Source: Thalassobacillus devorans
GTDB taxonomy: Bacteria; Bacillota; Bacilli; Bacillales; Halobacillaceae
Assembly (NCBI RefSeq): GCF_900176565.1
Contig: NZ_FXEH01000006.1
Coordinates: 1,426,001 to 1,490,000, forward strand
Length of the DNA stretch: 64,000 bases
Direction: 5' to 3'
Notes under the pieces: model-generated
Told to the model about the DNA's origin: nothing
Seen by the model: only the letters and a program-made list of their open reading frames with translations
The model's database searches: none
Translations under genes and position numbers: made by a program
Part shown: positions 1 through 64,000 of the stretch, in pieces
How positions within the stretch are numbered: position 1 is the stretch's first letter
Layout of the letters: the number at the start of each line of letters is the position of its first letter

Positions 1-1560
1 ATTCGCATTCTGTGCTGCCTGCTTCAAATTCAGCAGGCAATCTTCGACCAGCTGCTGATCTCTTGTTTCTCTTATATTTTTTGTCTGTTCGATTTGTCTT
101 GCTTCTAACGCTTCGTCCACTCGAAGCAAATCAGGGTTGATTTCTTCATCAATACGGAAATCATTCATCCCTACGATGATATCTTCTTTAGATTCAATTC
201 GTTTTTGTGCCTCGTATGCTGATTGATGGATTTCCCGCTGCATATATCCGTCTTCTACCGCCTGGACGGCCCCGCCGAGTTTCTTGATTCGCTCCAGGTA
301 ATCGTTGACTTCTTCTTCGATTTTGTCCGTCAAGGATTCAACATAATAGGAACCGCCTAACGGATCAATCGTATCAGCTACCCCACTTTCATTGGCGATG
401 ATCTGCTGGGTACGGAGCGCGATCCGGGCAGAATCTTCCGTAGGTAAAGCTAATGCTTCATCCCTGGAATTTGTATGGAGGCTTTGTGTTCCTCCCATGA
501 CAGCTGCAAGCGCTTGCAATGTAACCCGAACGATATTGTTATCCGGCTGTTGTGCTGTCAGTGTAGATCCACCAGTTTGTGTATGGAAACGAAGCTTCCA
601 GCTTTTCGGATTTTCTGCTTTGTAATGCTCTTTCATGATTTTCGCCCAAATACGTCGTGCCGCTCTATATTTCGCTACTTCCTCAAAGAATTGATTGTGA
701 GCATTGAAGAAAAACGCAAGTCTTGGTGCAAACTGGTCTACTTCCAGGCCAGATTCAATAGCAGCATCTACATAAGCCATGCCATTCGCAATTGTAAAAG
801 CGACTTCCTGCACAGCCGTAGACCCCGCTTCACGGATATGATAACCGGAAATACTGATGGTGTTGAACTTTGGCACGTTAGTCTGGCAATAGCCGAATAT
901 ATTTGTAATCAGACGCATGGAAGGTTTTGGCGGAAAAATATATGTCCCACGCGCAATATATTCCTTAAGAATATCGTTCTGGATGGTGCCGGTCAGCTTC
1001 TCCATCGGTACTCCCTGCTTTTCTCCTACCGCTATGTACATGCAGAGTAAAATGGAGGCCGGAGCATTGATCGTCATGGATGTGCTGACTTTATCAAGAG
1101 GAATTTGATCAAAAAGCTGCTCCATGTCCTTTAAAGAATCAATGGCTACACCTACCTTACCAACTTCTCCTTCCGCCATCGGGTCATCGGAATCATAACC
1201 GATTTGGGTTGGCAGGTCGAAGGCTACAGACAATCCCGTCTGCCCTTGTTCTAATAAATATCGAAACCGTTTATTTGTCTCTTCCGCAGACCCAAACCCT
1301 GCATATTGTCGCATTGTCCAGTATCTGCTTCGATACATGGTCGGCTGGATACCACGTGTGTAAGGGTATTGCCCCGGAAAGCCTAAATTTTCCTCATACG
1401 AATACACGGAAGAAGCATCCTCCGGTGTATAAATTCTTTCTACTGGAATGTCAGAGCTTGTAACAAAGTCTTCTTTGCGCTCAGGGAATCGTTGGGTGGT
1501 TTTATCCACGTCCGTTTCCCACTGTTGCTTTTGTTGTTGATACTTTGATTGATCACTCAT
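1..1560 (-). CDS. mutA: Methylmalonyl-CoA mutase large (catalytic) subunit, 3' end outside window
   Basis: The minus-strand reading frame is open from the ATG at 1558-1560 to the window edge, giving 520 residues. It matches the catalytic TIM-barrel region of acyl-CoA mutases, with [20 protein letters not shown] near residue 90, SMTINAPA near 155 and [14 protein letters not shown] near 365. The enzyme interconverts (R)-methylmalonyl-CoA and succinyl-CoA in propionate, odd-chain and valine/isoleucine catabolism, using adenosylcobalamin. A strong Shine-Dalgarno sequence (GGGAGG) precedes the ATG. The cobalamin-binding domain is not seen; it would be beyond the edge or on a separate small subunit, so the full-length and two-subunit types cannot be told apart here. 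Bacillus subtilis lacks this gene; halophilic relatives often have it. Confidence 0.93.
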
Positions 1561-1799
1561 TCGATTGACCCTCCCTCTCCCTGAATATCTTCCTTACTAG
1601 CTTACCAAAAAATCAGACATCTTTTCACCAAAAAACCTGAAACAATCCCATGATTTTTCAAATTTTTGAAAGATTTCATAATTCTATTTTGAAATACTTT
1701 TCCGGTCTTGTCCAATCTCGCAATAACATGTAAAATACAGATAACGTGTGTCCAAAGTATTTTCGGACATCCCGAGGATGTATAAAGGAGGTAACAACC

Positions 1800-1910
1800 T
1801 TGGCTAAAAAACAGTCAAAACGTGAACGCCGAATGAAAATCGTTATTTATATCATGATTTTATCTATGGTACTGTCATCTCTATTAGCAGGAGCAGGAAT
1901 GTTTCTTTAA
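1800..1910 (+). CDS. prli42: Stressosome-associated small membrane protein Prli42
   Basis: A 36-residue ORF starts at TTG, ten bases after a near-perfect ribosome site (AAAGGAGG). It has a basic N-terminus (KKQSKRERRMK) followed by one membrane helix ending in LSSLLAGAGMFL. That ending is the signature of Prli42, the small membrane protein that anchors the stressosome in Listeria and is conserved in Firmicutes. It stands alone, divergent from mutA and convergent with the L,D-transpeptidase gene. Length and C-terminal signature fit the family well; the TTG start rests on the Shine-Dalgarno spacing. Confidence 0.85.
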   Translation: MAKKQSKRERRMKIVIYIMILSMVLSSLLAGAGMFL

Positions 1911-1930
1911 TAAAACGAAGTCTAAACTGA

Positions 1931-1967
1931 AAAAAGCGGAGCTTGCCTTAGCAACCTCCGCTTTTTT
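1931..1967. terminator. Bidirectional intrinsic terminator
   Basis: A stem of AGCGGAG (1935-1941) with CTCCGCT (1956-1962) is flanked by an A-run on the left and a T-run on the right. It can stop both the Prli42 transcript (+) and the L,D-transpeptidase transcript (-), which converge here. Confidence 0.85.
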
Positions 1968-2478
1968 ATTGCAGTCTTTTCTTCATTTCCTGCTTTATAT
2001 AATCCTCGTATAGACGTAAAAAGTCCCGATCATTTTCTACTATCAAAATTTTCGTCCCAATTGGAACCTGCTCATACAGTTCTTCTACCTGGTTATTATT
2101 CGAACGGATACAGCCCTGGGAGACATTTTCCCCAATCGAGGAAGGCTGATTCGTACCATGAATACCGTAAATCCGGCCATCGGTTCCCTTAGCATCAAAG
2201 CCGATCCACCTTGAGCCTAACGGGTTTTCCGGGTCCCCCCCTGGTATATCCTTTTTACGGTAATAGGGATCTTTAGCTTTTACAGTAACCGTAAATAATC
2301 CCGCAGGTGTAAGATCTTGTGTTGCCCCGGTAGCGACCGGATAAACCTTTTCCAGCTTGCCGTTGTTAAAAAAAGCAAGCTGGTTCGTTTCTTTACTGAC
2401 AATAACGAATGGGTCGGTAACTTCCGGATGATAAGGAAGAGAGAAAGCTAGCATAAGAAAAATAAGCAGCATTTGCAT
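1966..2478 (-). CDS. L,D-transpeptidase (YkuD domain)
   Basis: The 170-residue protein has an N-terminal hydrophobic signal-like segment (MQMLLIFLMLAFSLP). A YkuD catalytic domain follows, with the hallmark HGTNQPSSIG and SQGCIRSNN (catalytic Cys in GCIR, His in HGT). Such enzymes form or remodel 3-3 cross-links in peptidoglycan outside the membrane, in Bacillus often in spores or stationary phase. There is no LysM domain, so it is a short form. It lies 45 bp after the neighbouring ArAE gene on the same strand and may share its transcript. The stop codon abuts a bidirectional terminator. Confidence 0.9.
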   Translation of the reverse strand: MQMLLIFLMLAFSLPYHPEVTDPFVIVSKETNQLAFFNNGKLEKVYPVATGATQDLTPAGLFTVTVKAKDPYYRKKDIPGGDPENPLGSRWIGFDAKGTDGRIYGIHGTNQPSSIGENVSQGCIRSNNNQVEELYEQVPIGTKILIVENDRDFLRLYEDYIKQEMKKRLQ

Positions 2479-2523
2479 GGTCTTTTCTCCTTTTTGCTTA
2501 GCATCCCCTCTCTGCTCCGGCTT

Positions 2524-3474
2524 CTATACGTCACTCTTTTTGAAAGAACGTTTAATAATCAAATATTGTTCGATTTCATTAAGTAAATTAAACAGGCTAG
2601 CCCTCACTTCAAATTCCTGCCTGGATTCCGGTAATTGATCTTCCCGGAACTCTTTCCTTAACTCCTGGATCTGTTTCAAGTAAATGACTGCGGTATTTCC
2701 AGGATGAACGGCTTCTGAAAGCTCCTCAAAGAAAGCAGCTATTTTAATCGAGTGCTTATAAGACCCTGACACACTGCTTACGAGCGGCAGCATTCTCTCC
2801 AACAACTCAAATTGTTTCAATCGCATATTAAAATAATGATAATGCTGATTATGAGAACGAAGCAAATGATTTTCCACATCCCGGAATGCCATCGATTTAG
2901 ACGCTTCCAGGAGTTCCGCTGTTTCGGTCAATTCTTTGCCAGACCAGTCATTGTCCCCTTCACGAAGGTACGTGGCTAATTGTTTTAGGATAATGGAAAA
3001 GTTTCGCTCAATCTTTTCCTGATATTCATAAAGCTTATTATCTAAACTTGGCATATACAGGTTCAAAATCAAAGCGGTTCCGATCCCGACGACGATCAAC
3101 ATAAATTCATTTGTGATTACCGAGAAATCAATATTTTTCGAGCCATAAAGGTGTAAAATAATAACAGAACTGGTCACTATCCCAGGAGAAACCTTTAATT
3201 TCACAGTAGTAGGAATAAACAAAAAAAGCATGAGACCAATGGCAATAGGATTATATCCTAACGTCTCAAAAAACACATAAGAGTAAACCATGGCAATCAT
3301 ACAGGCAGCAAACCTGTGCCATGCCGATAATATCGAACGTTTTCTAGTTACTTGTATACATAAAATGGTCAGAATACCGGCAGATGCAAAGTTTTCCAGG
3401 CTCATCAATTGGGCAATCCAAATAGCAACCGGTGTACCGATAGCTGTTTTTATCGTGCGATAACCGATTTTCAC
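2524..3474 (-). CDS. Aromatic acid exporter (ArAE) family membrane protein, YqjA-like
   Basis: The 316-residue protein has a hydrophobic N-terminal half with about four to six membrane segments (residues 10-140). The soluble C-terminal half is helical and charged. This is the layout of the Bacillus YqjA/DUF939 group of the aromatic acid exporter/FUSC superfamily. The opening residues (MKIGYRTIKTAIGTPVAIWI) match the family start. Substrate and function are unknown in Bacillus; export of aromatic acids is inferred from the superfamily only. In B. subtilis the relative is also close to the brxB (yqiW) region, as here. Confidence 0.8.
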   Translation of the reverse strand: MKIGYRTIKTAIGTPVAIWIAQLMSLENFASAGILTILCIQVTRKRSILSAWHRFAACMIAMVYSYVFFETLGYNPIAIGLMLFLFIPTTVKLKVSPGIVTSSVIILHLYGSKNIDFSVITNEFMLIVVGIGTALILNLYMPSLDNKLYEYQEKIERNFSIILKQLATYLREGDNDWSGKELTETAELLEASKSMAFRDVENHLLRSHNQHYHYFNMRLKQFELLERMLPLVSSVSGSYKHSIKIAAFFEELSEAVHPGNTAVIYLKQIQELRKEFREDQLPESRQEFEVRASLFNLLNEIEQYLIIKRSFKKSDV

Positions 3475-3546
3475 AATAGACGGCTCCTCTTCCTAGTTGT
3501 ACTAAAATATTTTAAAATCATAACATGACTTCCTATACTCTGAAAA

Positions 3547-3580
3547 GGCAGCCGTCCCTTTAATAAGAGTTTCAGCTGCC
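3547..3580 (-). terminator. Intrinsic terminator of putR
   Basis: On the minus strand GGCAGC pairs with GCTGCC across a 22-base loop and is followed by TTTTC. The 5' arm overlaps the putR stop codon (3572-3574). Confidence 0.6.
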
Positions 3581-4876
3581 TCCTCTTTCTGCTGCTTCCT
3601 TATATCTTTGATAGTAGGCCGGGACGTTATTCAAAAGTAACAATTCTGTATATAGGTAACTTTTCATATTGAAGTCATTAAAATCGATATTCGTCAATTC
3701 CAGTATTTGTTTAATCCGATAATTAAGTGTATTGGGATGTATATACAAATCATTTGCCGTCTGTTTGCCCTTCCCGTTGTTAGCAAGGTAAACTTCCAGA
3801 GTCTTCAGCAGGTCGGTCTGGCTTTCCCTATCCTTTTTCATCAATCGCAGCAAGTCCTCACTAAAATAATCTTCTGAGCTATTCTTTTCATACAAAGCTG
3901 CCAGATAACGATAGACCCCTAATTTAGAAAATTCCCGAGGCATCGTTTCCGGTCGTGGAGTGATAAAGTTAGCCGTTTCAATAACTTCCAAAGCTTCAAG
4001 AAAACTCTTTCTCATCTGAATAAGTGACGTATATTCCTTCCCCAGACCAATCAAAAAACGATAAAAAACCTTACTGCCAGCAATATCTCTTACTTCATGG
4101 ATGAATTCACGTGCGAGATTTCTTGAAGAAAACTCTTTGTTTGCTTCTCCTTGGACAATCAATACTATTTGATAGTCAGATTTCAGCAAATATATTTTTC
4201 TCCTGAGGTAGAAACTTTCCACTACTTTTTCTAAATAATCTAACCGATAATTTTCACCGGGATCGGAAATGGCGAAGACCAATACGGAAAAACGTTCCGG
4301 CAATTGCAGTTTTGCTAAAGTCGCTTCATTACGCAATTGATTTTCACTGCCATACTCATGCTGCAGCAAGTTCCACAATAATTCCTCACGTCTTCCTTCT
4401 TTGGCATTCACTTTCGCATAGGTGTCATAAACAAGCTTACCTAAATGAGCATTGATTTCTTGTAAAAAATCAAGCTCCTCGTCCTTAAGCAGTGTTTCCG
4501 ATTCCTGTACCCATATATATCCCATCGTTTGCCCCAGGTGTTTAGCTGCGATGACAATTCTTTGATAGAAACCAAGCTCTTCGATTGGTTGTACTCTGAT
4601 GGGCGTCGGCTGTTTCTCCAGACGCTGGACGATCCCTTCCTTTTTCAGCCGGTCGATGATAAAAATCGGACATTTTTTGGAGAGGATTGTCTTTTGCTGT
4701 GTCTGATCAAACTCATCCATGGACGCACTATAAGATACCAGCTCAAAGTTTTTATTCTCAACAATGACTGGCTTATTCAATTTTGAGCTGATCAGTTCGG
4801 TCACTCTATGAATATCATCTGTACGATAAATCATATCTGTTATATCCATAGCCTGCTCTACCCTCCTCCATGCCAC
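3572..4876 (-). CDS. putR: PucR-family transcriptional regulator, probable proline-responsive activator PutR
   Basis: The protein has 434 residues from the upstream ATG, or 425 if translation begins at the ATG at 4847-4849 (MDITDMI), which has GGAGGAGGG eleven bases upstream. Its C-terminus carries the PucR-type helix-turn-helix (LEVYLANNGKGKQTANDLYIHPNTLNYRIKQI, described here in parts: residues ~375-405). The N-terminal region is sensor-like. In B. subtilis PutR activates putBCP in response to proline. Position directly downstream of putC and putB on the same strand supports the assignment. No putP transporter gene lies in this cluster. Confidence 0.8.
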   Translation of the reverse strand: MAWRRVEQAMDITDMIYRTDDIHRVTELISSKLNKPVIVENKNFELVSYSASMDEFDQTQQKTILSKKCPIFIIDRLKKEGIVQRLEKQPTPIRVQPIEELGFYQRIVIAAKHLGQTMGYIWVQESETLLKDEELDFLQEINAHLGKLVYDTYAKVNAKEGRREELLWNLLQHEYGSENQLRNEATLAKLQLPERFSVLVFAISDPGENYRLDYLEKVVESFYLRRKIYLLKSDYQIVLIVQGEANKEFSSRNLAREFIHEVRDIAGSKVFYRFLIGLGKEYTSLIQMRKSFLEALEVIETANFITPRPETMPREFSKLGVYRYLAALYEKNSSEDYFSEDLLRLMKKDRESQTDLLKTLEVYLANNGKGKQTANDLYIHPNTLNYRIKQILELTNIDFNDFNMKSYLYTELLLLNNVPAYYQRYKEAAERGGS

Positions 4877-5025
4877 CCAGGATCCTCCATTTTTTGGAGG
4901 GCTGCGGGGTACGTAAAATTTAGTTACTGCTAATTATATCGAACTTCAAGCGAAAACCGAAAGAAGAACCATTTGAAAATCATGATCTTTAGACGACTTT
5001 TCAAATTCTGATTCGATTTTTCCAA

Positions 5026-5063
5026 GAAAAAAGCAGCACCCCCTCCCTGGGAGTGCTGCTTTT
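5026..5063 (-). terminator. Terminator between putC and putR
   Basis: AGCAGCAC (5032-5039) pairs with GTGCTGCT (5053-5060) around a C-rich loop. T-runs follow the hairpin on the minus strand and a shorter one on the plus strand. It separates the putBC transcript from putR. Confidence 0.8.
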
Positions 5064-5071
5064 CTTGATAC

Positions 5072-6619
5072 TTAATATTTTTCTGAAATAGTTTTTGGAT
5101 TCATATGCAGGGCCAAGTAATCTGGCCCTCCTGCTTTGGAGTCGGTACCGGACATATTGAAACCTCCGAATGGCTGATACCCGACGATAGCTCCAGTGCA
5201 ATTACGATTGAAATACAGGTTACCGACATGGAAATCTGTTGCAGCCTGATCAAGATGAGCGCGATTATTTGATATCACAGCACCGGTCAAGCCGTATTCT
5301 GTATTATTAGCAATATCAATCGCTTCATCGAAGTCTTTCGCTTTCGTGAAGCAGACGACTGGTCCGAAGATCTCTTCCTGTTGCATACGGGAGTTTGGAT
5401 CAAGGTCTGCGAATACGGTTGGTTCGATGAAATAACCGGTGGAATCATCTCCTTTACCGCCAGTTACCAATCGGCCTTCTTCTTTTCCAACTTCGATATA
5501 TCCCATGATTTTGTCATATGCTCCCTGGTCGACAACTGGTCCCATATACACATTTTCTTCTGAAGCATTACCGACGGTTAGTTCTTCTGTCCGCTTTTTC
5601 ACGCGTTCTAATACTTCATCATAGACATCCTCATGGACGACGGCGCGCGAGCCGGAAGAACATTTTTGACCAGAAAACCCGAATGCTGAAACGATAATAG
5701 CTTCTACTGCTATATCAAGGTTTGCTTCGTTATCGACGACCACTGTATCTTTACCGCCCATTTCAGCAATCACTTGCTTTAAATGCTGCTGGCCAGGCTG
5801 TATTTCAGCTGCGCGTTTAAAAATACGAGTACCAACTTCCCGGGAACCTGTGAAGGATATTAATGCTGTTTTAGGATGATCGACAAGGTAATCACCGACT
5901 TCCCCGCCACTTCCAGGAACAAAGTTCAATACCCCTTTAGGAAGTCCCGCTTCTTCCAGCACCTCTACAAATTTCGCAGCAATAACAGGACTGTTACTGG
6001 CAGGCTTCATTACCACCGTATTACCTGTAACAATAGGGGCGATTGTAGTACCAGCCATAATTGCAAAAGCTAAGTTCCATGGCGGAATAACTACACTTAC
6101 ACCAATCGGCGTATAAACATAACGGTTATGCTCCCCATCACGACTATTGACAGGCTTTCCATCTTTTAGTTCGAGCATTTGACGACCGTAATATTCGAGG
6201 AAATCAATCGCTTCTGCCGTATCCGCATCGGCTTCCTTCCATGGTTTACCTACTTCATAGACAAGGTAAGCAGAAAATTCATGCTTACGCTTGCGCACGA
6301 TGTTAGCAGCACGGAATAGAATCTCAGCCCTGGATGCAGCATCCCACTTTTTCCAGCTCTTGAAGGCTTCTGCTGCTGATTGAATTGCTTTCTCAGCAGT
6401 CTCCTGATTGGCTTTTGAAACATTTCCTACCACCTGCTTTGTATCAGCAGGGTTCGTAGAAACAATTTTTTCTTCCGTGTGAATACGCTCTCCATTCACC
6501 ACAAGGTCATAGTCTTTCCCTAGTTCTTCTTTCACTTGTTTCAATGCAGCTTCAAATGCCTGCTTATTCTCCTCAATCGTAAAATCTGTGAATGGTTCAT
6601 GACGATAAGCTGTTACCAT
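5072..6619 (-). CDS. putC: L-glutamate gamma-semialdehyde (1-pyrroline-5-carboxylate) dehydrogenase
   Basis: The 515-residue aldehyde dehydrogenase oxidises glutamate semialdehyde to glutamate with NAD, the second step of proline catabolism. The general-base Glu is in AEMGGKD (near residue 286) and the nucleophile Cys is in [10 protein letters not shown] (near residue 320). The length is exactly that of the RocA/PutC family. It follows putB by 34 bp, so the two are an operon. RocA (arginine pathway) and PutC are close paralogues; the neighbours favour PutC. Start ATG has an AAGGGG ribosome site. Confidence 0.93.
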
Positions 6620-6653
6620 TTATAAAACCCCTTTCAAGAAATTTATTTATCAT

Positions 6654-7577
6654 TTATTTACTGAAAACACCTTTAATAGCAAAGGCGATATTCGCTGGTC
6701 GTTCAGCCATCCTTCTCATAAAATAACCATACCAATCATCTCCATAAGGCAAGTATACTCGTACGGTATAGCCCTCCTTAGCAAGGTCAAGTTGTGTCTG
6801 ATTCCTCATCCCATATAACATTTGGAATTCAAATTGATCGGTTGGTATCTGATGTTCTGCTGCCAGCTCTTTCGTGTAATTGATGATTTGATCATCATGG
6901 CTGGCGATAGCTGTATAATTGCCATTCAATAAATTTTTCTTAATCAGATGCTTCAAATTGGCATCTACCTTTTCTTTATCCGGAAAAGCAACTTTTCCAG
7001 ATTCTTTATATGCCCCTTTTACTAATCTCAAATAAGGATCATATTCATCGAGATCATCTATATCACAATCAGAGCGGTACAAATAAGATTGAATGACTGT
7101 ACCAAGGTTGTGATAGGTTGTTTTTAATCGTTTATAAATATCCAGGGTACGTTCGCATCGCGATGAGTCTTCCATATCTATGGTGACAACTACCCCGTGC
7201 TTCTCGGCTGTATCAAGGATTTGCTCCATGTTTTCGATAACAAGTTCTTCATTGATGTCGAGTCCAAGGGAGGTAAGTTTTAACGAAACTTCAGAACCTA
7301 ACTGATGTTCAGCGATCGTACGAATGGTTTCTATACATTCTTGTGAACGCTTTCTCGATTCTGCTTCGGAATTTATAAATTCTCCTAAATGGTCAACGGT
7401 CACTTGAAGACCTTGCTGATTCAATTGCTTAATCAAGGGTACGGCCTGGTCAAAGGTTTCTCCGCCGACTATTTTATCAGCTCCGAATTTTGGCCCCCAC
7501 TTTTTCGCTAATTTATCCAGCAGCCGGTTATTCGATAAAAACAAGAAAAAGTTCTTACTAATGGCTTCCACTACCAT
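6654..7577 (-). CDS. putB: Proline dehydrogenase
   Basis: The FAD-dependent enzyme oxidises proline to 1-pyrroline-5-carboxylate. It has 307 residues from the ATG at 7575-7577, preceded by GAAGGGAT; a start six codons upstream (to 7595) is possible but has no ribosome site. Family signatures include VTVDHLGEF near residue 60, VTIDMEDS near 130, LRLVKGAYKE near 195 and VRVYLPYGDDWYGYFMRRMAER near the C-terminus (in part). It is first in the putBC operon, with a sigma-A-like promoter and a dyad element upstream. Confidence 0.93.
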   Translation of the reverse strand: MVVEAISKNFFLFLSNNRLLDKLAKKWGPKFGADKIVGGETFDQAVPLIKQLNQQGLQVTVDHLGEFINSEAESRKRSQECIETIRTIAEHQLGSEVSLKLTSLGLDINEELVIENMEQILDTAEKHGVVVTIDMEDSSRCERTLDIYKRLKTTYHNLGTVIQSYLYRSDCDIDDLDEYDPYLRLVKGAYKESGKVAFPDKEKVDANLKHLIKKNLLNGNYTAIASHDDQIINYTKELAAEHQIPTDQFEFQMLYGMRNQTQLDLAKEGYTVRVYLPYGDDWYGYFMRRMAERPANIAFAIKGVFSK

Positions 7578-7659
7578 CACATCCCTTCGCTTCACTTACG
7601 TAAAGAAGATGTTTCCCTATTCCTTGTAACCCTAACCTAATTATTTATCTGTTAAGAAA

Positions 7660-7738
7660 ATTGTAACGATTATGACGGCTTTTAGACAAGGTGTGCCACT
7701 CACAAACATCTCCCTTCGGTTTTGTGGTTTAAACACAA
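7660..7738 (-). promoter_or_regulatory. putB promoter with candidate PutR site
   Basis: On the minus strand TTGTCT (7684-7689) and TACAAT (7660-7665) are 18 bp apart, a plausible sigma-A promoter. Upstream of it lies an imperfect dyad TTGTG-N7-CACAA (7722-7738). Another GTGTG/CACAA-like pair lies at 7691-7705. PutR of B. subtilis binds dyads upstream of putB, so these are candidate operators; the match is by position and symmetry only. Confidence 0.45.
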
Positions 7739-7775
7739 TCACAACTGAGATATATGGAAATGTCCTTCTCAACGC

Positions 7776-7819
7776 AAAAAAATCCGGTTACAAGGCACTA
7801 ACCTTGAACCGGATTTTTT
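7776..7819. terminator. Bidirectional terminator upstream of putB / downstream of brxB
   Basis: A long stem, AATCCGGTT-CAAGG with CCTTG-AACCGGATT (7781-7814), is flanked by A-run and T-run. It lies 12 bp after the brxB stop codon. Confidence 0.88.
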
Positions 7820-7830
7820 CACTTTAAATC

Positions 7831-8262
7831 TTATATTTCTTCACAATGCTCTTCAAATATGTTTTGGAGCTTTCCAATGACTTCCATTGGTTCAAATCCT
7901 TCGATATCATGACGCTCGACCATTGTAACGATTTCTCCGTCCTTCAAAAAAGCAAAAGAAGGTGAAGAAGGCGGGTAGCCGACGAAGTGCTGGCGAGCAC
8001 GTTCCGTCGCTTCTTTGTCCTGCCCTGCAAATACGGTGACCAGGTGGTCTGGCCGTTTATCATAATGGATAGAATGTGCTGCTGCAGGACGTGCTACACC
8101 ACCTGCACACCCGCATACAGAGTTAATCATCACCAATGTAGTTCCTTTTTGATTCAATGCTTCATCCACTTCGTCTGGTGTAGTAAGTTCTTTATAGCCA
8201 GCCTGGGTGATTTCGTTACGAGCCTGGTTGACGACATCGTTCATATAAATATTGAAATCCAT
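7831..8262 (-). CDS. brxB: Bacilliredoxin BrxB (YqiW family)
   Basis: The 143-residue protein removes bacillithiol from S-bacillithiolated proteins in the cytoplasm. The active site is the CGC motif in NSVCGCAGG near residue 50, the BrxA/BrxB (DUF1094) signature. Length and the closing region ([20 protein letters not shown]) fit BrxB. In B. subtilis yqiW also lies at this end of the bkd region. It is a single-gene unit with its own terminator. Confidence 0.93.
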
Positions 8263-8381
8263 GCGTATATCCCCTTTATAACAAGATTATCTTCTTAGAT
8301 AATAGTATCAATATTTCCAGTTGCTTTCAATCAATCAGTAATTGCTAATTGCTTTCTATACAAAATTCTCTGAAAATACAG

Positions 8382-8411
8382 TTGACATTTCTGATTACAC
8401 CCACTTATAAT
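8382..8411 (+). promoter_or_regulatory. Sigma-A promoter of the S-box transcript
   Basis: TTGACA (8382-8387) and TATAAT (8406-8411), both consensus, are 18 bp apart. The riboswitch begins about 20 bases downstream. Confidence 0.88.
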
Positions 8412-8431
8412 ACAGGACAATTGCATAGCAA

Positions 8432-8594
8432 CTCTTATCAAGAGTGGCGGAGGGACTAGGCCCGATGATGCCCGGCAACCATTCAGGCAGCTGCTTGAAA
8501 AGGTGCTAATTCCTACAGAAACCATTTTCTGAAAGATAAGAGAGGACTGGATACATAACTTCCCTCTTCTTATCAAAAGAGGGAAGTTTTTTGT
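8432..8594 (+). promoter_or_regulatory. SAM-I (S-box) riboswitch with terminator
   Basis: P1 is formed by CTCTTATC (8432-8439) and GATAAGAG (8535-8542). Between them are the conserved S-box elements AGAGTGGCGGAGGGACT, GCCCGATGA-GCCCGGCAACC and AAGGTGCTAATTCC. A terminator hairpin (8558-8592; CTTCCCTCTT with AAGAGGGAAG, then a T-run) can compete with an alternative pairing of GATAAGAG to CTCTTCTTATC. Known mechanism: SAM binding stabilises P1 and the terminator, switching the downstream methyltransferase gene off. Confidence 0.95.
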
Positions 8595-8627
8595 AAAAGA
8601 AGAAAATACACCTGAGAGGATGATTGG

Positions 8628-9680
8628 ATGACAAAAAGAAGTTTAGAACAACGATTGCAGGAAGGGCCGGTTATTTGCGGGGAAGGATACCTATTTGAAT
8701 TAGAGCGTCGCGGATACCTTCAAGCTGGTTCATTCGTTCCGGAAGTCGCCTTGGATAATCCACAAGCCCTTAAACAGACTTATCGCGATTATATGCTGGC
8801 AGGTTCGGACGTCGTTTTAGCATTCACTTACAATGCCCACCGGGAAAAAATGCGGATTATCGGCAAGGAAGATTTATTAGAGCCATTGAACCGCCAGGCT
8901 ATTAGGCTGGCCAAAGAAGTAGCAAAAGAACATCCGGAAGAAGAAGCATTAGTGGCTGGTAACATTTCAAATACTAATCTTTTCAATCCCGACGACCCTT
9001 CTTCAAAAGAAGACGTGCGTGCTATTTTTGCTGAAATGGTTCGCTGGTGCAAAGAAGAAGGGGTAGACTTTGTCAATGGTGAAACCTTCTATTATTACGA
9101 GGAAGCAAAGATTGCTTTAGAAGAAATAAAAAGACAAGGCCTCCCTGCTGTCATTACGTTTGGATTAATGGGGGAGAATGTATTACGGGATGGATATACC
9201 GTAGAGGAAGGCTGTCAGTTATTGAAGAAACATGGAGCTTTGGTAGTAGGAATGAATTGTTTCCGTGGACCAGCTACGATGCAGCCTTTTATGGAAAAAA
9301 TTCGTGCAAATGTTGAGGGTTATGTAGGTGCACTACCCATACCATATAGAACAACGGAAGAACACCCTACCTTTTTCAATTTACCCGATGGGGGATGCTC
9401 TTGTACCCTGCCGACCGAGACTACCTTTCCAACATCGCTGGACCCGCTTTATTGCAACCGGTATGAACTTGCTGCCTGGGCAAAGGAAGCCCATGATATT
9501 GGAGTCAATTACTTAGGGTTATGCTGCGGGGCATCTCCAAGTATGCTGCGTGAAGTCGCAGAAACTGTAGGGAGAGTGGCCGTCAATTCCACTTATTCCC
9601 CAAATATGGAAAAGCATTTTATGTTTGGAACAGATAAAACCCTGCAATCTCATATCACTTCCTATAAGACAAAAGCATAG
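8628..9680 (+). CDS. Homocysteine S-methyltransferase family protein
   Basis: The 350-residue protein has the zinc-dependent methyltransferase domain of the BHMT/MmuM family. Zinc-ligand cysteines are in VVGMNCF (near residue 207) and LGLCCG (near residue 302). It would methylate homocysteine to methionine with an unidentified methyl donor such as S-methylmethionine or betaine. Control by the S-box leader ties it to methionine synthesis. It is a single-gene unit with its own terminator. It lacks the C-terminal MTHFR-like domain of YitJ, so a donor other than methyltetrahydrofolate is likely (inference). Confidence 0.85.
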   Translation: MTKRSLEQRLQEGPVICGEGYLFELERRGYLQAGSFVPEVALDNPQALKQTYRDYMLAGSDVVLAFTYNAHREKMRIIGKEDLLEPLNRQAIRLAKEVAKEHPEEEALVAGNISNTNLFNPDDPSSKEDVRAIFAEMVRWCKEEGVDFVNGETFYYYEEAKIALEEIKRQGLPAVITFGLMGENVLRDGYTVEEGCQLLKKHGALVVGMNCFRGPATMQPFMEKIRANVEGYVGALPIPYRTTEEHPTFFNLPDGGCSCTLPTETTFPTSLDPLYCNRYELAAWAKEAHDIGVNYLGLCCGASPSMLREVAETVGRVAVNSTYSPNMEKHFMFGTDKTLQSHITSYKTKA

Positions 9681-9716
9681 AGAGAGACCTTTTCAAAATT
9701 GGTTAGATATAATAAA

Positions 9717-9756
9717 AAACTCCCGTAACCATCTTAGGTACACGGGAGTTTTTCTT
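9717..9756. terminator. Bidirectional terminator between methyltransferase gene and bkdB
   Basis: ACTCCCGT pairs with ACGGGAGT (outer arms 9719-9750) with flanking A- and T-runs. It serves both converging transcripts. Confidence 0.85.
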
Positions 9757-9757
9757 A

Positions 9758-11074
9758 TTAATAAATTGGTGTATTATCTTTCGTTACCTTTTCCAGTATA
9801 TCTTTAACACGCGCAAGGAAATTACCGGCAACCAAGCCATCAAGCACACGATGATCTAATGATAAACATAGATTCACCATATCTCTTGCAGCGAACATCC
9901 CATCTTTGATAACAGGCTTTTTCACAATGGATTCCACCTGTAAGATTGCTGCCTGTGGGTGGTTGATGACACCCATGGACTGCACAGAGCCAAAAGATCC
10001 GGTATTATTGACCGTAAAGGTGCCTCCTTCCATATCTGCAGAAGTCAACTTACCATTTCTTGCTTTCATAGCAAGGTCAGTAATGTCTTTCGCAATCCCC
10101 TTGATGCTCTTGTCATCAGCATCCTTAATGACTGGTACGAACAATTGATCTTCTTTTGCAACTGCAATATTTAAATTAATGGCTTTACGCTGGATAATTT
10201 TATCACCAGCCCACGTGCTGTTCAATTGCGGGTATTCTTTTAATGCCTGGGCTACTGCTTTGACAAAAAAAGCAAAGAACGTCAGACTGTACCCTTCTTC
10301 TGCTTTGAACTTATCTTTCATCGAATTCCGGTACTCTACTAAACCGGTAACGTCCACTTCGACCATCATCCAGGCATGAGGTATTTCCGTCTTCGATTTG
10401 ACCATATTCTGAGCAATTGCTTTTCTTACACCAGTAACTGGAATCTCTTTATCCCCAACTTCTGTTTTCACATTTATTGGAGCTGGCGCAGAGTGGGATG
10501 GAGATGGCTGAGATGTTTGTGGTGCTGCTTCCTGTACTGATTCCTGCGGCTGTTTATCTTTTGTGCCGCCTCCAGCAATTACTTTCTCGACATCCTTACG
10601 AGTGATACGGCCACCTTTGCCTGTACCTTCTACCTGCTCAAGATCTATATCGTTCTCCTGAGCCAAACGCATGACTGCTGGTGAAAAACGCTTCTTCATC
10701 GGCTTCTCGCTGTCAGCTGATTCACTCTGATTCTCACTCTTCGTTACAGGAGCTGATTTCTCCTCAGCTACAGGATCTGCCTTGGCCGGTTCCTCTTTCA
10801 CCGGTTCGTCTGTATCCTCTGTAGAACCGCTGCCTTCTACTTCCATATAGCACATCAATTCACCAACAGCAATGGTATCACCTTCCTGTGCGACTAATTC
10901 TTTGATTACACCTGTATAGGATGATGGTACTTCCGCGTTTACTTTATCTGTCATTACTTCTGCAATCGGATCGTACTTATTAACATTATCTCCCACTTGG
11001 ACCAGCCATGTGCTGATTGTGCCTTCGGTGACACTTTCGCCCAATTGTGGCATTTTTATTTTTTCAACGCCCAC
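9758..11074 (-). CDS. bkdB: Branched-chain 2-oxo acid dehydrogenase E2 (lipoamide acyltransferase)
   Basis: The 438-residue E2 subunit forms the core of the branched-chain keto acid dehydrogenase complex. Domains are a lipoyl domain (residues 1-78, lipoylated Lys in MTDKVNAE), an Ala/Pro/Ser-rich linker, a peripheral-subunit-binding domain (about 128-165, with GTGKGGRITRKDV) and the catalytic acyltransferase domain with DHRVLDG near the C-terminus. It is last of the ptb-bcd-buk-lpdV-bkd operon, 18 bp after bkdAB. The complex makes isobutyryl-, isovaleryl- and 2-methylbutyryl-CoA, the primers for branched fatty acids. Confidence 0.95.
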   Translation of the reverse strand: MGVEKIKMPQLGESVTEGTISTWLVQVGDNVNKYDPIAEVMTDKVNAEVPSSYTGVIKELVAQEGDTIAVGELMCYMEVEGSGSTEDTDEPVKEEPAKADPVAEEKSAPVTKSENQSESADSEKPMKKRFSPAVMRLAQENDIDLEQVEGTGKGGRITRKDVEKVIAGGGTKDKQPQESVQEAAPQTSQPSPSHSAPAPINVKTEVGDKEIPVTGVRKAIAQNMVKSKTEIPHAWMMVEVDVTGLVEYRNSMKDKFKAEEGYSLTFFAFFVKAVAQALKEYPQLNSTWAGDKIIQRKAINLNIAVAKEDQLFVPVIKDADDKSIKGIAKDITDLAMKARNGKLTSADMEGGTFTVNNTGSFGSVQSMGVINHPQAAILQVESIVKKPVIKDGMFAARDMVNLCLSLDHRVLDGLVAGNFLARVKDILEKVTKDNTPIY

Positions 11075-11092
11075 AGAGACTCCTCCTTTAAT

Positions 11093-12076
11093 TTAAAATT
11101 CAGCAAGCTCTCTCATGGCTTTTTCAACTTTATCTGGATTGATCATGAAATATTTCTCCATTGTCGGTGAATAAGGCATGGCTGGGACATCCGGTCCAGC
11201 CAGTCGCTGAACAGGTGCATCCAGGTCGAATAAACAATTTTCACTAATGACAGCTGACACCTCGCTGATGATGCCGCCTTCTTTGTTATCTTCTGAAACG
11301 AGCAGGACCTTCCCTGTTTTCGATGCCGCTTCAATAATCGCATCTTTATCTAATGGATAAACGGTACGCAGGTCGAGGATATGGGCATCGATCCCATCTT
11401 CCGCCAGCTTCTCAGCTGCCTGTAATGCAAAATGGACAGCTAAACCGTATGTAATCACGGTAATATCAGAACCATCACGTTTTACATCCGCCTTACCAAT
11501 CGGAAGCGTGTAATCCTCTTCCGGAACCTCTCCCTTAATTAGACGGTACGCCCGTTTGTGTTCAAAGAACAGCACGGGATCAGGATCGCGAACAGCTGCT
11601 TTTAATAACCCTTTCACGTCATAAGGAGTGGAAGGCATAACGATTTTCAACCCTGGCTGGTTGGCAAATACAGCCTCAACGGATTGAGAATGGTATAAAG
11701 CCCCATGAACCCCGCCTCCATAAGGAGCACGGATAGTAATTGGGCAGCTCCAGTCGTTGTTGGAACGGTAGCGGATTTTAGCCGCTTCAGAGATTATCTG
11801 ATTGACCGCAGGCATGATGAAATCAGCAAACTGCATTTCGGCTACGGGCCGCATTCCGTACATAGCAGCACCAATTCCAACTCCGGCGATTGCGGATTCA
11901 GCTAGTGGAGTGTCGAGTACCCGGTCTCCGCCAAATTCATCGTATAACCCATCTGTAGCGCGGAATACACCGCCGCGTTTCCCGACGTCTTCCCCTAAAA
12001 CAAACACTTTCTCGTCACGCTGCATTTCTTCACGCAACGCTTGTGTAACTGCTTGGATATAAGAAATTACTGGCAT
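11093..12076 (-). CDS. bkdAB: Branched-chain 2-oxo acid dehydrogenase E1 beta subunit
   Basis: The 327-residue transketolase-like subunit shows the conserved opening ISYIQAVTQALREEM, then LGEDVGKRGGVFRAT and DTPLAESAIAGVGIGAA. With BkdAA it forms the thiamine-diphosphate-dependent E1 that decarboxylates branched 2-oxo acids from Val, Leu and Ile. It is 14 bp after bkdAA in the operon. The length is typical. Confidence 0.95.
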   Translation of the reverse strand: MPVISYIQAVTQALREEMQRDEKVFVLGEDVGKRGGVFRATDGLYDEFGGDRVLDTPLAESAIAGVGIGAAMYGMRPVAEMQFADFIMPAVNQIISEAAKIRYRSNNDWSCPITIRAPYGGGVHGALYHSQSVEAVFANQPGLKIVMPSTPYDVKGLLKAAVRDPDPVLFFEHKRAYRLIKGEVPEEDYTLPIGKADVKRDGSDITVITYGLAVHFALQAAEKLAEDGIDAHILDLRTVYPLDKDAIIEAASKTGKVLLVSEDNKEGGIISEVSAVISENCLFDLDAPVQRLAGPDVPAMPYSPTMEKYFMINPDKVEKAMRELAEF

Positions 12077-12090
12077 TGTCGTTCCCCTCC

Positions 12091-13083
12091 TTACTCTTCG
12101 TATACGTACTTCAACGCAGATTCCGGCTCAGCATACGGTGCGTTTTCCGCATAATCTGTCGCATCATTGACCAACTTAGTGATCTCTTCGTTCATTTCCT
12201 TCTCAAGGTCTTCAGTCAAAATACCCAGTCCACGCAAGTAATTGCCGAATGTAATGATGGAATCTTTCTTGCGCGCTTCCTCTACTTCTTCTTTTTCACG
12301 ATACGTACGGTCATCATCATCACTGGAATGGGCAGTCAGGCGATAAGAAACGGCTTCAATTAGTGTAGGACCTTCACCGTTACGGCCGCGTTCGGCTGCC
12401 TGCTTGACTACTTCATAAACCTCCAGCGGATCATTCCCGTCCACTGTATAACCAGGCATCCCATATCCAATAGCACGGTCGGATACTTTCTCACAGGCGA
12501 GTTGACGTTCCACTGGAATAGAAATAGCGTATTTATTATTTTCTACCATAAAGATGACAGGAAGTTTGTGAACCCCGGCAAAGTTTGCCCCTTCATGGAA
12601 ATCACCCTGATTTGAAGAACCTTCTCCAAAGGTAACGAGGGAAACGAAATCCTTTTTCTCCATTTTTCCAGCAAGCGCGATACCAACAGCATGGGGGACC
12701 TGGGTCGTTACTGGAGAAGAACCAGTGACAATTCGGTTCTTCTTTTGGCCAAAATGTCCTGGCATTTGACGGCTTCCTGAGTTAGGATCTTCCGCTTTAG
12801 CAAATCCGGAAAGCATTAATTCTTGCACGGTCATACCAAAAGCAAGCACAACCCCCATATCCCGGTAATATGGAAGGACATAATCTTTGTCCCGGTCAAG
12901 CGCATAGGCTGCCCCAACCTGTGCTGCCTCTTGCCCCTGGCAGGAAATGACAAATGGGATCTTTCCTGCTCTGTTCAATAGCCACATTCTTTCATCAACT
13001 TTTCTAGCTGTAAGCATCGTCCGGTACATGTCTAATACTTGTTCATCCGTTAAACCAAGTTTTTCATGGCGATTTTCAGCCAT
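12091..13083 (-). CDS. bkdAA: Branched-chain 2-oxo acid dehydrogenase E1 alpha subunit
   Basis: The 330-residue subunit carries the thiamine-diphosphate binding segment GEGSSNQGDFHEGANFAG near residue 155. The phosphorylation-loop-like region YRLTAHSSDDDDRTYR lies near residue 265. It pairs with BkdAB. The gene is 18 bp from lpdV. No domain is missing relative to the family. Confidence 0.95.
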   Translation of the reverse strand: MAENRHEKLGLTDEQVLDMYRTMLTARKVDERMWLLNRAGKIPFVISCQGQEAAQVGAAYALDRDKDYVLPYYRDMGVVLAFGMTVQELMLSGFAKAEDPNSGSRQMPGHFGQKKNRIVTGSSPVTTQVPHAVGIALAGKMEKKDFVSLVTFGEGSSNQGDFHEGANFAGVHKLPVIFMVENNKYAISIPVERQLACEKVSDRAIGYGMPGYTVDGNDPLEVYEVVKQAAERGRNGEGPTLIEAVSYRLTAHSSDDDDRTYREKEEVEEARKKDSIITFGNYLRGLGILTEDLEKEMNEEITKLVNDATDYAENAPYAEPESALKYVYEE

Positions 13084-13101
13084 TTCAACCCCTCCTTTGC
13101 A

Positions 13102-14523
13102 TTATCCGTGAATTTGTTTACCATCAACAGCCATCGCCGCTTCCCCGATTGCTTCCGATAAAGTCGGGTGAGGATGGATGGATTCAGCAATCTCCCATGG
13201 AGTCGCATCGAGAACTTTGGCAAGACCGGCTTCCGAAATCATATCAGTTACATGCGGGCCGATCATATGGATTCCTAATAAATCATCAGTCTCTTTATCA
13301 GCAATAATTTTGACAAAACCATCCGATTCACCGAACACTAACGCTTTACCGATTGCTTTGAAGGAAAACTTCCCTTTTTTGATTTCGTAACCAGCTTCTT
13401 CGGCTTGTTGCTCTGTCAATCCCACACTGGCAACTTCAGGATTAGAATAGATACATGTCGGTATTTCTTCGGCTTTCAATTTGTCCGGCTTTTTCTCTGC
13501 CATATGCTCGACAGCCGTTATTCCTTCGTGTGAAGCGACATGGGCAAGCTGAAGGCCTCCAATAACATCACCAATGGCATAGATGTGGCTTTCTTTGGTC
13601 TGGTAATAATCATTCGTTTCAATGAAGCCATTTTCGACTTTGATATCCGTGTTTTCCAGCCCGATATTAGTCACGTTTGCTGAACGGCCAACAGATACTA
13701 ATAATTTATCAGCCTCGTAAGTCTCCTGCTTTTCTTTAACTTCAGCCTGGATAACCACGTTGCCGTCTTTTTTCAGTGTGTCTGGAAGTACTTTTGCACC
13801 AGTTACAACTTTGATGCCTTTCTTCTTCATCAACCGTTGCATTTCCTTAGCTATTTCTTGATCTTCTGTAGGCAGGATTTGCGGAAGATATTCGATGACA
13901 GTCACTTCCACACCAAAATCAGCAAGCATGGAAGCCCATTCGATCCCAATGACTCCCCCGCCGACAATAATGATCGACTTTGGAAGTTCTTCCATTTCAA
14001 GTGCTTCATCGGAAGTCCCCACATATTCGCCATCTATATCGAGACCTGGCAGGGTTTTGGGTTTAGAGCCGGTAGCAATCAAAACGTTTTTGGGAATCAG
14101 CATTTCATTCTCTTCCCCGTTATTCATCTCCACCGAAATGGTGCCCGGCATTGGAGAAAAAATCGAGGGACCTAAAATTCGGCCAAACCCTTCATACACA
14201 TCGATTTTCCCCTTTTTCATCAGGCCTTCTACCCCTTTATGTAAGGTATCCACGATCGACTGTTTTCTCTTCTGAACACGATCGAAGTTGATTTTAGGCG
14301 GTTCCGTGATAATTCCATATTCGTCCGCTTCTTTTGTCTGCCGGTATACTTCAGCACTTCTGAGCAGTGCTTTGGAAGGGATACAGCCTTTATGCAGGCA
14401 GGTACCGCCCATTTTCCCCTTCTCGACAACTGCTGTTTTCAAACCAAGCTGAGAGGCTCTGATTGCTGCGACATATCCACCAGTACCTCCACCCAGTATG
14501 ACTAAATCATAATCTTGAGCCAT
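13102..14523 (-). CDS. lpdV: Dihydrolipoyl dehydrogenase of the Bkd complex (E3)
   Basis: The 473-residue flavoprotein disulfide reductase reoxidises the lipoyl groups of BkdB with NAD. The FAD motif GGGTGGYVAA is at the N-terminus and the redox pair is in GGTCLHKGCIPSKALL (CxxxxC). The second dinucleotide motif is VGGGVIGIEWA and the catalytic HPHPTLSEA is near the C-terminus. Operon position identifies it as LpdV rather than the pyruvate dehydrogenase E3. Confidence 0.94.
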   Translation of the reverse strand: MAQDYDLVILGGGTGGYVAAIRASQLGLKTAVVEKGKMGGTCLHKGCIPSKALLRSAEVYRQTKEADEYGIITEPPKINFDRVQKRKQSIVDTLHKGVEGLMKKGKIDVYEGFGRILGPSIFSPMPGTISVEMNNGEENEMLIPKNVLIATGSKPKTLPGLDIDGEYVGTSDEALEMEELPKSIIIVGGGVIGIEWASMLADFGVEVTVIEYLPQILPTEDQEIAKEMQRLMKKKGIKVVTGAKVLPDTLKKDGNVVIQAEVKEKQETYEADKLLVSVGRSANVTNIGLENTDIKVENGFIETNDYYQTKESHIYAIGDVIGGLQLAHVASHEGITAVEHMAEKKPDKLKAEEIPTCIYSNPEVASVGLTEQQAEEAGYEIKKGKFSFKAIGKALVFGESDGFVKIIADKETDDLLGIHMIGPHVTDMISEAGLAKVLDATPWEIAESIHPHPTLSEAIGEAAMAVDGKQIHG

Positions 14524-14538
14524 GGTTGACTCTCCTTT

Positions 14539-15627
14539 CTATTCTGTGAAATTTGGATAATGCTTGGGCAGTTCTTCCTGACGAAGCACGCGTAATGTGC
14601 CGGCATTCAGAGCTTCCAGCTCATTTTCGCCAGGATAAACCAGGATATCAGCAATCCACTTGACTCTTTCAGATATTTGCTCAACAAAGCCTTTCCCGTA
14701 CGCCAGACCCCCAGTCAGCACAATAGCATCGACTTTCCCTTCCAATACCGTGCTCATTGATCCAATTTCTTTTGCTATTTGATAAGCCATCGCGTCATAA
14801 ATCAATGCTGCTTTTTTATCGCCGTGTTCCAAACGCTTTTCTATTTCTACCGCGTCGTTGCTATCTAAATAGGCCATTAATCCGCCTTTTCCGACTAGCT
14901 TCTTCATAATTTCATCCCGGTAATACTGTCCAGAAAAACACATGGCAACGAGATCACCAGCGGGTACCGTCCCTGCACGTTCCGGAGAAAAAGGACCGTC
15001 GCCATGCAAACCGTTGTTCACATCGACAACCCTGCCATTTTTGTGTGCCCCTACTGTAATACCGCCACCCATATGGGTCACAATCAGGCGGGATTCTTTA
15101 TAAGTTTGCCTCAAGTCACTTGCTGCTCTTCTAGCTACGGCTTTTTGGTTCAATGCATGGAAGATGCTTTTTCTTGGAATTTCAGGAACCCCTGAAACCC
15201 TTGCAATCTCCTGTAGTTCATCGACGACTACCGGGTCCACAATAAAAGCTGGTATGTTAAGCCCTTGCGCAATTTCATTCGCAATGATGCCACCTAAATT
15301 AGAGGCGTGCTCGCCATTATAGCCGGCTTTTAAGTCCTCAAGCATTGCATCATTGACTTCATACGTACCACCTTCAATAGGTCGTAACAAACCGCCACGA
15401 CCACACACGGCACTCAATTTACTGATATTAATTCCTTCTTTATCCAGTTCATCTAATATCACTTGTTTCCGAAACTCAAATTGCTCAATGATTCTCGAAA
15501 AACCCGCCACCTCTTCAGTCTTGTGGCGGATTGTCTTTTCAAAAATACAAGTTTCTTCCTCAAAGACTCCGATTTTTGTAGATGTCGAACCTGGATTAAT
15601 AACAAGTATTCTGTAAGCTTGCTGCAC
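14539..15627 (-). CDS. buk: Butyrate (branched-chain fatty acid) kinase
   Basis: The 362-residue ASKHA-fold kinase shows [17 protein letters not shown] at its start, the GGGITVGAH phosphate loop near residue 195 and [12 protein letters not shown] near residue 310. With Ptb it turns acyl-CoA into acyl phosphate and then acid plus ATP. In Bacillus the pair acts mainly on isobutyryl-, isovaleryl- and 2-methylbutyryl-CoA. It sits between bcd and lpdV in the bkd operon. Confidence 0.94.
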
Positions 15628-15657
15628 TGCCTTAAACCTCCGATCAACCTTCGCTGT

Positions 15658-16752
15658 TTATCTTCTGCTGAGAATATGGTGTCCATTTTGCAAAAACTGG
15701 CTTCTTGAATGACGCATGCGCTGAATACGTTCTTCAGCCATTTTGTCAGCAGCTGCATATGTCGGAATATTGTCCCGCTTGGATATTTCGAACACTTTGG
15801 ATACATTATCGTAAATTGTTTCTACCCGCTTCATCGCCCGCTCTTTATTATAACCATTCAACTCGTCGGCAACATTAATTACCCCTCCGGCATTGATGAC
15901 GTAATCAGGCGTATAAACGATTCCTTTTTCATGGAGGATATCACCATGTGATGTATCTTTCAGCTGGTTGTTAGCCGCTCCAGCGATAACTTTAGCCTTC
16001 AATTGTGGAATTGTATCATCATTGATTGTTGCACCCAGGGCACATGGCGCATAAATATCACAGTCAACGCCATATATTTCATCAGGATCAACCGCTTTGG
16101 CGCCAAAGTTCTCGACAGCCTGTTGAACGGCATCTTTGTTGATATCCGTTACGATTAAACTTGCGCCTTCTTCATGAAGATGGCGGCAAAGGTTGTAAGC
16201 GACGTTTCCGACGCCCTGTACTGCTACTGTTTTTCCCTCTAGTGAATCTGTTCCAAATCCCTCTTTGGCAGCAGCTTTCATTCCGCGATATACACCATAA
16301 GCCGTCACAGGCGAAGGATTTCCTGAAGAACCAAATGCCGGAGAAATACCGGTTACATAATCTGTTTCTTCATGAATTAAATCCATGTCCTGCACTGTAG
16401 TCCCTACATCTTCAGCCGTAATATAACGGCCATTAAGTCCCTGAATATACCGTCCAAACGCACGGAACATTTCTTCGTTCTTATCTTTTTTAGGATCTCC
16501 GATAATAACAGTCTTACCGCCACCAAGGTTCAAGCCTGCAGCTGCATTTTTATAGGTCATACCTTTGGCAAGACGAAGGGCATCTTCAATAGCCGCATCT
16601 TCGGAATCATACGTCCACATTCTGGTCCCACCTAATGCAGGGCCTAACGTTGTATCATGAATAGCAATGATCGCTTTCAAACCAGAAGTTTCGTCCTGAC
16701 AAAATACCAATTGCTCATAGTCATATTCTTTCATATAAGTGAAAATTTCCAT
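15658..16752 (-). CDS. bcd: Leucine (branched-chain amino acid) dehydrogenase
   Basis: The 364-residue Glu/Leu/Phe/Val-type dehydrogenase deaminates Leu, Ile and Val to 2-oxo acids with NAD, feeding the Bkd complex. The catalytic lysine is in [14 protein letters not shown] near residue 80 and the Rossmann motif is [14 protein letters not shown] near residue 180. The length matches the octameric Bacillus enzyme. It lies 12 bp after ptb. An alternative start at the second Met (MKEYDYEQ) is possible. Confidence 0.95.
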
Positions 16753-16764
16753 CTCGTATTCCTC

Positions 16765-17670
16765 CTAATGTGTATCAGATGATAGTAAAGCAAGTGCGAG
16801 TGAATATATTTTACTCTCTGCTGAATCAGCACGAGAGGTGAGAACGATTGGTGCTGCAGCTCCGCTTATAATTCCGGCAACTTTCGCATTGGCAAAATAC
16901 ATAAAAGATTTATACAACGCATTAGCTGTTTCAATAGCTGGAGCTAACAGTACATCTGCTTTTCCAGCAACAGGGGAGGTGATCCCCTTTTGCTCGGCTG
17001 CTTCTATACTTACGGCATTATCAAACGCAAGCGGTCCATCCACCTGGCAATTTTTCAGTTGGCCCCTATTCGCCATCTGGGTAAGCAGCGCCCCATCCAT
17101 TGTTGCAGTCATGGAAGGATTCACTACCTCAACTGCAGCCAGGACTGCTACTTTCGGTTGTTCAATCCCTAAACTCCTCGCCACTGAAACTGTATTTTCA
17201 ATGATTTGTGCCTTTTCTTCCAAAGAAGGGGCAATGTTCATCGCAGAATCCGTCAGGAATATCAGTCTATCCTGGTTCGGTATTTCAAACAGGGCTACGT
17301 GGGATAATACATTCCCTGTACGAAGCCCATAATCTTTGTGAAGTACCGCCTTCAATATTTCTTTGGTGGAAAGGTTACCTTTCATAACTACTTGTGCCCG
17401 GCCTGTCTTTACTGCTTTCACCGCAACAGCTGCCGCCTCTTCCTGGTTGGAGTCCAAGACTTCGATTGAGGGGTGATTTAAACTTAGTCCAATCTCGCCC
17501 GCAAGCTTCTCGACTTCTTTATGTTCCCCAACCAGCAAAAAACGACAGAGATTGTTTTCTATAGCTTTGTTGACAGCTTTCAGTACTTCACGATCTGCCG
17601 CTTGAGCTACGGCAACAGTTTTTACAGCGTTGTTATCCAATTGTTTGAGTAATGTTTCTAAAGTACGCAA
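16765..17670 (-). CDS. ptb: Phosphate butyryltransferase
   Basis: The 301-residue PTA/PTB-family enzyme converts acyl-CoA and phosphate to acyl phosphate and CoA. It is the first gene of the operon, as in B. subtilis, where the activator gene bkdR lies just upstream. Family signatures include VMKGNLSTKEILKAVL near residue 95 and AIFLTDSAMN-like LIFLTDSAMNIAPSL near 140. The -12/-24 promoter lies 24-42 bp upstream. Confidence 0.94.
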   Translation of the reverse strand: MRTLETLLKQLDNNAVKTVAVAQAADREVLKAVNKAIENNLCRFLLVGEHKEVEKLAGEIGLSLNHPSIEVLDSNQEEAAAVAVKAVKTGRAQVVMKGNLSTKEILKAVLHKDYGLRTGNVLSHVALFEIPNQDRLIFLTDSAMNIAPSLEEKAQIIENTVSVARSLGIEQPKVAVLAAVEVVNPSMTATMDGALLTQMANRGQLKNCQVDGPLAFDNAVSIEAAEQKGITSPVAGKADVLLAPAIETANALYKSFMYFANAKVAGIISGAAAPIVLTSRADSAESKIYSLALALLSSDTH

Positions 17671-17693
17671 ACTCTCACCTCTTCACTATTAAC

Positions 17694-17712
17694 ATGCAAA
17701 TTTCATGCCAAA
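17694..17712 (-). promoter_or_regulatory. SigL (sigma-54) promoter of the bkd operon
   Basis: On the minus strand TTGGCATGAAATTTGCA has the -24 TGGCA and -12 TTGCA elements with exact sigma-54 spacing. It lies just upstream of ptb and downstream of bkdR, which encodes a sigma-54 activator. Known from B. subtilis: the bkd operon is SigL- and BkdR-dependent. Confidence 0.88.
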
Positions 17713-17723
17713 TTTCCATCCAA

Positions 17724-17787
17724 TGAAAACGCTTCCCGGTTTGTCTTTCACCCATGCAAAGATTATCGTGTATGCAATTTATTGCAT
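17724..17787 (-). promoter_or_regulatory. Candidate upstream activator (BkdR) palindrome and cre-like site
   Basis: A perfect palindrome ATGCAAT-TT-ATTGCAT (17772-17787) lies about 70 bp upstream of the -24 element and overlaps the bkdR stop codon. A second TGCAAA/TATGCA half-site lies near 17754. This position fits a sigma-54 enhancer. TGAAAACGCTTCCC (17724-17737) resembles a CcpA cre site with one mismatch. Both are sequence-pattern predictions. Confidence 0.45.
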
Positions 17788-19848
17788 GCTATTTTTGTCT
17801 AAATTGTATTTATCAAGTTTATAATAAAGATTTCTAATCGATATTCCGAGGGCCTTTGCTGTCTGTGTTTTATTATAATTGTGTGCCTGATAAGCTTCAG
17901 CCAACAATTTTCGCTCGTATGCGTCCACAGCCACCTGCAATGTTTCTCCCAGCCATACTTGTCCGGCATCTTTTTGCCCCTCTCTTTCTGGAGTCGTATG
18001 CTTTAAAGGCGGGATATGAGAAAGTTGAATGACTTCATCATAGTTCTCCATATAAATCATTGCTCTTCCGATAATATTTTCAAGTTCCCTTACATTCCCC
18101 GGCCAGTTATAACCTTTAAGCTTTTCTAATGCATCGTCATCCAGCCTCTTAACGTTGCGCCCATAATTTTCGTTCAATTTCTGTATCAAATACTCAATTA
18201 ATAACGGGATATCTTCAATCCTCTCCCTTAATGGAGGTATATAAATAGGCAGTCGATTAAGTCGGTAGTAGAGGTCTTCCCGAAAGCTCTTGTTCATGAT
18301 CGCTTTCTCTAAATTGACATGCGTGGCTGCTATGATTCGCACATCCACCGGTACTGGCTTAGTTCCGCCAACCCGTACGATTTCTTTTTCCTGCAGCACA
18401 CGGAGTAATTTTGCCTGCATTTGAAGTGATAGCTCTCCGATTTCATCCAAAAAAATACTGCCATTATGCGCTTCTTCAAATAAACCTTTTTTGCCGCCTC
18501 GTTTGGCGCCCGAGAAGGCACCTTCTTCGTAACCGAATAACTCGCTTTCCAATAGCGACTCTGCAATAGCTGCACAATTGACCCGGATAAACTTATTATG
18601 CCTTCTGCCGCTCTCATTATGGATGGCGTGAGCAAAAAGTTCTTTTCCTGTACCAGATTCTCCTCTTAAAAGAACCGTGGCAGGCGTTTTCGCTCCCACC
18701 TTCGCTTGTTCTAATGCAAGCGTCATTTCTTGCGAAGTGCCAATAATGTCATCAAAGGTATATTTCGCTTCCAGCTTCCTGATAATCTGCCTTGCCCGTT
18801 TCAACTCACTGGTCAATGACTTAATTTCAGTCACGTCATGCAGGACACCGACACTCCCCTTCAGCTTTCCATCCACGATTACCGGCGCAACATTGACAAT
18901 GACATCCTTTTTGGCAGGACCGACTTTCATCCTCACACCTCGAACAGGTCTCCTTGTCTGAAGTACCTTCATGTGCATACTCTCGCCTTCATAAATATCC
19001 ACGGTTGCCGGCTTTCCTACAATATCTTTTTCCGTAAGCCCCGTAATTCTGGTGTAGGCAGGATTAATCATCAATCCCTTCCCATCTTCATCAACGACCG
19101 TGATTGCCTCATCGGAAGATTGGATAATCGCTTCCAACATCGTTTTTACTTCCTTGAGATCAGTTATTTCTTCTGCAAGATCCACCACTTCGGTAATATC
19201 TTTAAAAACAGCAAAGGCACCCATCACTTCACCAGCACTATTTATAATAGGAATTCTAGTGGTAATCACCTTTTTGCCATTTTCCAGTATGAGCTTCTGG
19301 TTAACCTCTTTCCGGCGCGTTTTCATGATTTGAGGAAGTCTGGTGGATGTTATGATCTCATCCACTTTCCGCTTAAGTGCATCTTTTTTATCCATCCCTA
19401 AAATCTTCGCAGCACTACGGTTCATGAACGTCACGTTTTCCTGTTCATCTATCACAATCATTCCATCATGAATACTGTTTAATATCAGTTCCTGATTAAT
19501 TGTTTGCGTTTTCAATTCAGTCAATAACGTTTCTTTTTCTTCTAAAAGTTCAGCGGTGATATAGGCTACCGCCCCTGGGATCACTACCGTTTTCCCTTTT
19601 CTTCTGGAAAGGATAGCTTCAAATGTCTTCTCATCCCCAGTGGCTTCGATGACTATATCAATGTCTTTATGTATCCATTGCTTCCAGTCCGAACCCGTCT
19701 GGATGTCGAGTTCGGCAGCCAGACGCAAACCATCCGCCTGATCATTAATATCTACAATAGCGACAATCTCCATTCGATTAGTCGCTTTCAGCAACTTTAA
19801 TAACGCAGTTCCGCCTTTTCCCGCTCCTACGATTAGTACTCGTTTCAC
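17779..19848 (-). CDS. bkdR: Sigma-54-dependent activator of the bkd operon
   Basis: The 689-residue protein has an N-terminal Rossmann-like segment ([17 protein letters not shown]). Two PAS domains follow (about 115-225 and 240-345), then a AAA+ sigma-54 interaction domain (about 365-590: Walker [22 protein letters not shown] loop) and a Fis-type helix-turn-helix ([20 protein letters not shown]) at the C-terminus. It activates the SigL promoter of ptb in response to branched-chain amino acids. The gene lies directly upstream of ptb on the same strand. Confidence 0.94.
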
Positions 19849-20006
19849 TGTACCACTTCCTGCAATTTTTTGCGTACTTTCATCATAATCTAACCTGCAT
19901 TTATTAGCAAGATAAAAATGTTTTCAGAAAAAAGCTTGTTTGCTATACTAAAAAGCAGTGAAAGGTTTTGCAATAAATTATTGATATTAAAGGGAGATAA
20001 AGCACA

Positions 20007-20231
20007 ATGCGATTGATAGCTTTATTAATTATGCTGATTCCGGGTATTATTGCTACATTAGGAATTAAACTAATCCGGGACACGTTATTTGGTATTATGC
20101 ATCCCATCTTTTTTCATATTTCTATCCAATTCATATTTGGGGTTTTATTTATATTAGGCGGTATAGGGTTTATAGCAGGATTTATTCGTCACCGGGATAG
20201 TAAGAGGAAAAATACGAATGGGAAATTTTAA
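20007..20231 (+). CDS. DUF2627 family small membrane protein (YqzF-like)
   Basis: The 74-residue protein has two predicted membrane helices (about 3-24 and 38-62) and a basic tail (RHRDSKRKNTNGK). Length, topology and its place next to bkdR, divergent from it, match B. subtilis YqzF. GGGAGATAAAGCACA precedes the ATG. The function is not known. Confidence 0.8.
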   Translation: MRLIALLIMLIPGIIATLGIKLIRDTLFGIMHPIFFHISIQFIFGVLFILGGIGFIAGFIRHRDSKRKNTNGKF

Positions 20232-20256
20232 AAAGAGCTAAAGAGCTCTTTTTTTA
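20228..20256 (+). terminator. Terminator of the DUF2627 gene
   Basis: AAAGAGCT pairs with AGCTCTTT and a run of T follows. It overlaps the stop codon region. Confidence 0.75.
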
Positions 20257-20288
20257 TTGGTTAAAACCAACATTGCATTTCTCCAGTA

Positions 20289-20822
20289 AAGCTCCCTTTT
20301 CTTGAAGACTCAGTTTCGAGATAAATTGTTTCCGTTACGATAGTAACGGTTAGGAGGTCCGGGAAATTACTCGCTTTCCATGGGCGTACGGTGAGCTTCC
20401 TCGGGCTTCGCCTTGCGGGATCTCACCGCTCATGTCCATCCCACTGGAGTCTCGCAATTTCCCGGACCTCCTTGCGTTTATGAGAGATACGGAAACATCG
20501 GTATATCGTTCTTCAAACCAAGAGTGAGCTATGCATGAAATGTGAGCTTAAAACCGCGTCTTTATTCAATTATCCATTAAAAGTAGAAGACATCTGCAAT
20601 ATAACAGGGGTTCTTTTCTCCCATCCTTCGGATGGGGTGGCAGGGAAACTGCGAGACTCCCGCGGGAGAAGGGACTAGGCAAGACCCCACAGGGAGTGAA
20701 AACGACCGAGGAGGCTTGCCGGTTCCCCCGCAGGAAAGCGAGTAGTTTCCCGGACATCCCTGACGCTATTATGGTAAAGAACCCTCACTATCTTGAAACT
20801 GAGTCTTCCACAATTCGGCCCT
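20289..20822. repeat. Structured ~0.53 kb intergenic repeat, copy 1 (inverted relative to 53116-53650)
   Basis: The outer ends are inverted repeats: AAGACTCAGTTTCGAGATA (from 20305) and TATCTTGAAACTGAGTCTT (to 20807). Inside are two large imperfect palindromes. One runs from GAGGTCCGGGAAATT to AATTTCCCGGACCTC (about 20356-20471) and the other from GGGAAACTGCGAGACTCC to TAGTTTCCCGGACATCC (about 20643-20760). The same sequence recurs inverted at 53.1 kb. It contains no transposase. Modules with GCGAGACTCC...GCGAGTAGTTTCCC are widespread intergenic repeats in Bacillaceae; the TIR-like ends make it MITE-like. A 63-codon frame inside is not a gene. Confidence 0.85.
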
Positions 20823-20966
20823 ATTGTGGAATAAGGCTATTATGAATAATCAACAAAAACAGTTAGCGAAACCTCGGGGAGAATTCCTTTAAACGGCTTG
20901 GGAAGCATTCGTTATACTTAATTTGCTATACTAAGACTACTAAGAATATCACGAAGGAGTTTTTAG

Positions 20967-22877
20967 ATGGAAAGTTACCAGGATATGTTCAAAGAGCAGT
21001 ATCCCTTCAACTTGTTAACACCTGAAGAATTCAATGAAATTTTCGGTGATGCTTCCATGAATGAATATAATAAAAATGAATTCATTATCCATGAAGATCA
21101 AGAAGAAGATACAATAGAGGTGCAATTTATATTATCAGGACTTGCCAAGAATATTATGCACCGTTCGAATGGTCAGCAGTTGTCCGTCAACTTTTTTTAT
21201 CCCGGAGACCTGGTAGGTGTCATGATGATGCTGACAAGCGGGGAGATGAAATTTTCTGTACAGGCACTTGAAGCGACCAAGACACTACGTTTTGATAAAT
21301 CGAAATTCTTTGATGTCATGTCCACCAATACACACTTCTCAAAAGTAGTCGTCGATGAAATCAGCAACATGATGAAATCGCTCTATAATGAGATTAAATA
21401 TAAAAGTTCTACATCTGATGAAAATGATGAGAAAGAATTGTTTAAAAAGCGTGCCGATACCTTTATGGAGCCGCCCACTTTCATTCATCCAGAAAAAACG
21501 GTGGAACAAGCAGCCAGGATTATCCAGGAAGAAAAGGTAGAAGCCTTGATCGTAAGTGAAGACCGTCAGACTATGCTCGGTATGATTGGTTATTCAGAAA
21601 TTTTAAAGGCTTATTTTGAAAATGGACATACCAGGCCGGTAAAAGCATATGCGACCGAAGAATCGTTCGCCATTGCCTCTCAGTCCTTTATATATGATGC
21701 ATTAAGTTACTTGAAGCATCACCCTACGGAGCTTATCCCGGTCCTGCACCGGGATACCATTGCAGGGGTGTTGAGGCAGTCCTCTTTCTTTACGATTCAA
21801 AACTCTGTATATTTCGATTTGACTTACAGGATTTCAAATGCCACTAGTGTAGAAGAGCTAAAATTATTATCTCCCAGCAATAATCAACGCTTCCAACAAT
21901 TTGTGGCCAGTCTTGTCGGTGAGAACATGTATGCCTATGACATCACAGAATTAATATCCAATTATAATGAACGTATCCACAAACAAATTATTCAGATTGC
22001 TGAGGAAGAGATGGTAAAAGAAGGGTATGGCGCTCCTCCAATCAACTATTGTTTTATAGTGATGGGGAGTCTGGGGAGAAAAGAACAAGCTTTCAGTACA
22101 GACCAGGACAATGGTCTGATACTGGCAGATTATAAACACCTGCATGCCGCCGAAAAAATCGAAAACTATTTTAAACGATTGGGCGAAAAGATTAATCACA
22201 TGCTTCATTATTGTGGCTTTCCATTATGCACCGGAGGAATTATGGCAAAAGAAGAAAAATGGAGGAAATCTACAGAGGAATGGTATAACAGCATAAATGA
22301 ATGGATCGAAAAAATGGATGGAGAGGAAATAAGGGATTTTACTATCTTTGTCGATTTTCGGCCGGTATTCGGTGACTATTCCCTCGCCTATGAACTTCGG
22401 GAATATGTCGTGAAAAGAATCCAACGTTCCTTAAATCTTCATCAGTTATTAATGAAGGATACCTTACGATTCAGAGTACCGATTCAGCCATTCGGCAGGA
22501 TCACCGGCATAGGCAAAAAAAGAGGGTTAAATTTAAAGAAATCTGCGATAATGCAGATTGTCAATGCTATCCGAATTTATTCTATCAAGTACGGGATTGA
22601 TGAAATTAATACGGTAAAAAGGCTGACAGCACTCACCGAACAGGAACGATTCCACCCTAGAGATGCCGAAAATGCTAAATTAGCTTTCCATCGCCTGCTT
22701 ACCTTCCGATTACAGGAAAATTTGCGGCAGTTAGACGAGAACCTGCCGTTAACCAATGAGTTAAACCTGGCCCGTCTCAAAAAAGATGAAAAAAGGCTGC
22801 TTCGTGACGCCTTGATTATAGCTAAACGTCTGCAACAAGTACTGGAATTAAGTTATAACAGGAATCGGGTGGTTTAA
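20967..22877 (+). CDS. cNMP-binding/CBS/DUF294 putative nucleotidyltransferase
   Basis: The 636-residue soluble protein has a cyclic-nucleotide-binding-like domain (about 20-140) and a CBS pair (about 165-275). A nucleotidyltransferase core follows, with GSLGRKEQAFSTDQDNGLIL near residue 366 (Gly-Ser and Asp-x-Asp metal ligands), then a helical DUF294 C-terminal domain. This architecture resembles GlnD-like signal-transducing uridylyltransferases, but substrate and partner are unknown. It overlaps the next gene by one base, so the exonuclease is translationally coupled. GAAGGAG precedes the ATG. Confidence 0.85.
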   Translation: MESYQDMFKEQYPFNLLTPEEFNEIFGDASMNEYNKNEFIIHEDQEEDTIEVQFILSGLAKNIMHRSNGQQLSVNFFYPGDLVGVMMMLTSGEMKFSVQALEATKTLRFDKSKFFDVMSTNTHFSKVVVDEISNMMKSLYNEIKYKSSTSDENDEKELFKKRADTFMEPPTFIHPEKTVEQAARIIQEEKVEALIVSEDRQTMLGMIGYSEILKAYFENGHTRPVKAYATEESFAIASQSFIYDALSYLKHHPTELIPVLHRDTIAGVLRQSSFFTIQNSVYFDLTYRISNATSVEELKLLSPSNNQRFQQFVASLVGENMYAYDITELISNYNERIHKQIIQIAEEEMVKEGYGAPPINYCFIVMGSLGRKEQAFSTDQDNGLILADYKHLHAAEKIENYFKRLGEKINHMLHYCGFPLCTGGIMAKEEKWRKSTEEWYNSINEWIEKMDGEEIRDFTIFVDFRPVFGDYSLAYELREYVVKRIQRSLNLHQLLMKDTLRFRVPIQPFGRITGIGKKRGLNLKKSAIMQIVNAIRIYSIKYGIDEINTVKRLTALTEQERFHPRDAENAKLAFHRLLTFRLQENLRQLDENLPLTNELNLARLKKDEKRLLRDALIIAKRLQQVLELSYNRNRVV

Positions 22878-23644
22878 TGCTTCCTATTGACCTGCAAATA
22901 CTTAAATATCTGTTCTTTGAAAAAGCAATTTATTCCTATAAAATCCGCCCATACCGGAGGCAGGATGCTTATCATACGTTATATCGGAAACTAGAGAATT
23001 ACCAGCCTCCAGGCGAATTACTTCAACAGCCGCTGGATCAAGCAACTTATACAATTTTCGATTTAGAAACCACCGGCTTTCTTCCGGAGATAGGTCATGA
23101 GATTATATCGATCGGTGCCATCCAAATCGAAGGTCTGCAATCTTGTCATATAAAAAAATTCCATCAAATTATAAGGCCGATTCGCCCTGTACGCAGGCAT
23201 ACATTGGACTTGACCGGACTGACGCGCACTCAATTAAAGAATGGAACGTCTTTCATTGAAGGGTTTGACCGTTTTTTATCGTTCAGTGATAATTCTATTT
23301 TAGTTGCCCACCCTGCAAAGTTTGATATGCGTTTTCTGCGTGCAATGTTAAAACGCTGGAAGCTTCCTGACTTTAATCCTCCTGTGATCGATTCCCAATT
23401 AGTTGCCCAATGGCTGCTTCCTGAAATACGTCACCAGCTGGATCCCTTATTAAGATACTTTGATATTGAACAGATGGAACGTCACCATGCATTGAATGAT
23501 GCGATTATGACTGCAGAGTTGTTTGAGCAATTATTAAAAGGGGCTATAGAATCAGGTGCAAAGGATTATTATTATTTACAAAAACAATTGGACTCCCTTG
23601 AGCCATCCAAAAAGAAGGGTTCCTTACTATTAAGTTCAAGCTGA
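22877..23644 (+). CDS. 3'-5' exonuclease (DEDDh, DnaQ-like)
   Basis: The 255-residue protein has Exo I TIFDLETTGFLPEIG near residue 58, Exo II around VAHPAKFDMRFL near residue 142 and Exo III HHALNDAIMTAEL near 205 (catalytic His and Asp). It resembles the proofreading epsilon subunit but stands alone. It starts at the last base of the DUF294 gene stop (TAATG), so the two act as a unit. Pairing of these two families is common in Bacillaceae and proteobacteria; the joint role is unknown. Confidence 0.88.
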   Translation: MLPIDLQILKYLFFEKAIYSYKIRPYRRQDAYHTLYRKLENYQPPGELLQQPLDQATYTIFDLETTGFLPEIGHEIISIGAIQIEGLQSCHIKKFHQIIRPIRPVRRHTLDLTGLTRTQLKNGTSFIEGFDRFLSFSDNSILVAHPAKFDMRFLRAMLKRWKLPDFNPPVIDSQLVAQWLLPEIRHQLDPLLRYFDIEQMERHHALNDAIMTAELFEQLLKGAIESGAKDYYYLQKQLDSLEPSKKKGSLLLSSS

Positions 23645-23649
23645 TCAGA

Positions 23650-23683
23650 AAAAAAGCAGCCAGGGTTCCTGGCTGCTTTTTTA
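23650..23683. terminator. Bidirectional terminator between exonuclease and aspartate kinase genes
   Basis: AGCAGCCAGG-GTT-CCTGGCTGCT (23655-23677) forms a near-perfect hairpin with A-run and T-run on either side. Confidence 0.9.
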
Positions 23684-23687
23684 ACCT

Positions 23688-25034
23688 TTATTCAAAAAAT
23701 TCTTTATATAAATATTGAACAACACGTTCCATACCTTCTTCATAGACGCCAAACATCATGGATACTTCTGATGACCCTTGGTTGATCATTTCGATATTAA
23801 CATCCGCTTCACGGAAAGCACGGGTAGCCTGACTTGCCAGACCTATAGTATTATTCATCCCTTCTCCAACAAGCATGACCATTGCCATATTCCGCTCGAT
23901 GTTCACCATATCTACATTCAACTCATTTTTAATTCGTGCAATGACTTGTTCTTCCTTGTCTATAGGCAACTGGTCTTCACGTAAAATGACAGACATATCA
24001 TCAATTCCAGACGGAGCGTGTTCAAAAGAAATTCCTTCATCTTCTAAAATTTGCAGTAATCGACGACCAAACCCTATTTCCCTGTTCATTAAATATTTAC
24101 TTACATAAAGTGTCAGGAATCCTTTATCACTGGCTATCCCTGTAACACGTCCATAACCAGCTTCGTTTTCTGAAACAATCATGGTCCCTGGCGCTTGGGG
24201 ATTATTTGTGTTCTTAATACACACTGGAATCTTTGCTTTAAACGCGGGAATTAAAGCTTCATCATGAAAAACAGAAAAGCCTGCATAGGAAAGTTCACGC
24301 ATTTCCTTATAAGTCAAGGAAGTAATTTGTTTAGGGTTAGAAACAATCGTTGGATTTACACAATAGACCGAATCTACATCCGTGAAGTTTTCATATAAAT
24401 CAGCTTTTACTCCTGCGGCTACAATAGAGCCGGTAATATCAGAACCTCCCCGTGGAAAAGTCACCAATCTGCCAGCTTTGCTGTACCCGAAAAATCCCGG
24501 AATGACAAGAATACCATCACGTTCCCGAAGTTTATACAGTTGTTCCAGGCTTTCATCCAGCACCTGCGCCTGACCTGGTTCATCACTCACAATAATGCCG
24601 GCATCTTTTGGATTCACATAGGAAGCTTCTACATCTTTTGATTGTAAATACGCGCTGAGGATTTGTGCAGAACCATCCTCTCCACAGGACTTGAGGGCAT
24701 CTAAGGTCCATTCTGCAGATTCATGTGTTTGGATGATATATTCGATGTTCTTTTGAATCGTTTCAGTCAAATCCTCCGAGAGCTCCAATTCCTGGATGAT
24801 TTCACGGAAACGATCCATGACTGCAGATAAAGCTGCATCATGATTTTCCTTGCCTATTACCTTACCAGCAAGTTCAATCAGTAAATCAGTCATTTTGACA
24901 TCATCACTGAACCTTTTACCAGGTGCAGATACTACCACCACTTTTCTTTCTGTATCATCTAACATAATATTTGCAACTTTTCTTAGTTGGGCTGCATTTG
25001 CTACAGAGCTTCCCCCAAATTTTACTACTTTCAT
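23688..25034 (-). CDS. Aspartate kinase (single-chain, ThrD/LysC-III type)
   Basis: The 448-residue enzyme phosphorylates aspartate, the first step to Lys, Thr and Met. It starts MKVVKFGGSSVANAAQL and has the substrate segment FPRGGSDITGS near residue 200. Two ACT domains fill about 300-448. The absence of an internal-start alpha/beta layout and the overall length fit the B. subtilis YclM (threonine-regulated) type. The preceding 200 bp show no lysine riboswitch. It is a single-gene unit. Confidence 0.9.
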   Translation of the reverse strand: MKVVKFGGSSVANAAQLRKVANIMLDDTERKVVVVSAPGKRFSDDVKMTDLLIELAGKVIGKENHDAALSAVMDRFREIIQELELSEDLTETIQKNIEYIIQTHESAEWTLDALKSCGEDGSAQILSAYLQSKDVEASYVNPKDAGIIVSDEPGQAQVLDESLEQLYKLRERDGILVIPGFFGYSKAGRLVTFPRGGSDITGSIVAAGVKADLYENFTDVDSVYCVNPTIVSNPKQITSLTYKEMRELSYAGFSVFHDEALIPAFKAKIPVCIKNTNNPQAPGTMIVSENEAGYGRVTGIASDKGFLTLYVSKYLMNREIGFGRRLLQILEDEGISFEHAPSGIDDMSVILREDQLPIDKEEQVIARIKNELNVDMVNIERNMAMVMLVGEGMNNTIGLASQATRAFREADVNIEMINQGSSEVSMMFGVYEEGMERVVQYLYKEFFE

Positions 25035-25246
25035 TATTACATCTCCCTGCTACTTTGATAAAGTGATTAATAATTTAAAATTGTAACATAGATATACTTG
25101 GTTCTCCATTATTTGTAGGGAGAATTCTGATTTTTTATAAAATATCATAATAATTCCTTTACGAAGTTACAGACACGCCTACACAATAACCTTAACTACC
25201 CTATATGGAAAAATTGACTTTTATGAAAATCCGGAGTGAATGAAAA

Positions 25247-25284
25247 AAGCTTCCCACACTCTCTTTATGAAGAGTGGGAAGCTT
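25247..25284 (-). terminator. Original spo0A terminator, separated from the gene by the element
   Basis: AAGCTTCCCAC pairs with GTGGGAAGCTT, with T-rich sequence after the hairpin on the minus strand. It lies 32 bp beyond the stranded spo0A 3' end, where the ancestral spo0A transcript would have ended. Confidence 0.75.
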
Positions 25285-25315
25285 TATCTTATTTAAGCAA
25301 ACGTATTTACCATAA

Positions 25316-25375
25316 TTAACTTGCTTTATGTTCCAGACGCAGGCGGTCGGCTACCATCGCAATGAATTCGGAGTT
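25316..25375 (-). pseudogene. spo0A': Stranded 3' remnant of the original spo0A
   Basis: On the minus strand these 60 bases read [19 protein letters not shown] plus TAA, the last 19 residues of Spo0A. Nothing upstream in frame belongs to spo0A. The intact copy ends with the same residues but different final codons (GCG TCA TGA against GCA AGT TAA). This is the chromosomal gene end displaced by integration. Confidence 0.93.
25323..25375. repeat. attL: attL: 53-bp direct repeat at the left end of the element
   Basis: This 53-base stretch is identical to 40207-40259 and in the same orientation. Identity stops sharply on both sides (25322/40206 and 25376/40260). The repeat is the 3' coding end of spo0A and is the core shared by attB and attP. 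Confidence 0.95.
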
Positions 25376-25838
25376 GATGCCCCCGGATTGGCTTAGCGGC
25401 AGGGTTTGTCGCAAGTTTAAACGTATATTTATCGGCCAGTTGACGACGTACTTTATCGGTTTGTCCGAGTTATTTTATACGTCTTATTGTACGGTAACTA
25501 ACCGAATATTGCAAGGGGGCCATTTATAGAATAGCGCTCTCTGACGAAACTAACCGCCCTACTACCCGTGAAGACAAAACTAATTTCGTTATAGGCCGTT
25601 TCTCTGCATATATATATACGTATATATGTTTCGTTCGTTTGGAATAGTAGGAGGCAAGCCTAAACCCGCGCCATTACTAAGACTGGAATATTCCTTAGTC
25701 GTTGCTTGGTGTGAAATTTCGTTGGTAGGGGCCGTGGCGTAGACGTTGGCATATTCGATAGCATAGACAACGGTGTATTCTTTGGACCTGTGCTAAATAA
25801 TAAATAAACAGGCTTCCCCAATACCTTATTAGTAAAAT
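25376..25838. other. Non-coding left end of the element
   Basis: No convincing gene is seen in these ~460 bp; a 63-codon minus frame (25660-25851) has no ribosome site. It holds GGGTTTG-N4-CAAGTTT-like sequence (25402-25418), which is also present in the same orientation near the right end (40144-40161); these may be integrase arm sites. An AT-rich palindrome ATATATACGTATATAT lies near 25611-25626. In the excised circle this segment would lie directly upstream of the integrase gene. Confidence 0.5.
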
Positions 25839-25866
25839 AAAAAAAAGCCACCTGGATTTAGGTGAC
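25839..25866 (-). terminator. Terminator of the PemK-like toxin operon
   Basis: On the minus strand GTCACCT pairs with AGGTGGC around AAATCC, followed by eight T. It starts at the toxin stop codon. Confidence 0.85.
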
Positions 25867-26219
25867 TAATAACCTTTTTCAAAGAATTCTTCAAGTTTGG
25901 CCGTTATTGCTACTTCATCTTGTACGTGAAGTTTACCCCGTAAATTTAATATTTGTGACTCATCAACTAATACTAATTTCCCGCATCTAGCTGTAGATGG
26001 TATAGGTAGGCCTGCATGTGGACGTTTCCAATGAACTAGCGCATAATCATAAGGATCCCCTGGTCGGGGGTTTTCTTTCGTAAGTTTAATAATTGCTACT
26101 TCATTAGTTTCTTCATAAACTTCCACAATAACACAAGGCCTTTCCATTAAGGCATTCGGATCTTCTTCTTTAGGAACATTAGCATACCTAACTTGCGCTG
26201 GTTCTATCCCTCTCCCCAT
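25866..26219 (-). CDS. PemK/MazF-like type II toxin
   Basis: The 117-residue protein opens with a short lead and RPCVIVEVYEETNEVAIIKL, typical of the MazF/PemK beta-barrel. It has a mid segment with DYALVHWKRPHAG and ends LVLVDESQILNLRGKLH before a helical tail. Family members cut mRNA as endoribonucleases. It follows the small antitoxin-like gene by 8 bp and shares its operator-controlled promoter and terminator. The assignment to the fold is by pattern; catalytic residues cannot be fixed by eye. Confidence 0.7.
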   Translation of the reverse strand: MGRGIEPAQVRYANVPKEEDPNALMERPCVIVEVYEETNEVAIIKLTKENPRPGDPYDYALVHWKRPHAGLPIPSTARCGKLVLVDESQILNLRGKLHVQDEVAITAKLEEFFEKGY

Positions 26220-26227
26220 ACAATTCT

Positions 26228-26392
26228 TTAAGAGTAATTATATTCTCTTTTTAGTTCGAGTTTCGGGGCACTGTATTTTCTCCAAGGATCATCTTTATCA
26301 ATAACTGTAAGGCCTTTTTCATTCTTCTTTGTGTTATTTTTAGCAGCATCGTAAATTCTTTCGCGATTTTCACTAGAGAAGTTCTTTAACAT
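26228..26392 (-). CDS. Putative antitoxin of the PemK-like pair
   Basis: The 54-residue protein (MLKNFSSENRERIYDAAKNN at the start) has an acidic/aromatic DDPWRKYSAPKL motif near the C-terminus. The start was chosen by AAGGAGG eight bases upstream; a frame start at 26431 lacks a site. Short charged proteins with a DDPWR segment upstream of a PemK-like gene fit an antitoxin that wraps the toxin. No DNA-binding fold is obvious, yet the promoter carries a near-perfect palindrome. Confidence 0.65.
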   Translation of the reverse strand: MLKNFSSENRERIYDAAKNNTKKNEKGLTVIDKDDPWRKYSAPKLELKREYNYS

Positions 26393-26476
26393 ATTTTTCT
26401 CCTCCTTTTTTCTACCCACATATATCACCACCTTGTTAAACGCTCGGTAGTAATAAGTATGATTGGTATTTGGTAA

Positions 26477-26509
26477 ATTATACTATAAGTTGTCCAATTT
26501 GGCCAACTT
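26477..26509 (-). promoter_or_regulatory. Promoter and palindromic operator of the toxin-antitoxin operon
   Basis: On the minus strand the -10 is TATAAT (26477-26482) and a weak -35 TTGGCC (26501-26506) lies 18 bp away. A 23-bp near-perfect palindrome, AAGTTGTCCAATTTGGCCAACTT on the plus strand at 26487-26509 (one mismatched pair), fills the spacer and -35. A bound repressor would block RNA polymerase, as in autoregulated type II modules. Confidence 0.75.
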
Positions 26510-26621
26510 TTTAGTGAATTTTAATACTTTCCCGTATCCTTTAGTGTACTTTACCTTATTTTAATGCGATACAAACGTAAGTTATAGACGCCCTCCGCAA
26601 TGGAAGACGCCCGTACATATT

Positions 26622-26750
26622 TTACTCGAAGTCGACCCGAATATGACCCGCCTGGTCCATCCGTACATACGCCGGCTGTTTTCCCTGTTCCGCCAGCCAG
26701 CCGATAAAATTCATATATTCGTAATTATCCGTGAATACTAACGTTTTCAT
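26622..26750 (-). CDS. Small hypothetical protein (42 aa)
   Basis: The ORF runs from the ATG at 26748-26750 and ends in HIRVDFE. A weak site (GGGGGCG) lies upstream. It is acidic-aromatic, soluble and not recognised. It follows the tape measure gene by 27 bp on the same strand, so it is probably in that transcript. Confidence 0.45.
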   Translation of the reverse strand: MKTLVFTDNYEYMNFIGWLAEQGKQPAYVRMDQAGHIRVDFE

Positions 26751-26777
26751 ATAATCGCCCCCGATAAATTTAGTTAA

Positions 26778-28916
26778 TTACACGCCAAACTCAATCGCAG
26801 CATCGCGCATAATTTGACGTTGCTTCCGTAGAACCTCCGAATGACTCGCCGGCTGGCCGCTATTGATCGTAACGTTTTGAGTAAACGCCGTGCCTTGCGC
26901 CTGGTCTCTTACGCCAGTAGTAGCTTCGACATACCCGCCGCGTTTAATACTTGCTGCCTTACGATTAGTTACGCCGTGCATATCGACACTCATGCCGTTT
27001 AAAGGCTTGCGGATTGCGTCTGCTACTCGATTAGCTGCACGTACTGCCGGTGATTCCGCCTTTTTCAGTGAGTCAACGATAGGCCCGCCGAAGTTTAGCT
27101 TGTTAAGATCGCGTAATGCGCCCTCCTTAGCGGGGCTAAACGGCCAGTAATCACGAATAGCCGAGGTGATTTCCGATACTTTGCCGGTTACTTTCGATTT
27201 CATAGCGTCAAGGCCGTCAATAGCCGACTGAATGATCGCTTTACCCGACTCGTATAAGTCAATGCCCTCGAAGAATTCCTCGATATTCCCCCAGATATCC
27301 TGTACACTGCTCCACATGTCGTTCATTTTCTCGGTTGCTGCGTCCTTCATGTCGTTATACTTCTGCCCGACCATGTTCGCCAGTTCTGCGGCATAACTGA
27401 TCGCGTCGTTTTTCAAGTCGCTAAAAAAGCCAACGACATTACCGACCATTGTGCTAACGCCTGATACTACGTCATTTTTAAGGTTAATAAACCATCCAAC
27501 GACCCTAGCGACTAGTTGCATTGTTTTCGTCTTGATAATGTCCCAGTTAGACGCGATGACAGTCGCAAGTAGAATAACCGCAGTAATGATAATACCTATC
27601 GGATTACTTAATCGTAGAATCGTTAAGCCTATACGAGTGACAATCGGCATTACCTTTTGCAGTTTTACGCCGAACTTGCCGAACCAACTCCAGATTTTAA
27701 TTACGACCGGCGTTAGGGATGTTATTGTCGCTGTGACAAACGCAATAATAGGGCCTATCATCGCGATTACACCTCTGAACATAAATAGCACGCCGATTAG
27801 TTGTCCGACCCATTCATGATTCTTTAATACTTCGCTCGTCCACGCAAAGAACGAGTTAGCCATTTCTAGTACCTTCGTCGCTAACGGCTCCATTGCGATT
27901 CCCAGGTTAACCAACGTCGTAATGATATTGCCGATCAGACTCAGCATCGTTGGTCCGTTCTCTTGTACGTAAGCTACGAAGTTTTGGAAGGCCTGGTTAG
28001 TCTCGAGCGTCGACGCCCACTCCCGGAAACGCTCCGACATGTTCAGAAAGCCATCCATAAACGACTGCGCTAACGGATCAAACGCAACCATCATATTAAG
28101 GAAGCCCATCGCAAAGTTACCGACCGTTTTCGTTAGTTGTTCGAGGTATGGTCCGGCCCTCATGCCTAGCCATGTAAAGAATCCGTGAACGTCGGCGCTG
28201 TTTAACGACTCTTGGAACGAACTAGACAGGTTTTTCACCGCGTCTATCGTACTCCATATTGCCGGCGTAAATAGGCCAAGGTTGTCCTTAATGATCCGTA
28301 GGTTCTGCGTAAATATCTCGAAGATAGGCTTGCGGAACTGGTCGCGGAATTCCCTTAATGATAACTGTACCTCGCCCAGCGCCGTCACTGCGTCGCGAGT
28401 ATACTGCGGCAGCGCGTTCCATTCTTTCGAGCCTTTCTTCATGTTCTGATCGATGTTATACAGTTCTGCGGCTAACGGTATTGCCACGGCCGTAAATGCT
28501 CCGGCGCCCATACCCGCGGCAGTCATCGAGGCAGCCAACGCCCCTGCTCCGCCGGCAGCACCGGCAAGTAACGGCCCTAACGCTGGCGCCATCGAGAAGA
28601 AACCGCCCTTCATCATGCCGAGGGATATTTCGTCAATAGTACGCATGCGACCCGCAATTTTATTAAACCTATTATCGAAGTTACCTACTACATTGACGTA
28701 TATATTTCTAATACGAGGCAGCGCGCCGATTTTACGGTTAGTTTCGTCTATCTTACTGTTAGCTGCGGCAGTGTTAGCGTTAAATGTCGTCGCTACCGTC
28801 GTGTCTACCGAGTCAATCGCTCGTTCGACCTCTTTCACCTGGCGTGTCATGCGATCTAAATCGCGTGAAAATTTGTCCGTAACCTTCACAACGTATTCTA
28901 TGTTCATTTTAGCCAT
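26778..28916 (-). CDS. Phage tail tape measure protein
   Basis: The protein has 712 residues from the ATG at 28914-28916, chosen because AGGAGG lies eight bases upstream; three codons upstream lack a site. The coiled-coil N-terminus is MAKMNIEYVVKVTDKFSRDL. A Gly/Ala-rich hydrophobic stretch lies near 110-150 and two long hydrophobic regions near 370-470. The typical YWPFSPAKEGALRDL motif lies near 610. Tape measure proteins set siphophage tail length (about 1.5 A per residue, so roughly 100 nm here) and help DNA entry. No other tail, portal, capsid or terminase gene is recognisable nearby, which is unusual. It overlaps the upstream 103-residue gene by 8 bases. Confidence 0.85.
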   Translation of the reverse strand: MAKMNIEYVVKVTDKFSRDLDRMTRQVKEVERAIDSVDTTVATTFNANTAAANSKIDETNRKIGALPRIRNIYVNVVGNFDNRFNKIAGRMRTIDEISLGMMKGGFFSMAPALGPLLAGAAGGAGALAASMTAAGMGAGAFTAVAIPLAAELYNIDQNMKKGSKEWNALPQYTRDAVTALGEVQLSLREFRDQFRKPIFEIFTQNLRIIKDNLGLFTPAIWSTIDAVKNLSSSFQESLNSADVHGFFTWLGMRAGPYLEQLTKTVGNFAMGFLNMMVAFDPLAQSFMDGFLNMSERFREWASTLETNQAFQNFVAYVQENGPTMLSLIGNIITTLVNLGIAMEPLATKVLEMANSFFAWTSEVLKNHEWVGQLIGVLFMFRGVIAMIGPIIAFVTATITSLTPVVIKIWSWFGKFGVKLQKVMPIVTRIGLTILRLSNPIGIIITAVILLATVIASNWDIIKTKTMQLVARVVGWFINLKNDVVSGVSTMVGNVVGFFSDLKNDAISYAAELANMVGQKYNDMKDAATEKMNDMWSSVQDIWGNIEEFFEGIDLYESGKAIIQSAIDGLDAMKSKVTGKVSEITSAIRDYWPFSPAKEGALRDLNKLNFGGPIVDSLKKAESPAVRAANRVADAIRKPLNGMSVDMHGVTNRKAASIKRGGYVEATTGVRDQAQGTAFTQNVTINSGQPASHSEVLRKQRQIMRDAAIEFGV

Positions 28917-29220
28917 GCCGCGCACCTCCTAATACCATTGTCGCCTGCTTAAGCTCATGCGCCGCCAGTTCACCGGCAATATCGTTGTCATATTCGATAT
29001 ATTGCTGGACGTAATTAATGGCTTTACGCATGTGTGCGAGTGACTGCGCCTGATCAGCGTTCAATTTACGTTCATTGATTGCGCCGGCCATTTCCGCCAG
29101 CTGTTCAAATTCAGCCAGCTTGCCGCGTTTATTCGCGTACGTCATACCGTTTACTTGCGCGTTAAGACGCTTCGTTAGTTTGCGAAACTTGGCCGTCTGG
29201 CTGTTGCTTTTACGCTTCAT
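28909..29220 (-). CDS. Hypothetical protein (103 aa) upstream of the tape measure gene
   Basis: The protein has a basic N-terminus (MKRKSNSQTAKFRKLTKRLN) and the rest is helical and charged. AAAGGAG lies upstream. Its end overlaps the tape measure start, implying coupled translation. In siphophages this place is taken by tail assembly chaperones, but no slippery heptamer or homology is seen, so that role is only positional inference. Confidence 0.6.
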   Translation of the reverse strand: MKRKSNSQTAKFRKLTKRLNAQVNGMTYANKRGKLAEFEQLAEMAGAINERKLNADQAQSLAHMRKAINYVQQYIEYDNDIAGELAAHELKQATMVLGGARHG

Positions 29221-29246
29221 TTTTTACCGCTCCTTTCCGATATAAT

Positions 29247-29273
29247 AAAAAAGACGCCCGGTTAAGGGCGCCC
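29247..29273 (-). terminator. Intrinsic terminator inside the 26-31 kb gene block
   Basis: On the minus strand GGCGCCC pairs with GGGCGTC around a six-base loop and is followed by TTTTTTATT. It lies 12 bp after the 100-residue gene at 29285-29587 and before the 103-residue gene. It would therefore reduce or regulate tape measure expression. Confidence 0.7.
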
Positions 29274-29284
29274 TAATTGCTCGA

Positions 29285-29587
29285 TTATGCGAATGTTACG
29301 CTGCTGACTACGGGATCCGCGCTATACTTGTCGTTTAAATGCGTTTGCAGTGCCGCAGGTAATACGACCTCTGCCGGCAGGTTAACCGTAATCGCTTCGG
29401 CAGTGCCGCTGTTGTCTACGATAGACTTAACCGCCTGTTCTAACGCCTTCTCGACGAACTCAACGACACTCATGCCGCTGATATCGCTTAGTAGGCGCTT
29501 GTTATTTTCGTCAGTTGCGTTAAGTCCGCGGTAGCCGTGCCTGAAGTTATTCCCTTCATATTGGTTAACATTAATATTGATTTGCAT
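29285..29587 (-). CDS. Hypothetical protein (100 aa)
   Basis: The ORF starts MQININVNQYEGNNF after AAAGGAGAGG. It has a central helix (MSVVEFVEKALEQAVKSIV) and ends SADPVVSSVTFA. It is not recognised. It has the same strand and codon usage as its neighbours, with about 95 bp of spacing to the upstream gene. Confidence 0.6.
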   Translation of the reverse strand: MQININVNQYEGNNFRHGYRGLNATDENNKRLLSDISGMSVVEFVEKALEQAVKSIVDNSGTAEAITVNLPAEVVLPAALQTHLNDKYSADPVVSSVTFA

Positions 29588-29682
29588 ATAAAACCTCTCC
29601 TTTTAATTTATTAGTTGCTTCGTTGCTTCACTGCTCCGCGAGTGACGGGACGGACCTCACATCATCGCAGCGGGGTATGCGG

Positions 29683-30441
29683 TTAGATTTTATGTCTTCG
29701 CTCATGCTTTACTTCGATATCCGTATTGAAGTAGCGTTTGTTCGCCATTTTCAACGTCGTATAAGGCAGTGTACATGCATCAGGCAGTTTTTGCGCCGCC
29801 TTAGCGAATACCTCCTCCGCGCTTTCACGCTGTCTTACGTCGCGATAAATACTGCGCAGCTGCTTTTCTAACGCAGGCTTACCGGCTGCCGCCTGCATAA
29901 CGCTTGGCAATTCGTGTGATAGCGCTAGTTTCGTGCGATCGTCCATATACGGTAATTTCTCAGCTAATATGTCAATAGCGCCCTGCCCATCGCCCATTGC
30001 AATTTCTGCGGCAAGTGACCGCGCTGTATGGGCTGCTTGTTCGCGTGCTGTATTACTGATTGCGACGCGCTTGTTGGCCGCCTCTTCCTTAGCTGCATGG
30101 CGGATCTCATCGATGAAAGCCTTGTATTCCGACTGGATATTATTTACGTTGGCGTCTAACTCCGCCTTAAGCTCGTCGATTGCGGCCTGTTTAAACGTTT
30201 CATCTCGGTATCGGGGATCAATACTTTTTTCGATTGCTTCCGCTTTCTGCTTAAAGTTCGTCACTTCGCGCTGTACTTTATCCTGGTAAGCGTCTACCTC
30301 AGGTATGTTCATACCGATGGCGGCTTTCTTCTCGTAAATTTCCGCCGCTGTTTCCTTTGGCAATTCGTAAAGCTCGCCCGCCGCATACATTTTCCCGTCT
30401 ACTTCTGTTTTCTCCGTCATAAACACTTTTTCGTAACTCAT
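29683..30441 (-). CDS. Hypothetical helical protein (252 aa), phage-structural-like
   Basis: The start at MSYEKVF (30439-30441) has GGAG six bases upstream; an ATG four codons earlier is also in frame. The N-terminal ~45 residues (TEKTEVDGKMYAAGELYELP) form a small beta module. The remainder is long amphipathic helix rich in Ala, Glu and Lys. Such a layout is seen in phage head-tail or scaffold-like proteins, but no family is recognised. Its start region overlaps the stop of the 97-residue gene, indicating coupling. Confidence 0.65.
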   Translation of the reverse strand: MSYEKVFMTEKTEVDGKMYAAGELYELPKETAAEIYEKKAAIGMNIPEVDAYQDKVQREVTNFKQKAEAIEKSIDPRYRDETFKQAAIDELKAELDANVNNIQSEYKAFIDEIRHAAKEEAANKRVAISNTAREQAAHTARSLAAEIAMGDGQGAIDILAEKLPYMDDRTKLALSHELPSVMQAAAGKPALEKQLRSIYRDVRQRESAEEVFAKAAQKLPDACTLPYTTLKMANKRYFNTDIEVKHERRHKI

Positions 30442-30443
30442 AA

Positions 30444-30737
30444 TTATCTCCATCTCCTTGTACTCATTTTTATTTGTGGTAAATCTGCGTTACTGTCGAC
30501 CTCGTCTACGGTCATACCGTTTAACTTAGCGACCTGATCGAGCAACTCCCTGGCGCTGTTATACGCCGCAAAGTCGCCGCGCTGCTTCGTCTTATACGTC
30601 GCTTTAAATATCGTCTTGCCACTCGCCTGTTCAATCGCTAGTAGGGCGACCTTCTTTACGCCTGCTTCCGGCCCCGGATCCACGTCGATTCTTGCGGTTA
30701 TTAAGCCGGCGTTGTCCGACTTGTCTTCGCTATACAT
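30444..30737 (-). CDS. Hypothetical protein (97 aa)
   Basis: The ORF starts MYSEDKSDN (AGGAGTTGAGG upstream) and ends LPQIKMSTRRWR. It has an alternating beta pattern (ITARIDVDPG, KKVALLAIEQ, TIFKATYKTK) and then a helix. It is unrecognised. It overlaps the upstream 241-residue gene by 8 bases, so it belongs to one operon. Confidence 0.6.
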   Translation of the reverse strand: MYSEDKSDNAGLITARIDVDPGPEAGVKKVALLAIEQASGKTIFKATYKTKQRGDFAAYNSARELLDQVAKLNGMTVDEVDSNADLPQIKMSTRRWR

Positions 30738-31455
30738 TCGCCTCAACTCCTGACGTCATTGGTTCGTTAAATACCTCGATTACATCGTTTTTTCTTTCCG
30801 CGGCATCCTCCGCTAACGCTATGACCTCCGCCGCGCCTTGCTTAGCTTTTTCCGTTTTGATTACGAGCTTGCCGGCGAATCTATCAGCGAAGTTACGGCG
30901 CAGGCTTATGTTAATCATGCGCACTACCCCGACTTCATCGGCCGCCAGTTGCCGCTCTACATATGCCGCTACTTTGTTCGCTGCTTCGGCGTTGCTCAGC
31001 GCCTGGCCCTCGTACAAGCTGGCGATGCTTAACGTGTTACGCGCGTCATATTCGATCACGCCGATAGCCGTATGTTTACGACCGCTTGTCTTATCGAGGT
31101 ATGCCTTGAAATACCTGCGGACATGCCGACCTTCTTCGATATCCGCGTATTGATCCTCGAATCTATCTGCGTCCATGTTAACTCGCTCCTTCTTCGTGTT
31201 AATGCCGATCGTTAACGGATAAAGCGACAAGCCTTGCGCCCTGGCTGCGCTTATAATTTGCATAACGTCCGTATCAATGCCGCGGCTTAGGACCTCGCCA
31301 GCTCCGCTTGTTAACGCATGCCCCGCGTCGGTTACGCTTAATACGGTCGTGCCTGGCGTTATAGGCGCATGGCGGCCGGCTTTATCGCGGGCATGTAACT
31401 TCAATTCCGTCGGCTCATTCCGATAGTAGCCGTAAGTCGTGTACAAACATTTCAT
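30730..31455 (-). CDS. Hypothetical protein (241 aa)
   Basis: A strong ribosome site (AAAGGAGG) precedes the ATG. The N-terminal half is MKCLYTTYGYYRNEPTELKL and onward, with beta-rich content. The C-terminal half has a helical Ala-rich region and RMINISLRRNFADRFAGKL. No family is recognised. It is first of a tightly coupled run with the next three genes. A 137-bp gap separates it from the Cys-rich gene upstream. Confidence 0.65.
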   Translation of the reverse strand: MKCLYTTYGYYRNEPTELKLHARDKAGRHAPITPGTTVLSVTDAGHALTSGAGEVLSRGIDTDVMQIISAARAQGLSLYPLTIGINTKKERVNMDADRFEDQYADIEEGRHVRRYFKAYLDKTSGRKHTAIGVIEYDARNTLSIASLYEGQALSNAEAANKVAAYVERQLAADEVGVVRMINISLRRNFADRFAGKLVIKTEKAKQGAAEVIALAEDAAERKNDVIEVFNEPMTSGVEANV

Positions 31456-31592
31456 TTCGGCTGCCTCCTTTGCGTTACGCGTTTAAAATGCATTTTCAAG
31501 GGGGGCAAGGTGTTTATACCTAAACCGGAAATAATGCCCTAAAAACCCCCATATATCAGGCTTTTTCAGCCCCTAAAGCGTAACGGTATTGG

Positions 31593-32009
31593 TCACTTAT
31601 TTGTCGAGTCCTTCAAACGTTTATTTTTCATCCGTTTCTTAGCTTGCTCGCGCTTTATTTCTTCGCGGCATGCCTCGCAGTATTTCTGGCGGTTACTCGA
31701 TTTCTTGTAACGGACAGCACAACGCTCGCATGTATCCGGATATTCCGTCTTTGATTTCTTTAACGGATAGTTGTCCGGGAAGTGTTCGAGGTACTCGTCG
31801 AATAACCCCGGGTCTGCCGGTCCGACCGCCTTCATATAGTGCGGGCATACATTCGCTATCACCCGATCAGCATCGAACGATAAGACGCACTTGCCGTGCA
31901 TGGTCAGCTTGCAGCCGTCTTCGCCTTCGTGATTAGCGCATTGACTGCGGGCGTGCCGGTGCAGACGTGTTTGTAGCGATTTAACTTGTCGTTTGTTCAT
32001 CGTCATCAC
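31593..32009 (-). CDS. Cysteine-rich VLP-like / zinc-ribbon protein
   Basis: The 138-residue protein opens MNKRQVKSLQTRLHRHARSQ (after three alternative codons) and has Cys residues in CANHEGEDGCKL, GKCVLSF and ANVCPHY. This pattern resembles the Cys-rich VLP domain of plasmid and integrative-element proteins. The C-terminus has a CxxC-N14-CxxC zinc ribbon (CERCAVRY, YCEACREE) and a very basic tail. It probably binds nucleic acid. It is translationally coupled to the 51-residue ORF upstream. Confidence 0.6.
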   Translation of the reverse strand: MMTMNKRQVKSLQTRLHRHARSQCANHEGEDGCKLTMHGKCVLSFDADRVIANVCPHYMKAVGPADPGLFDEYLEHFPDNYPLKKSKTEYPDTCERCAVRYKKSSNRQKYCEACREEIKREQAKKRMKNKRLKDSTNK

Positions 32010-32136
32010 CCGCTTTCAACGTAAAAAGGGCAGCTATTAGCCGCCCCTCTTTTCGTACTTCTACTGTTCGCTCATATCGGTTATCCTTGCTTATGCGCGC
32101 AATGGTCCGCCTGCTATCCGTGTAAATTTCCCTCAT
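31981..32136 (-). CDS. Small basic protein (51 aa)
   Basis: The ORF starts at the ATG at 32134-32136, within the ATGA overlap with the upstream 49-residue ORF. It ends 29 bases inside the Cys-rich gene. The sequence starts MREIYTDSRRTIARIS. Overlap at both ends points to coupled translation. No family is recognised. Confidence 0.5.
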   Translation of the reverse strand: MREIYTDSRRTIARISKDNRYERTVEVRKEGRLIAALFTLKAGDDDEQTTS

Positions 32137-32282
32137 GCGCGATCACCGCCGTTGATACCGTCTACCTTGTCGTCAATTGCTTCCACCTTGCGCTCAATAC
32201 GCGATAGGCTCGATCGAATCTGCCCCACCGCTAACAATAAGTCTTCCAGCGTTACCTGCTTCGCTTGTTTTTTCATCTCCAT
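32133..32282 (-). CDS. Small coiled-coil protein (49 aa)
   Basis: The ORF starts MEMKKQAKQVTLEDLL and ends KVDGINGGDRA. A helix with heptad-like spacing (SSLSRIERKVEAIDDKV) suggests a short coiled coil. AAGGGG lies upstream. Its TGA overlaps the ATG of the next ORF by four bases. It is not recognised. Confidence 0.55.
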   Translation of the reverse strand: MEMKKQAKQVTLEDLLLAVGQIRSSLSRIERKVEAIDDKVDGINGGDRA

Positions 32283-32303
32283 AATTAATCCCATCCCCTT
32301 AAA

Positions 32304-32444
32304 TTAGTTTTGTTTGAATTCTTCTTGCATCGCCTTAATCGCTTCCCTAAGCTCGTAACTAACGTACGTCTTACCGGTGCTTTCAACGATTGCCAGCGCC
32401 AGTGTATAAATTGCCTTTGCTTCTACGTTATTGCTCGCTTCCAT
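32304..32444 (-). CDS. Small hypothetical protein (46 aa)
   Basis: The start MEASNNVEAKAIYT was chosen by AGGAGGGG; an upstream TTG frame start to 32501 has no site. The sequence is acidic and helical and ends EAIKAMQEEFKQN. It is unrecognised. It lies 21 bp upstream of the 49-residue ORF. Confidence 0.5.
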   Translation of the reverse strand: MEASNNVEAKAIYTLALAIVESTGKTYVSYELREAIKAMQEEFKQN

Positions 32445-32532
32445 ACCGTCCCCTCCTCTCTCAGTATGTATTTGCGTAATATCCTCCCGCGGACTTGACA
32501 AGGTTTTTAACTAACCGCGGTCCAGTCGGATA

Positions 32533-32742
32533 TCAACGTATAAAAAATAAGCCCCCGTTAAACGGCAAGGCCCACAAGTTATTTTCGTCGGCATATTTTT
32601 TCATCCGCTCTTCTAAAGGCGTTTCAACGTCGCCGATAAAGTTAACGGGATACCACTCCGCAGGCTCCGCAGTGACTAGCGGATTTATTTTATTCGCCGT
32701 TGCGAGCCTTATCGTCTGTTGTCGCGTCGCTACTTCGAGCAT
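32533..32742 (-). CDS. Small hypothetical protein (69 aa)
   Basis: The frame is open from 32778, but the ATG at 32740-32742 (MLEVATRQQ) has GAGGTGG upstream and is preferred. The sequence ends NNLWALPFNGGLFFIR. Its 5' part overlaps the end of the 105-residue gene by 53 bases in another frame. It is unrecognised. Confidence 0.5.
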   Translation of the reverse strand: MLEVATRQQTIRLATANKINPLVTAEPAEWYPVNFIGDVETPLEERMKKYADENNLWALPFNGGLFFIR

Positions 32743-33007
32743 TTCCACGCTGCCACCTCGCCTCATGGTAGTCGTCATAATCGATCGCTTGCCGCCATTG
32801 GTTCGTTAGTTGGTGCGCAAATTCTTCGGTAACTACGTCGCTTTCCACTAGCTCACCGTCGACCATTCGATAATAATGCTCGTCAGCCTCGGAAATAACC
32901 AACCGATCCTTCTCCGACTCAAACTCGTAAACAACGTCGAGGCTATGTCCTTCGCCTTCTATTTTTCCGGCAAAGTTTTCGCTAATATGTTTTATTCCTT
33001 TATTCAT
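32690..33007 (-). CDS. Hypothetical acidic protein (105 aa)
   Basis: The start MNKGIKHISENFAGK has GAGGAGGG upstream; the longer frame to 33085 overlaps the winged-helix gene and lacks a site. The sequence has a beta-rich middle (HSLDVVYEFESEKDRLVIS) and an Asp/Tyr-rich end. It follows the winged-helix gene by 19 bp. No family is recognised. Confidence 0.55.
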   Translation of the reverse strand: MNKGIKHISENFAGKIEGEGHSLDVVYEFESEKDRLVISEADEHYYRMVDGELVESDVVTEEFAHQLTNQWRQAIDYDDYHEARWQRGNARSSDATTDDKARNGE

Positions 33008-33026
33008 ACGTTTCGCCCTCCTCGTT

Positions 33027-33938
33027 TTATTGCGCAAACTGCGCTTTGATTGCGTCCAAGTCTTTACCTCCGCCGCCATATACAACGCTAGGGTTAACGA
33101 CTACTCTGCGCTCTCTACGGTCATGCGGATTAATTACGTATGTGAATACCGGCTTGCCGTCTAACCATACGCTGTTTAACTCGCTGCTTAGGCGTCTTTC
33201 TTCCTTATATCCGAGCAGCGCCGCCAGTTTCTTAACGCTCATAGGACGTATAAGCGACGGGTCTGTTTCGTCCGGGTTATAACTTATAATGTTCGTCGAG
33301 AAGTTAAGGAACGGCAGCACGCTGTAAATTATCGCCAGCTTACCGACTGACCGCCCGTTGTAAGTTTCGTATAATTCGCGCACGGTCTTACGGAACACGC
33401 GAATATGTTCGTAGTCGCTTACGTCGTAGTCGTGGGCCTTAATGTCGCCGCGATAGAATACCATCGGGTTAACGAAGATTTCGCCAGTCTCGTTATTCTC
33501 CTTAATAATACCCTCGTCCATCAAACGCTTATAAAACTCGCGGAACCTTTTCGGCGATATTCCGATTTTATTTTGCAAGTCGCGCTTACGAATGATATGT
33601 TTGCCGCTTTGCAGGCGGTTAGTGCCCCAAGCTACGAACGTGCCAACGTACATAAGGCGTGCCAGGTCTTGCTTTGTTAGGCTTGGGAATCGATCTTCCA
33701 TCGTAGTTGTCTGCGCGAATAACGCCAGTACAAACTTACCGTTTTCGTCCGAGTGAATGTCCATCTTTGTTTTATCCTCGTATCTACGCCTTTGCTTTTC
33801 CGTCTGTACAATACGGGTTTCTACGAATTCAACTTCTTGTCCAAACTCGTTATATATCTTTCCGTCGATAGTTACGTGATTTTCCTTCGCCCGTAATGCG
33901 TTCGCCTTCGTTTTCGGTCCTAAGTCCTCCCATTTCAT
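33027..33938 (-). CDS. Winged-helix protein, candidate replication initiator (RepL-like)
   Basis: The protein has 303 residues from the ATG at 33936-33938 (GGGGGATGA upstream; TTG two codons earlier is possible). The central winged-helix segment is HIIRKRDLQNKIGISPKRF, then REFYKRLMDEGIIKENNETG and EIFVNPMVFYRG. This strand-helix-helix-wing pattern resembles Firmicute RepL/MarR-type replication and transcription proteins. A second HTH-like segment lies near MSVKKLAALLGYKEERRL. It lies downstream of two XRE genes in one transcript. Replication is an inference. Confidence 0.6.
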   Translation of the reverse strand: MKWEDLGPKTKANALRAKENHVTIDGKIYNEFGQEVEFVETRIVQTEKQRRRYEDKTKMDIHSDENGKFVLALFAQTTTMEDRFPSLTKQDLARLMYVGTFVAWGTNRLQSGKHIIRKRDLQNKIGISPKRFREFYKRLMDEGIIKENNETGEIFVNPMVFYRGDIKAHDYDVSDYEHIRVFRKTVRELYETYNGRSVGKLAIIYSVLPFLNFSTNIISYNPDETDPSLIRPMSVKKLAALLGYKEERRLSSELNSVWLDGKPVFTYVINPHDRRERRVVVNPSVVYGGGGKDLDAIKAQFAQ

Positions 33939-33952
33939 TATCAATCATCCCC

Positions 33953-34189
33953 CTAGTTTTTTCGTTTTAATACCGCCTTTAATTCGCGGTTACGTTTAAC
34001 AAACGCCTGAAAGCCTTCGTCCGTCGGGTCGAACTTTAATGCGATCTTTGCGCATAGCCCGTCTGTAACCTTACGCCTGCCTGCTTCTACCTCCGCTACC
34101 GTCGAGTATGTGACTCCGATATGCTCCGCGAAGTCCGGCTGCGACATGCGCAAGTAATAACGGATCAGCTTAACCGTCTCATTTTCCAC
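33953..34189 (-). CDS. XRE-family helix-turn-helix protein (78 aa)
   Basis: The HTH fills most of the protein: MSQPDFAEHIGVTYSTVAEV followed by EAGRRKVTDGLCAKIALKF. It is a small DNA-binding regulator without a peptidase domain. It lies between another XRE gene and the winged-helix gene with spacings of 15 and 14 bp, so the three form an operon. Confidence 0.75.
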   Translation of the reverse strand: MENETVKLIRYYLRMSQPDFAEHIGVTYSTVAEVEAGRRKVTDGLCAKIALKFDPTDEGFQAFVKRNRELKAVLKRKN

Positions 34190-34204
34190 CGTTATGCCTC
34201 CTAG

Positions 34205-34420
34205 TTAGTTTAATCGGTCGTGGATATCGATCAGCATTGCAATTTCTTCGTCAGTTACCGGCAGTGCTTCACGTAGTAGTTGCTTACGGCCTGGCGGTAT
34301 ATCCTTATAGCCCGCTTCAAGCTGCGATATGAAAGTCAGTCCGACGCCGACCTCACGTGCCAGCCGCGCCTGGTTAATACCGAGCGCCTTACGTACAATC
34401 TTTAACGTTTTTACATCCAT
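34205..34420 (-). CDS. XRE-family helix-turn-helix protein (71 aa)
   Basis: The HTH ALGINQARLAREVGVGLTFI continues SQLEAGYKDIPPGRKQLLRE, typical of phage Cro/CI-like regulators. It is the first gene of the operon leading to the winged-helix protein, with AGGGGG upstream. It may be a Cro-like counterpart of the plus-strand repressor; this is inferred from fold and position. Confidence 0.75.
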   Translation of the reverse strand: MDVKTLKIVRKALGINQARLAREVGVGLTFISQLEAGYKDIPPGRKQLLREALPVTDEEIAMLIDIHDRLN

Positions 34421-34467
34421 TAATAAAACCCCCTAATCTAATAAATTTTATCTTACTTTAGAATCTT

Positions 34468-34503
34468 AAAAATAAGGCCCGTACAGTCATAAACCGTACG
34501 AGC
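34468..34503 (-). terminator. Intrinsic terminator upstream of the XRE/winged-helix operon
   Basis: GCTCGTAC (minus strand) pairs with GTACGGGC with one wobble, followed by CTTATTTTT. It would end transcripts coming from the 35-36.7 kb genes. Confidence 0.65.
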
Positions 34504-34725
34504 TAATATAACCGTTTGGATATCCCTAACCTAACGGCCTACACGTAAATATAACGAGGCAGTAACGCAATGTGAGAGATTATATACCCCTCTATAAAGA
34601 TAGGTTACATTCGGCCCCAGTTTGGCAGGTATAAAAGTGAATTGTAATATAAATGTAATATTTATGGTATCTAATTCCAGATATTCACGCAGCCCTTGCC
34701 GCTTATTCTTTAGGTAAGATAATAT

Positions 34726-34776
34726 TACGTGCCTTTTACGTCCCATAATCGGGCGAATACGTGCCTTTTACGTCCC
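34726..34776. repeat. Two 19-bp direct repeats, 32-bp period
   Basis: TACGTGCCTTTTACGTCCC appears twice without mismatch, about three helical turns apart. Each copy also contains two ACGT cores. It could be a binding site array for an element protein. Confidence 0.8.
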
Positions 34777-34957
34777 TATGTGTAACACGGGTTTATTCGA
34801 CCTATACTCGCTCATGCTCGATTATGCTTCGATTTACGCCCCTATTTGCTAAGTCTTCAATATCCCAGTATCCCACCTTTTACGGTGAAACCTTTTTTAG
34901 CGAAGAGGTATATACATACGCGTATTGTCATTAGTTATTAGCAGCGAACGAAGTGAG

Positions 34958-35188
34958 GTGCAGGCGTTAGCCGCAGGGTTTAGGTTATAACGTTAATAGC
35001 GGTAAAGTCGGTAAAGGCGCTTTATACTCGTTGTTAATCTTAAATTTCATTGCGCCCACATAAAGATCATGTGGCCGCGTAGGGTTATCATTCCGCTACT
35101 ACCATACGAAGATGTTAATAACACCGATATACGTACTATGCGCACAAGCCGTCAGGCGCAGTGCAGGCGTTAGCCGCAGGGTTTAGGT
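34958..35188. repeat. 28-bp perfect direct repeat pair (34958-34985, 35161-35188)
   Basis: Both copies run from GTGCAGGCGTTAGCCGCAGG to GGTTTAGGT without mismatch, 203 bp apart. The second copy ends just before the stop of the 133-residue gene. The sequence between contains no ORF. Confidence 0.85.
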
Positions 35189-35190
35189 AA

Positions 35191-35592
35191 TTACGTATAT
35201 ACGCGCCCCTTGCTTCGCGTTAGTTCCGCCTGCTTCGCCTCTTCCTCCGCCAGTTGCCGCATTATCTCTATTTCCGTCGACTCACCGAAGTATTCCCACG
35301 GAAAGCAAAACGTATATGCGCTGCAATGTCCGAGTAATATCTGATCGCCGTTAAACGGTTCTAATTCGTCTAAGTATACGCCATGCTCCGCCAGTAGCGC
35401 GTAAAACTGATCCGTATTTAATTCGATACCAACGGCCGGGCACGCCTGGTTTTCGTAAATCAGCTTGGTTAACTCGCCGCCCTCTACGATTAATATCGCA
35501 TTGCCAGCGCCTCGATAGGCCGCCTCTACCTCCGTGCCTGCCAGTTCGATAAATGGTACTCCGCCTGTAATTGCCGTTCTAATTTCGTACAT
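35191..35592 (-). CDS. Hypothetical protein (133 aa)
   Basis: The acidic, soluble protein opens MYEIRTAITGGVPFIELAGT and has a central DELEPFNGDQILLGHCSAY and a charged tail (QLAEEEAKQAELTRSKGR). The ribosome site is AAGGAGG. No family is recognised. It is last in the early minus-strand operon running from 36712. Confidence 0.6.
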   Translation of the reverse strand: MYEIRTAITGGVPFIELAGTEVEAAYRGAGNAILIVEGGELTKLIYENQACPAVGIELNTDQFYALLAEHGVYLDELEPFNGDQILLGHCSAYTFCFPWEYFGESTEIEIMRQLAEEEAKQAELTRSKGRVYT

Positions 35593-35648
35593 AATATCGC
35601 CTCCTTATACTTTATACTTCGTAAACTAGGCCGGTAGTTGCGTGGTAA

Positions 35649-35858
35649 TTACGAAGTTACGAATCTGATTACCATATAGAAAAACGCGCCAGTACAAATT
35701 ACGCCGCTCAATACGTAATAAACGGCCACAAACGCTTCTACCGCTTTGTTATTTATTTCTGTAAGCGGGGCCATTGTTATTATAAGAGCGTAAAAAATAG
35801 CGCTTGAGCCAAGCCCAGCAAAAAAGACGATAAAAAATAACTCAACTAAATTCATCAT
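35649..35858 (-). CDS. Small membrane protein (69 aa, two helices)
   Basis: Two hydrophobic segments (LVELFFIVFFAGLGSSAIFY and YYVLSGVICTGAFFYMVIRF) are separated by a short charged loop. GGGAGG lies upstream of ATG ATG. Size and topology are holin-like, but small two-helix proteins of unknown function are also common in such operons. Confidence 0.6.
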   Translation of the reverse strand: MMNLVELFFIVFFAGLGSSAIFYALIITMAPLTEINNKAVEAFVAVYYVLSGVICTGAFFYMVIRFVTS

Positions 35859-35873
35859 AAGTAAAACCTCCCG

Positions 35874-35960
35874 TTATAACGCCCAGCTCAGCGCCCCATA
35901 CAACGCCACCAACGCCGCCACAAAGCTGCCCACCATCGCCATGTCTACGCGGTCATACAT
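35874..35960 (-). CDS. Very small membrane peptide (28 aa)
   Basis: The ORF reads MYDRVDMAMVGSFVAALVAL and continues YGALSWAL: one membrane helix. Its ATG overlaps the stop of the 46-residue ORF (TATGTATGA), so it would be translated by coupling. The function is unknown. Confidence 0.45.
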   Translation of the reverse strand: MYDRVDMAMVGSFVAALVALYGALSWAL

Positions 35961-36093
35961 AGCGCTCACCCGCCATTGCGCGCTTATACGCAAGTAGACG
36001 TTCATACCTGCGCGGCTTACCGTAGCTAACGTGTGACCTGTCGCCATATTCGGCTACCTTACGCGTGTAATAGGAAACCCTACGATCAGTCAC
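35953..36093 (-). CDS. Small basic protein (46 aa), GTG start
   Basis: The GTG at 36091-36093 overlaps the TGA of the 122-residue gene (CGGTGACT) and has GAGGAGG about ten bases upstream. The sequence starts MTDRRVSYYTRKVAEYGDRS and is strongly basic, rich in Arg, Lys and Tyr. Size and charge would fit a DNA-bending protein such as an excisionase, but no fold is recognised. Confidence 0.5.
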   Translation of the reverse strand: MTDRRVSYYTRKVAEYGDRSHVSYGKPRRYERLLAYKRAMAGERYV

Positions 36094-36458
36094 CGCCCTA
36101 ACACCTCCTCTATAGGTAGCGTTGAATTCATAGCCGACCTTACTTCCGAAGATTTCTGGCAGCGCCGTAAATATTCATCGGTAAGCTGGCCGAAGTTGTG
36201 GCGAAGTAGATCGTACATAGGCTGGAGCTTAACAAGTTCGTCCTTGACTGCCCGCCGTTTTTGCAACGTATCTTTTAACCGTACGATAAAGTCATAACTG
36301 TCCGCCCTATCTAACGGAGCTTTTTCGATTTCGTGATAAGTGGCCGATACCTCTTTATCAAGGCGGCTTTGCATCGCATTTAACGCTTTAAATTTAACCG
36401 TGATATCTTCGTAGAAATCCTTTAGCTGTTCGTAGTAATTTTCCGCGGTTACAATCAT
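36090..36458 (-). CDS. Hypothetical helical protein (122 aa)
   Basis: The sequence starts MIVTAENYYEQLKDFYEDIT and is nearly all amphipathic helix (about 20-115). It starts four bases inside the end of the upstream gene (ATGA-type overlap) and overlaps the 46-residue ORF. It is an unrecognised early-operon gene. Confidence 0.6.
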   Translation of the reverse strand: MIVTAENYYEQLKDFYEDITVKFKALNAMQSRLDKEVSATYHEIEKAPLDRADSYDFIVRLKDTLQKRRAVKDELVKLQPMYDLLRHNFGQLTDEYLRRCQKSSEVRSAMNSTLPIEEVLGR

Positions 36459-36712
36459 GCGCTCACCTCCCCTTGCAACTCGAATATAATACGATCAACG
36501 TGCGCCTGGTCTTCGAGGCTGTTTACGACAATGTCCTCCAGCCAGTCCGGCAGACCGTATGCAGCTAGGTACTGGCGTACAATTGCCTGCTCCAGCGCCG
36601 CAGCCTTTTCGCAATCACCCTTGTTAACGCGTTTGTATTCCGTTATTAGCTCCTGGACCTTGCCCGTATAACTAATCTCATTGTCGCGGCTTACCCACAT
36701 TACGTTACACAT
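36455..36712 (-). CDS. Hypothetical protein (85 aa), first gene of the early operon
   Basis: The sequence starts MCNVMWVSRDNEISYTGKVQ and is helical and acidic. AGGGGAGC precedes the ATG. It lies directly behind the operator-covered minus-strand promoter, the position of an early gene in a phage switch. No homologue is recognised. Confidence 0.6.
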   Translation of the reverse strand: MCNVMWVSRDNEISYTGKVQELITEYKRVNKGDCEKAAALEQAIVRQYLAAYGLPDWLEDIVVNSLEDQAHVDRIIFELQGEVSA

Positions 36713-36744
36713 TTGAATTGCTCCCCTTTATACGTTTATTCGCT

Positions 36745-36820
36745 GATACGCGTTTACGTATCTAACTTGTATACTACTATACGCTTTTACGTATAATACG
36801 TCAATACGTAATTGCGAATT
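36745..36820. promoter_or_regulatory. Divergent early promoter with palindromic repressor operators
   Basis: Two perfect-armed 18-bp dyads are GATACG-N6-CGTATC (36745-36762) and TATACG-N6-CGTATA (36778-36795), 33 bp centre to centre. A weaker site starts at 36803 (AATACG-N6-CGAATT). The minus-strand promoter TTGACG (36799-36804), 17 bp, TATAGT (36776-36781) contains the second dyad within spacer and -10. A TTGAAA-N17-TAAATA promoter (from 36824) faces the XRE gene. This is a lambda-like switch. Confidence 0.78.
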
Positions 36821-36872
36821 TATTGAAAAAAGTGTACGATACAAATAAATACTGAAAGCAGGGGATCATATA

Positions 36873-37094
36873 ATGAAACTACGTATTAAACTCGACCATT
36901 TAATGAAGGAGCGCGGCCTTACTCAGCGTGAGTTATCCGAGGAGGCAGGCGTTAGGCAGGCGGCCATATCGCAATTAGCACGGGGCTATGTAAGTCGAAT
37001 ATCCATCGATCATATAGAACGGATAGCGACCGCGTTGAATATTACGGATATAAACGAGTTGATTACGTTGGTCGACAACGAAGAAGACGCGTAG
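36873..37094 (+). CDS. XRE-family repressor of the element (73 aa)
   Basis: It is one of the few plus-strand genes in the element. The HTH is MKERGLTQRELSEEAGVRQA followed by AISQLARGYVSRISIDHIER. The protein is only the HTH fold, with no LexA-type protease domain, so RecA-driven self-cleavage is unlikely. It is divergent from the early operon across the operator region and most likely represses it. A hairpin at 37103-37128 follows the gene. Confidence 0.78.
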   Translation: MKLRIKLDHLMKERGLTQRELSEEAGVRQAAISQLARGYVSRISIDHIERIATALNITDINELITLVDNEEDA

Positions 37095-37102
37095 GCGGGG
37101 CT

Positions 37103-37128
37103 GACCTTGCGGGCACAAACCGCAGGTC
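37103..37128 (+). terminator. Hairpin after the repressor gene
   Basis: GACCTTGCGG pairs with CCGCAGGTC (one bulge). It is followed by AAATTTT rather than a clean T-run, so it is a weak terminator candidate. Confidence 0.45.
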
Positions 37129-37791
37129 CTGAAATTTTGCGGAAAAATTTTTCGGAATGGCTTGCGCGTATGGGATTCCGTTTTTATGGCGCACATGGCT
37201 TGCCGCTTTAGTCCGATAAAGTCAAAGTTATTTTTCTTGTAAGAAACGTCCCGAGCCCCGGCAGCAGTTTTCCGCGTATATGCCCGGGGGGCTATTTCCG
37301 CACGCCAGCCCGCGCATGGCCGCCAGCCCCTGCGTATACATTTCGCGTATAAACATACGAAAACTAGTTTACATAATGCTGATTTGCGGTACTTGGGGGT
37401 ATCCGCGAACCCGCGCGGTTAAGCCATTCGTGAAGTGCGAAAAATTATCGATTATACACGTTTTTATACACGTTGATTTGACGGGGTTTATCCGTCGTTA
37501 ACCTCGTCGGCATATCGGTTAACATTGCATAAAGTGGCGGGGTGATCGGGGGTCATACGACAGTACGGCGAAGACTGGCCGGCTGCGGGGTCGGCTGAGG
37601 ATTTTCGAGGGGCGTCCGTCGTGAACGGCTGGCCTGGCTTTCCTACGGACATAACCCGCCAACATTACGAGAATTTGTTACGGTCAGACACGGCCTATTT
37701 CCGTCCTTATATCCGTTTCATGCCCAGTACCTTCTTATGTACGTATATCCGAGTATTCCAGTCGGTTTTATCGGATGTAACACACTCGATG
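37129..37791. other. Non-coding, partly GC-rich region
   Basis: No convincing gene is seen in ~660 bp; a plus frame at 37621-37848 has no ribosome site and runs into the RNA promoter. The segment has C-runs and G-runs, hairpins (for example CCGCGAACCCGCGCGG near 37409) and TACG-rich words. It could hold an origin or packaging-type signal; nothing decides this. Confidence 0.4.
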
Positions 37792-37910
37792 TTTACACTC
37801 CAGGCCGACGGTGGTATAGTATGTATAAATGAGAAACCGTCAGGGTGAGAGCTAACGGTCTCTCGTAAATTTCCCGTTTTAACCTCGGCTACTCGTCGGG
37901 GTTATTTTTA
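37792..37910 (+). ncRNA. Candidate antisense (antitoxin) RNA with promoter and terminator
   Basis: The promoter TTTACA (37792-37797), 17 bp, TATAGT (37815-37820) leads to a predicted start near 37827. The transcript has a 10-bp stem (37831-37840 with 37855-37864, one mismatch). It ends in a terminator AACCTCG/CGGGGTT (37881-37887, 37897-37903) followed by ATTTTTA. The RNA of about 85 nt overlaps the last codons and 3' region of the small membrane peptide gene on the other strand, as in TxpA/RatA-type modules. Confidence 0.6.
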
Positions 37911-37990
37911 TGTTTAAGATAAAGCACGGAAAGTACGGACATGGCTACGAAACTAGCGCCACCTATTTCGAAGAAAATGTTTACTTCCAT
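37889..37990 (-). CDS. Candidate type I toxin, small membrane peptide (33 aa)
   Basis: The ORF starts MEVNIFFEIGGASFVAMSVL and ends SVLYLKHKNNPDE: one membrane helix and a charged tail, similar in size and layout to Fst/TxpA/BsrG-type or holin-like toxins. A very strong ribosome site (GGGGAGGTAAC) is preceded by a perfect 6-bp hairpin (CGCTGA/TCAGCG) in the leader. The 3' part is overlapped by a convergent RNA. The toxin role is inferred from arrangement. Confidence 0.6.
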   Translation of the reverse strand: MEVNIFFEIGGASFVAMSVLSVLYLKHKNNPDE

Positions 37991-38154
37991 TCAGTTACCT
38001 CCCCGTCGCTGATCCGTATATTTCAGCGTCTTATTTTTCCATTTTTTATTCTAAACTAAAGATACCACATAAAAAGAATCTTAATCAATATATTGTGTTC
38101 TTTTAATAAAAAACACACCAGATATTGTGTTTAGAACGAGGTGATTCGTTTTTG
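37991..38154 (-). promoter_or_regulatory. Leader of the small peptide gene and TTGTGTT boxes
   Basis: The minus strand has TAGAAT as a possible -10 near 38050 and the SD-proximal hairpin near 38012-38033. Nearer the winged-helix gene stop, ATTGTGTT occurs near 38091 and 38120, with AACACACC between. The same box recurs inverted upstream of that gene (38989 and 39047). Confidence 0.4.
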
Positions 38155-38952
38155 TCAACCGTAAATTTCCACAAACTCTCGTAGCTTAATCGCTCGGCTA
38201 CACTTCGCCCAGGTAGCGTAGAGGTAACCGTAGAGGTCACGTACTTTTCCCGCTTTATATCTTCGTATTACCGCATAAAATGCCTCTATGTACTCGTTAT
38301 GGTCTTCCGCCTTAATCGTTCGGTCAACGGTTGCTTTTGCACGGTAAAGAACGCCTATCACACGATACAACTCCTTAACGTTAAAGAACGGTGCCATTAC
38401 GTTATATAACTCTTGCGGTAACGAGTGCTTTAAAGAAATAGTTGTCGCTATCGGTTCTTTCGTATCTACTGTGCTTTTAAGGTTATGTTTAAATTCAGAT
38501 GGTTCGGGGCTGTCGTTTACCGTCGATACCTTGTCCTCGTTAGGTTCAACGGTTGCCTCTGCGGTGTCGTCGTGAGGTGCCGCGGGTGCTAGTGCTTCCG
38601 CTAGGATACGAATTACATTAACGGACTTCTTACGACTTTTTCCATATCTACTCCACTTCTTCAACGTTGGTACCTTATCGATGAAACCATATGACTCGAG
38701 GGTTTTAACGGCACGGATCACTGTACGACGACTGTATCCTATGTCTTTCGCTATTGTATCGTACTTTGCGAATGAAACTCCGATTACACGAAGACTTGAC
38801 CGTCCAAAGAAACGTAGCACCTCGATTACGCTGGCCGGGCGCTCGTCGGCACGTAGTCGGTCTATGTATTCGTAGATAGTTGCGTCCATGTCGGACTGTT
38901 TCGTAAAGGTTGCGTACTCTCTTAGCTCCGTTAGGTCTGTCGTTAGATACAT
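38155..38952 (-). CDS. Winged-helix protein, candidate replication or regulatory protein (265 aa)
   Basis: The start MYLTTDLTELREYATF was chosen by GGGAGG eight bases upstream. The N-terminal domain has a helix-turn-helix (YDTIAKDIGYSRRTVIRAVK, then TLESYGFIDKVPTLKKWSR). A Thr/Glu/Pro-rich linker follows, then a helical C-terminal domain ending GYLYATWAKCSRAIKLREFV. The two-domain layout recalls initiators and helicase loaders of plasmids and phages. AACACAA boxes flank the gene, suggesting autoregulation. Confidence 0.6.
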   Translation of the reverse strand: MYLTTDLTELREYATFTKQSDMDATIYEYIDRLRADERPASVIEVLRFFGRSSLRVIGVSFAKYDTIAKDIGYSRRTVIRAVKTLESYGFIDKVPTLKKWSRYGKSRKKSVNVIRILAEALAPAAPHDDTAEATVEPNEDKVSTVNDSPEPSEFKHNLKSTVDTKEPIATTISLKHSLPQELYNVMAPFFNVKELYRVIGVLYRAKATVDRTIKAEDHNEYIEAFYAVIRRYKAGKVRDLYGYLYATWAKCSRAIKLREFVEIYG

Positions 38953-38988
38953 TTCGATTGCCTCCCGATTGAGGCACGACAAAAGGCC

Positions 38989-39054
38989 AACACAAACATA
39001 CGTTCGGTTTAATGATTAGACTTGCCGAAAATACGTATTTGTGTTATTTTTAAA
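38989..39054. promoter_or_regulatory. Inverted AACACAAA boxes upstream of the winged-helix gene
   Basis: AACACAAA (38989-38996) and TTTGTGTT (near 39046-39053) are inverted copies, each next to an ATACG/CGTAT word. They bracket the likely promoter of the 265-residue protein and would suit a dimeric regulator. Confidence 0.45.
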
Positions 39055-39065
39055 CTATGGTTGGT

Positions 39066-39098
39066 TGGGTGCCCTTTGCGGTGCCCTTCTTTTTTTTT
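39066..39098 (+). terminator. Plus-strand terminator between winged-helix and integrase genes
   Basis: GGGTGCC pairs with GGTGCCC (two wobble pairs) around CTTTGC, followed by CTTCTTTTTTTTT. No plus-strand gene precedes it directly, so it implies an unseen plus transcript or insulates the integrase gene from antisense. Confidence 0.6.
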
Positions 39099-39100
39099 GT

Positions 39101-40072
39101 TTATATATTTAGATTGCTTAACGGCGAATGTCGCTGGTATTTCCGGCCTACTTCCTGATCGGTAAAATCAAGGTATGCCTGTTGCGTTACCTCAACCGAC
39201 GAATGTCCGAGTATACGGCTTAACGTCAGCCAGTCGCCGCCATTTAGCAGGTAATATTTCGCAAAATTGTTTCGTAGCTGGTGCGGCTGTACGTTTATGC
39301 CAACTAGCCGGCCGTGCTTCTTAAAGGCGCTCTCTATGTTCCGTATGTCCATCTTATTGCCACGAATGGACGGGAAAACGTAGGGGCTGTCGGTGTACCT
39401 GTCGCGATATTCTAACCACGACTTTAAACTCCGCCCCATCTTCTGCGAGTAATAGACGTACCTATCGTGCTTGGACTTTGTTTTACGTAGCAGCATCGCC
39501 CCATTGCGTATGTCAATATCGGCCGGCATTACTTCCAATAATTCGCCTATCCTGGCGCCTGTATCGAGTATTAACCGTGCGATGACCCAATTGCGGTATT
39601 CGTGAAACTTAGACACGTCGAACGAACGGAAAAACAGGTGCAGCTCATTTTCGCTAAGTAACTGCTTTACCTTGCGTTGCGGCTTAATCTTCTCGATGCC
39701 TTCGCACGGGTTTTTACGTATAGCCTTATCGTTGTACAAGTAGTTAAAAAAGGCGTTGATATTTCGCTGATAATTAGCCAACGTCGTTTCGCTGACTTGT
39801 TTGCCGTAGTCAGGCCTGTTGTGCGGGTTATTCGTCTTAGCCGTGTAATCATCCGCCAGCGCCCCGTACTTGCCCCGCTCTCTTACGTAGCTAAAATAAT
39901 TACGTATGTGTTCCGTCTTAACCTTTGCCGGATCCTCGACGCCGTACTGCTCGTACAGATAACGCTCAAATAGCCGCAGTGTTTGCTCATAGCTGCGCAA
40001 TGTCTTCACGGATAGCCCCCGCGAGTTACAGTCCATCATATAACGATCGACCTCGATTAAAAATTTGCGCAC
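39101..40072 (-). CDS. int: Tyrosine recombinase (integrase) of the element
   Basis: The 323-residue protein has a SAM-like N-terminal DNA-binding domain (about 1-110) and a catalytic domain. The catalytic set is Arg in LDTGARIGELLE, Lys in RKTKSKHDRYVYY, HQLRNNFAKYY, GHSSVEVTQ and the nucleophile Tyr in QAYLDF near residue 303. It resembles XerC/D-type phage and element integrases. The GTG start lies one base after the T-run of a terminator whose 3' arm supplies the ribosome site. It is 134 bp from attR, as expected of the integrase of this element. Confidence 0.93.
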   Translation of the reverse strand: MRKFLIEVDRYMMDCNSRGLSVKTLRSYEQTLRLFERYLYEQYGVEDPAKVKTEHIRNYFSYVRERGKYGALADDYTAKTNNPHNRPDYGKQVSETTLANYQRNINAFFNYLYNDKAIRKNPCEGIEKIKPQRKVKQLLSENELHLFFRSFDVSKFHEYRNWVIARLILDTGARIGELLEVMPADIDIRNGAMLLRKTKSKHDRYVYYSQKMGRSLKSWLEYRDRYTDSPYVFPSIRGNKMDIRNIESAFKKHGRLVGINVQPHQLRNNFAKYYLLNGGDWLTLSRILGHSSVEVTQQAYLDFTDQEVGRKYQRHSPLSNLNI

Positions 40073-40073
40073 G

Positions 40074-40114
40074 AAAAAAGCCCTCCCTTACCGGACTAGC
40101 CGATAAAGAAGGGC
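40074..40114 (-). terminator. Terminator/attenuator hairpin holding the integrase ribosome site
   Basis: On the minus strand a 15-bp stem runs from GCCCTTCTTTATCGG to CCGGTAAGGGAGGGC (three wobble pairs), followed by TTTTTT and then the integrase GTG. It serves as the new 3' terminator of spo0A. The AAGGGAGG of the 3' arm is the only Shine-Dalgarno sequence for int. A possible int promoter, TTGTCC-N16-TATATA (40152-40157 and 40130-40135), lies just upstream. Confidence 0.8.
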
Positions 40115-40199
40115 GTAAATTGGCTTACGTATATACGTTTTTTGGGTTTGCGGACAAGTTTATCGCCTTATTTGCGTCAGTTGTCGGCTTAAAACCGCG

Positions 40200-40979
40200 T
40201 CATGACGCTTTATGTTCCAGACGCAGGCGGTCGGCTACCATCGCAATGAATTCGGAGTTCGTAGGTTTTGCTTTAGTATTTGAAATGGTATAACCAAATA
40301 AAGAAGAAATAGATTCCACATTACCTCTGTTCCATGCTACTTCAATGGCATGGCGAATGGCACGTTCTACCCGGGATGCAGTTGTCTGATATTTTTTTGC
40401 GATGTCCGGATACAATACTTTAGTGATCGATCCCAACAGTTCGATATCATTATACACCATTGAGATTGCTTCACGTAAATACATGTAGCCTTTAATATGA
40501 GCAGGTACTCCAATCTCATGGATAATATGAGTAATGCTTGTATTAAGGTCAGGCTTCTGGCCAGCTTTAGCGCTTGTTCCAATTGCTTTACTGATTGGAT
40601 CATTAGAACCATGGATCTGACGGATCTGATCCGTCAGGGAATCAAGGTCAAATGGCTTCAGCATGAAATATGAGGCGCCTAAATCCACCGCTTTTTTCGT
40701 TACTTCTTCTTGACCAAAAGCAGTGAGCATGATTACACTAGGTTTTTTCTTTAATTCCAACTGCTTCATTTGGCTCAAAACAGCTAGTCCATCCATATGC
40801 GGCATAATAATATCCAGTACCAGTACATCAGGCGTCGTTTCTTTCAGCATCTCAAGACATTCTTTTCCATTATATGAAGTGCCGACTACTTCAACATCCT
40901 TAATGTCTTCAAAATAGTCCTCCAGCAACTTGATCAACTCACGATTATCGTCTGCCAAACCAATTTTGATTTTTTCCAT
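40200..40979 (-). CDS. spo0A: Sporulation master regulator Spo0A (3' end rebuilt by the element)
   Basis: The protein has 259 residues from [14 protein letters not shown] (GGAGG upstream); a longer frame to 41036 lacks support. The receiver domain (1-120) has the acidic pair ADD, phosphoacceptor Asp in LVLDIIMPH and Lys in LKPFD. The C-terminal effector domain carries the recognition helix [20 protein letters not shown] and ends RLRLEHKAS. It is full length with an unchanged C-terminus, so it should be functional. The last ~20 codons lie in attR, and the final codons and terminator come from the element. Confidence 0.96.
40207..40259. repeat. attR: attR: 53-bp direct repeat inside the 3' end of spo0A
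   Basis: It is identical to 25323-25375. It spans codons for residues N-S-E-F through H-K plus the start of the Ala codon of Spo0A. Left of it the sequence is element DNA, right of it spo0A. Confidence 0.95.
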
Positions 40980-41028
40980 TTTACTTAATTCCTCCTTGTA
41001 ATTTCCGCCTGTGCTTCCAAGTAATGTA

Positions 41029-41168
41029 TTCGACAATCGTGCAGATAATCCTTTTAATTTAGTGAGAAAAATTTATTTATTTTTAAAATGCTTCCATTTA
41101 CTCTTATTTTCTTTAGTTTTCGATTATATTCTACAATTAGTGCATAAGTGAATCCTGGTTTTGTCGAA
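41029..41168 (-). promoter_or_regulatory. spo0A promoter region with 0A boxes
   Basis: On the minus strand TTCACT (41147-41152), 18 bp, TATAAT (41123-41128) is a plausible sigma-A promoter. 0A boxes TGTCGAA occur at 41162-41168 (plus strand) and 41029-41035 (minus strand), fitting autoregulation by Spo0A~P as in B. subtilis. A SigH promoter is expected but no correctly spaced one was found by eye. Confidence 0.6.
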
Positions 41169-41246
41169 AAATCTTTACTGTTAACATAATAACATAAATT
41201 TTCCAAAAGAGGAATATGTTTTTATGCAATGACCCAGTTGCTTAAT

Positions 41247-41274
41247 ATAAAAAAGCCGTAGTAACTACGGCTTT
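41247..41274 (-). terminator. Terminator of spoIVB
   Basis: AAAGCCGTAG-TAA-CTACGGCTTT is a perfect hairpin followed by a T-run on the minus strand; it overlaps the spoIVB stop. Confidence 0.88.
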
Positions 41275-42565
41275 AACTGGCTTGATCTTTATAAATATCT
41301 ATACCTGCTTCTTGCAGCATCCATTCAATATGGACACCATAACCTGATGTCGGGTCATTGACAAATACATGCGTAACTGCCCCTATAATTTTTCCATTTT
41401 GTATAATTGGGCTTCCACTCATCCCCTGAACGATCCCACCTGTTTCCTTCAGTAATTCCGGGTCAGTTATTTTAACAACCATCCCTTTTGTAGCAGGTTG
41501 CTTTTGTGGAACTGTACTAACTACCTCCACATCGAACTCCTGTACTTCTTCACCTTTAACGACTGTCAAAATCTTAGCAGGGCCTTCCTTTACTTCATGT
41601 GACAATGCAATCGGAAGAGGCTGATCATTGACACCGTTAGTTATGCTATCATCCAATTTACCAAATATACCAAATGGGCTGTTTTTGGTGATTTCTCCGA
41701 TACGATTTCTCTCAGCGGAAAACTCTGCCCTTTTTTCACCTGGTACACCTTCACTCCCTTTTTGAATGGAAGTAACATTAGATCTTACAATGGTACCATC
41801 ATGAATTTCGATAGGCTTTTGCGTATCCATATCGGAAATGACGTGTCCTAGTGCTCCATATTTTTTAGAAGCAGGGTCATAAAATGTCATGGTTCCAATT
41901 CCTGCTGCTGAATCGCGGATATAAAGACCAATACGATATTTCTGGTCTTTTACGTCGTAAGTGGGTGTAAGATTGGTATCAAACACTTCCTCCCCACGTT
42001 TCACGGTCAATTTCAGGTCTTTATCATCTTCACCTGCTGTTTTTACTAATGGAGCCATGTCAGCCATTTCTTCTAACTCTTCACCGTTGACCTTCAATAA
42101 AATGTCGCCGACTTGTATTCCTGCTTTTTCTCCTGGCGATACCTGTTCAGAGTCTGTCTTGACTTGATGGTGCCCTACAACTAACACTCCTTTAGTATGC
42201 AGTTTAACACCAATCGATTGTCCTCCAGGTATAACTTTGAAGTCATCAAGATAGTCCACATTGATCTTTTTCAAGGGGAATCCTGCAACATTGTAGAAAA
42301 ATTCGTCGGACGAAGTGATCTCATCACTTGATTGAAGAGAGTGAAGCGAAGAACCTTCAGCCTCATCGATTTCTTTTATAGCTGGCACACTGGAGATGCC
42401 TTGTTCTTGAAAGGTGGTCCATTCTGTGGGAATGGATAAATATTGTTGTACAGGGCTTAGAAACGGTAATACAATCATGGTGAGCAAAAGGATTAATCCA
42501 GCTGCTTTTCTCATCTGTTGCTTATATTTCAAATGTTCCAACTCCTCGCCTCTAACCCACACCAT
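41273..42565 (-). CDS. spoIVB: SpoIVB serine peptidase (sigma-K checkpoint signal)
   Basis: The open frame has 430 codons. Translation may begin at a TTG (42530-42532) behind GAGGAG, giving [17 protein letters not shown] and so on. One N-terminal membrane segment is followed by a PDZ domain (about 120-200) and an S55 peptidase domain with His in LGHVISDMD and Ser in [14 protein letters not shown]. It is secreted from the forespore and cleaves SpoIVFA to trigger pro-sigma-K processing. As in B. subtilis it lies between recN and spo0A. Confidence 0.95.
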
Positions 42566-42725
42566 CGCAATCGAATGGTTTACTTTTAATGTGGTCTAAG
42601 GAGGAGCATTTTAAACACACACAACCTCAGAAAAAAGAGGGAACTATTCCTGAAACAAATCTGTTGCTAATCAATGGATAAAAAGTTTAAATCCTCCCAT
42701 AATAAAGGACAACATTACACTGGAT

Positions 42726-44468
42726 TCAGTGTGTTGTTGAGTGATCTCCCACCTTATATCTGGCTGCTAATTCCAATAATTCTTTGGCATGTTCTTTTGT
42801 AGTTTCAGTTAGTTCAGCGCCAGTAATCATTCTGCTGATTTCCTCCACTTTTTCCTTTTCCTCCAGTTCATGGACAGATGTGGCAGTACGTTCTCCAGTA
42901 ACATGCTTTTCAATTTGTAAATGTGTATCAGCCATGGACGCCACTTGAGGAAGATGAGATATACAAAGCACCTGGGAACCTTCAGCGATTCCATATATTT
43001 TTTCCGCTATCGCTTGAGCAACCCTGCCGCTGACTCCTGTATCAACTTCATCAAAAATGACACTAGTCACGCCCTGATGTTTGGAGAATATTTTCTTTAA
43101 TGCCAGCATTACCCGTGATAACTCCCCGCCTGAGGCTACTTTATGGATCTCCTTCAATGGTTCACCAGGATTGGTGGTAATTAAAAATTTCACTATATCA
43201 AACCCATTAGGCAGTAGTTTGACATTCTTCCCCTCAAAAAGAGGATCTTCCTGCTGGCCTTTCTTCGTTTGAATATCAACAGCGAAAGCAGCCTTATCAA
43301 GATAAAGCCCTTTTAATTCCTGCTGGATAGCAATAGCAAGTTCTTTTGATGCTTTCATCCTGATATCCTGAAGATGCTTAGCTTCTAACGCTGCATCCTG
43401 GCCAACATCTTTAATATCGCTTTCCAGTTTGGTCAAATGAGAGTCCTTGTTCTTAATTTCACCCATCTCTTCTTCTATGCGGGAACTGTATTCGAGAATC
43501 TCCTCAACGCTTTCTCCATATTTTTTCTTTAAGCGATTAATTTCATTCAAGCGACTTTCGATGACATCGAGCCGTTCTGGATCAAATTCCAATTGTTCAA
43601 GCTGAGAACTGAGCTGGAATGTCATTTCTTCCATTAAATAATAATGATTAGACATTTCTTCGGTCATTTTTTTTATCTGTTCATCATAATCCTGGGCGCC
43701 CTCCAACGCGTTAAGAGCATGAGACACCCAGTCCAAGCCTTTTTGTTCCCCATAAAGAGCCTGGTACGCTCCATGAATGCCTGCGTATATTTTTTCATAA
43801 TTGACCAGCCGGTTACGTTCTTCTGTCAGTAAAATATCCTCATTTGGCTGTAGCTCTGCAGCTTGAAGTTCATTCCATTGGAATTCTAATAAATCAAGCC
43901 GTTGCGCCATTTCCTGTTCATTGTCATTTAACTCTCTGTATCGCCTCTGCAAGCTTTGAAATTTATCATACAACTTCCTATATTCTTGTTTTGCAGGACT
44001 AATTTCTTTATGGGCGTACAAATCGAGGAGTTCGATGTGTCGCTCCGCGTCCATCAAAGATTGTGTTTCATGCTGACTGTGAATGTCAATCAGCGTTTTA
44101 CCGAATTCACGAAGTATAGCTAACGTAACCAGTTTTCCATTGATGCGGCAAATGCTCTTTCCCTGAGAAGTAATGGTGCGGTGCAGTACCACCATGCCAT
44201 CTTCTTCGATTTCTACCCCGAAATCTTCACCTTTATCATAGACAGGATGGTACCCTTCAATTGAAAATAAACCTTCAATCTCAGCCTTCTTACTGCCATG
44301 CCGTACAAACTCCACCGAACCACGACCACCAGCCAGTAACTGAATCGCATCGATGATAATCGACTTACCTGCACCGGTTTCTCCCGTCAATACAGTCAAT
44401 CCATCCCTGAAATTCACAGAAATTTGATCAATGATTGCAAAATCACGAATTGAAAGTTCCATTAACAT
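42726..44468 (-). CDS. recN: DNA repair protein RecN
   Basis: The 580-residue SMC-like ATPase has Walker A LTGETGAGKSIIIDAI near residue 28. Long coiled coils lie at about 150-380, with signature ASGGELSRVMLALK and Walker B TSVIFDEVDTGVSG in the C-terminal lobe. It gathers at double-strand breaks early in repair. Standard neighbours argR and spoIVB flank it. Confidence 0.96.
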   Translation of the reverse strand: MLMELSIRDFAIIDQISVNFRDGLTVLTGETGAGKSIIIDAIQLLAGGRGSVEFVRHGSKKAEIEGLFSIEGYHPVYDKGEDFGVEIEEDGMVVLHRTITSQGKSICRINGKLVTLAILREFGKTLIDIHSQHETQSLMDAERHIELLDLYAHKEISPAKQEYRKLYDKFQSLQRRYRELNDNEQEMAQRLDLLEFQWNELQAAELQPNEDILLTEERNRLVNYEKIYAGIHGAYQALYGEQKGLDWVSHALNALEGAQDYDEQIKKMTEEMSNHYYLMEEMTFQLSSQLEQLEFDPERLDVIESRLNEINRLKKKYGESVEEILEYSSRIEEEMGEIKNKDSHLTKLESDIKDVGQDAALEAKHLQDIRMKASKELAIAIQQELKGLYLDKAAFAVDIQTKKGQQEDPLFEGKNVKLLPNGFDIVKFLITTNPGEPLKEIHKVASGGELSRVMLALKKIFSKHQGVTSVIFDEVDTGVSGRVAQAIAEKIYGIAEGSQVLCISHLPQVASMADTHLQIEKHVTGERTATSVHELEEKEKVEEISRMITGAELTETTKEHAKELLELAARYKVGDHSTTH

Positions 44469-44535
44469 TGTAGAGCCACCTCAGTTTCCCCATTTCAAAG
44501 ATATTTAAGAATGTCCAGGTTATGGTTTCTTCTAC

Positions 44536-44985
44536 TTACAGCATTTCTAATAATTGATCAGAAATCAACCGGGTCTGTTCTTCACTTCTGCAGATAATCA
44601 AGCAAGTATCATCCCCACATATCGTTCCCATGATTTCTTCCCAGTCCAGATTATCAATCAAAGCGCCGACAGCGTTGGCGTTACCAGGCAATGTTTTTAA
44701 AATAATAAAATGACCAGCCCGGTCAATACTCACAAAAGCATCCATCATGAGACGACGAAGTTTCTCTAAAGGATTGAAGCGTTGGTCTGCTGGAAGACTG
44801 TATTTATAGCGACCATCGATCATTGGTACTTTGACAAGGTGCAATTCTTTAATATCCCTTGAAACTGTAGCCTGTGTAACATTGTATCCCAGACTTTTTA
44901 AACGATCGACAAGTTCATCCTGTGTTTCAATATCATTATTAGTAATCAATTCACGTATTTTTATATGTCGTTGACCTTTATTCAC
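44536..44985 (-). CDS. argR: Arginine repressor ArgR/AhrC
   Basis: The protein has 149 residues from GTG ([20 protein letters not shown]), with GGAGGT seven bases upstream; the longer frame to 45000 is rejected. The N-terminal winged helix is [20 protein letters not shown]. The C-terminal arginine-binding hexamer domain has [14 protein letters not shown]. It represses arginine synthesis and activates catabolism. Confidence 0.95.
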
Positions 44986-45105
44986 GTTAGTTACCTCCAA
45001 TCTGAGTCACTCGAATCTATATTTGACAAGCTTGGATGAAAACCAAGTCCTGATAGCAATTAGCATCCATTATATCTTTTAACCAATTCAAGGTTTTTAA
45101 GGCGT

Positions 45106-45139
45106 AAAAAAGGAGGGCTACACACCAAGGCAGCCCTCC
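45106..45139 (-). terminator. Terminator of the ispA-dxs-tlyA transcript
   Basis: GGAGGGCT pairs with AGCCCTCC and is followed by a T-run on the minus strand; it lies just after the tlyA stop codon. Confidence 0.85.
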
Positions 45140-45145
45140 CCATTA

Positions 45146-45970
45146 CTACGCATGCTTCCGATGTGTCTCATGTGCTTCTTTCACAATATTACTTATTTCG
45201 ACATCGGAGCTGCGATTACCTTCCTTATTGGATTTCCAACGAAAATGCGCTAAAAACTCAATGTTCCCGTCTCCACCTGTAATAGGAGAGAATGAAAGGT
45301 TCGCAACCGTGTAACCCTGCTCTTCAGCAAAATCAAGAATCCTCTTGACCACTTCTTCATGGACCTTTGCATCGCGGACAATCCCTTTTTTCCCTACTTG
45401 TTCTCTTCCGGCTTCAAATTGCGGTTTTATCAATGCCACGATATCACTTTCATCTTTCAACAGGTCTTTCAACACTGGCAAAATTAAACGAAGTGAAATG
45501 AAGGACACATCAATAGAAGCAAAGTCAGGAAGCCCGTGTTCTAAGTCCTCTGGGGTTACATAACGGAAATTGGTGCGTTCCATAACATATACACGCGGGT
45601 CGTTTCTTAGTTTCCAATCAAGCTGATTGTATCCGACATCAATGGCATAACTGTTCTTCACACCATTTTGCAGCGCACAATCCGTAAACCCCCCTGTAGA
45701 AGAACCTATATCAATCATAATTTTATCTTTTAAATCTAAATCAAACTGCTTAATAGCCTTTTCAAGTTTCAATCCACCACGGCTGACATAGGGGATCAGC
45801 TTTCCTTTTACATGTAATGGAATATCATCTTCCACTTTCATCCCCGGCTTATCCAGGCGAGCATTTTCCGAATACACAAGCCCTGCCATTATGGTTCGTT
45901 TTGCTTTTTCTCTTGTTTCTATTATGCCTCTTTCGACGAGTAATATATCCAGACGTAGTTTCTTTGCCAT
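45146..45970 (-). CDS. tlyA: TlyA-family rRNA (cytidine-2'-O)-methyltransferase
   Basis: The 274-residue protein has an N-terminal S4 RNA-binding domain (RLDILLVERGIIETREKAKR) and an FtsJ-like methyltransferase domain with IMIDIGSSTGGFTDCALQNG as the SAM motif and catalytic Lys in ALIKPQFEAG. It corresponds to B. subtilis YqxC and is thought to methylate ribosomal RNA. It is 4 bp after dxs, so cotranscribed. Confidence 0.93.
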   Translation of the reverse strand: MAKKLRLDILLVERGIIETREKAKRTIMAGLVYSENARLDKPGMKVEDDIPLHVKGKLIPYVSRGGLKLEKAIKQFDLDLKDKIMIDIGSSTGGFTDCALQNGVKNSYAIDVGYNQLDWKLRNDPRVYVMERTNFRYVTPEDLEHGLPDFASIDVSFISLRLILPVLKDLLKDESDIVALIKPQFEAGREQVGKKGIVRDAKVHEEVVKRILDFAEEQGYTVANLSFSPITGGDGNIEFLAHFRWKSNKEGNRSSDVEISNIVKEAHETHRKHA

Positions 45971-45974
45971 ATGT

Positions 45975-47867
45975 TCAAGCCCTTTTTTGTTTACTTGGTG
46001 TCATTTCTTTTAAATTTGAAACGGCAGCTTCTTTAGTAAGGTCAATTTCTTTCAGTAATTCCGGTACTTTTCCATGTTCAATGAAACGATCAGGAATCCC
46101 CATACGTTTAATCACTTGATTTCTATATAAGTTTTCTTCAGCAAATTCAAGAATGCTTGAACCGAAACCACCTTGTAACACGGCCTCTTCGATTGTAAGA
46201 ATTGGCAGGTCTGCCTGCATAATGTCATGCAGCATTGCCTCATCCAAAGGCTTGATGAACCTTGCATTTACAACCCTTACTGAAATCCCTTGCTTTTTTA
46301 GTTCTTCGCTTGCTTCTAAAGCCAGTTCAATCGTTGTCCCGAAAGTAAGAATGACGGCATCTGAGCCTTCCTGGAGTACTTCCCAGCTCCCAATATCAAT
46401 CAATTTATGTTCCGGATCTACCTGAACGCCTTTCGCATTACCTCTCGGGTAACGGATTCCAATTGGCCCGTCTTCATGCTTCATTGCTGTATGAACCATA
46501 TGCTGAGCTTCGTTCTCATCCTTAGGCATCATTAAGGTCATATTTGGCAGACTTCTTAGAAAAGCTATATCGAAAACACCCTGATGTGTTTCGCCATCTG
46601 CTCCTACAAGTCCAGCCCGGTCGATACCGAATACAACATTGAGTTTTTGCCGGCATACATCGTGCACCACCTGGTCATAAGCACGTTGTAAGAAAGTAGA
46701 ATAAATCGCCAGGAACGGCTTCATACCCTGTGTAGCCAACCCTGCCGCGACTGTGGTTGCATGCTGCTCTGCAATTCCAACATCAAATAAGCGATCAGGA
46801 AATTCTTCACCGAATTTTTCTAATTTAGAGCCCAGGATCATCGCTGGTGTAATAGCAACTATACGTTCATCGCCTCTTGCCTCACGACGAAGTGCTTCTG
46901 TTATGACAGAACTCCATGCAGGCGGGGCGGCGTCAGGTTTGATTTTCTCTCCAGAATCGATTTTATACGGCCCGACCCCATGCCATTTGTCTGTTTGGTC
47001 AGACTCTGCCGGATGGTAACCTTTCCCCTTTTGTGTCATAACATGTACGATTACTGGTCCTTCTGTTTTCTTGGCATAATTAAGGTTTTCTAACAAATCG
47101 TTAAAATCATGACCATCCACTGGACCATAATACGTAAATCCAAGTTCTTCGAAAAACATACCAGGCACAACAAAATACTTCATACTATCTTTAAGACGTT
47201 CGGCAGCCTGGGCAAGCCTTCCACCGACAGCAGGAATTTTTTTAAGTAACCATTCCAGGTCATCTTTTGCCCGGTTGTACTTCCCTGCACTTCTCATTCG
47301 TCCTAAAGCGTTATGAAGCGCTCCGACATTTTTGGCAATGGACATTTCATTATCATTGAGAATCACTGTGATGTTCTTTTTTTCATGTCCAATATGATTC
47401 AATGCTTCAAGAGCCATTCCACCCGTTAATGCACCGTCCCCGATGATTGGCAGAATAGCATGTTTTTCATCTCTTACATCCCTGGCAATCGCCATTCCCA
47501 TTGCTGCTGAGAGGGAGGTGGAACTATGACCCGTTTCCCAAAGGTCGTGCTCGCTTTCACACCGTTTTGGGAAACCGCATAATCCTTGATATTGCCTTAA
47601 TGTATCAAACTGACCTGCACGGCCTGTCAATATTTTGTGAATGTAGGATTGATGACCAACATCAAAAATAAACCGGTCTTTGGGACTCTCGTAAACCTTG
47701 TGAAGTGCTAGTGTCAATTCCACAACGCCTAGGTTGGCTCCAAGATGACCGCCTGTTTTTGAAAGGTTTTCAATTAAAAAAGTTCTGATGTTTGAGGCTA
47801 GCTGTTTCAAGTCTTCGTTGGATAGATCCCTGACAAACGAAGGATCTTGAATTTTTTTTAGATCCAT
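45975..47867 (-). CDS. dxs: 1-deoxy-D-xylulose-5-phosphate synthase
   Basis: The 630-residue thiamine-diphosphate enzyme makes DXP from pyruvate and glyceraldehyde 3-phosphate, the entry to the MEP isoprenoid pathway. The cofactor motif is [16 protein letters not shown] near residue 140. The transketolase beta domain has [15 protein letters not shown] near 425. It lies between oapA and tlyA, in the same run as ispA. The length is typical. Confidence 0.96.
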
Positions 47868-47886
47868 AAATGGACCTCCTATCTTA

Positions 47887-48486
47887 TTAACGTGTTTTTC
47901 TGGAAGCCTCGGCTGGTTTCGATACGATATTTATTTTCAATTTATTTTCAATCCATGCGATCACTCTTGCCGCAAAAAAAATAATTTTCGTAGAAGAGTG
48001 AATAGCTAAAAACTTGCCGATAGCTTTACCGCCGACAGTCAGTGCTGCAACTATACTAGTCATGATAACAGAAATAGTTATTTGCAATGTGGATCCTTCC
48101 GAATGCCCAAAGGAATTGGCCAGCTGGATAACCACAATAGCAGAGGCTGTCCCACTAACGATACCGGAAATATCCCCTATAACGTCATTACAGAAGCTTG
48201 CGAACCGGTCGGCATTTCGGACTATGAGAATAGCTTGTTTGGCTCCCGGCACTTTTTCTGCAGCCATTGCATGGAATGGCGGTTCTGAGGCAGCAGTTGC
48301 TGCAATTCCTAACATATCAAATATAACACCAATCAGCACTATAATGAAAACGATAACTAACCCTATATACCAGAATACACCGCTCAGCACCGAAGAAGAA
48401 ATCACTGAAAAAATAGCCGCTAACACAAATGTGATAACGGCGATACTTATACTGAATCTTAATGATTTTTTTAATTGATTATCCAT
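47887..48486 (-). CDS. oapA: OLE RNA-associated membrane protein OapA
   Basis: The 199-residue polytopic membrane protein has hydrophobic segments near 13-33, 38-62, 108-127 and 135-155, then a basic C-terminus ([10 protein letters not shown]). The segment [20 protein letters not shown] is characteristic. The gene directly follows the OLE RNA gene and precedes dxs, the conserved place of oapA. Known from Bacillus halodurans: OapA binds OLE RNA and takes it to the membrane, and the complex affects tolerance to cold, alcohols and Mg2+. Confidence 0.92.
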
Positions 48487-48519
48487 TTATACCCTCTATC
48501 AGTTTGGTAATAATTTTAT

Positions 48520-49137
48520 GTAAGGAAAGGAATGGTCACCCAATAGGTAAAAATTGCAGCTTAGGTCCAGTAGGTTTTCCCATCCAGGTACCGAATGTCA
48601 CCATTCTGGCGGTTCCCCATTAAACCCGGATCGACTTCGTCTCCGAAAGTCGGACTGGATTACCACTTAGTCCGCACTATAATTCCTATTGTGTGTCTTG
48701 CCAAACAGTCTAGGAGATTTCCTCAACAGCCTTCGACCGTTCCTTAGCCTCTTTTGCAGGCTTGATTTCATATGGCGAAAAGGCTGCATAAAATGGTGGC
48801 CATCCATTTTTATGCATCTTTAATTCCATAATCCCCTCAAGTCCACTCAAGGCAGGCTACGCTGCTCATACAGAATTCCTCCATATAAAGCAGGTTCATA
48901 CCCCATTCCATCGTGGCTTCCGGCTAAGAAACCACCACAGATATGGGCCTCCGCGGAAGCGGGGTCAACGCCCACATGCCTTTGTGGATCGCCCCACTAC
49001 CTTAACTCCCAGCATCGACCCAAGGCTGGGCGCCTCAAGCCAACACAAGGAACTTCATCGATATGCCCTTTGGCGGATTTTTAGGCCCGCCTTCAGGAAC
49101 GGAGGGCTGACTAGAATACTGCACCATCCCTTATGTA
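48520..49137 (-). ncRNA. ole: OLE RNA (ornate large extremophilic RNA)
   Basis: About 610 bases of highly structured, non-coding sequence lie between ispA and oapA-dxs on the same strand, the exact genomic place of OLE RNA. Many complementary segments are visible, for example GGCGGGCC/GGCGGA near the 5' end, AGTCCGACTTTCGGAGACGAAGTCG near 48640 (in part) and a long stem CCATTTTATGCA/TGCATAAAAATGG near 48785-48820. The 5' end follows from a promoter at 49144-49172; the 3' end is estimated. No intrinsic terminator separates it from oapA. The RNA is among the largest structured bacterial RNAs, of unsettled biochemical function. Confidence 0.93.
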
Positions 49138-49143
49138 ATTAAT

Positions 49144-49172
49144 AATATACCATAAACGTCAGACTTCCTCAA
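49144..49172 (-). promoter_or_regulatory. Promoter of OLE RNA
   Basis: On the minus strand TTGAGG (49167-49172) and TATATT (49144-49149) are 17 bp apart. It lies between the ispA stop codon and the first conserved OLE bases, so OLE can be made apart from ispA. Confidence 0.72.
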
Positions 49173-49185
49173 TTAAACAATACTA

Positions 49186-50070
49186 TTAATGATCCCTGTC
49201 GCTAAGGTGATCAATCAAGGTAAACAGCATCGTATTTCCCACCTCAGCCTTTCTCAGCGAATTTTTTGCCCGATTCACATAGATATTTTTAGTTTTGAGG
49301 GAACCTTCTATTCCAAGTATACCTGGATAAGTACTTTTGTTATTAATAGTATCGCTGCCCACAGGTTTACCCAGTTTAGCTGCGTTACCACTAACATCTA
49401 GGATATCATCCTGGATTTGAAAAATAATTCCTAACAAGTCAGCGGTCTCTACGAGCGATTGGAGCTGCCTTTCATTTGCCCCTCCAATGTATGCCCCGGA
49501 CATTAAAGCGAAACTGATCAGCCTTCCAGTTTTCAAGTGATGAATCTTTTCCAGGCTTTCCAGTGGAATTTCTTTGCCCTCGCTTTCCATATCCATTAAT
49601 TGACCTGCCACCATTCCAAGGGCACCGCTTGCGATCGAAAGCTTTTTCACCAGGTGTACCTTCTGTTTATCAGATAGACCTTCCGCTTCCATGATCGCTT
49701 GGAAACTTAAAGTTAATAAAGCATCTCCGGCAAGGATAGCTGTCGCTTCATCGAACTTTTTGTGATTGGTCGGCTGTCCCCGCCGTAAATCATCATCATC
49801 CATAGCTGGCAGGTCATCATGGATCAAAGAATACGTATGAATCATTTCCAGGGCCGCCGCTACGGGGAGAACATCCTTTTTCTTACCGCCAAAGGCTTCA
49901 CAGGAAGCCATCATCAGAATAGGACGCAGCCGTTTACCCCCGGCCCGGATAGAGTATAGCATGGAGGTTTTTAAGCTGGGCAGGATTGGTTTATTGGTAA
50001 TATAATCTTCCAGATAATCATTGATGAGAGCCTGGTGTTTTTCTAAATATAAAGAAAGTGACTGATCCAC
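49186..50070 (-). CDS. ispA: Farnesyl diphosphate synthase
   Basis: The 294-residue polyprenyl synthase has the first Asp-rich motif LIHDDLPAMDDDDLRRG near residue 83 and the second FQIQDDILDVSGN near 222. It condenses IPP with DMAPP and GPP to farnesyl diphosphate. It overlaps xseB by one base. Confidence 0.95.
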   Translation of the reverse strand: MDQSLSLYLEKHQALINDYLEDYITNKPILPSLKTSMLYSIRAGGKRLRPILMMASCEAFGGKKKDVLPVAAALEMIHTYSLIHDDLPAMDDDDLRRGQPTNHKKFDEATAILAGDALLTLSFQAIMEAEGLSDKQKVHLVKKLSIASGALGMVAGQLMDMESEGKEIPLESLEKIHHLKTGRLISFALMSGAYIGGANERQLQSLVETADLLGIIFQIQDDILDVSGNAAKLGKPVGSDTINNKSTYPGILGIEGSLKTKNIYVNRAKNSLRKAEVGNTMLFTLIDHLSDRDH

Positions 50071-50312
50071 TATTCTTCCTCCTGCACCGAAAACGGTTCG
50101 AATTCGCCATGTTCATTCATGATCTGCTGCATTTGCTGTTCCACGCGATTCAATTTTTCACTGCATGTTTTCGAAAGTTTCATTCCTTCTTGGTAATAAT
50201 TGATTGCCTTCTCCAAAGGGACATCGCCTTCTTCAAGTTTTTCTACTAGAGACTCCAGTTGCTCAATCGCTTCTTCAAAGCTCAGCTCTTTATGGTTTTC
50301 ACTCATGTTCAT
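50070..50312 (-). CDS. xseB: Exodeoxyribonuclease VII small subunit
   Basis: The 80-residue helical protein ([20 protein letters not shown], then [20 protein letters not shown]) is the partner of XseA. It overlaps XseA by 14 bases and ispA by one base, so it is translationally coupled to both. Translation may start at the second Met (MSENHKE). Confidence 0.94.
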
Positions 50313-51648
50313 CCTCCTCTATCCCCCAGACCTGACAGTCCAAACTTCCATTTTGAAGTTTTAATTGGATGGCTTCTCCAGGCTGAACCGATTCTACTCC
50401 CCTGATTACATTTCCGTTTTCATTGAAAGGAATAGCATACCCTCTTTTCATTATTTCCAGCGGATTCAAAAGGGTCATTTTTTCCAGTAAATTATTAAAC
50501 TGTTTTTGTTTTTCATTCAATTGTATACCTATTTCCCGGTTTAAACGCTGACTCAATTGTTCGAGCCGTTCCTCCGTTTGTTTTACTTGTCGTTCAGGGT
50601 GATGCTGTTGCAGCCTGGTATTAATATGCTTTAAAGTATCTAGTTTTTGCTTTTGATGTGCTTCCATACGCTTGTTCAATGAATCAATCAACCGGTCAAG
50701 TTGTTGTTCTTTTTGACGTGTCAGTTGTGCCGGGTATTTAAAAGCATAAGATCGTTTAAGGCGGTCCAGACGCTTCGATGCTGCCGTGTGTTCATTTAAC
50801 AAAGCACGCTGAAGACGCTGATTCAATACCATGATTCTTTGATTTAGCTCCACTTGTGATGGAACCGCTAATTCCGCTGCACCGGTGGGCGTAGCTGCAC
50901 GAATATCTGCTACAAAATCACTGATGGTATAATCCGTTTCATGTCCTACAGCTGAAATGACAGGGATATGAGATTCTGCAATTGCACGAGCAACCGCTTC
51001 CTCATTAAAACTCCATAAATCTTCAATCGATCCACCGCCCCTGCCGACAATCAAGACATCGAATGCCCCTATACGGTTAGCATATTCAATAGCTTTGACG
51101 ATTGAATCTTTCGCTCTTTCTCCTTGCACTAACACTGGCAATACGGATCGTTTCACCACCGGATATCTTCGCTTTATGGTGGTTAGAATATCCCGGATGG
51201 CGGCTCCTGTAGGAGAGGTGATAATGCCGATATGCTTCGGATAGACAGGCAGCTTCTTTTTAAAGGCTGGCTCAAACAGTCCTTCTTTTTCAAGCTTTTC
51301 TTTCAATTGTTCAAAAGCGAGATACAATGCTCCTATTCCATCAGGTTCCATTTCGTGGATATATAACTGATATTGGCCCATCGGTTCATACACTCCGATT
51401 TCTCCTCTAACGAGGACATTAATCCCATTTTCTGGCGTGAACTTCAGAAATCGATTATTCCCCGCAAACATCACAGCCTGTATTCTCGCTTTATCATCCT
51501 TTAAAGAAAGGTACATATGCCCCCTGCTATGATGTTTGAAGTTTGAAATTTCTCCGCGGAGCCATACTTCCTTCAAATGAGGATCTGATGAAAATTTACG
51601 CTTGATATATTTTGTAAGAGCTGTAACTGTTAAATAGCGATCGTCCAC
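50299..51648 (-). CDS. xseA: Exodeoxyribonuclease VII large subunit
   Basis: The 449-residue protein has an N-terminal OB fold ([40 protein letters not shown]), a catalytic domain with [17 protein letters not shown] and [16 protein letters not shown], and a long coiled coil in the C-terminal third. It degrades single-stranded DNA to oligonucleotides. It follows folD by 14 bp. Confidence 0.96.
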
Positions 51649-51662
51649 GTGAAAAGCTCCTT

Positions 51663-52517
51663 TTATATGACATTATAAATTTTTTTGGCAGCTTTAATCG
51701 TGTTATGTAATAACATGGTAATTGTCATCGGCCCAACACCTTTTGGTACTGGAGTAAGATAGGATGCAATCGGCTCAACTGAATTAAAGTCGACGTCACC
51801 TACTAGTTTTCCATCCACCCGGTTGACACCTACATCAATAACGACCGCACCTTCTTTAATATGCTCCCCAGTAACAAGCCCAGCTTTTCCTGCCGCAACA
51901 ATAACAATATCCGCTTGTCTTGTATGAAAACCCAGATCAGGAGTTTTAGAATGGCAATAGGTAACGGTTGCGTGTTCGTTCAATAGCAGTTGACCTACGG
52001 GTTTACCGACGAGGTTACTGCGCCCAACCACTACTACATGCTTTCCTTTTATGTCAATTTCCGCCTTTTTCAACATCATTAATATCCCATATGGGGTACA
52101 AGGATAAAAAGTATCCTGCCCTGTCATCATTCTTCCGACATTTATCGGATGAAAGCCATCAACATCTTTTGCGGGATCTATCGCTTCAATCACTTTCTGT
52201 TCCGATATATGTGCTGGTAACGGAAGTTGAACGAGAATGCCATGTACAGATTCCTTGGCATTTTGCTCTGCTATCAAATCTAATAACTCTTGTTCAGAAG
52301 TTGTTTCAGGCATTTCAATCAAGTTGGATTCCATGCCGACCTTTTCCGAAGCCTTTTGCTTTCCTCTTACATAGGAAAGTGATGCTGGATCTTCCCCGAG
52401 AATGATGACGGTCAATCCTGGTATAATATTTTTTGTTTTTAACTCTGCTACTTCCTGCTTCATTTCTTCTCGAAGCTCTGCTGCCAGTTCTTTTCCATAT
52501 ATGATATTTGCACCCAC
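51663..52517 (-). CDS. folD: Methylenetetrahydrofolate dehydrogenase/cyclohydrolase FolD
   Basis: The protein has 284 residues from GTG at 52515-52517 (MGANIIYGKELAAEL), with GAGGGG seven bases upstream; the TTG three codons earlier is less likely. The signatures VGMESNLIEMPE, LVQLPLPAHI and VVGRSNLVGKPVGQLLL are present. It interconverts C1 folates in the cytoplasm. Confidence 0.95.
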   Translation of the reverse strand: MGANIIYGKELAAELREEMKQEVAELKTKNIIPGLTVIILGEDPASLSYVRGKQKASEKVGMESNLIEMPETTSEQELLDLIAEQNAKESVHGILVQLPLPAHISEQKVIEAIDPAKDVDGFHPINVGRMMTGQDTFYPCTPYGILMMLKKAEIDIKGKHVVVVGRSNLVGKPVGQLLLNEHATVTYCHSKTPDLGFHTRQADIVIVAAGKAGLVTGEHIKEGAVVIDVGVNRVDGKLVGDVDFNSVEPIASYLTPVPKGVGPMTITMLLHNTIKAAKKIYNVI

Positions 52518-52537
52518 ACGAAACAACCCCTCTACAT

Positions 52538-52918
52538 TTATTTGGTCATTTTAGATAATACACCGTTGACGAACTTTCCGGATTTCTCGTCTCCGAAGAC
52601 TTTCGCCAATTCAACTGCTTCATTGATAGCTACCTGCTCAGGCACGTCTTCCACAAAATCGATTTCATAAACTGCCATTCGTAACAATGTTTTTTCCACC
52701 AGTGGAAGACGCTTTATTGTCCAATTTTCCAGGTGATTTGAAATTTTTTCGTCTAATACTTGCTTTTGAGCAAAAACACCATGGATTAATTGCTCCATAA
52801 ATGCATCACTTTTTGTTTCTTCTAATACATGTTCGATTGCCTCTTCCATATCGATATCATTGACGTCCACTTGAAATAATACTTGAAAAGCTTTCTCGCG
52901 AGCTAGGTGTCGTTTCAT
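52538..52918 (-). CDS. nusB: Transcription antitermination factor NusB
   Basis: The 126-residue all-helical protein starts MKRHLAREKAFQVLFQVD and ends KVFGDEKSGKFVNGVLSKM, both family signatures. It binds boxA RNA in rRNA leaders with NusE (S10). In Bacillus it follows yqhY; here an ~0.8 kb intergenic stretch with the structured repeat separates them. Confidence 0.95.
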   Translation of the reverse strand: MKRHLAREKAFQVLFQVDVNDIDMEEAIEHVLEETKSDAFMEQLIHGVFAQKQVLDEKISNHLENWTIKRLPLVEKTLLRMAVYEIDFVEDVPEQVAINEAVELAKVFGDEKSGKFVNGVLSKMTK

Positions 52919-53115
52919 GTTTTAATCTCCTTTAAATCCTCTTTAACGTTATATCCGTATGCATGATAACATTTTATCACTCGAAAAGCTATATTAAACC
53001 CACACCTGGCCTGCATTCAGAAGAATCATTTTTAATGAATCCCTTTTCATCTCGCCATATTGAATCTTGGGGACAATAACGTAGTTATTATTTCATAAGA
53101 TGCTTATTCAACTAA

Positions 53116-53650
53116 AGGGCCGAATTGTGGAAGACTCAGTTTCAAGATAGTGAGGGTTCTTTACCATAATAGCGTCAGGGATGTCCGGGAAACTACTCGC
53201 TTTCCTGCGGGGGAACCGGCAAGCCTCCTCGGTCGTTTTCACTCCCTGTGGGGTCTTGCCTAGTCCCTTCTCCCGCGGGAGTCTCGCAGTTTCCCTGCCA
53301 CCCCATCCGAAGGATGGGAGAAAAGAACCCCTGTTATATTGCAGATGTCTTCTACTTTTAATGGATAATTGAATAAAGACGCGGTTTTAAGCTCACATTT
53401 CATGCATAGCTCACTCTTGGTTTGAAGAACGATATACCGATGTTTCCGTATCTCTCATAAACGCAAGGAGGTCCGGGAAATTGAGAGACTCCAGTGGGAA
53501 GATAGTACATGGTGAGATCCCGCAGGGCTTTAAGCCCGAGGAAGCTCACCGTACGCCCATGGAAAGCGAGTAATTTCCCGGACCTCCTAACTGTTACTAT
53601 CGTAACGGAAACAATTTATCTCGAAACTGAGTCTTCAATTAAAGGGAGCT
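53116..53650. repeat. Structured ~0.53 kb intergenic repeat, copy 2 (inverted relative to 20289-20822)
   Basis: The copy runs from AGGGCCGAATTGTGG and AAGACTCAGTTTCAAGATA to TCTCGAAACTGAGTCTT near 53636, then AAAGGGAGCTTTTAT. It is almost identical to copy 1 except inside one hairpin arm (copy 2 53501-53545, copy 1 20396-20440), where the sequence changes but the pairing potential stays (GGGCT-TTA-AGCCC here, AAGGC-GAA-GCCC there). No coding role is seen. Confidence 0.85.
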
Positions 53651-53698
53651 TTTATGGAAAATCAATGCGTTGATTTAACAGGAGCTGCAAATTAAAAA

Positions 53699-53732
53699 AG
53701 CCATAGATCTCAGCTAGAGAGACCTATGACTT
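53699..53732 (-). terminator. Terminator of the accB-accC-yqhY operon
   Basis: AGTCATAG-GTCTC pairs imperfectly with GAGAT-CTATGGCT, with TTTTTT following on the minus strand. Confidence 0.8.
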
Positions 53733-53737
53733 TTATT

Positions 53738-54136
53738 TTATTGTTCTTCTACTTCTTCGTCTTCTTTCAATTCCATTTGGACACCGACGACATGGATATT
53801 GATTTCATTAATTTCTAATGCCGTCATGTTTATTAAAGCCTGGCGGATATTGTCCTGAATTTTTTGAGCTGCAGCCGGGATTGCAATGCCATAGTCCATA
53901 ACAACAAACACATCAATGCTTATTCCGTCATCTTCCAGCTCAACTTTGACACCTTTCCCATGATTTTTCTTCCCTAACCGTTCTACAACCCCTGAAGCAA
54001 AGTTTCCACGCATAGATGCTACCCCTGCTACTTCAGAAGCAGCAATACCCGCAATAACTTCTATTACTTCCGGGGCAATCTCAACATTTCCTAGTGAAGA
54101 ATCACTGCTTACATTCAATAAGCGCTGTTCACTCAT
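53738..54136 (-). CDS. yqhY: Asp23/Gls24 family protein YqhY
   Basis: The protein has 132 residues from MSEQRLLNVS, with AAGGAG upstream; the longer frame to 54166 overlaps accC. Family signature is NVEIAPEVIEVIAGIAASEV and onward. YqhY is conserved next to accBC in Firmicutes and is thought to tune acetyl-CoA carboxylase. The C-terminus is very acidic (LKEDEEVEEQ). Confidence 0.92.
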   Translation of the reverse strand: MSEQRLLNVSSDSSLGNVEIAPEVIEVIAGIAASEVAGVASMRGNFASGVVERLGKKNHGKGVKVELEDDGISIDVFVVMDYGIAIPAAAQKIQDNIRQALINMTALEINEINIHVVGVQMELKEDEEVEEQ

Positions 54137-54155
54137 ACCATTCACTCCTTCCCCA

Positions 54156-55511
54156 CTATTCATCATCCATTATAGTATATTTCTCTAAAAATTTTGTGTT
54201 GAAGTCTCCGCCGACAAAAACAGGGTGTTTCATCATTCGCTGATGAAATGGGATAGTGGTTTTGATGCCATCGACCATATACTCATCCAACGCCCGGCTC
54301 ATCCGGTCGATAGCTTCTTCTCTCGTTCTTCCATAAGTGATCAATTTAGCAATCATCGAATCATAGTATGGAGGGATCATGTAACCTTGGTAGGCTGCAG
54401 AATCCACCCTTACCCCCAAACCTCCTGGCGGCAGGTACATTTCTATTCTCCCAGGTGAAGGCATGAAATCTTTGAAGGGATCTTCTGCATTAATTCGGCA
54501 CTCCATCGCCCATCCTTCAAAAGTGATATCTTCCTGAGTGTATTCAAGCTTCTCATCTGAGGCTACTTTGATTTGTTCTTTAATTAAATCAACACCAGTG
54601 ACCATCTCAGTGACTGGATGTTCTACCTGAATACGTGTATTCATTTCCATGAAGTAGTAGGTATTCTGCTCCTGGTCAAATATAAATTCAACAGTCCCCG
54701 CTCCTGAATAATCGACTGCAAGTGCGGCTCTTACAGCTGCTTCCCCCATATCTGCCCTGATTTCGGAAGTGATGGCAGGGGACGGAGTTTCTTCGATCAA
54801 CTTCTGTAAACGACGTTGAATCGAACAATCCCGTTCTCCTAAATGAATCGCATTACCGAAATTATCAGCTAGTACTTGAATTTCCACATGGCGGAAATCT
54901 TCAATGAATTTTTCGATGTAAACACCAGGATTTCCAAATGCTTTTTCTGCTTCATTTTGAGTGACACGGATTCCTTTAACCAGTTCATCTTTGTCACGGG
55001 CAACACGAATTCCTTTACCGCCACCGCCAGCAGTTGCTTTGATGATGACAGGATATCCAATTTCCTCTGCAACTTTCAGCCCGTCTTCTTCATCTGCAAT
55101 AATTCCTTCTGATCCTGGAACTACAGGTACACCTGCTTCTTTCATTGTTTCACGGGCTACATCTTTTGTGCCCATTTTTGAAATAGCATATGCAGATGGC
55201 CCCACAAAGGTCACATTACATTCCTCGCACATCTCCGCAAACTCTGCATTTTCAGAGAGAAAACCGTATCCCGGGTGGATGGCATCTACATCTGTCAATT
55301 TGGCCAGGCTCATAATATTTGTATAATTTAAGTAACTGTCTTTACTCAGTGTCGGGCCGATGCAATAAGCTTCATCTGCCAGCTGAACGTGTAAGGCTTC
55401 TTTATCAGCTTCTGAATAAATCGCCACCGTTTCAATGCCCATTTCTTTACAAGCCCTTATGATACGAACTGCAATTTCACCTCTATTGGCAATCAACAAC
55501 TTTTTAATCAT
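54156..55511 (-). CDS. accC: Acetyl-CoA carboxylase biotin carboxylase subunit
   Basis: The 451-residue ATP-grasp enzyme carboxylates biotin on AccB with ATP and bicarbonate. It starts [20 protein letters not shown], has the Gly-rich loop [16 protein letters not shown] near residue 160 and the active site [20 protein letters not shown] near 285. It follows accB by 13 bp. Confidence 0.96.
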
Positions 55512-55524
55512 ACAGCTACCCCCA

Positions 55525-56046
55525 TTAAACGGTCTTAACCCGGAAAAGTGGCTGTCCGTATTCGACTAGCTCTCCATCTTCTGCCAATATTTCTACGATT
55601 TCTCCGGATACTTCCGCTTCGATTTCATTAAATAATTTCATCGCTTCTACAATGCACACCACGGAGTCAGGCTTTACCTTATCGCCGACTCTTACATATG
55701 GATCACTATCTGGTGAGGAAGCAGCATAGAAGGTACCGACCATCGGTGAGGTAACCTCTGCATCATAATCAGACTGGGAGGATGCTGGTGCTTCTTGCTT
55801 GTTCTCTTCCTGCGCAGGTGTTTCTTCTGTTTTTTCTTTTACCGGCTCTGGTTGTGGCTGCTTTTCTTCCTTAACAGGAGCAGCAGCTTGCACAGGTTCT
55901 TGCAGTTGCTGGCTGACAACTTGTCCGCCTTGTTTTTTCATGGTTACTTTTGTTCCGTTTGTTTCGAAACAGAATTCATCAATTTTAGAATCATCAATTA
56001 ATCTAATTAATTCTCGGATTTCTTGAACCTTCAACATAGATGGCAC
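55525..56046 (-). CDS. accB: Biotin carboxyl carrier protein AccB
   Basis: The 173-residue protein has an N-terminal helix-hairpin segment, a Pro/Glu/Gln-rich linker (about 55-95) and a C-terminal biotinyl domain. The biotin attachment site is [15 protein letters not shown] near residue 140. It supplies carboxybiotin for malonyl-CoA and so for fatty acid synthesis, which in this organism is primed by Bkd products. Confidence 0.96.
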
Positions 56047-56249
56047 CCCTTGTTTTTTTATTACGGATTTAATAACAGGTATTAATAACTCCTTTTAACA
56101 TTCTACGATAAAAGCAGTAGAAACTTCAACTTTGCACTAAAGCGTTTTCCATTTTGTTAACTATTTCCGGCGTCAGACTCCATTAGTGTTAAGAACTGTA
56201 ACCACATTTGAACTGATTCACCTTATCGTTTAATCTCACAAATAAAAAA

Positions 56250-56271
56250 AGACCTCTCCGGGAGAGATCTT
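56250..56271 (-). terminator. Terminator of the spoIIIA operon
   Basis: AGATCTCTCC pairs with GGAGAGGTCT, followed by TTTTTTTATT on the minus strand. Confidence 0.85.
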
Positions 56272-56277
56272 TTCTAT

Positions 56278-56826
56278 TTAGTTAGCTGGTTGAAATTTTA
56301 CCCTGACTGGCTTTTCACCAAACTCATCGACAGCCATTTTAATAATATTGTTTGTTTCTTTTTTAGAAAGTTCATTTGCTTTGACAGTTACATTAATAAC
56401 ATCCTCTTCCACTCGAACCAAGACATCATCATACTGGGCATTTGCCTGAATAGTGGTTTCCAGAATCGACTCTTTTGTTTGAAGTTCCTGTAACTGCTGC
56501 ATTTCCTGTAGAGCATCATTTTTTTCATCTGCGCTATAATCACTGGAGGCTACGATATCGGATAATTGCTCATGCTGTTTGTCTCTTGCATCTTGCTTTT
56601 GCATACGGATGGCAGCAAACATCTCTTCTGCTGACATTTGGCTGATAATTGTGCCCTCGTCATTGTTTGCATCAGCAGCCATGTCATCTCCTGATTCGTT
56701 CTGGCTCCATTCCTCATCATTAATGAACGCCATTTCATCGCCTTCTGGTGCCGTCATGTAATAAACACTCAACACAATCATCAGACTTAACATTGTCAAT
56801 AACCAAACGGTTTGCTTTTTAACCAT
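56278..56826 (-). CDS. spoIIIAH: Stage III sporulation protein AH
   Basis: The 182-residue protein has one N-terminal membrane segment (VWLLTMLSLMIVLSVYYMT), an acidic linker, a helical part and a YscJ/FliF-like ring-building domain at the C-terminus (VRVEEDVINVTVKANELS). It is made in the mother cell and binds SpoIIQ across the intermembrane space to form the feeding channel. It is last of the eight-gene operon. Confidence 0.94.
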   Translation of the reverse strand: MVKKQTVWLLTMLSLMIVLSVYYMTAPEGDEMAFINDEEWSQNESGDDMAADANNDEGTIISQMSAEEMFAAIRMQKQDARDKQHEQLSDIVASSDYSADEKNDALQEMQQLQELQTKESILETTIQANAQYDDVLVRVEEDVINVTVKANELSKKETNNIIKMAVDEFGEKPVRVKFQPAN

Positions 56827-56841
56827 TACCCTTCCCCCTTA

Positions 56842-57468
56842 TTAATTTTTAGGCATGACCGATACTCGATGACTCGGTACATCCATCACCCTTGAGACTG
56901 CTTCGACTACCCATTGCTTCACTTGCATATGATCTACACCTTTCGCTACCACCAACACCCCTTTGACATTAGGTTTTTTTGTTTGTATCAATAATGGAAG
57001 CTCCTGATCGCCTTGCCTTACCAACACCAGCTGCTGCTCCCGGGAATAATCTTCGATACTCCTTTCCCCACCGTTTTTATCTGATTCTTCAGTGGTCTGC
57101 TTTCCAATAATAAGGTTTTTGTCGTAAACCTTTTCTTTGGTTGCTTCAAGGTTGATCATTACCTCCACCTCACTCACTCCCTTTATATTTTCTATTAAGG
57201 GGGTGAGCTGCTTTTCGTAGCTTTCTTCAAGATCCTTGATCCCTTCTTCTGTATCGGCGTTGTGAACCGCAGTTTCTGCAGCTGCGCCCGGATCTGGCTG
57301 TGTGGACAAATCAATTGGGTCCGGGGAAGATTTTTGAAAAATGTTCCCGACCATCAACAGCAAAAGACCAATCAATCCGACTAGGACGATATAGCCTCTT
57401 TTATTGAGCTTTTTACCGTCATCTTTTTTTAAGAAGGAAAAAATCTCCTGCCATTTACTCATTTGCAC
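56842..57468 (-). CDS. spoIIIAG: Stage III sporulation protein AG
   Basis: The 208-residue protein has one membrane segment (RGYIVLVGLIGLLLLMVGNI) and an extracytoplasmic domain that forms a large ring (30-fold in B. subtilis). EVEVMINLEATKEKVYDKNL and VKGVLVVAKGVDHMQVKQWV belong to the ring-building motif. It overlaps spoIIIAF by 14 bases. Confidence 0.94.
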   Translation of the reverse strand: MQMSKWQEIFSFLKKDDGKKLNKRGYIVLVGLIGLLLLMVGNIFQKSSPDPIDLSTQPDPGAAAETAVHNADTEEGIKDLEESYEKQLTPLIENIKGVSEVEVMINLEATKEKVYDKNLIIGKQTTEESDKNGGERSIEDYSREQQLVLVRQGDQELPLLIQTKKPNVKGVLVVAKGVDHMQVKQWVVEAVSRVMDVPSHRVSVMPKN

Positions 57469-58060
57469 CCTCCCATTGAATCGTGATTCTGTCTTGGTCC
57501 AACTGCCAAAGTTCTGCTAAATAAGATACGATTGCTTCTTTAGTCTGCTCGTCCTTTTCTTGCGCAGGTTTGTCTAAGTCAATATCAATGTTCTCAATGG
57601 ATTCCACTGTTTCAACCTCTTTCAAAGACACCTGTACGGTTTCCAGATGTTCCAGGTCTTTCACTTCATCTTTGAACAGGAAAGTAATATCCATTATTTC
57701 TGCGCTGAAGTCCTGGGCCAGCTTTTCTTCTGCCTGAGATTTCATTTGGACAACCATTTGTTCTAATATATATGCATCCTGCGTGGCTTGTATTTCACTT
57801 TTCTTTGTTTCAACTGATTTTTTTAACGCTTCTTCTTCCATTATCTCAGTCGAGAATGTCTGAGCCTGGGTTTGAATCAACTGGTTTACATCCGTATTGA
57901 ATAATCGGAACAATGGATTGAGGAAAATTAAGACGAGTATGAGAGATATTGCCAACCTGGCATACTTTTGCATTTGCCCCGAAGGAAGCAGGAAATCGAT
58001 CACCATTGCCAGCAGTAAAAAGATAACTATTTCCGTCACCCATTGAATAATGAATGCCAC
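57455..58060 (-). CDS. spoIIIAF: Stage III sporulation protein AF
   Basis: The 201-residue protein has two N-terminal membrane helices (about 5-25 and 33-52) and a C-terminal ring-building-like domain of the SpoIIIAF family. It is part of the forespore channel and overlaps spoIIIAG. Preceded by a GGAGG-type site 12 bp after spoIIIAE. Confidence 0.92.
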   Translation of the reverse strand: MAFIIQWVTEIVIFLLLAMVIDFLLPSGQMQKYARLAISLILVLIFLNPLFRLFNTDVNQLIQTQAQTFSTEIMEEEALKKSVETKKSEIQATQDAYILEQMVVQMKSQAEEKLAQDFSAEIMDITFLFKDEVKDLEHLETVQVSLKEVETVESIENIDIDLDKPAQEKDEQTKEAIVSYLAELWQLDQDRITIQWEGANE

Positions 58061-58072
58061 GGTTTTTCCTCC

Positions 58073-59239
58073 TTATCGAACCATCATCGTCAAGTTACTT
58101 GATGCCACTAATATGGCAATTAACAGGAAGAACATAAAGGTAACAGTCAGTAAACAAGCAAATATATATAAGATATGTTTGCTGATAATAGAAATACTTG
58201 TTACTACCGGCCCGTTTCCTATCGGCTGAAGGACTGCCGCTGCAATTTTGAAAGTGAGCGCAATTGCCAGTACTTTTAGAGCTGGGAATAAAGCTAGTCC
58301 AATCACAATGATTACGCCCGCCAAACCGATTGTATTTTTCAATAGTAATGAAGCTCCCAATACGGTATCTGTTGCATCCGTGAACAGCCTGCCGATTACA
58401 GGAACGAAATTACCTGTAACGAACCTCGCCGTTTTCATCGCCACCCCATCCTGTATGGCCGTAGCTGCACCCTGTACAGAAATGACACCTAGAAATATCG
58501 TCAGGAAAGTTCCGATTAGCCCAAGGCCAATATTTCTTAACAGTTGAGCCAGCTGATCCACTTTATATTTATCTGTCAATGAACTTGTCATTAACAGCAG
58601 GGCTGACAAGTAAAAGAGCGGTAATACCACCTTCGATATTAGGACACCACTTATCTGAATAAGAAAGATTATAATAGGATGAAAAAATGATAAAGACACT
58701 AAGTGCCCGAACGTTGCCATTATGCCAAGCAACAGTGGTAAAAGCCCGATAATGAATCCACTCATGGCATCGATAGCATCACTGGTATAAGATACCGCCA
58801 AATGAAAACTGTTTAGTGCTAGCATTATTAGAACAAGGTAAACGATCATATAGGCAACTTTGCTTACCGTAGTTTGTTCAAAAGCATTTTGTAATGTATG
58901 CAGGACCGTTATAAATAAAGTGAGAAAAATCAAACTTCCCAGCAATTTTCCGTTCGCAATCAGTTCATGAAAAAGAAATTTAAGGAATCCTTTTAACCAA
59001 TCCATGACCGTCAACTCAGATGATTGTTTGGCAAAATCTTTTATATTCATCTGTTTCAATTCAGGTAAATAGCCCCCATACTCCCTGACAATAGAACTCC
59101 AATATTCATTTAATTCTCCAAAGTCTATATTTTCCATCAGTGGCTCGGGTCCAGCCGGCTGACTTGGCTCGGCAGCTATTGGGTCAGGTGCAATCAATAT
59201 TCCTATCACTATTAATAAAACTAAGGAGGGCCATTTCAT
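58073..59239 (-). CDS. spoIIIAE: Stage III sporulation protein AE
   Basis: The 388-residue protein has a signal peptide (MKWPSLVLLIVIGILIAPDP), a soluble segment and then about seven membrane helices (from residue ~90). It is the polytopic membrane core of the SpoIIIA-SpoIIQ channel. The length matches the family. Confidence 0.94.
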   Translation of the reverse strand: MKWPSLVLLIVIGILIAPDPIAAEPSQPAGPEPLMENIDFGELNEYWSSIVREYGGYLPELKQMNIKDFAKQSSELTVMDWLKGFLKFLFHELIANGKLLGSLIFLTLFITVLHTLQNAFEQTTVSKVAYMIVYLVLIMLALNSFHLAVSYTSDAIDAMSGFIIGLLPLLLGIMATFGHLVSLSFFHPIIIFLIQISGVLISKVVLPLFYLSALLLMTSSLTDKYKVDQLAQLLRNIGLGLIGTFLTIFLGVISVQGAATAIQDGVAMKTARFVTGNFVPVIGRLFTDATDTVLGASLLLKNTIGLAGVIIVIGLALFPALKVLAIALTFKIAAAVLQPIGNGPVVTSISIISKHILYIFACLLTVTFMFFLLIAILVASSNLTMMVR

Positions 59240-59266
59240 TTTATGCCCATCCCCCTTCTATCATCA

Positions 59267-59656
59267 TTATCCAGGGAAAAATCCTAATATCGCTTCAATT
59301 AAAGCCGTCAGAATCGGTATGGATAAGAGCAGAATGAATACCTTTCCTGCCAACTCAATTTTTGAAGCGATAGAAGACAACCCTGCGTCCTTTGTCAAAT
59401 GAGCGCCGAATTCCGCAATATAAGCAATACCGATTATTTTTAAGATTGTCTCGACATACACCCCATGGATGTTCGCTTTTCCCGCCATATAATCAATCAA
59501 TTTAAAAATATGGGAGATTTGCTGGATGAGAGCCAGGAATATGATCAGCCCAGTGAAGATAGCAAGCATGAAGGCTAAAGATGATTTTTGTTCTTTTAAA
59601 AGCAATATCAAAATACTGGATACAATGCCGATTCCCACAATTTGTAAGATATCCAT
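59267..59656 (-). CDS. spoIIIAD: Stage III sporulation protein AD
   Basis: The 129-residue membrane protein starts MDILQIVGIGIVSSILILLL and has the conserved KEQKSSLAFMLAIFTGLIIF. The N-terminus resembles SpoIIIAC, its short relative just upstream. It is a channel component in the mother-cell membrane. Confidence 0.94.
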   Translation of the reverse strand: MDILQIVGIGIVSSILILLLKEQKSSLAFMLAIFTGLIIFLALIQQISHIFKLIDYMAGKANIHGVYVETILKIIGIAYIAEFGAHLTKDAGLSSIASKIELAGKVFILLLSIPILTALIEAILGFFPG

Positions 59657-59662
59657 TTCAAA

Positions 59663-59869
59663 TTATCCTTGAAATAAAAATACCGATTTGATTTGCTGGA
59701 ACAAATCAGCTAGTCCGTTCAGAACGATAAAAAGAACGATGATGAACCCGACAAGAGTAACCACTTGGGCAATTTCTTCTTTTCCCATTTGCTTTAATAT
59801 GCTATGAATCATTGCTACGATAATTCCTATTCCTGCAATTTGAAATAAAACCGTTGCATCTTGGATCAC
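59663..59869 (-). CDS. spoIIIAC: Stage III sporulation protein AC
   Basis: The 68-residue protein has two membrane helices, beginning with VLFQIAGIGIIVAMIHSILK and the loop QMGKEEIAQVVTLVGFIIVL. This is the invariant short form of the family. The annotated Met may be preceded by further residues, but the length is standard. Confidence 0.94.
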   Translation of the reverse strand: MIQDATVLFQIAGIGIIVAMIHSILKQMGKEEIAQVVTLVGFIIVLFIVLNGLADLFQQIKSVFLFQG

Positions 59870-59886
59870 GATCTTCGGCCTCCTCC

Positions 59887-60405
59887 TTAGATGAGTAACA
59901 ATACGATAAGTAAGCCTGTCAAGAACCCTAGTCCTTTGACAGTTTTGTTGTATTGATGATAAATACTCAGAGCCTCTTCCAACTCCCTGTCCAGATGGCT
60001 TAATGCTAACTGCACTTGTTTTCTTTGATGTATAAGGTCCTGTTGTCCAAGTGTCTGCCCAAATTGTTTGAGTATTTCTTTTTCATTTTCTCCTAGCGAA
60101 GTGTAGACCCAATGACGATCAAGTTCTTCCGTCCATACCTGGCTGAAGTCTACACCTCCTTTATGCTTGGTTGACGCAACTTCCCGAAAAAACCAGGAGA
60201 TTGGTTCCTGCAGCTGCTTAGAAAGGTAGGAACACGCCTCCAGGAGCGGGGTCTGTCCATAAACCATTTCTGATTCCAGTATCTGTAAGGCGTGCTTCCA
60301 TTGCTTAATTTGTCTAGGTCGCTGTTTAAATTTGCGTGCAACCTCAAATCCTACCCATGTGGTGGCGGCTAGTAATAACAGGGCTCCTATCCACTTCATG
60401 CGCAT
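59887..60405 (-). CDS. spoIIIAB: Stage III sporulation protein AB
   Basis: The 172-residue protein has membrane helices at both ends and a helical cytoplasmic middle, resembling GspF-type platform proteins. The motif RQIKQWKHALQILESEMVYG is typical. Its first ~20 codons overlap the spoIIIAA reading frame by 62 bases, longer than usual. Confidence 0.92.
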   Translation of the reverse strand: MRMKWIGALLLLAATTWVGFEVARKFKQRPRQIKQWKHALQILESEMVYGQTPLLEACSYLSKQLQEPISWFFREVASTKHKGGVDFSQVWTEELDRHWVYTSLGENEKEILKQFGQTLGQQDLIHQRKQVQLALSHLDRELEEALSIYHQYNKTVKGLGFLTGLLIVLLLI

Positions 60406-61345
60406 TCCCTCCTGAAGTCACATCCATGATGTTCTCAGTTTCATCCAAAATCATCGCTCTGCCTGCCGGATTGCCACTGCCGCTTTTCTGTAAAAGGACA
60501 AACCTTTTGAAAACCTGCTGGTCCAGCAACTGTTTAATCGAAGGACGTTTTCGTAATTCTTTTAAGTTATTTCCATGCACAGTACAATACAAAGTTACGC
60601 CGGCGTTGATTGCTTCTTGAATAGCATCTACATCCCGTTGATGTCCGATTTCATCGACCACCAATACGTCTGGCGACATGGACCGGATCATCATCATCAT
60701 TCCTTCTGATTTGGGACAGGCATCCATAATATCCGTCCGCCGCCCTAAATTAAGTTGGGGAACACCATGGATGCTGGCCCCTATTTCCGATCTTTCATCT
60801 ATAACAGCAACTTTTTTTGCTGCCACTCCTTTCCATCCAGTGCTGATATGGCAGGTGATATCCCGCAACAAAGTTGTTTTTCCAGTCTGTGGAGCCCCTA
60901 TAATCAACGTATTGCAATAATTACCTTGATGAACAAGGCGACCCATCAGTCCCTGGGCAGCCCCGCGCTTTTCTCTTGCAATCCGAATATTGAAGGAAGA
61001 AATATAACGGATGGCCTGTACAGCACCATTGCTCGTGTTGACTTTACCTGCAAGTCCGATCCGATGTCCCCCCTCTACTGTGATAAAACCCTCTCGCAAC
61101 TCATCTTCCAATCTATAAAGAGAAAACTGACTGACTTGATTAAGAATATGGTTTTTTTCCGTTTCTGAAGGAACCAGATGTTCTAGCCATTCATAATCCT
61201 TGTAGTAGACTACCTCCAGTGGCTGTCCAACCCTGACCCTTATTTCATGAACCGTCTTCCAGTCCACCGCTTCCTCAAGCGCCTTCTGCATAACGGGAGG
61301 AAATAAATTCAAAATCTCTCTCAACAAGACCACCCCATCTACCAA
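60344..61345 (-). CDS. spoIIIAA: Stage III sporulation protein AA (ATPase)
   Basis: The 333-codon frame opens with TTG; the true start is probably TTG at 61322-61324 (MREILNLFPP), because GGGGTGG lies just upstream of it and the predicted transcript starts near 61350. Walker A is IGAPQTGKTTLLRDI near residue 155 and Walker B VLVVDEIGHQRD near 230. It is a GspE-like ATPase thought to power the channel. It is first gene of the operon and overlaps spoIIIAB. Confidence 0.94.
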   Translation of the reverse strand: MVDGVVLLREILNLFPPVMQKALEEAVDWKTVHEIRVRVGQPLEVVYYKDYEWLEHLVPSETEKNHILNQVSQFSLYRLEDELREGFITVEGGHRIGLAGKVNTSNGAVQAIRYISSFNIRIAREKRGAAQGLMGRLVHQGNYCNTLIIGAPQTGKTTLLRDITCHISTGWKGVAAKKVAVIDERSEIGASIHGVPQLNLGRRTDIMDACPKSEGMMMMIRSMSPDVLVVDEIGHQRDVDAIQEAINAGVTLYCTVHGNNLKELRKRPSIKQLLDQQVFKRFVLLQKSGSGNPAGRAMILDETENIMDVTSGGNAHEVDRSPVITSRHHMGRI

Positions 61346-61357
61346 CTCTTTAATGTA

Positions 61358-61386
61358 AATGTATGCACCACGAGATGGTATATGAC
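61358..61386 (-). promoter_or_regulatory. SigE-type promoter of the spoIIIA operon
   Basis: On the minus strand GTCATATA (61379-61386) and CATACATT (61358-61365) are 13 bp apart, close to the mother-cell sigma-E consensus. It lies just upstream of spoIIIAA; this operon is SigE-controlled in B. subtilis. Confidence 0.8.
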
Positions 61387-61436
61387 TATCTCTGGAACGG
61401 AAAGATCATGTCCAGTAAACTATTAACAAGCAGACA

Positions 61437-61469
61437 AAAAGAACACCAGTACAGGATTGGTGTTCTTTT
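61437..61469 (-). terminator. Second terminator between efp and spoIIIAA
   Basis: AAAAGAACACC pairs with GGTGTTCTTTT around an 11-base loop. With the next hairpin it isolates spoIIIA from efp. The 315-bp gap has no yqhV-like gene. Confidence 0.8.
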
Positions 61470-61602
61470 ATGTACACGTTAAAATGGAACACGCAGCTAC
61501 GGGTGCAGCCCTATTTCATACCCTGAAACTCTATACATTCCCTTATCCATAGAAATTAGCAAGAAGGCCATTTGGTTCCAGCTTGCCTGGTATGGACAAA
61601 TA

Positions 61603-61650
61603 AAAAAAGCTGCCCCGGAAAGTCTATTGCAGACTTATGGGACAGCTCTT
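61603..61650 (-). terminator. Terminator of the aroQ-pepP-efp transcript
   Basis: The outer stem is GAGCTGTCCC with GGGGCAGCTT and the inner stem AAGTCT with AGACTT. A run of seven T follows on the minus strand. Confidence 0.85.
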
Positions 61651-61659
61651 CTATTATAT

Positions 61660-62217
61660 TTAGCCTCGAGAAACGTATTTTCCGTCAGAAGTGTTGATGA
61701 TCAGTGTATCTCCTTCATTTACGAAAAATGGTACTTGGACGACGAGTCCGGTTTCGACTGTCGCTGGTTTTGTTCCACCGCTTGCCGTATCGCCTTTGAC
61801 ACCTGGCTCGGTTTCTGTAACTTCAAGTTCCACATTGTTTGGCAACTCGATACCAATTACTTCCCCTTGATAGGTTTGGATACTTACTTCCATATTCTCT
61901 TTCAAGAATTTAAGTTCACGTTCGATTTGGTTTGTTTGTAATTCGAGCTGCTCATAGGTGTGATTATCCATAAAAGTATGGGCGTCGCCGGATGAATACA
62001 AGTATTGCATTTTATTCGTTTCAATATGGGCACGCTCTACTTTTTCTCCACCCCGGAATGTTTTCTCCTGGATATTCCCATTCCTTAAATTACGAAGTTT
62101 TGACCTTACAAATGCAGCACCTTTACCAGGCTTGACATGCTGGAATTCAACAACAGACCAGATCTCACCATCTACTTCAATGGTCAAACCGGTTTTAAAA
62201 TCATTGACTGAAATCAT
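61660..62217 (-). CDS. efp: Elongation factor P
   Basis: The 185-residue three-domain protein has a KOW-like N-terminal domain with [18 protein letters not shown]; the lysine in PGKGA is the site modified in Bacillus EF-P. It rescues ribosomes at polyproline. The start [20 protein letters not shown] is the family start. It is 30 bp after pepP. Confidence 0.96.
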
Positions 62218-62246
62218 TAATATCTCTCCTTTTCCCTGCGTTCTCT

Positions 62247-63308
62247 TTACAACGTAATTAATTCTTTAGGTGATTGGCTCAGACGCTCATTACCCGATTC
62301 CGTAATGAGAGCATCATCTTCAATTCTGCAACCGCCTACTCCCGGCACATAGATACCTGGTTCTACTGTGACTACCATTCCAGCTTCCAAAACTTTGTCG
62401 CTGCGAGGTGACAAACCAGGACCTTCATGAACATCCAATCCTAGTCCATGCCCTGTAGAATGACCAAAATATTCACCGTAACCCTTTTCTTTAATATAAT
62501 CACGTGTCAGGTCATCTGCTTCTTTGCCTGTAATTCCAGCAGCTAACCCTTTCATACCACGTAACTGCGCTTCTAGTACGGTATCATAAATTTCCTTCAG
62601 CTCATCACTGATCTGCCCTACAGCAACTGTGCGGGTAATATCAGAACAATAGCCTTTATATAATGCCCCGAAATCCAAGGTGACAAGTTCTCCGGACTGG
62701 ATCTCTTTTTCCGAAGCTACTCCGTGAGGATAAGCAGACCTTTCTCCAGAGGCTACGATGATGTCAAAACTCGAGGAAGTAGCACCTTGCTTACGCATAA
62801 AGAATTCCAGTTCATTGGCCACATCAACTTCTCTGATACCGGGTTTAATGTAGGAAAGGATGTGGTCGAAAGCGTCATCTGCGATTTTAACAGCATCCTT
62901 TAATATACTAATCTCTTCATCTGTCTTTATCAACCTCAACTTTTCCACAAGACCAGATGTAGGTACGAGCTCAGCGCCTAACTTCTCCTCGTACTGACGA
63001 TGACTGCCGTATGTAAGTAAGTCTTGTTCGAAACCGGCAGTCTTCACTCCCAATCGGTCGACCTGGGCAGCAATCTCGTCGACTAATGACTGCTTATGTT
63101 CCACTATTTCATAACCTTTCGCCTGTTCTTCTGCCTGTTTTGTGTACCGAAAATCCGTAATGAGCAACGCTTCTTCCGCTGTAATTAGTACGGCCCCGGC
63201 AGTTCCTGTAAAATTAGTCAGGTAGCGTCTGTTTTTATCACTCGTCACTAGTAATGCGTCAATATCCATGTCTTGTATGCTTTGTCTAATGCCCCTGATT
63301 TTATCCAT
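62247..63308 (-). CDS. pepP: Xaa-Pro peptidase (YqhT family)
   Basis: The 353-residue M24 metallopeptidase has a creatinase-like N-terminal domain (1-125). Metal ligands lie in [37 protein letters not shown] and [13 protein letters not shown]. It cleaves N-terminal residues before proline. It lies 3 bp after aroQ. Confidence 0.94.
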
Positions 63309-63310
63309 AT

Positions 63311-63757
63311 TTACCTTCTCCCTTCGAAACTTTCCATTAATGCTAACGCAGCCAGGCGATAACCAAGGAGGCCGAACCCGACGATTTGCCCCTGGCAGAC
63401 TGGGGAGAGCATCGATTGATGCCGGAATGATTCCCGCTGATGGACATTTGAAATATGAACCTCCACTACAGGAACTTCAATAGCACTGATAGCATCCCGC
63501 AAGCCAATGCTCGTATGCGTATATGCAGCAGGATTAAAAATTACACCTTCATATTTCCCTTCTGCCTGTTGAATGGCATCGATCAAGTCACCTTCATGGT
63601 TCGATTGATACTCATCCACTTCGATTCCCTTTTCAGCGGCAGTTTCTCTTGCCAGCTTTACAGCATCATCCAGGGTGCCATGCCCGTATATACCTGGTTC
63701 TCTTTTTCCTAATAAATTTAAATTTGGTCCATTTAAAACCAGCAAGCGTTTCATCAT
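63311..63757 (-). CDS. aroQ: Type II 3-dehydroquinate dehydratase
   Basis: The protein has 148 residues from MMKRLLVLNGPNLNLLGKRE, with GGAGAGAT upstream; the frame start at 63805 has no site. Family motifs are NGPNLNLLG, IFNPAAYTHTSIGLRDAI and EVHISNVHQRE. It dehydrates 3-dehydroquinate in the shikimate pathway. Confidence 0.95.
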   Translation of the reverse strand: MMKRLLVLNGPNLNLLGKREPGIYGHGTLDDAVKLARETAAEKGIEVDEYQSNHEGDLIDAIQQAEGKYEGVIFNPAAYTHTSIGLRDAISAIEVPVVEVHISNVHQRESFRHQSMLSPVCQGQIVGFGLLGYRLAALALMESFEGRR

Positions 63758-63826
63758 GATCTCTCCAGTGCTTCGTAGAATATTCACACAAATCAATCTT
63801 ATCATACTTCCATGGGCTTTTAATAA

Positions 63827-64000
63827 TCATTTCCCTGAAGCATCGCCATCAGCTGGCTGATTAAGATCATGATATTCATATGATATGGAATACCCGATAA
63901 ACGTACCGTATAAAACAAATAAGCAAATCGTCGTGACAATCGTATCACTTGTCATATCCGGAAGAGCAGGAACAGCTGCAAAAATAGGGTTCAATAAATA
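63827..64000 (-). CDS. yqhR: YqhR family membrane protein, C-terminal fragment
   Basis: The open minus frame of 57 codons to TGA (63827-63829) runs off the window edge, so the N-terminus is missing. It reads YLLNPIFAAVPALPDMTSDT and then a membrane helix (TICLFVLYGTFIGYSISYEY) and a polar tail. Its position upstream of aroQ and the C-terminal helix match Bacillus YqhR, of unknown function. Confidence 0.7.
   Translation of the reverse strand, partial: YLLNPIFAAVPALPDMTSDTIVTTICLFVLYGTFIGYSISYEYHDLNQPADGDASGK

Follow-up and report, generated by a model that had tools for sequence, protein, structure and literature searches.

The 64-kb stretch of Thalassobacillus DNA analysed here (64,000 nt, hereafter called the window) carries on its minus strand the gene order ispA, OLE, oapA and dxs (Table 1). 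Thalassobacillus is a genus known for moderate halophiles. The Rfam covariance model of the OLE RNA (RF01071) matched the region between ispA and oapA with 522.5 bits, against a cut-off of 50 bits (E 2.2e-150), and the match, 628 nt long, spans model positions 1-616, corresponding to a full-length OLE RNA. The same search indicated a single copy in the 4.07-Mb genome. The locus has the standard OLE RNA-OapA form and adds one further member to this known class of giant stress-response RNAs. A complete locus of this kind had been proposed in a first-pass annotation of the sequence, with a search by the Rfam OLE model as the suggested check, and the full-length match above the gathering score bears the proposal out. 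The length of about 610 nt given there for the region between the two genes is too short, as 699 nt separate the ispA stop from the oapA start and 628 nt of these match OLE. A chance or false match was ruled out by the E value (2e-150) and by the covariation described below. The start of oapA lies approximately 30 nt downstream of the end of the match and is preceded by a ribosome-binding site, AGAGGG, at 48497-48492. The wider minus-strand order we take to be nusB, folD, xseA, xseB, ispA, OLE, oapA, dxs, tlyA, argR, recN and spoIVB, the neighbouring genes other than ispA and dxs having been named by sequence recognition.

Table 1 Features of the OLE RNA-OapA locus, with positions in the window
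Feature	Position	Strand	Basis
dxs	45975..47867	-	TIGR00204, 918.9 bits
oapA, 199-aa membrane protein of the OLE ribonucleoprotein	47887..48486	-	98% identity to Thalassobacillus devorans protein
OLE RNA gene, full length	48516..49143	-	RF01071 match and covariation in 128 distinct sequences
3' hairpin, P12.2/P13 region, likely OapB site	48591..48612	-	Position and structure in Rfam alignment
L9.3 loop with palindromic GGCC	48796..48803	-	Sequence present
Kink turn 3' strand, ...AAGGUAG	48997..49008	-	G144 and G145 (H. halodurans numbering; partners of C85 and U84) present
Kink turn 5' strand, AUCGAUGA (holds H. halodurans A83-U84-C85)	49055..49062	-	Alignment to H. halodurans OLE
L4 A-rich loop, CCUAAAAAUCC	49075..49085	-	Sequence present
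Predicted OLE promoter	49144..49172	-	Promoter scan and conservation in relatives
ispA, farnesyl diphosphate synthase, upstream neighbour	49186..50070	-	NF045485, 384 bits (cut-off 275)

Elsewhere in the window, an apparent integrative element of about 14.9 kb (25323-40259) is situated in the 3' end of spo0A. Its tyrosine integrase gene (39101-40072, minus strand) adjoins spo0A, and it also encodes a RepL-like protein (33027-33944). A perfect direct repeat of 53 bp (25323-25375 and 40207-40259) resembles an attachment-site duplication by which the C-terminus of Spo0A is restored. A SAM riboswitch (RF00162, 90.5 bits) was found at 8432-8542, upstream of an open reading frame (8628-9680) whose product resembles homocysteine S-methyltransferase.

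OLE was found in 53 of 61 relatives and in 284 of the 398 genomes of a phylum-wide sample, nearly all of them outside the class of the window genome. For this clade, the earlier description of its hosts as a limited set understates the distribution. In the eight relatives lacking OLE, ispA and dxs are located near each other, and no OLE remnants were found between these two genes, not even in the 590-nt gap of L116. Splitting of OLE by an insertion was considered for genomes giving several partial matches and was rejected; most of the pieces sit at the ends of contigs and are likely to reflect the assembly. Far more diverged OLE sequences (170-282 bits over the full model) were observed at loci L160, L161 and L169 (genomes G330, G485 and G111), which belong to two families of the phylum, and these may be structural variants.

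The predicted OLE promoter, downstream of the ispA stop codon, consists of a -35 element TTGAGG (49172-49167), a spacer of 17 nt and a -10 element TATATT (49149-49144), directly preceded by TGG to give the extended -10 TGG TATATT (49152-49144). A general promoter scan of the region returned 13 promoter-like matches compared with 9.7 in shuffled sequences, which is barely above chance, and the promoter was therefore judged by its position and conservation. An alternative internal promoter at 48704-48676 (minus strand) had a higher scan score but lies inside OLE and was rejected. The motif TTGAGN15TGNTATAWT, derived from the relatives, has a single match in the 64 kb, at the OLE promoter, where 0.01 would be expected.

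The upstream sequences of OLE were compared in 95 distinct regions from the window genome and its relatives (L001-L110), with dinucleotide shuffles of the same regions (100 rounds) as the control. TG followed by a -10 element with at least five of six matches was present in 92 of the 95 (mean 2.4 and maximum 6 in the shuffles), and all elements, including a -35 with at least four of six matches, in 75 (shuffle maximum 3); these matches are consensus-based, and the sequences share ancestry and are not independent. The extended -10 is nearly always located 15-19 nt upstream of the conserved GGTGCAG of OLE. In Halalkalibacterium halodurans, where the locus was located by an exact match to a published primer sequence (PMC12054373), OLE is preceded at the same position by ATTGAGC-17-TATAAT with TGG. 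Many clostridial-type OLE loci, inspected by eye, have TGNTATAAT upstream, at a more variable distance. The dedicated sigma-A promoter after ispA which the first-pass annotation had suggested thus gains support from positional conservation in the relatives and in H. halodurans.

The upstream comparison also revealed a conserved TA step after the -10, at the expected start, and transcription is predicted to begin near 49136-49137 (A 49136), which would give an OLE RNA of about 621 nt. Nucleotide 1 of the published H. halodurans OLE numbering and construct corresponds to the last T of the predicted -10, and the natural RNA may therefore start several nucleotides later. The conserved promoter would in this way fix the likely 5' end of OLE RNA.

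No terminator-like site was seen in a scan between OLE and oapA, in agreement with the earlier observation. Co-expression of OLE and oapA from one start, which had also been claimed, remains a prediction, and transcription reading through from upstream probably contributes alongside the internal promoter, since the H. halodurans cluster is described in a review as one polycistronic RNA (PMC12265935). For the same reason, the internal promoter could be minor. The review, and the tight packing of the genes on one strand, are also consistent with OLE being mainly processed from a long operon transcript which starts upstream, at xseA, xseB, ispA or further, with the OLE-proximal motif weak or inactive. 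This appears rather unlikely, given an extended -10 conserved far beyond the shuffles and found in H. halodurans as well. In addition, OLE reportedly ranks fifth in abundance, after rRNA and tRNA, when cells are under ethanol stress (PMC12054373), which is easier to explain if it has a promoter of its own. A dedicated OLE promoter and the polycistronic report are compatible, provided that the internal promoter adds to the read-through.

The order ispA, OLE, oapA was conserved in all 80 named related loci. The isoprenoid coupling downstream of OLE, as it had first been described, holds for the window, where dxs adjoins oapA, and dxs is next to oapA in 54 of the 80 loci; in the other 26, which keep OLE and oapA, tlyA follows oapA directly. 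None of the 26 genomes without adjacent dxs contained a dxs exceeding the TIGR00204 cut-off, whereas 11 of 11 controls with adjacent dxs did. Conversely, a prokaryotic HMG-CoA synthase exceeded the TIGR01835 cut-off in 26 of 26 of these genomes and in 0 of 11 controls, each isoprenoid pathway being marked here by one gene only (dxs or HMG-CoA synthase). The groups lacking dxs are Halolactibacillus, Paraliobacillus in part, and the Virgibacillus-Oceanobacillus-Lentibacillus group. On a tree of IspA, OapA and XseB, the dxs trait needs four changes, at least three of them forced by strongly supported branches. Loss of dxs is the likely direction, since the relatives lacking OLE also carry dxs after ispA. 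In the loci without dxs (L055, L057, L061, L070 and 22 others) the -35 element of OLE is often weaker and TAGA-like, with the extended -10 kept; this pattern, seen in Virgibacillus-like loci, follows the phylogeny.

Gene clustering has prompted the suggestion in the literature that OLE is functionally tied to isoprenoid synthesis by the DXP pathway and acts through it (PMC12265935), and the adjacency of dxs in the window and in the majority of the loci would fit this. Such a tie is improbable. That OLE-oapA outlasts the exchange of DXP for mevalonate speaks against any obligatory dependence on dxs. The pair has been retained through at least three changes of dxs state on the tree, and ispA adjoins dxs also where OLE is lacking. 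The comparison of the loci provides evidence that dxs is a dispensable, non-obligate neighbour of OLE-oapA. With natural dxs loss, hints at DXP isoprenoid synthesis taken from the neighbouring genes deserve less weight for the function of OLE.

When the Rfam structure was placed on the window OLE, 157 pairs had both residues present, of which 150 were standard (127 Watson-Crick) and seven non-standard. Alignment of 128 distinct OLE sequences with MAFFT gave 92.6% paired cells and 116 pairs in which both sides had changed at least once (3120 cells), compared with 40-45% paired and 65-77 pairs with two-sided changes when the partners were slid by 1-3 columns; the sequences are related and the counts are not counts of events, but the contrast with the slid control is large. 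The kink-turn bases U84, C85, G144 and G145, at which OapC binds OLE in H. halodurans (PMC9723947), are the same in the window OLE. Both dimerisation loops were found at the sequence level: L4, through which the two molecules of the cryo-EM dimer make a symmetric A-A contact, and L9.3, whose GGCC forms the intermolecular kissing loop (PMC12286853). The OapB site is likely located in the 3' hairpin, following the assignment in PMC9723947.

The window OapA shares 98% identity with the protein of T. devorans CECT 7046, 95% with that of T. cyri and 94% with that of another T. devorans strain, which places the organism in Thalassobacillus. Its DxxxD motif, D101-V-I-G-D105, is kept in 80 of 80 related loci. 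The match to CNNM was weak and below the cut-off (E 2.9e-4), and weak CNNM similarity of OapA has already been published (PMC11332333). The OapB candidate is a KOW-type protein encoded between map and infA (L111:1182-1517), matching 'OLE-associated protein B' of PDB 7k9b with E 1.5e-34. The OapC candidate is an L7Ae-like protein encoded between rpoC and rpsL (L112:1495-1746), matching YbxF/OapC with a best E value of 5.7e-23. Judging from these matches, all three partners essential in H. halodurans (OapA, OapB and OapC) are encoded in the genome. Two full-length CNNM (MpfA/CorB-like) proteins were also observed alongside OLE-OapA (G000 contig C4, 855575-856156 and 695331-695861). MpfA has been reported to anticorrelate with OLE (PMC11332333), and their presence here indicates that the anticorrelation is statistical and not absolute.

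Decay or loss of function of this OLE copy, to which the seven non-standard pairs might point, is scarcely credible, given the full-length match, the 98% identity to a close relative, the mostly kept pairs, the presence of all partner genes and the intact protein-binding and dimer motifs.

Taken as a whole, the locus is almost certainly a bona fide OLE RNA-OapA locus with a predicted promoter of its own, whose products would form a ribonucleoprotein independent of dxs; the RNA, its structure, the partner genes and the promoter conservation come from the present analysis, whereas the assembly and function of the particle we infer from the literature. Transcription of OLE would start at a strong sigma-A-type promoter of its own, with an extended -10, just past the ispA stop codon, and is predicted to run on through oapA, because there is no terminator between the two. 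Homology with H. halodurans suggests that OLE would dimerise via L4, L5-L7 and L9.3 and would associate with OapA at the membrane; the kink turn would be bound by OapC (YbxF) and P13 by OapB, and bS21 would probably bind as well. According to the literature, the membrane ribonucleoprotein may help cells to adjust to low temperature, alcohol, Mg2+ and poor carbon sources. It would be independent of dxs, since relatives which have swapped DXP for mevalonate keep OLE-oapA intact. As such, the locus is one more well-formed OLE RNA, and the comparison with relatives is more useful. It strengthens the case for a dedicated promoter made in the first-pass annotation and adds evidence of dxs dispensability. 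The extended -10 promoter is probably dedicated and strongly conserved across Bacillota, with the 5' end of OLE a primary start and not only a product of processing, and OLE-OapA probably DXP-independent through repeated replacement of dxs. In the literature cited here, which does not cover the 2006 discovery paper, neither the promoter and 5'-end point nor the dxs-loss point was found stated.

Among known systems, the Mg2+ exporters of the MpfA/CorB family (CNNM-CBS-CorC) have a membrane domain distantly related to OapA (PMC11332333), and OapA differs from them in having no CBS and CorC domains. Compared with known OapA, the window protein has no notable difference, being likewise adjacent to OLE, about 200 aa long, weakly similar to CNNM and equipped with DxxxD. 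The window OLE differs from that of H. halodurans C-125 by ordinary divergence only, mostly in the variable arms that lie between J6/7 and P9, with neither a new nor a missing domain. The two RNAs are alike in length, secondary structure, kink-turn residues and the GGCC kissing loop, and the two loci in having oapA and then dxs downstream and the same promoter upstream.
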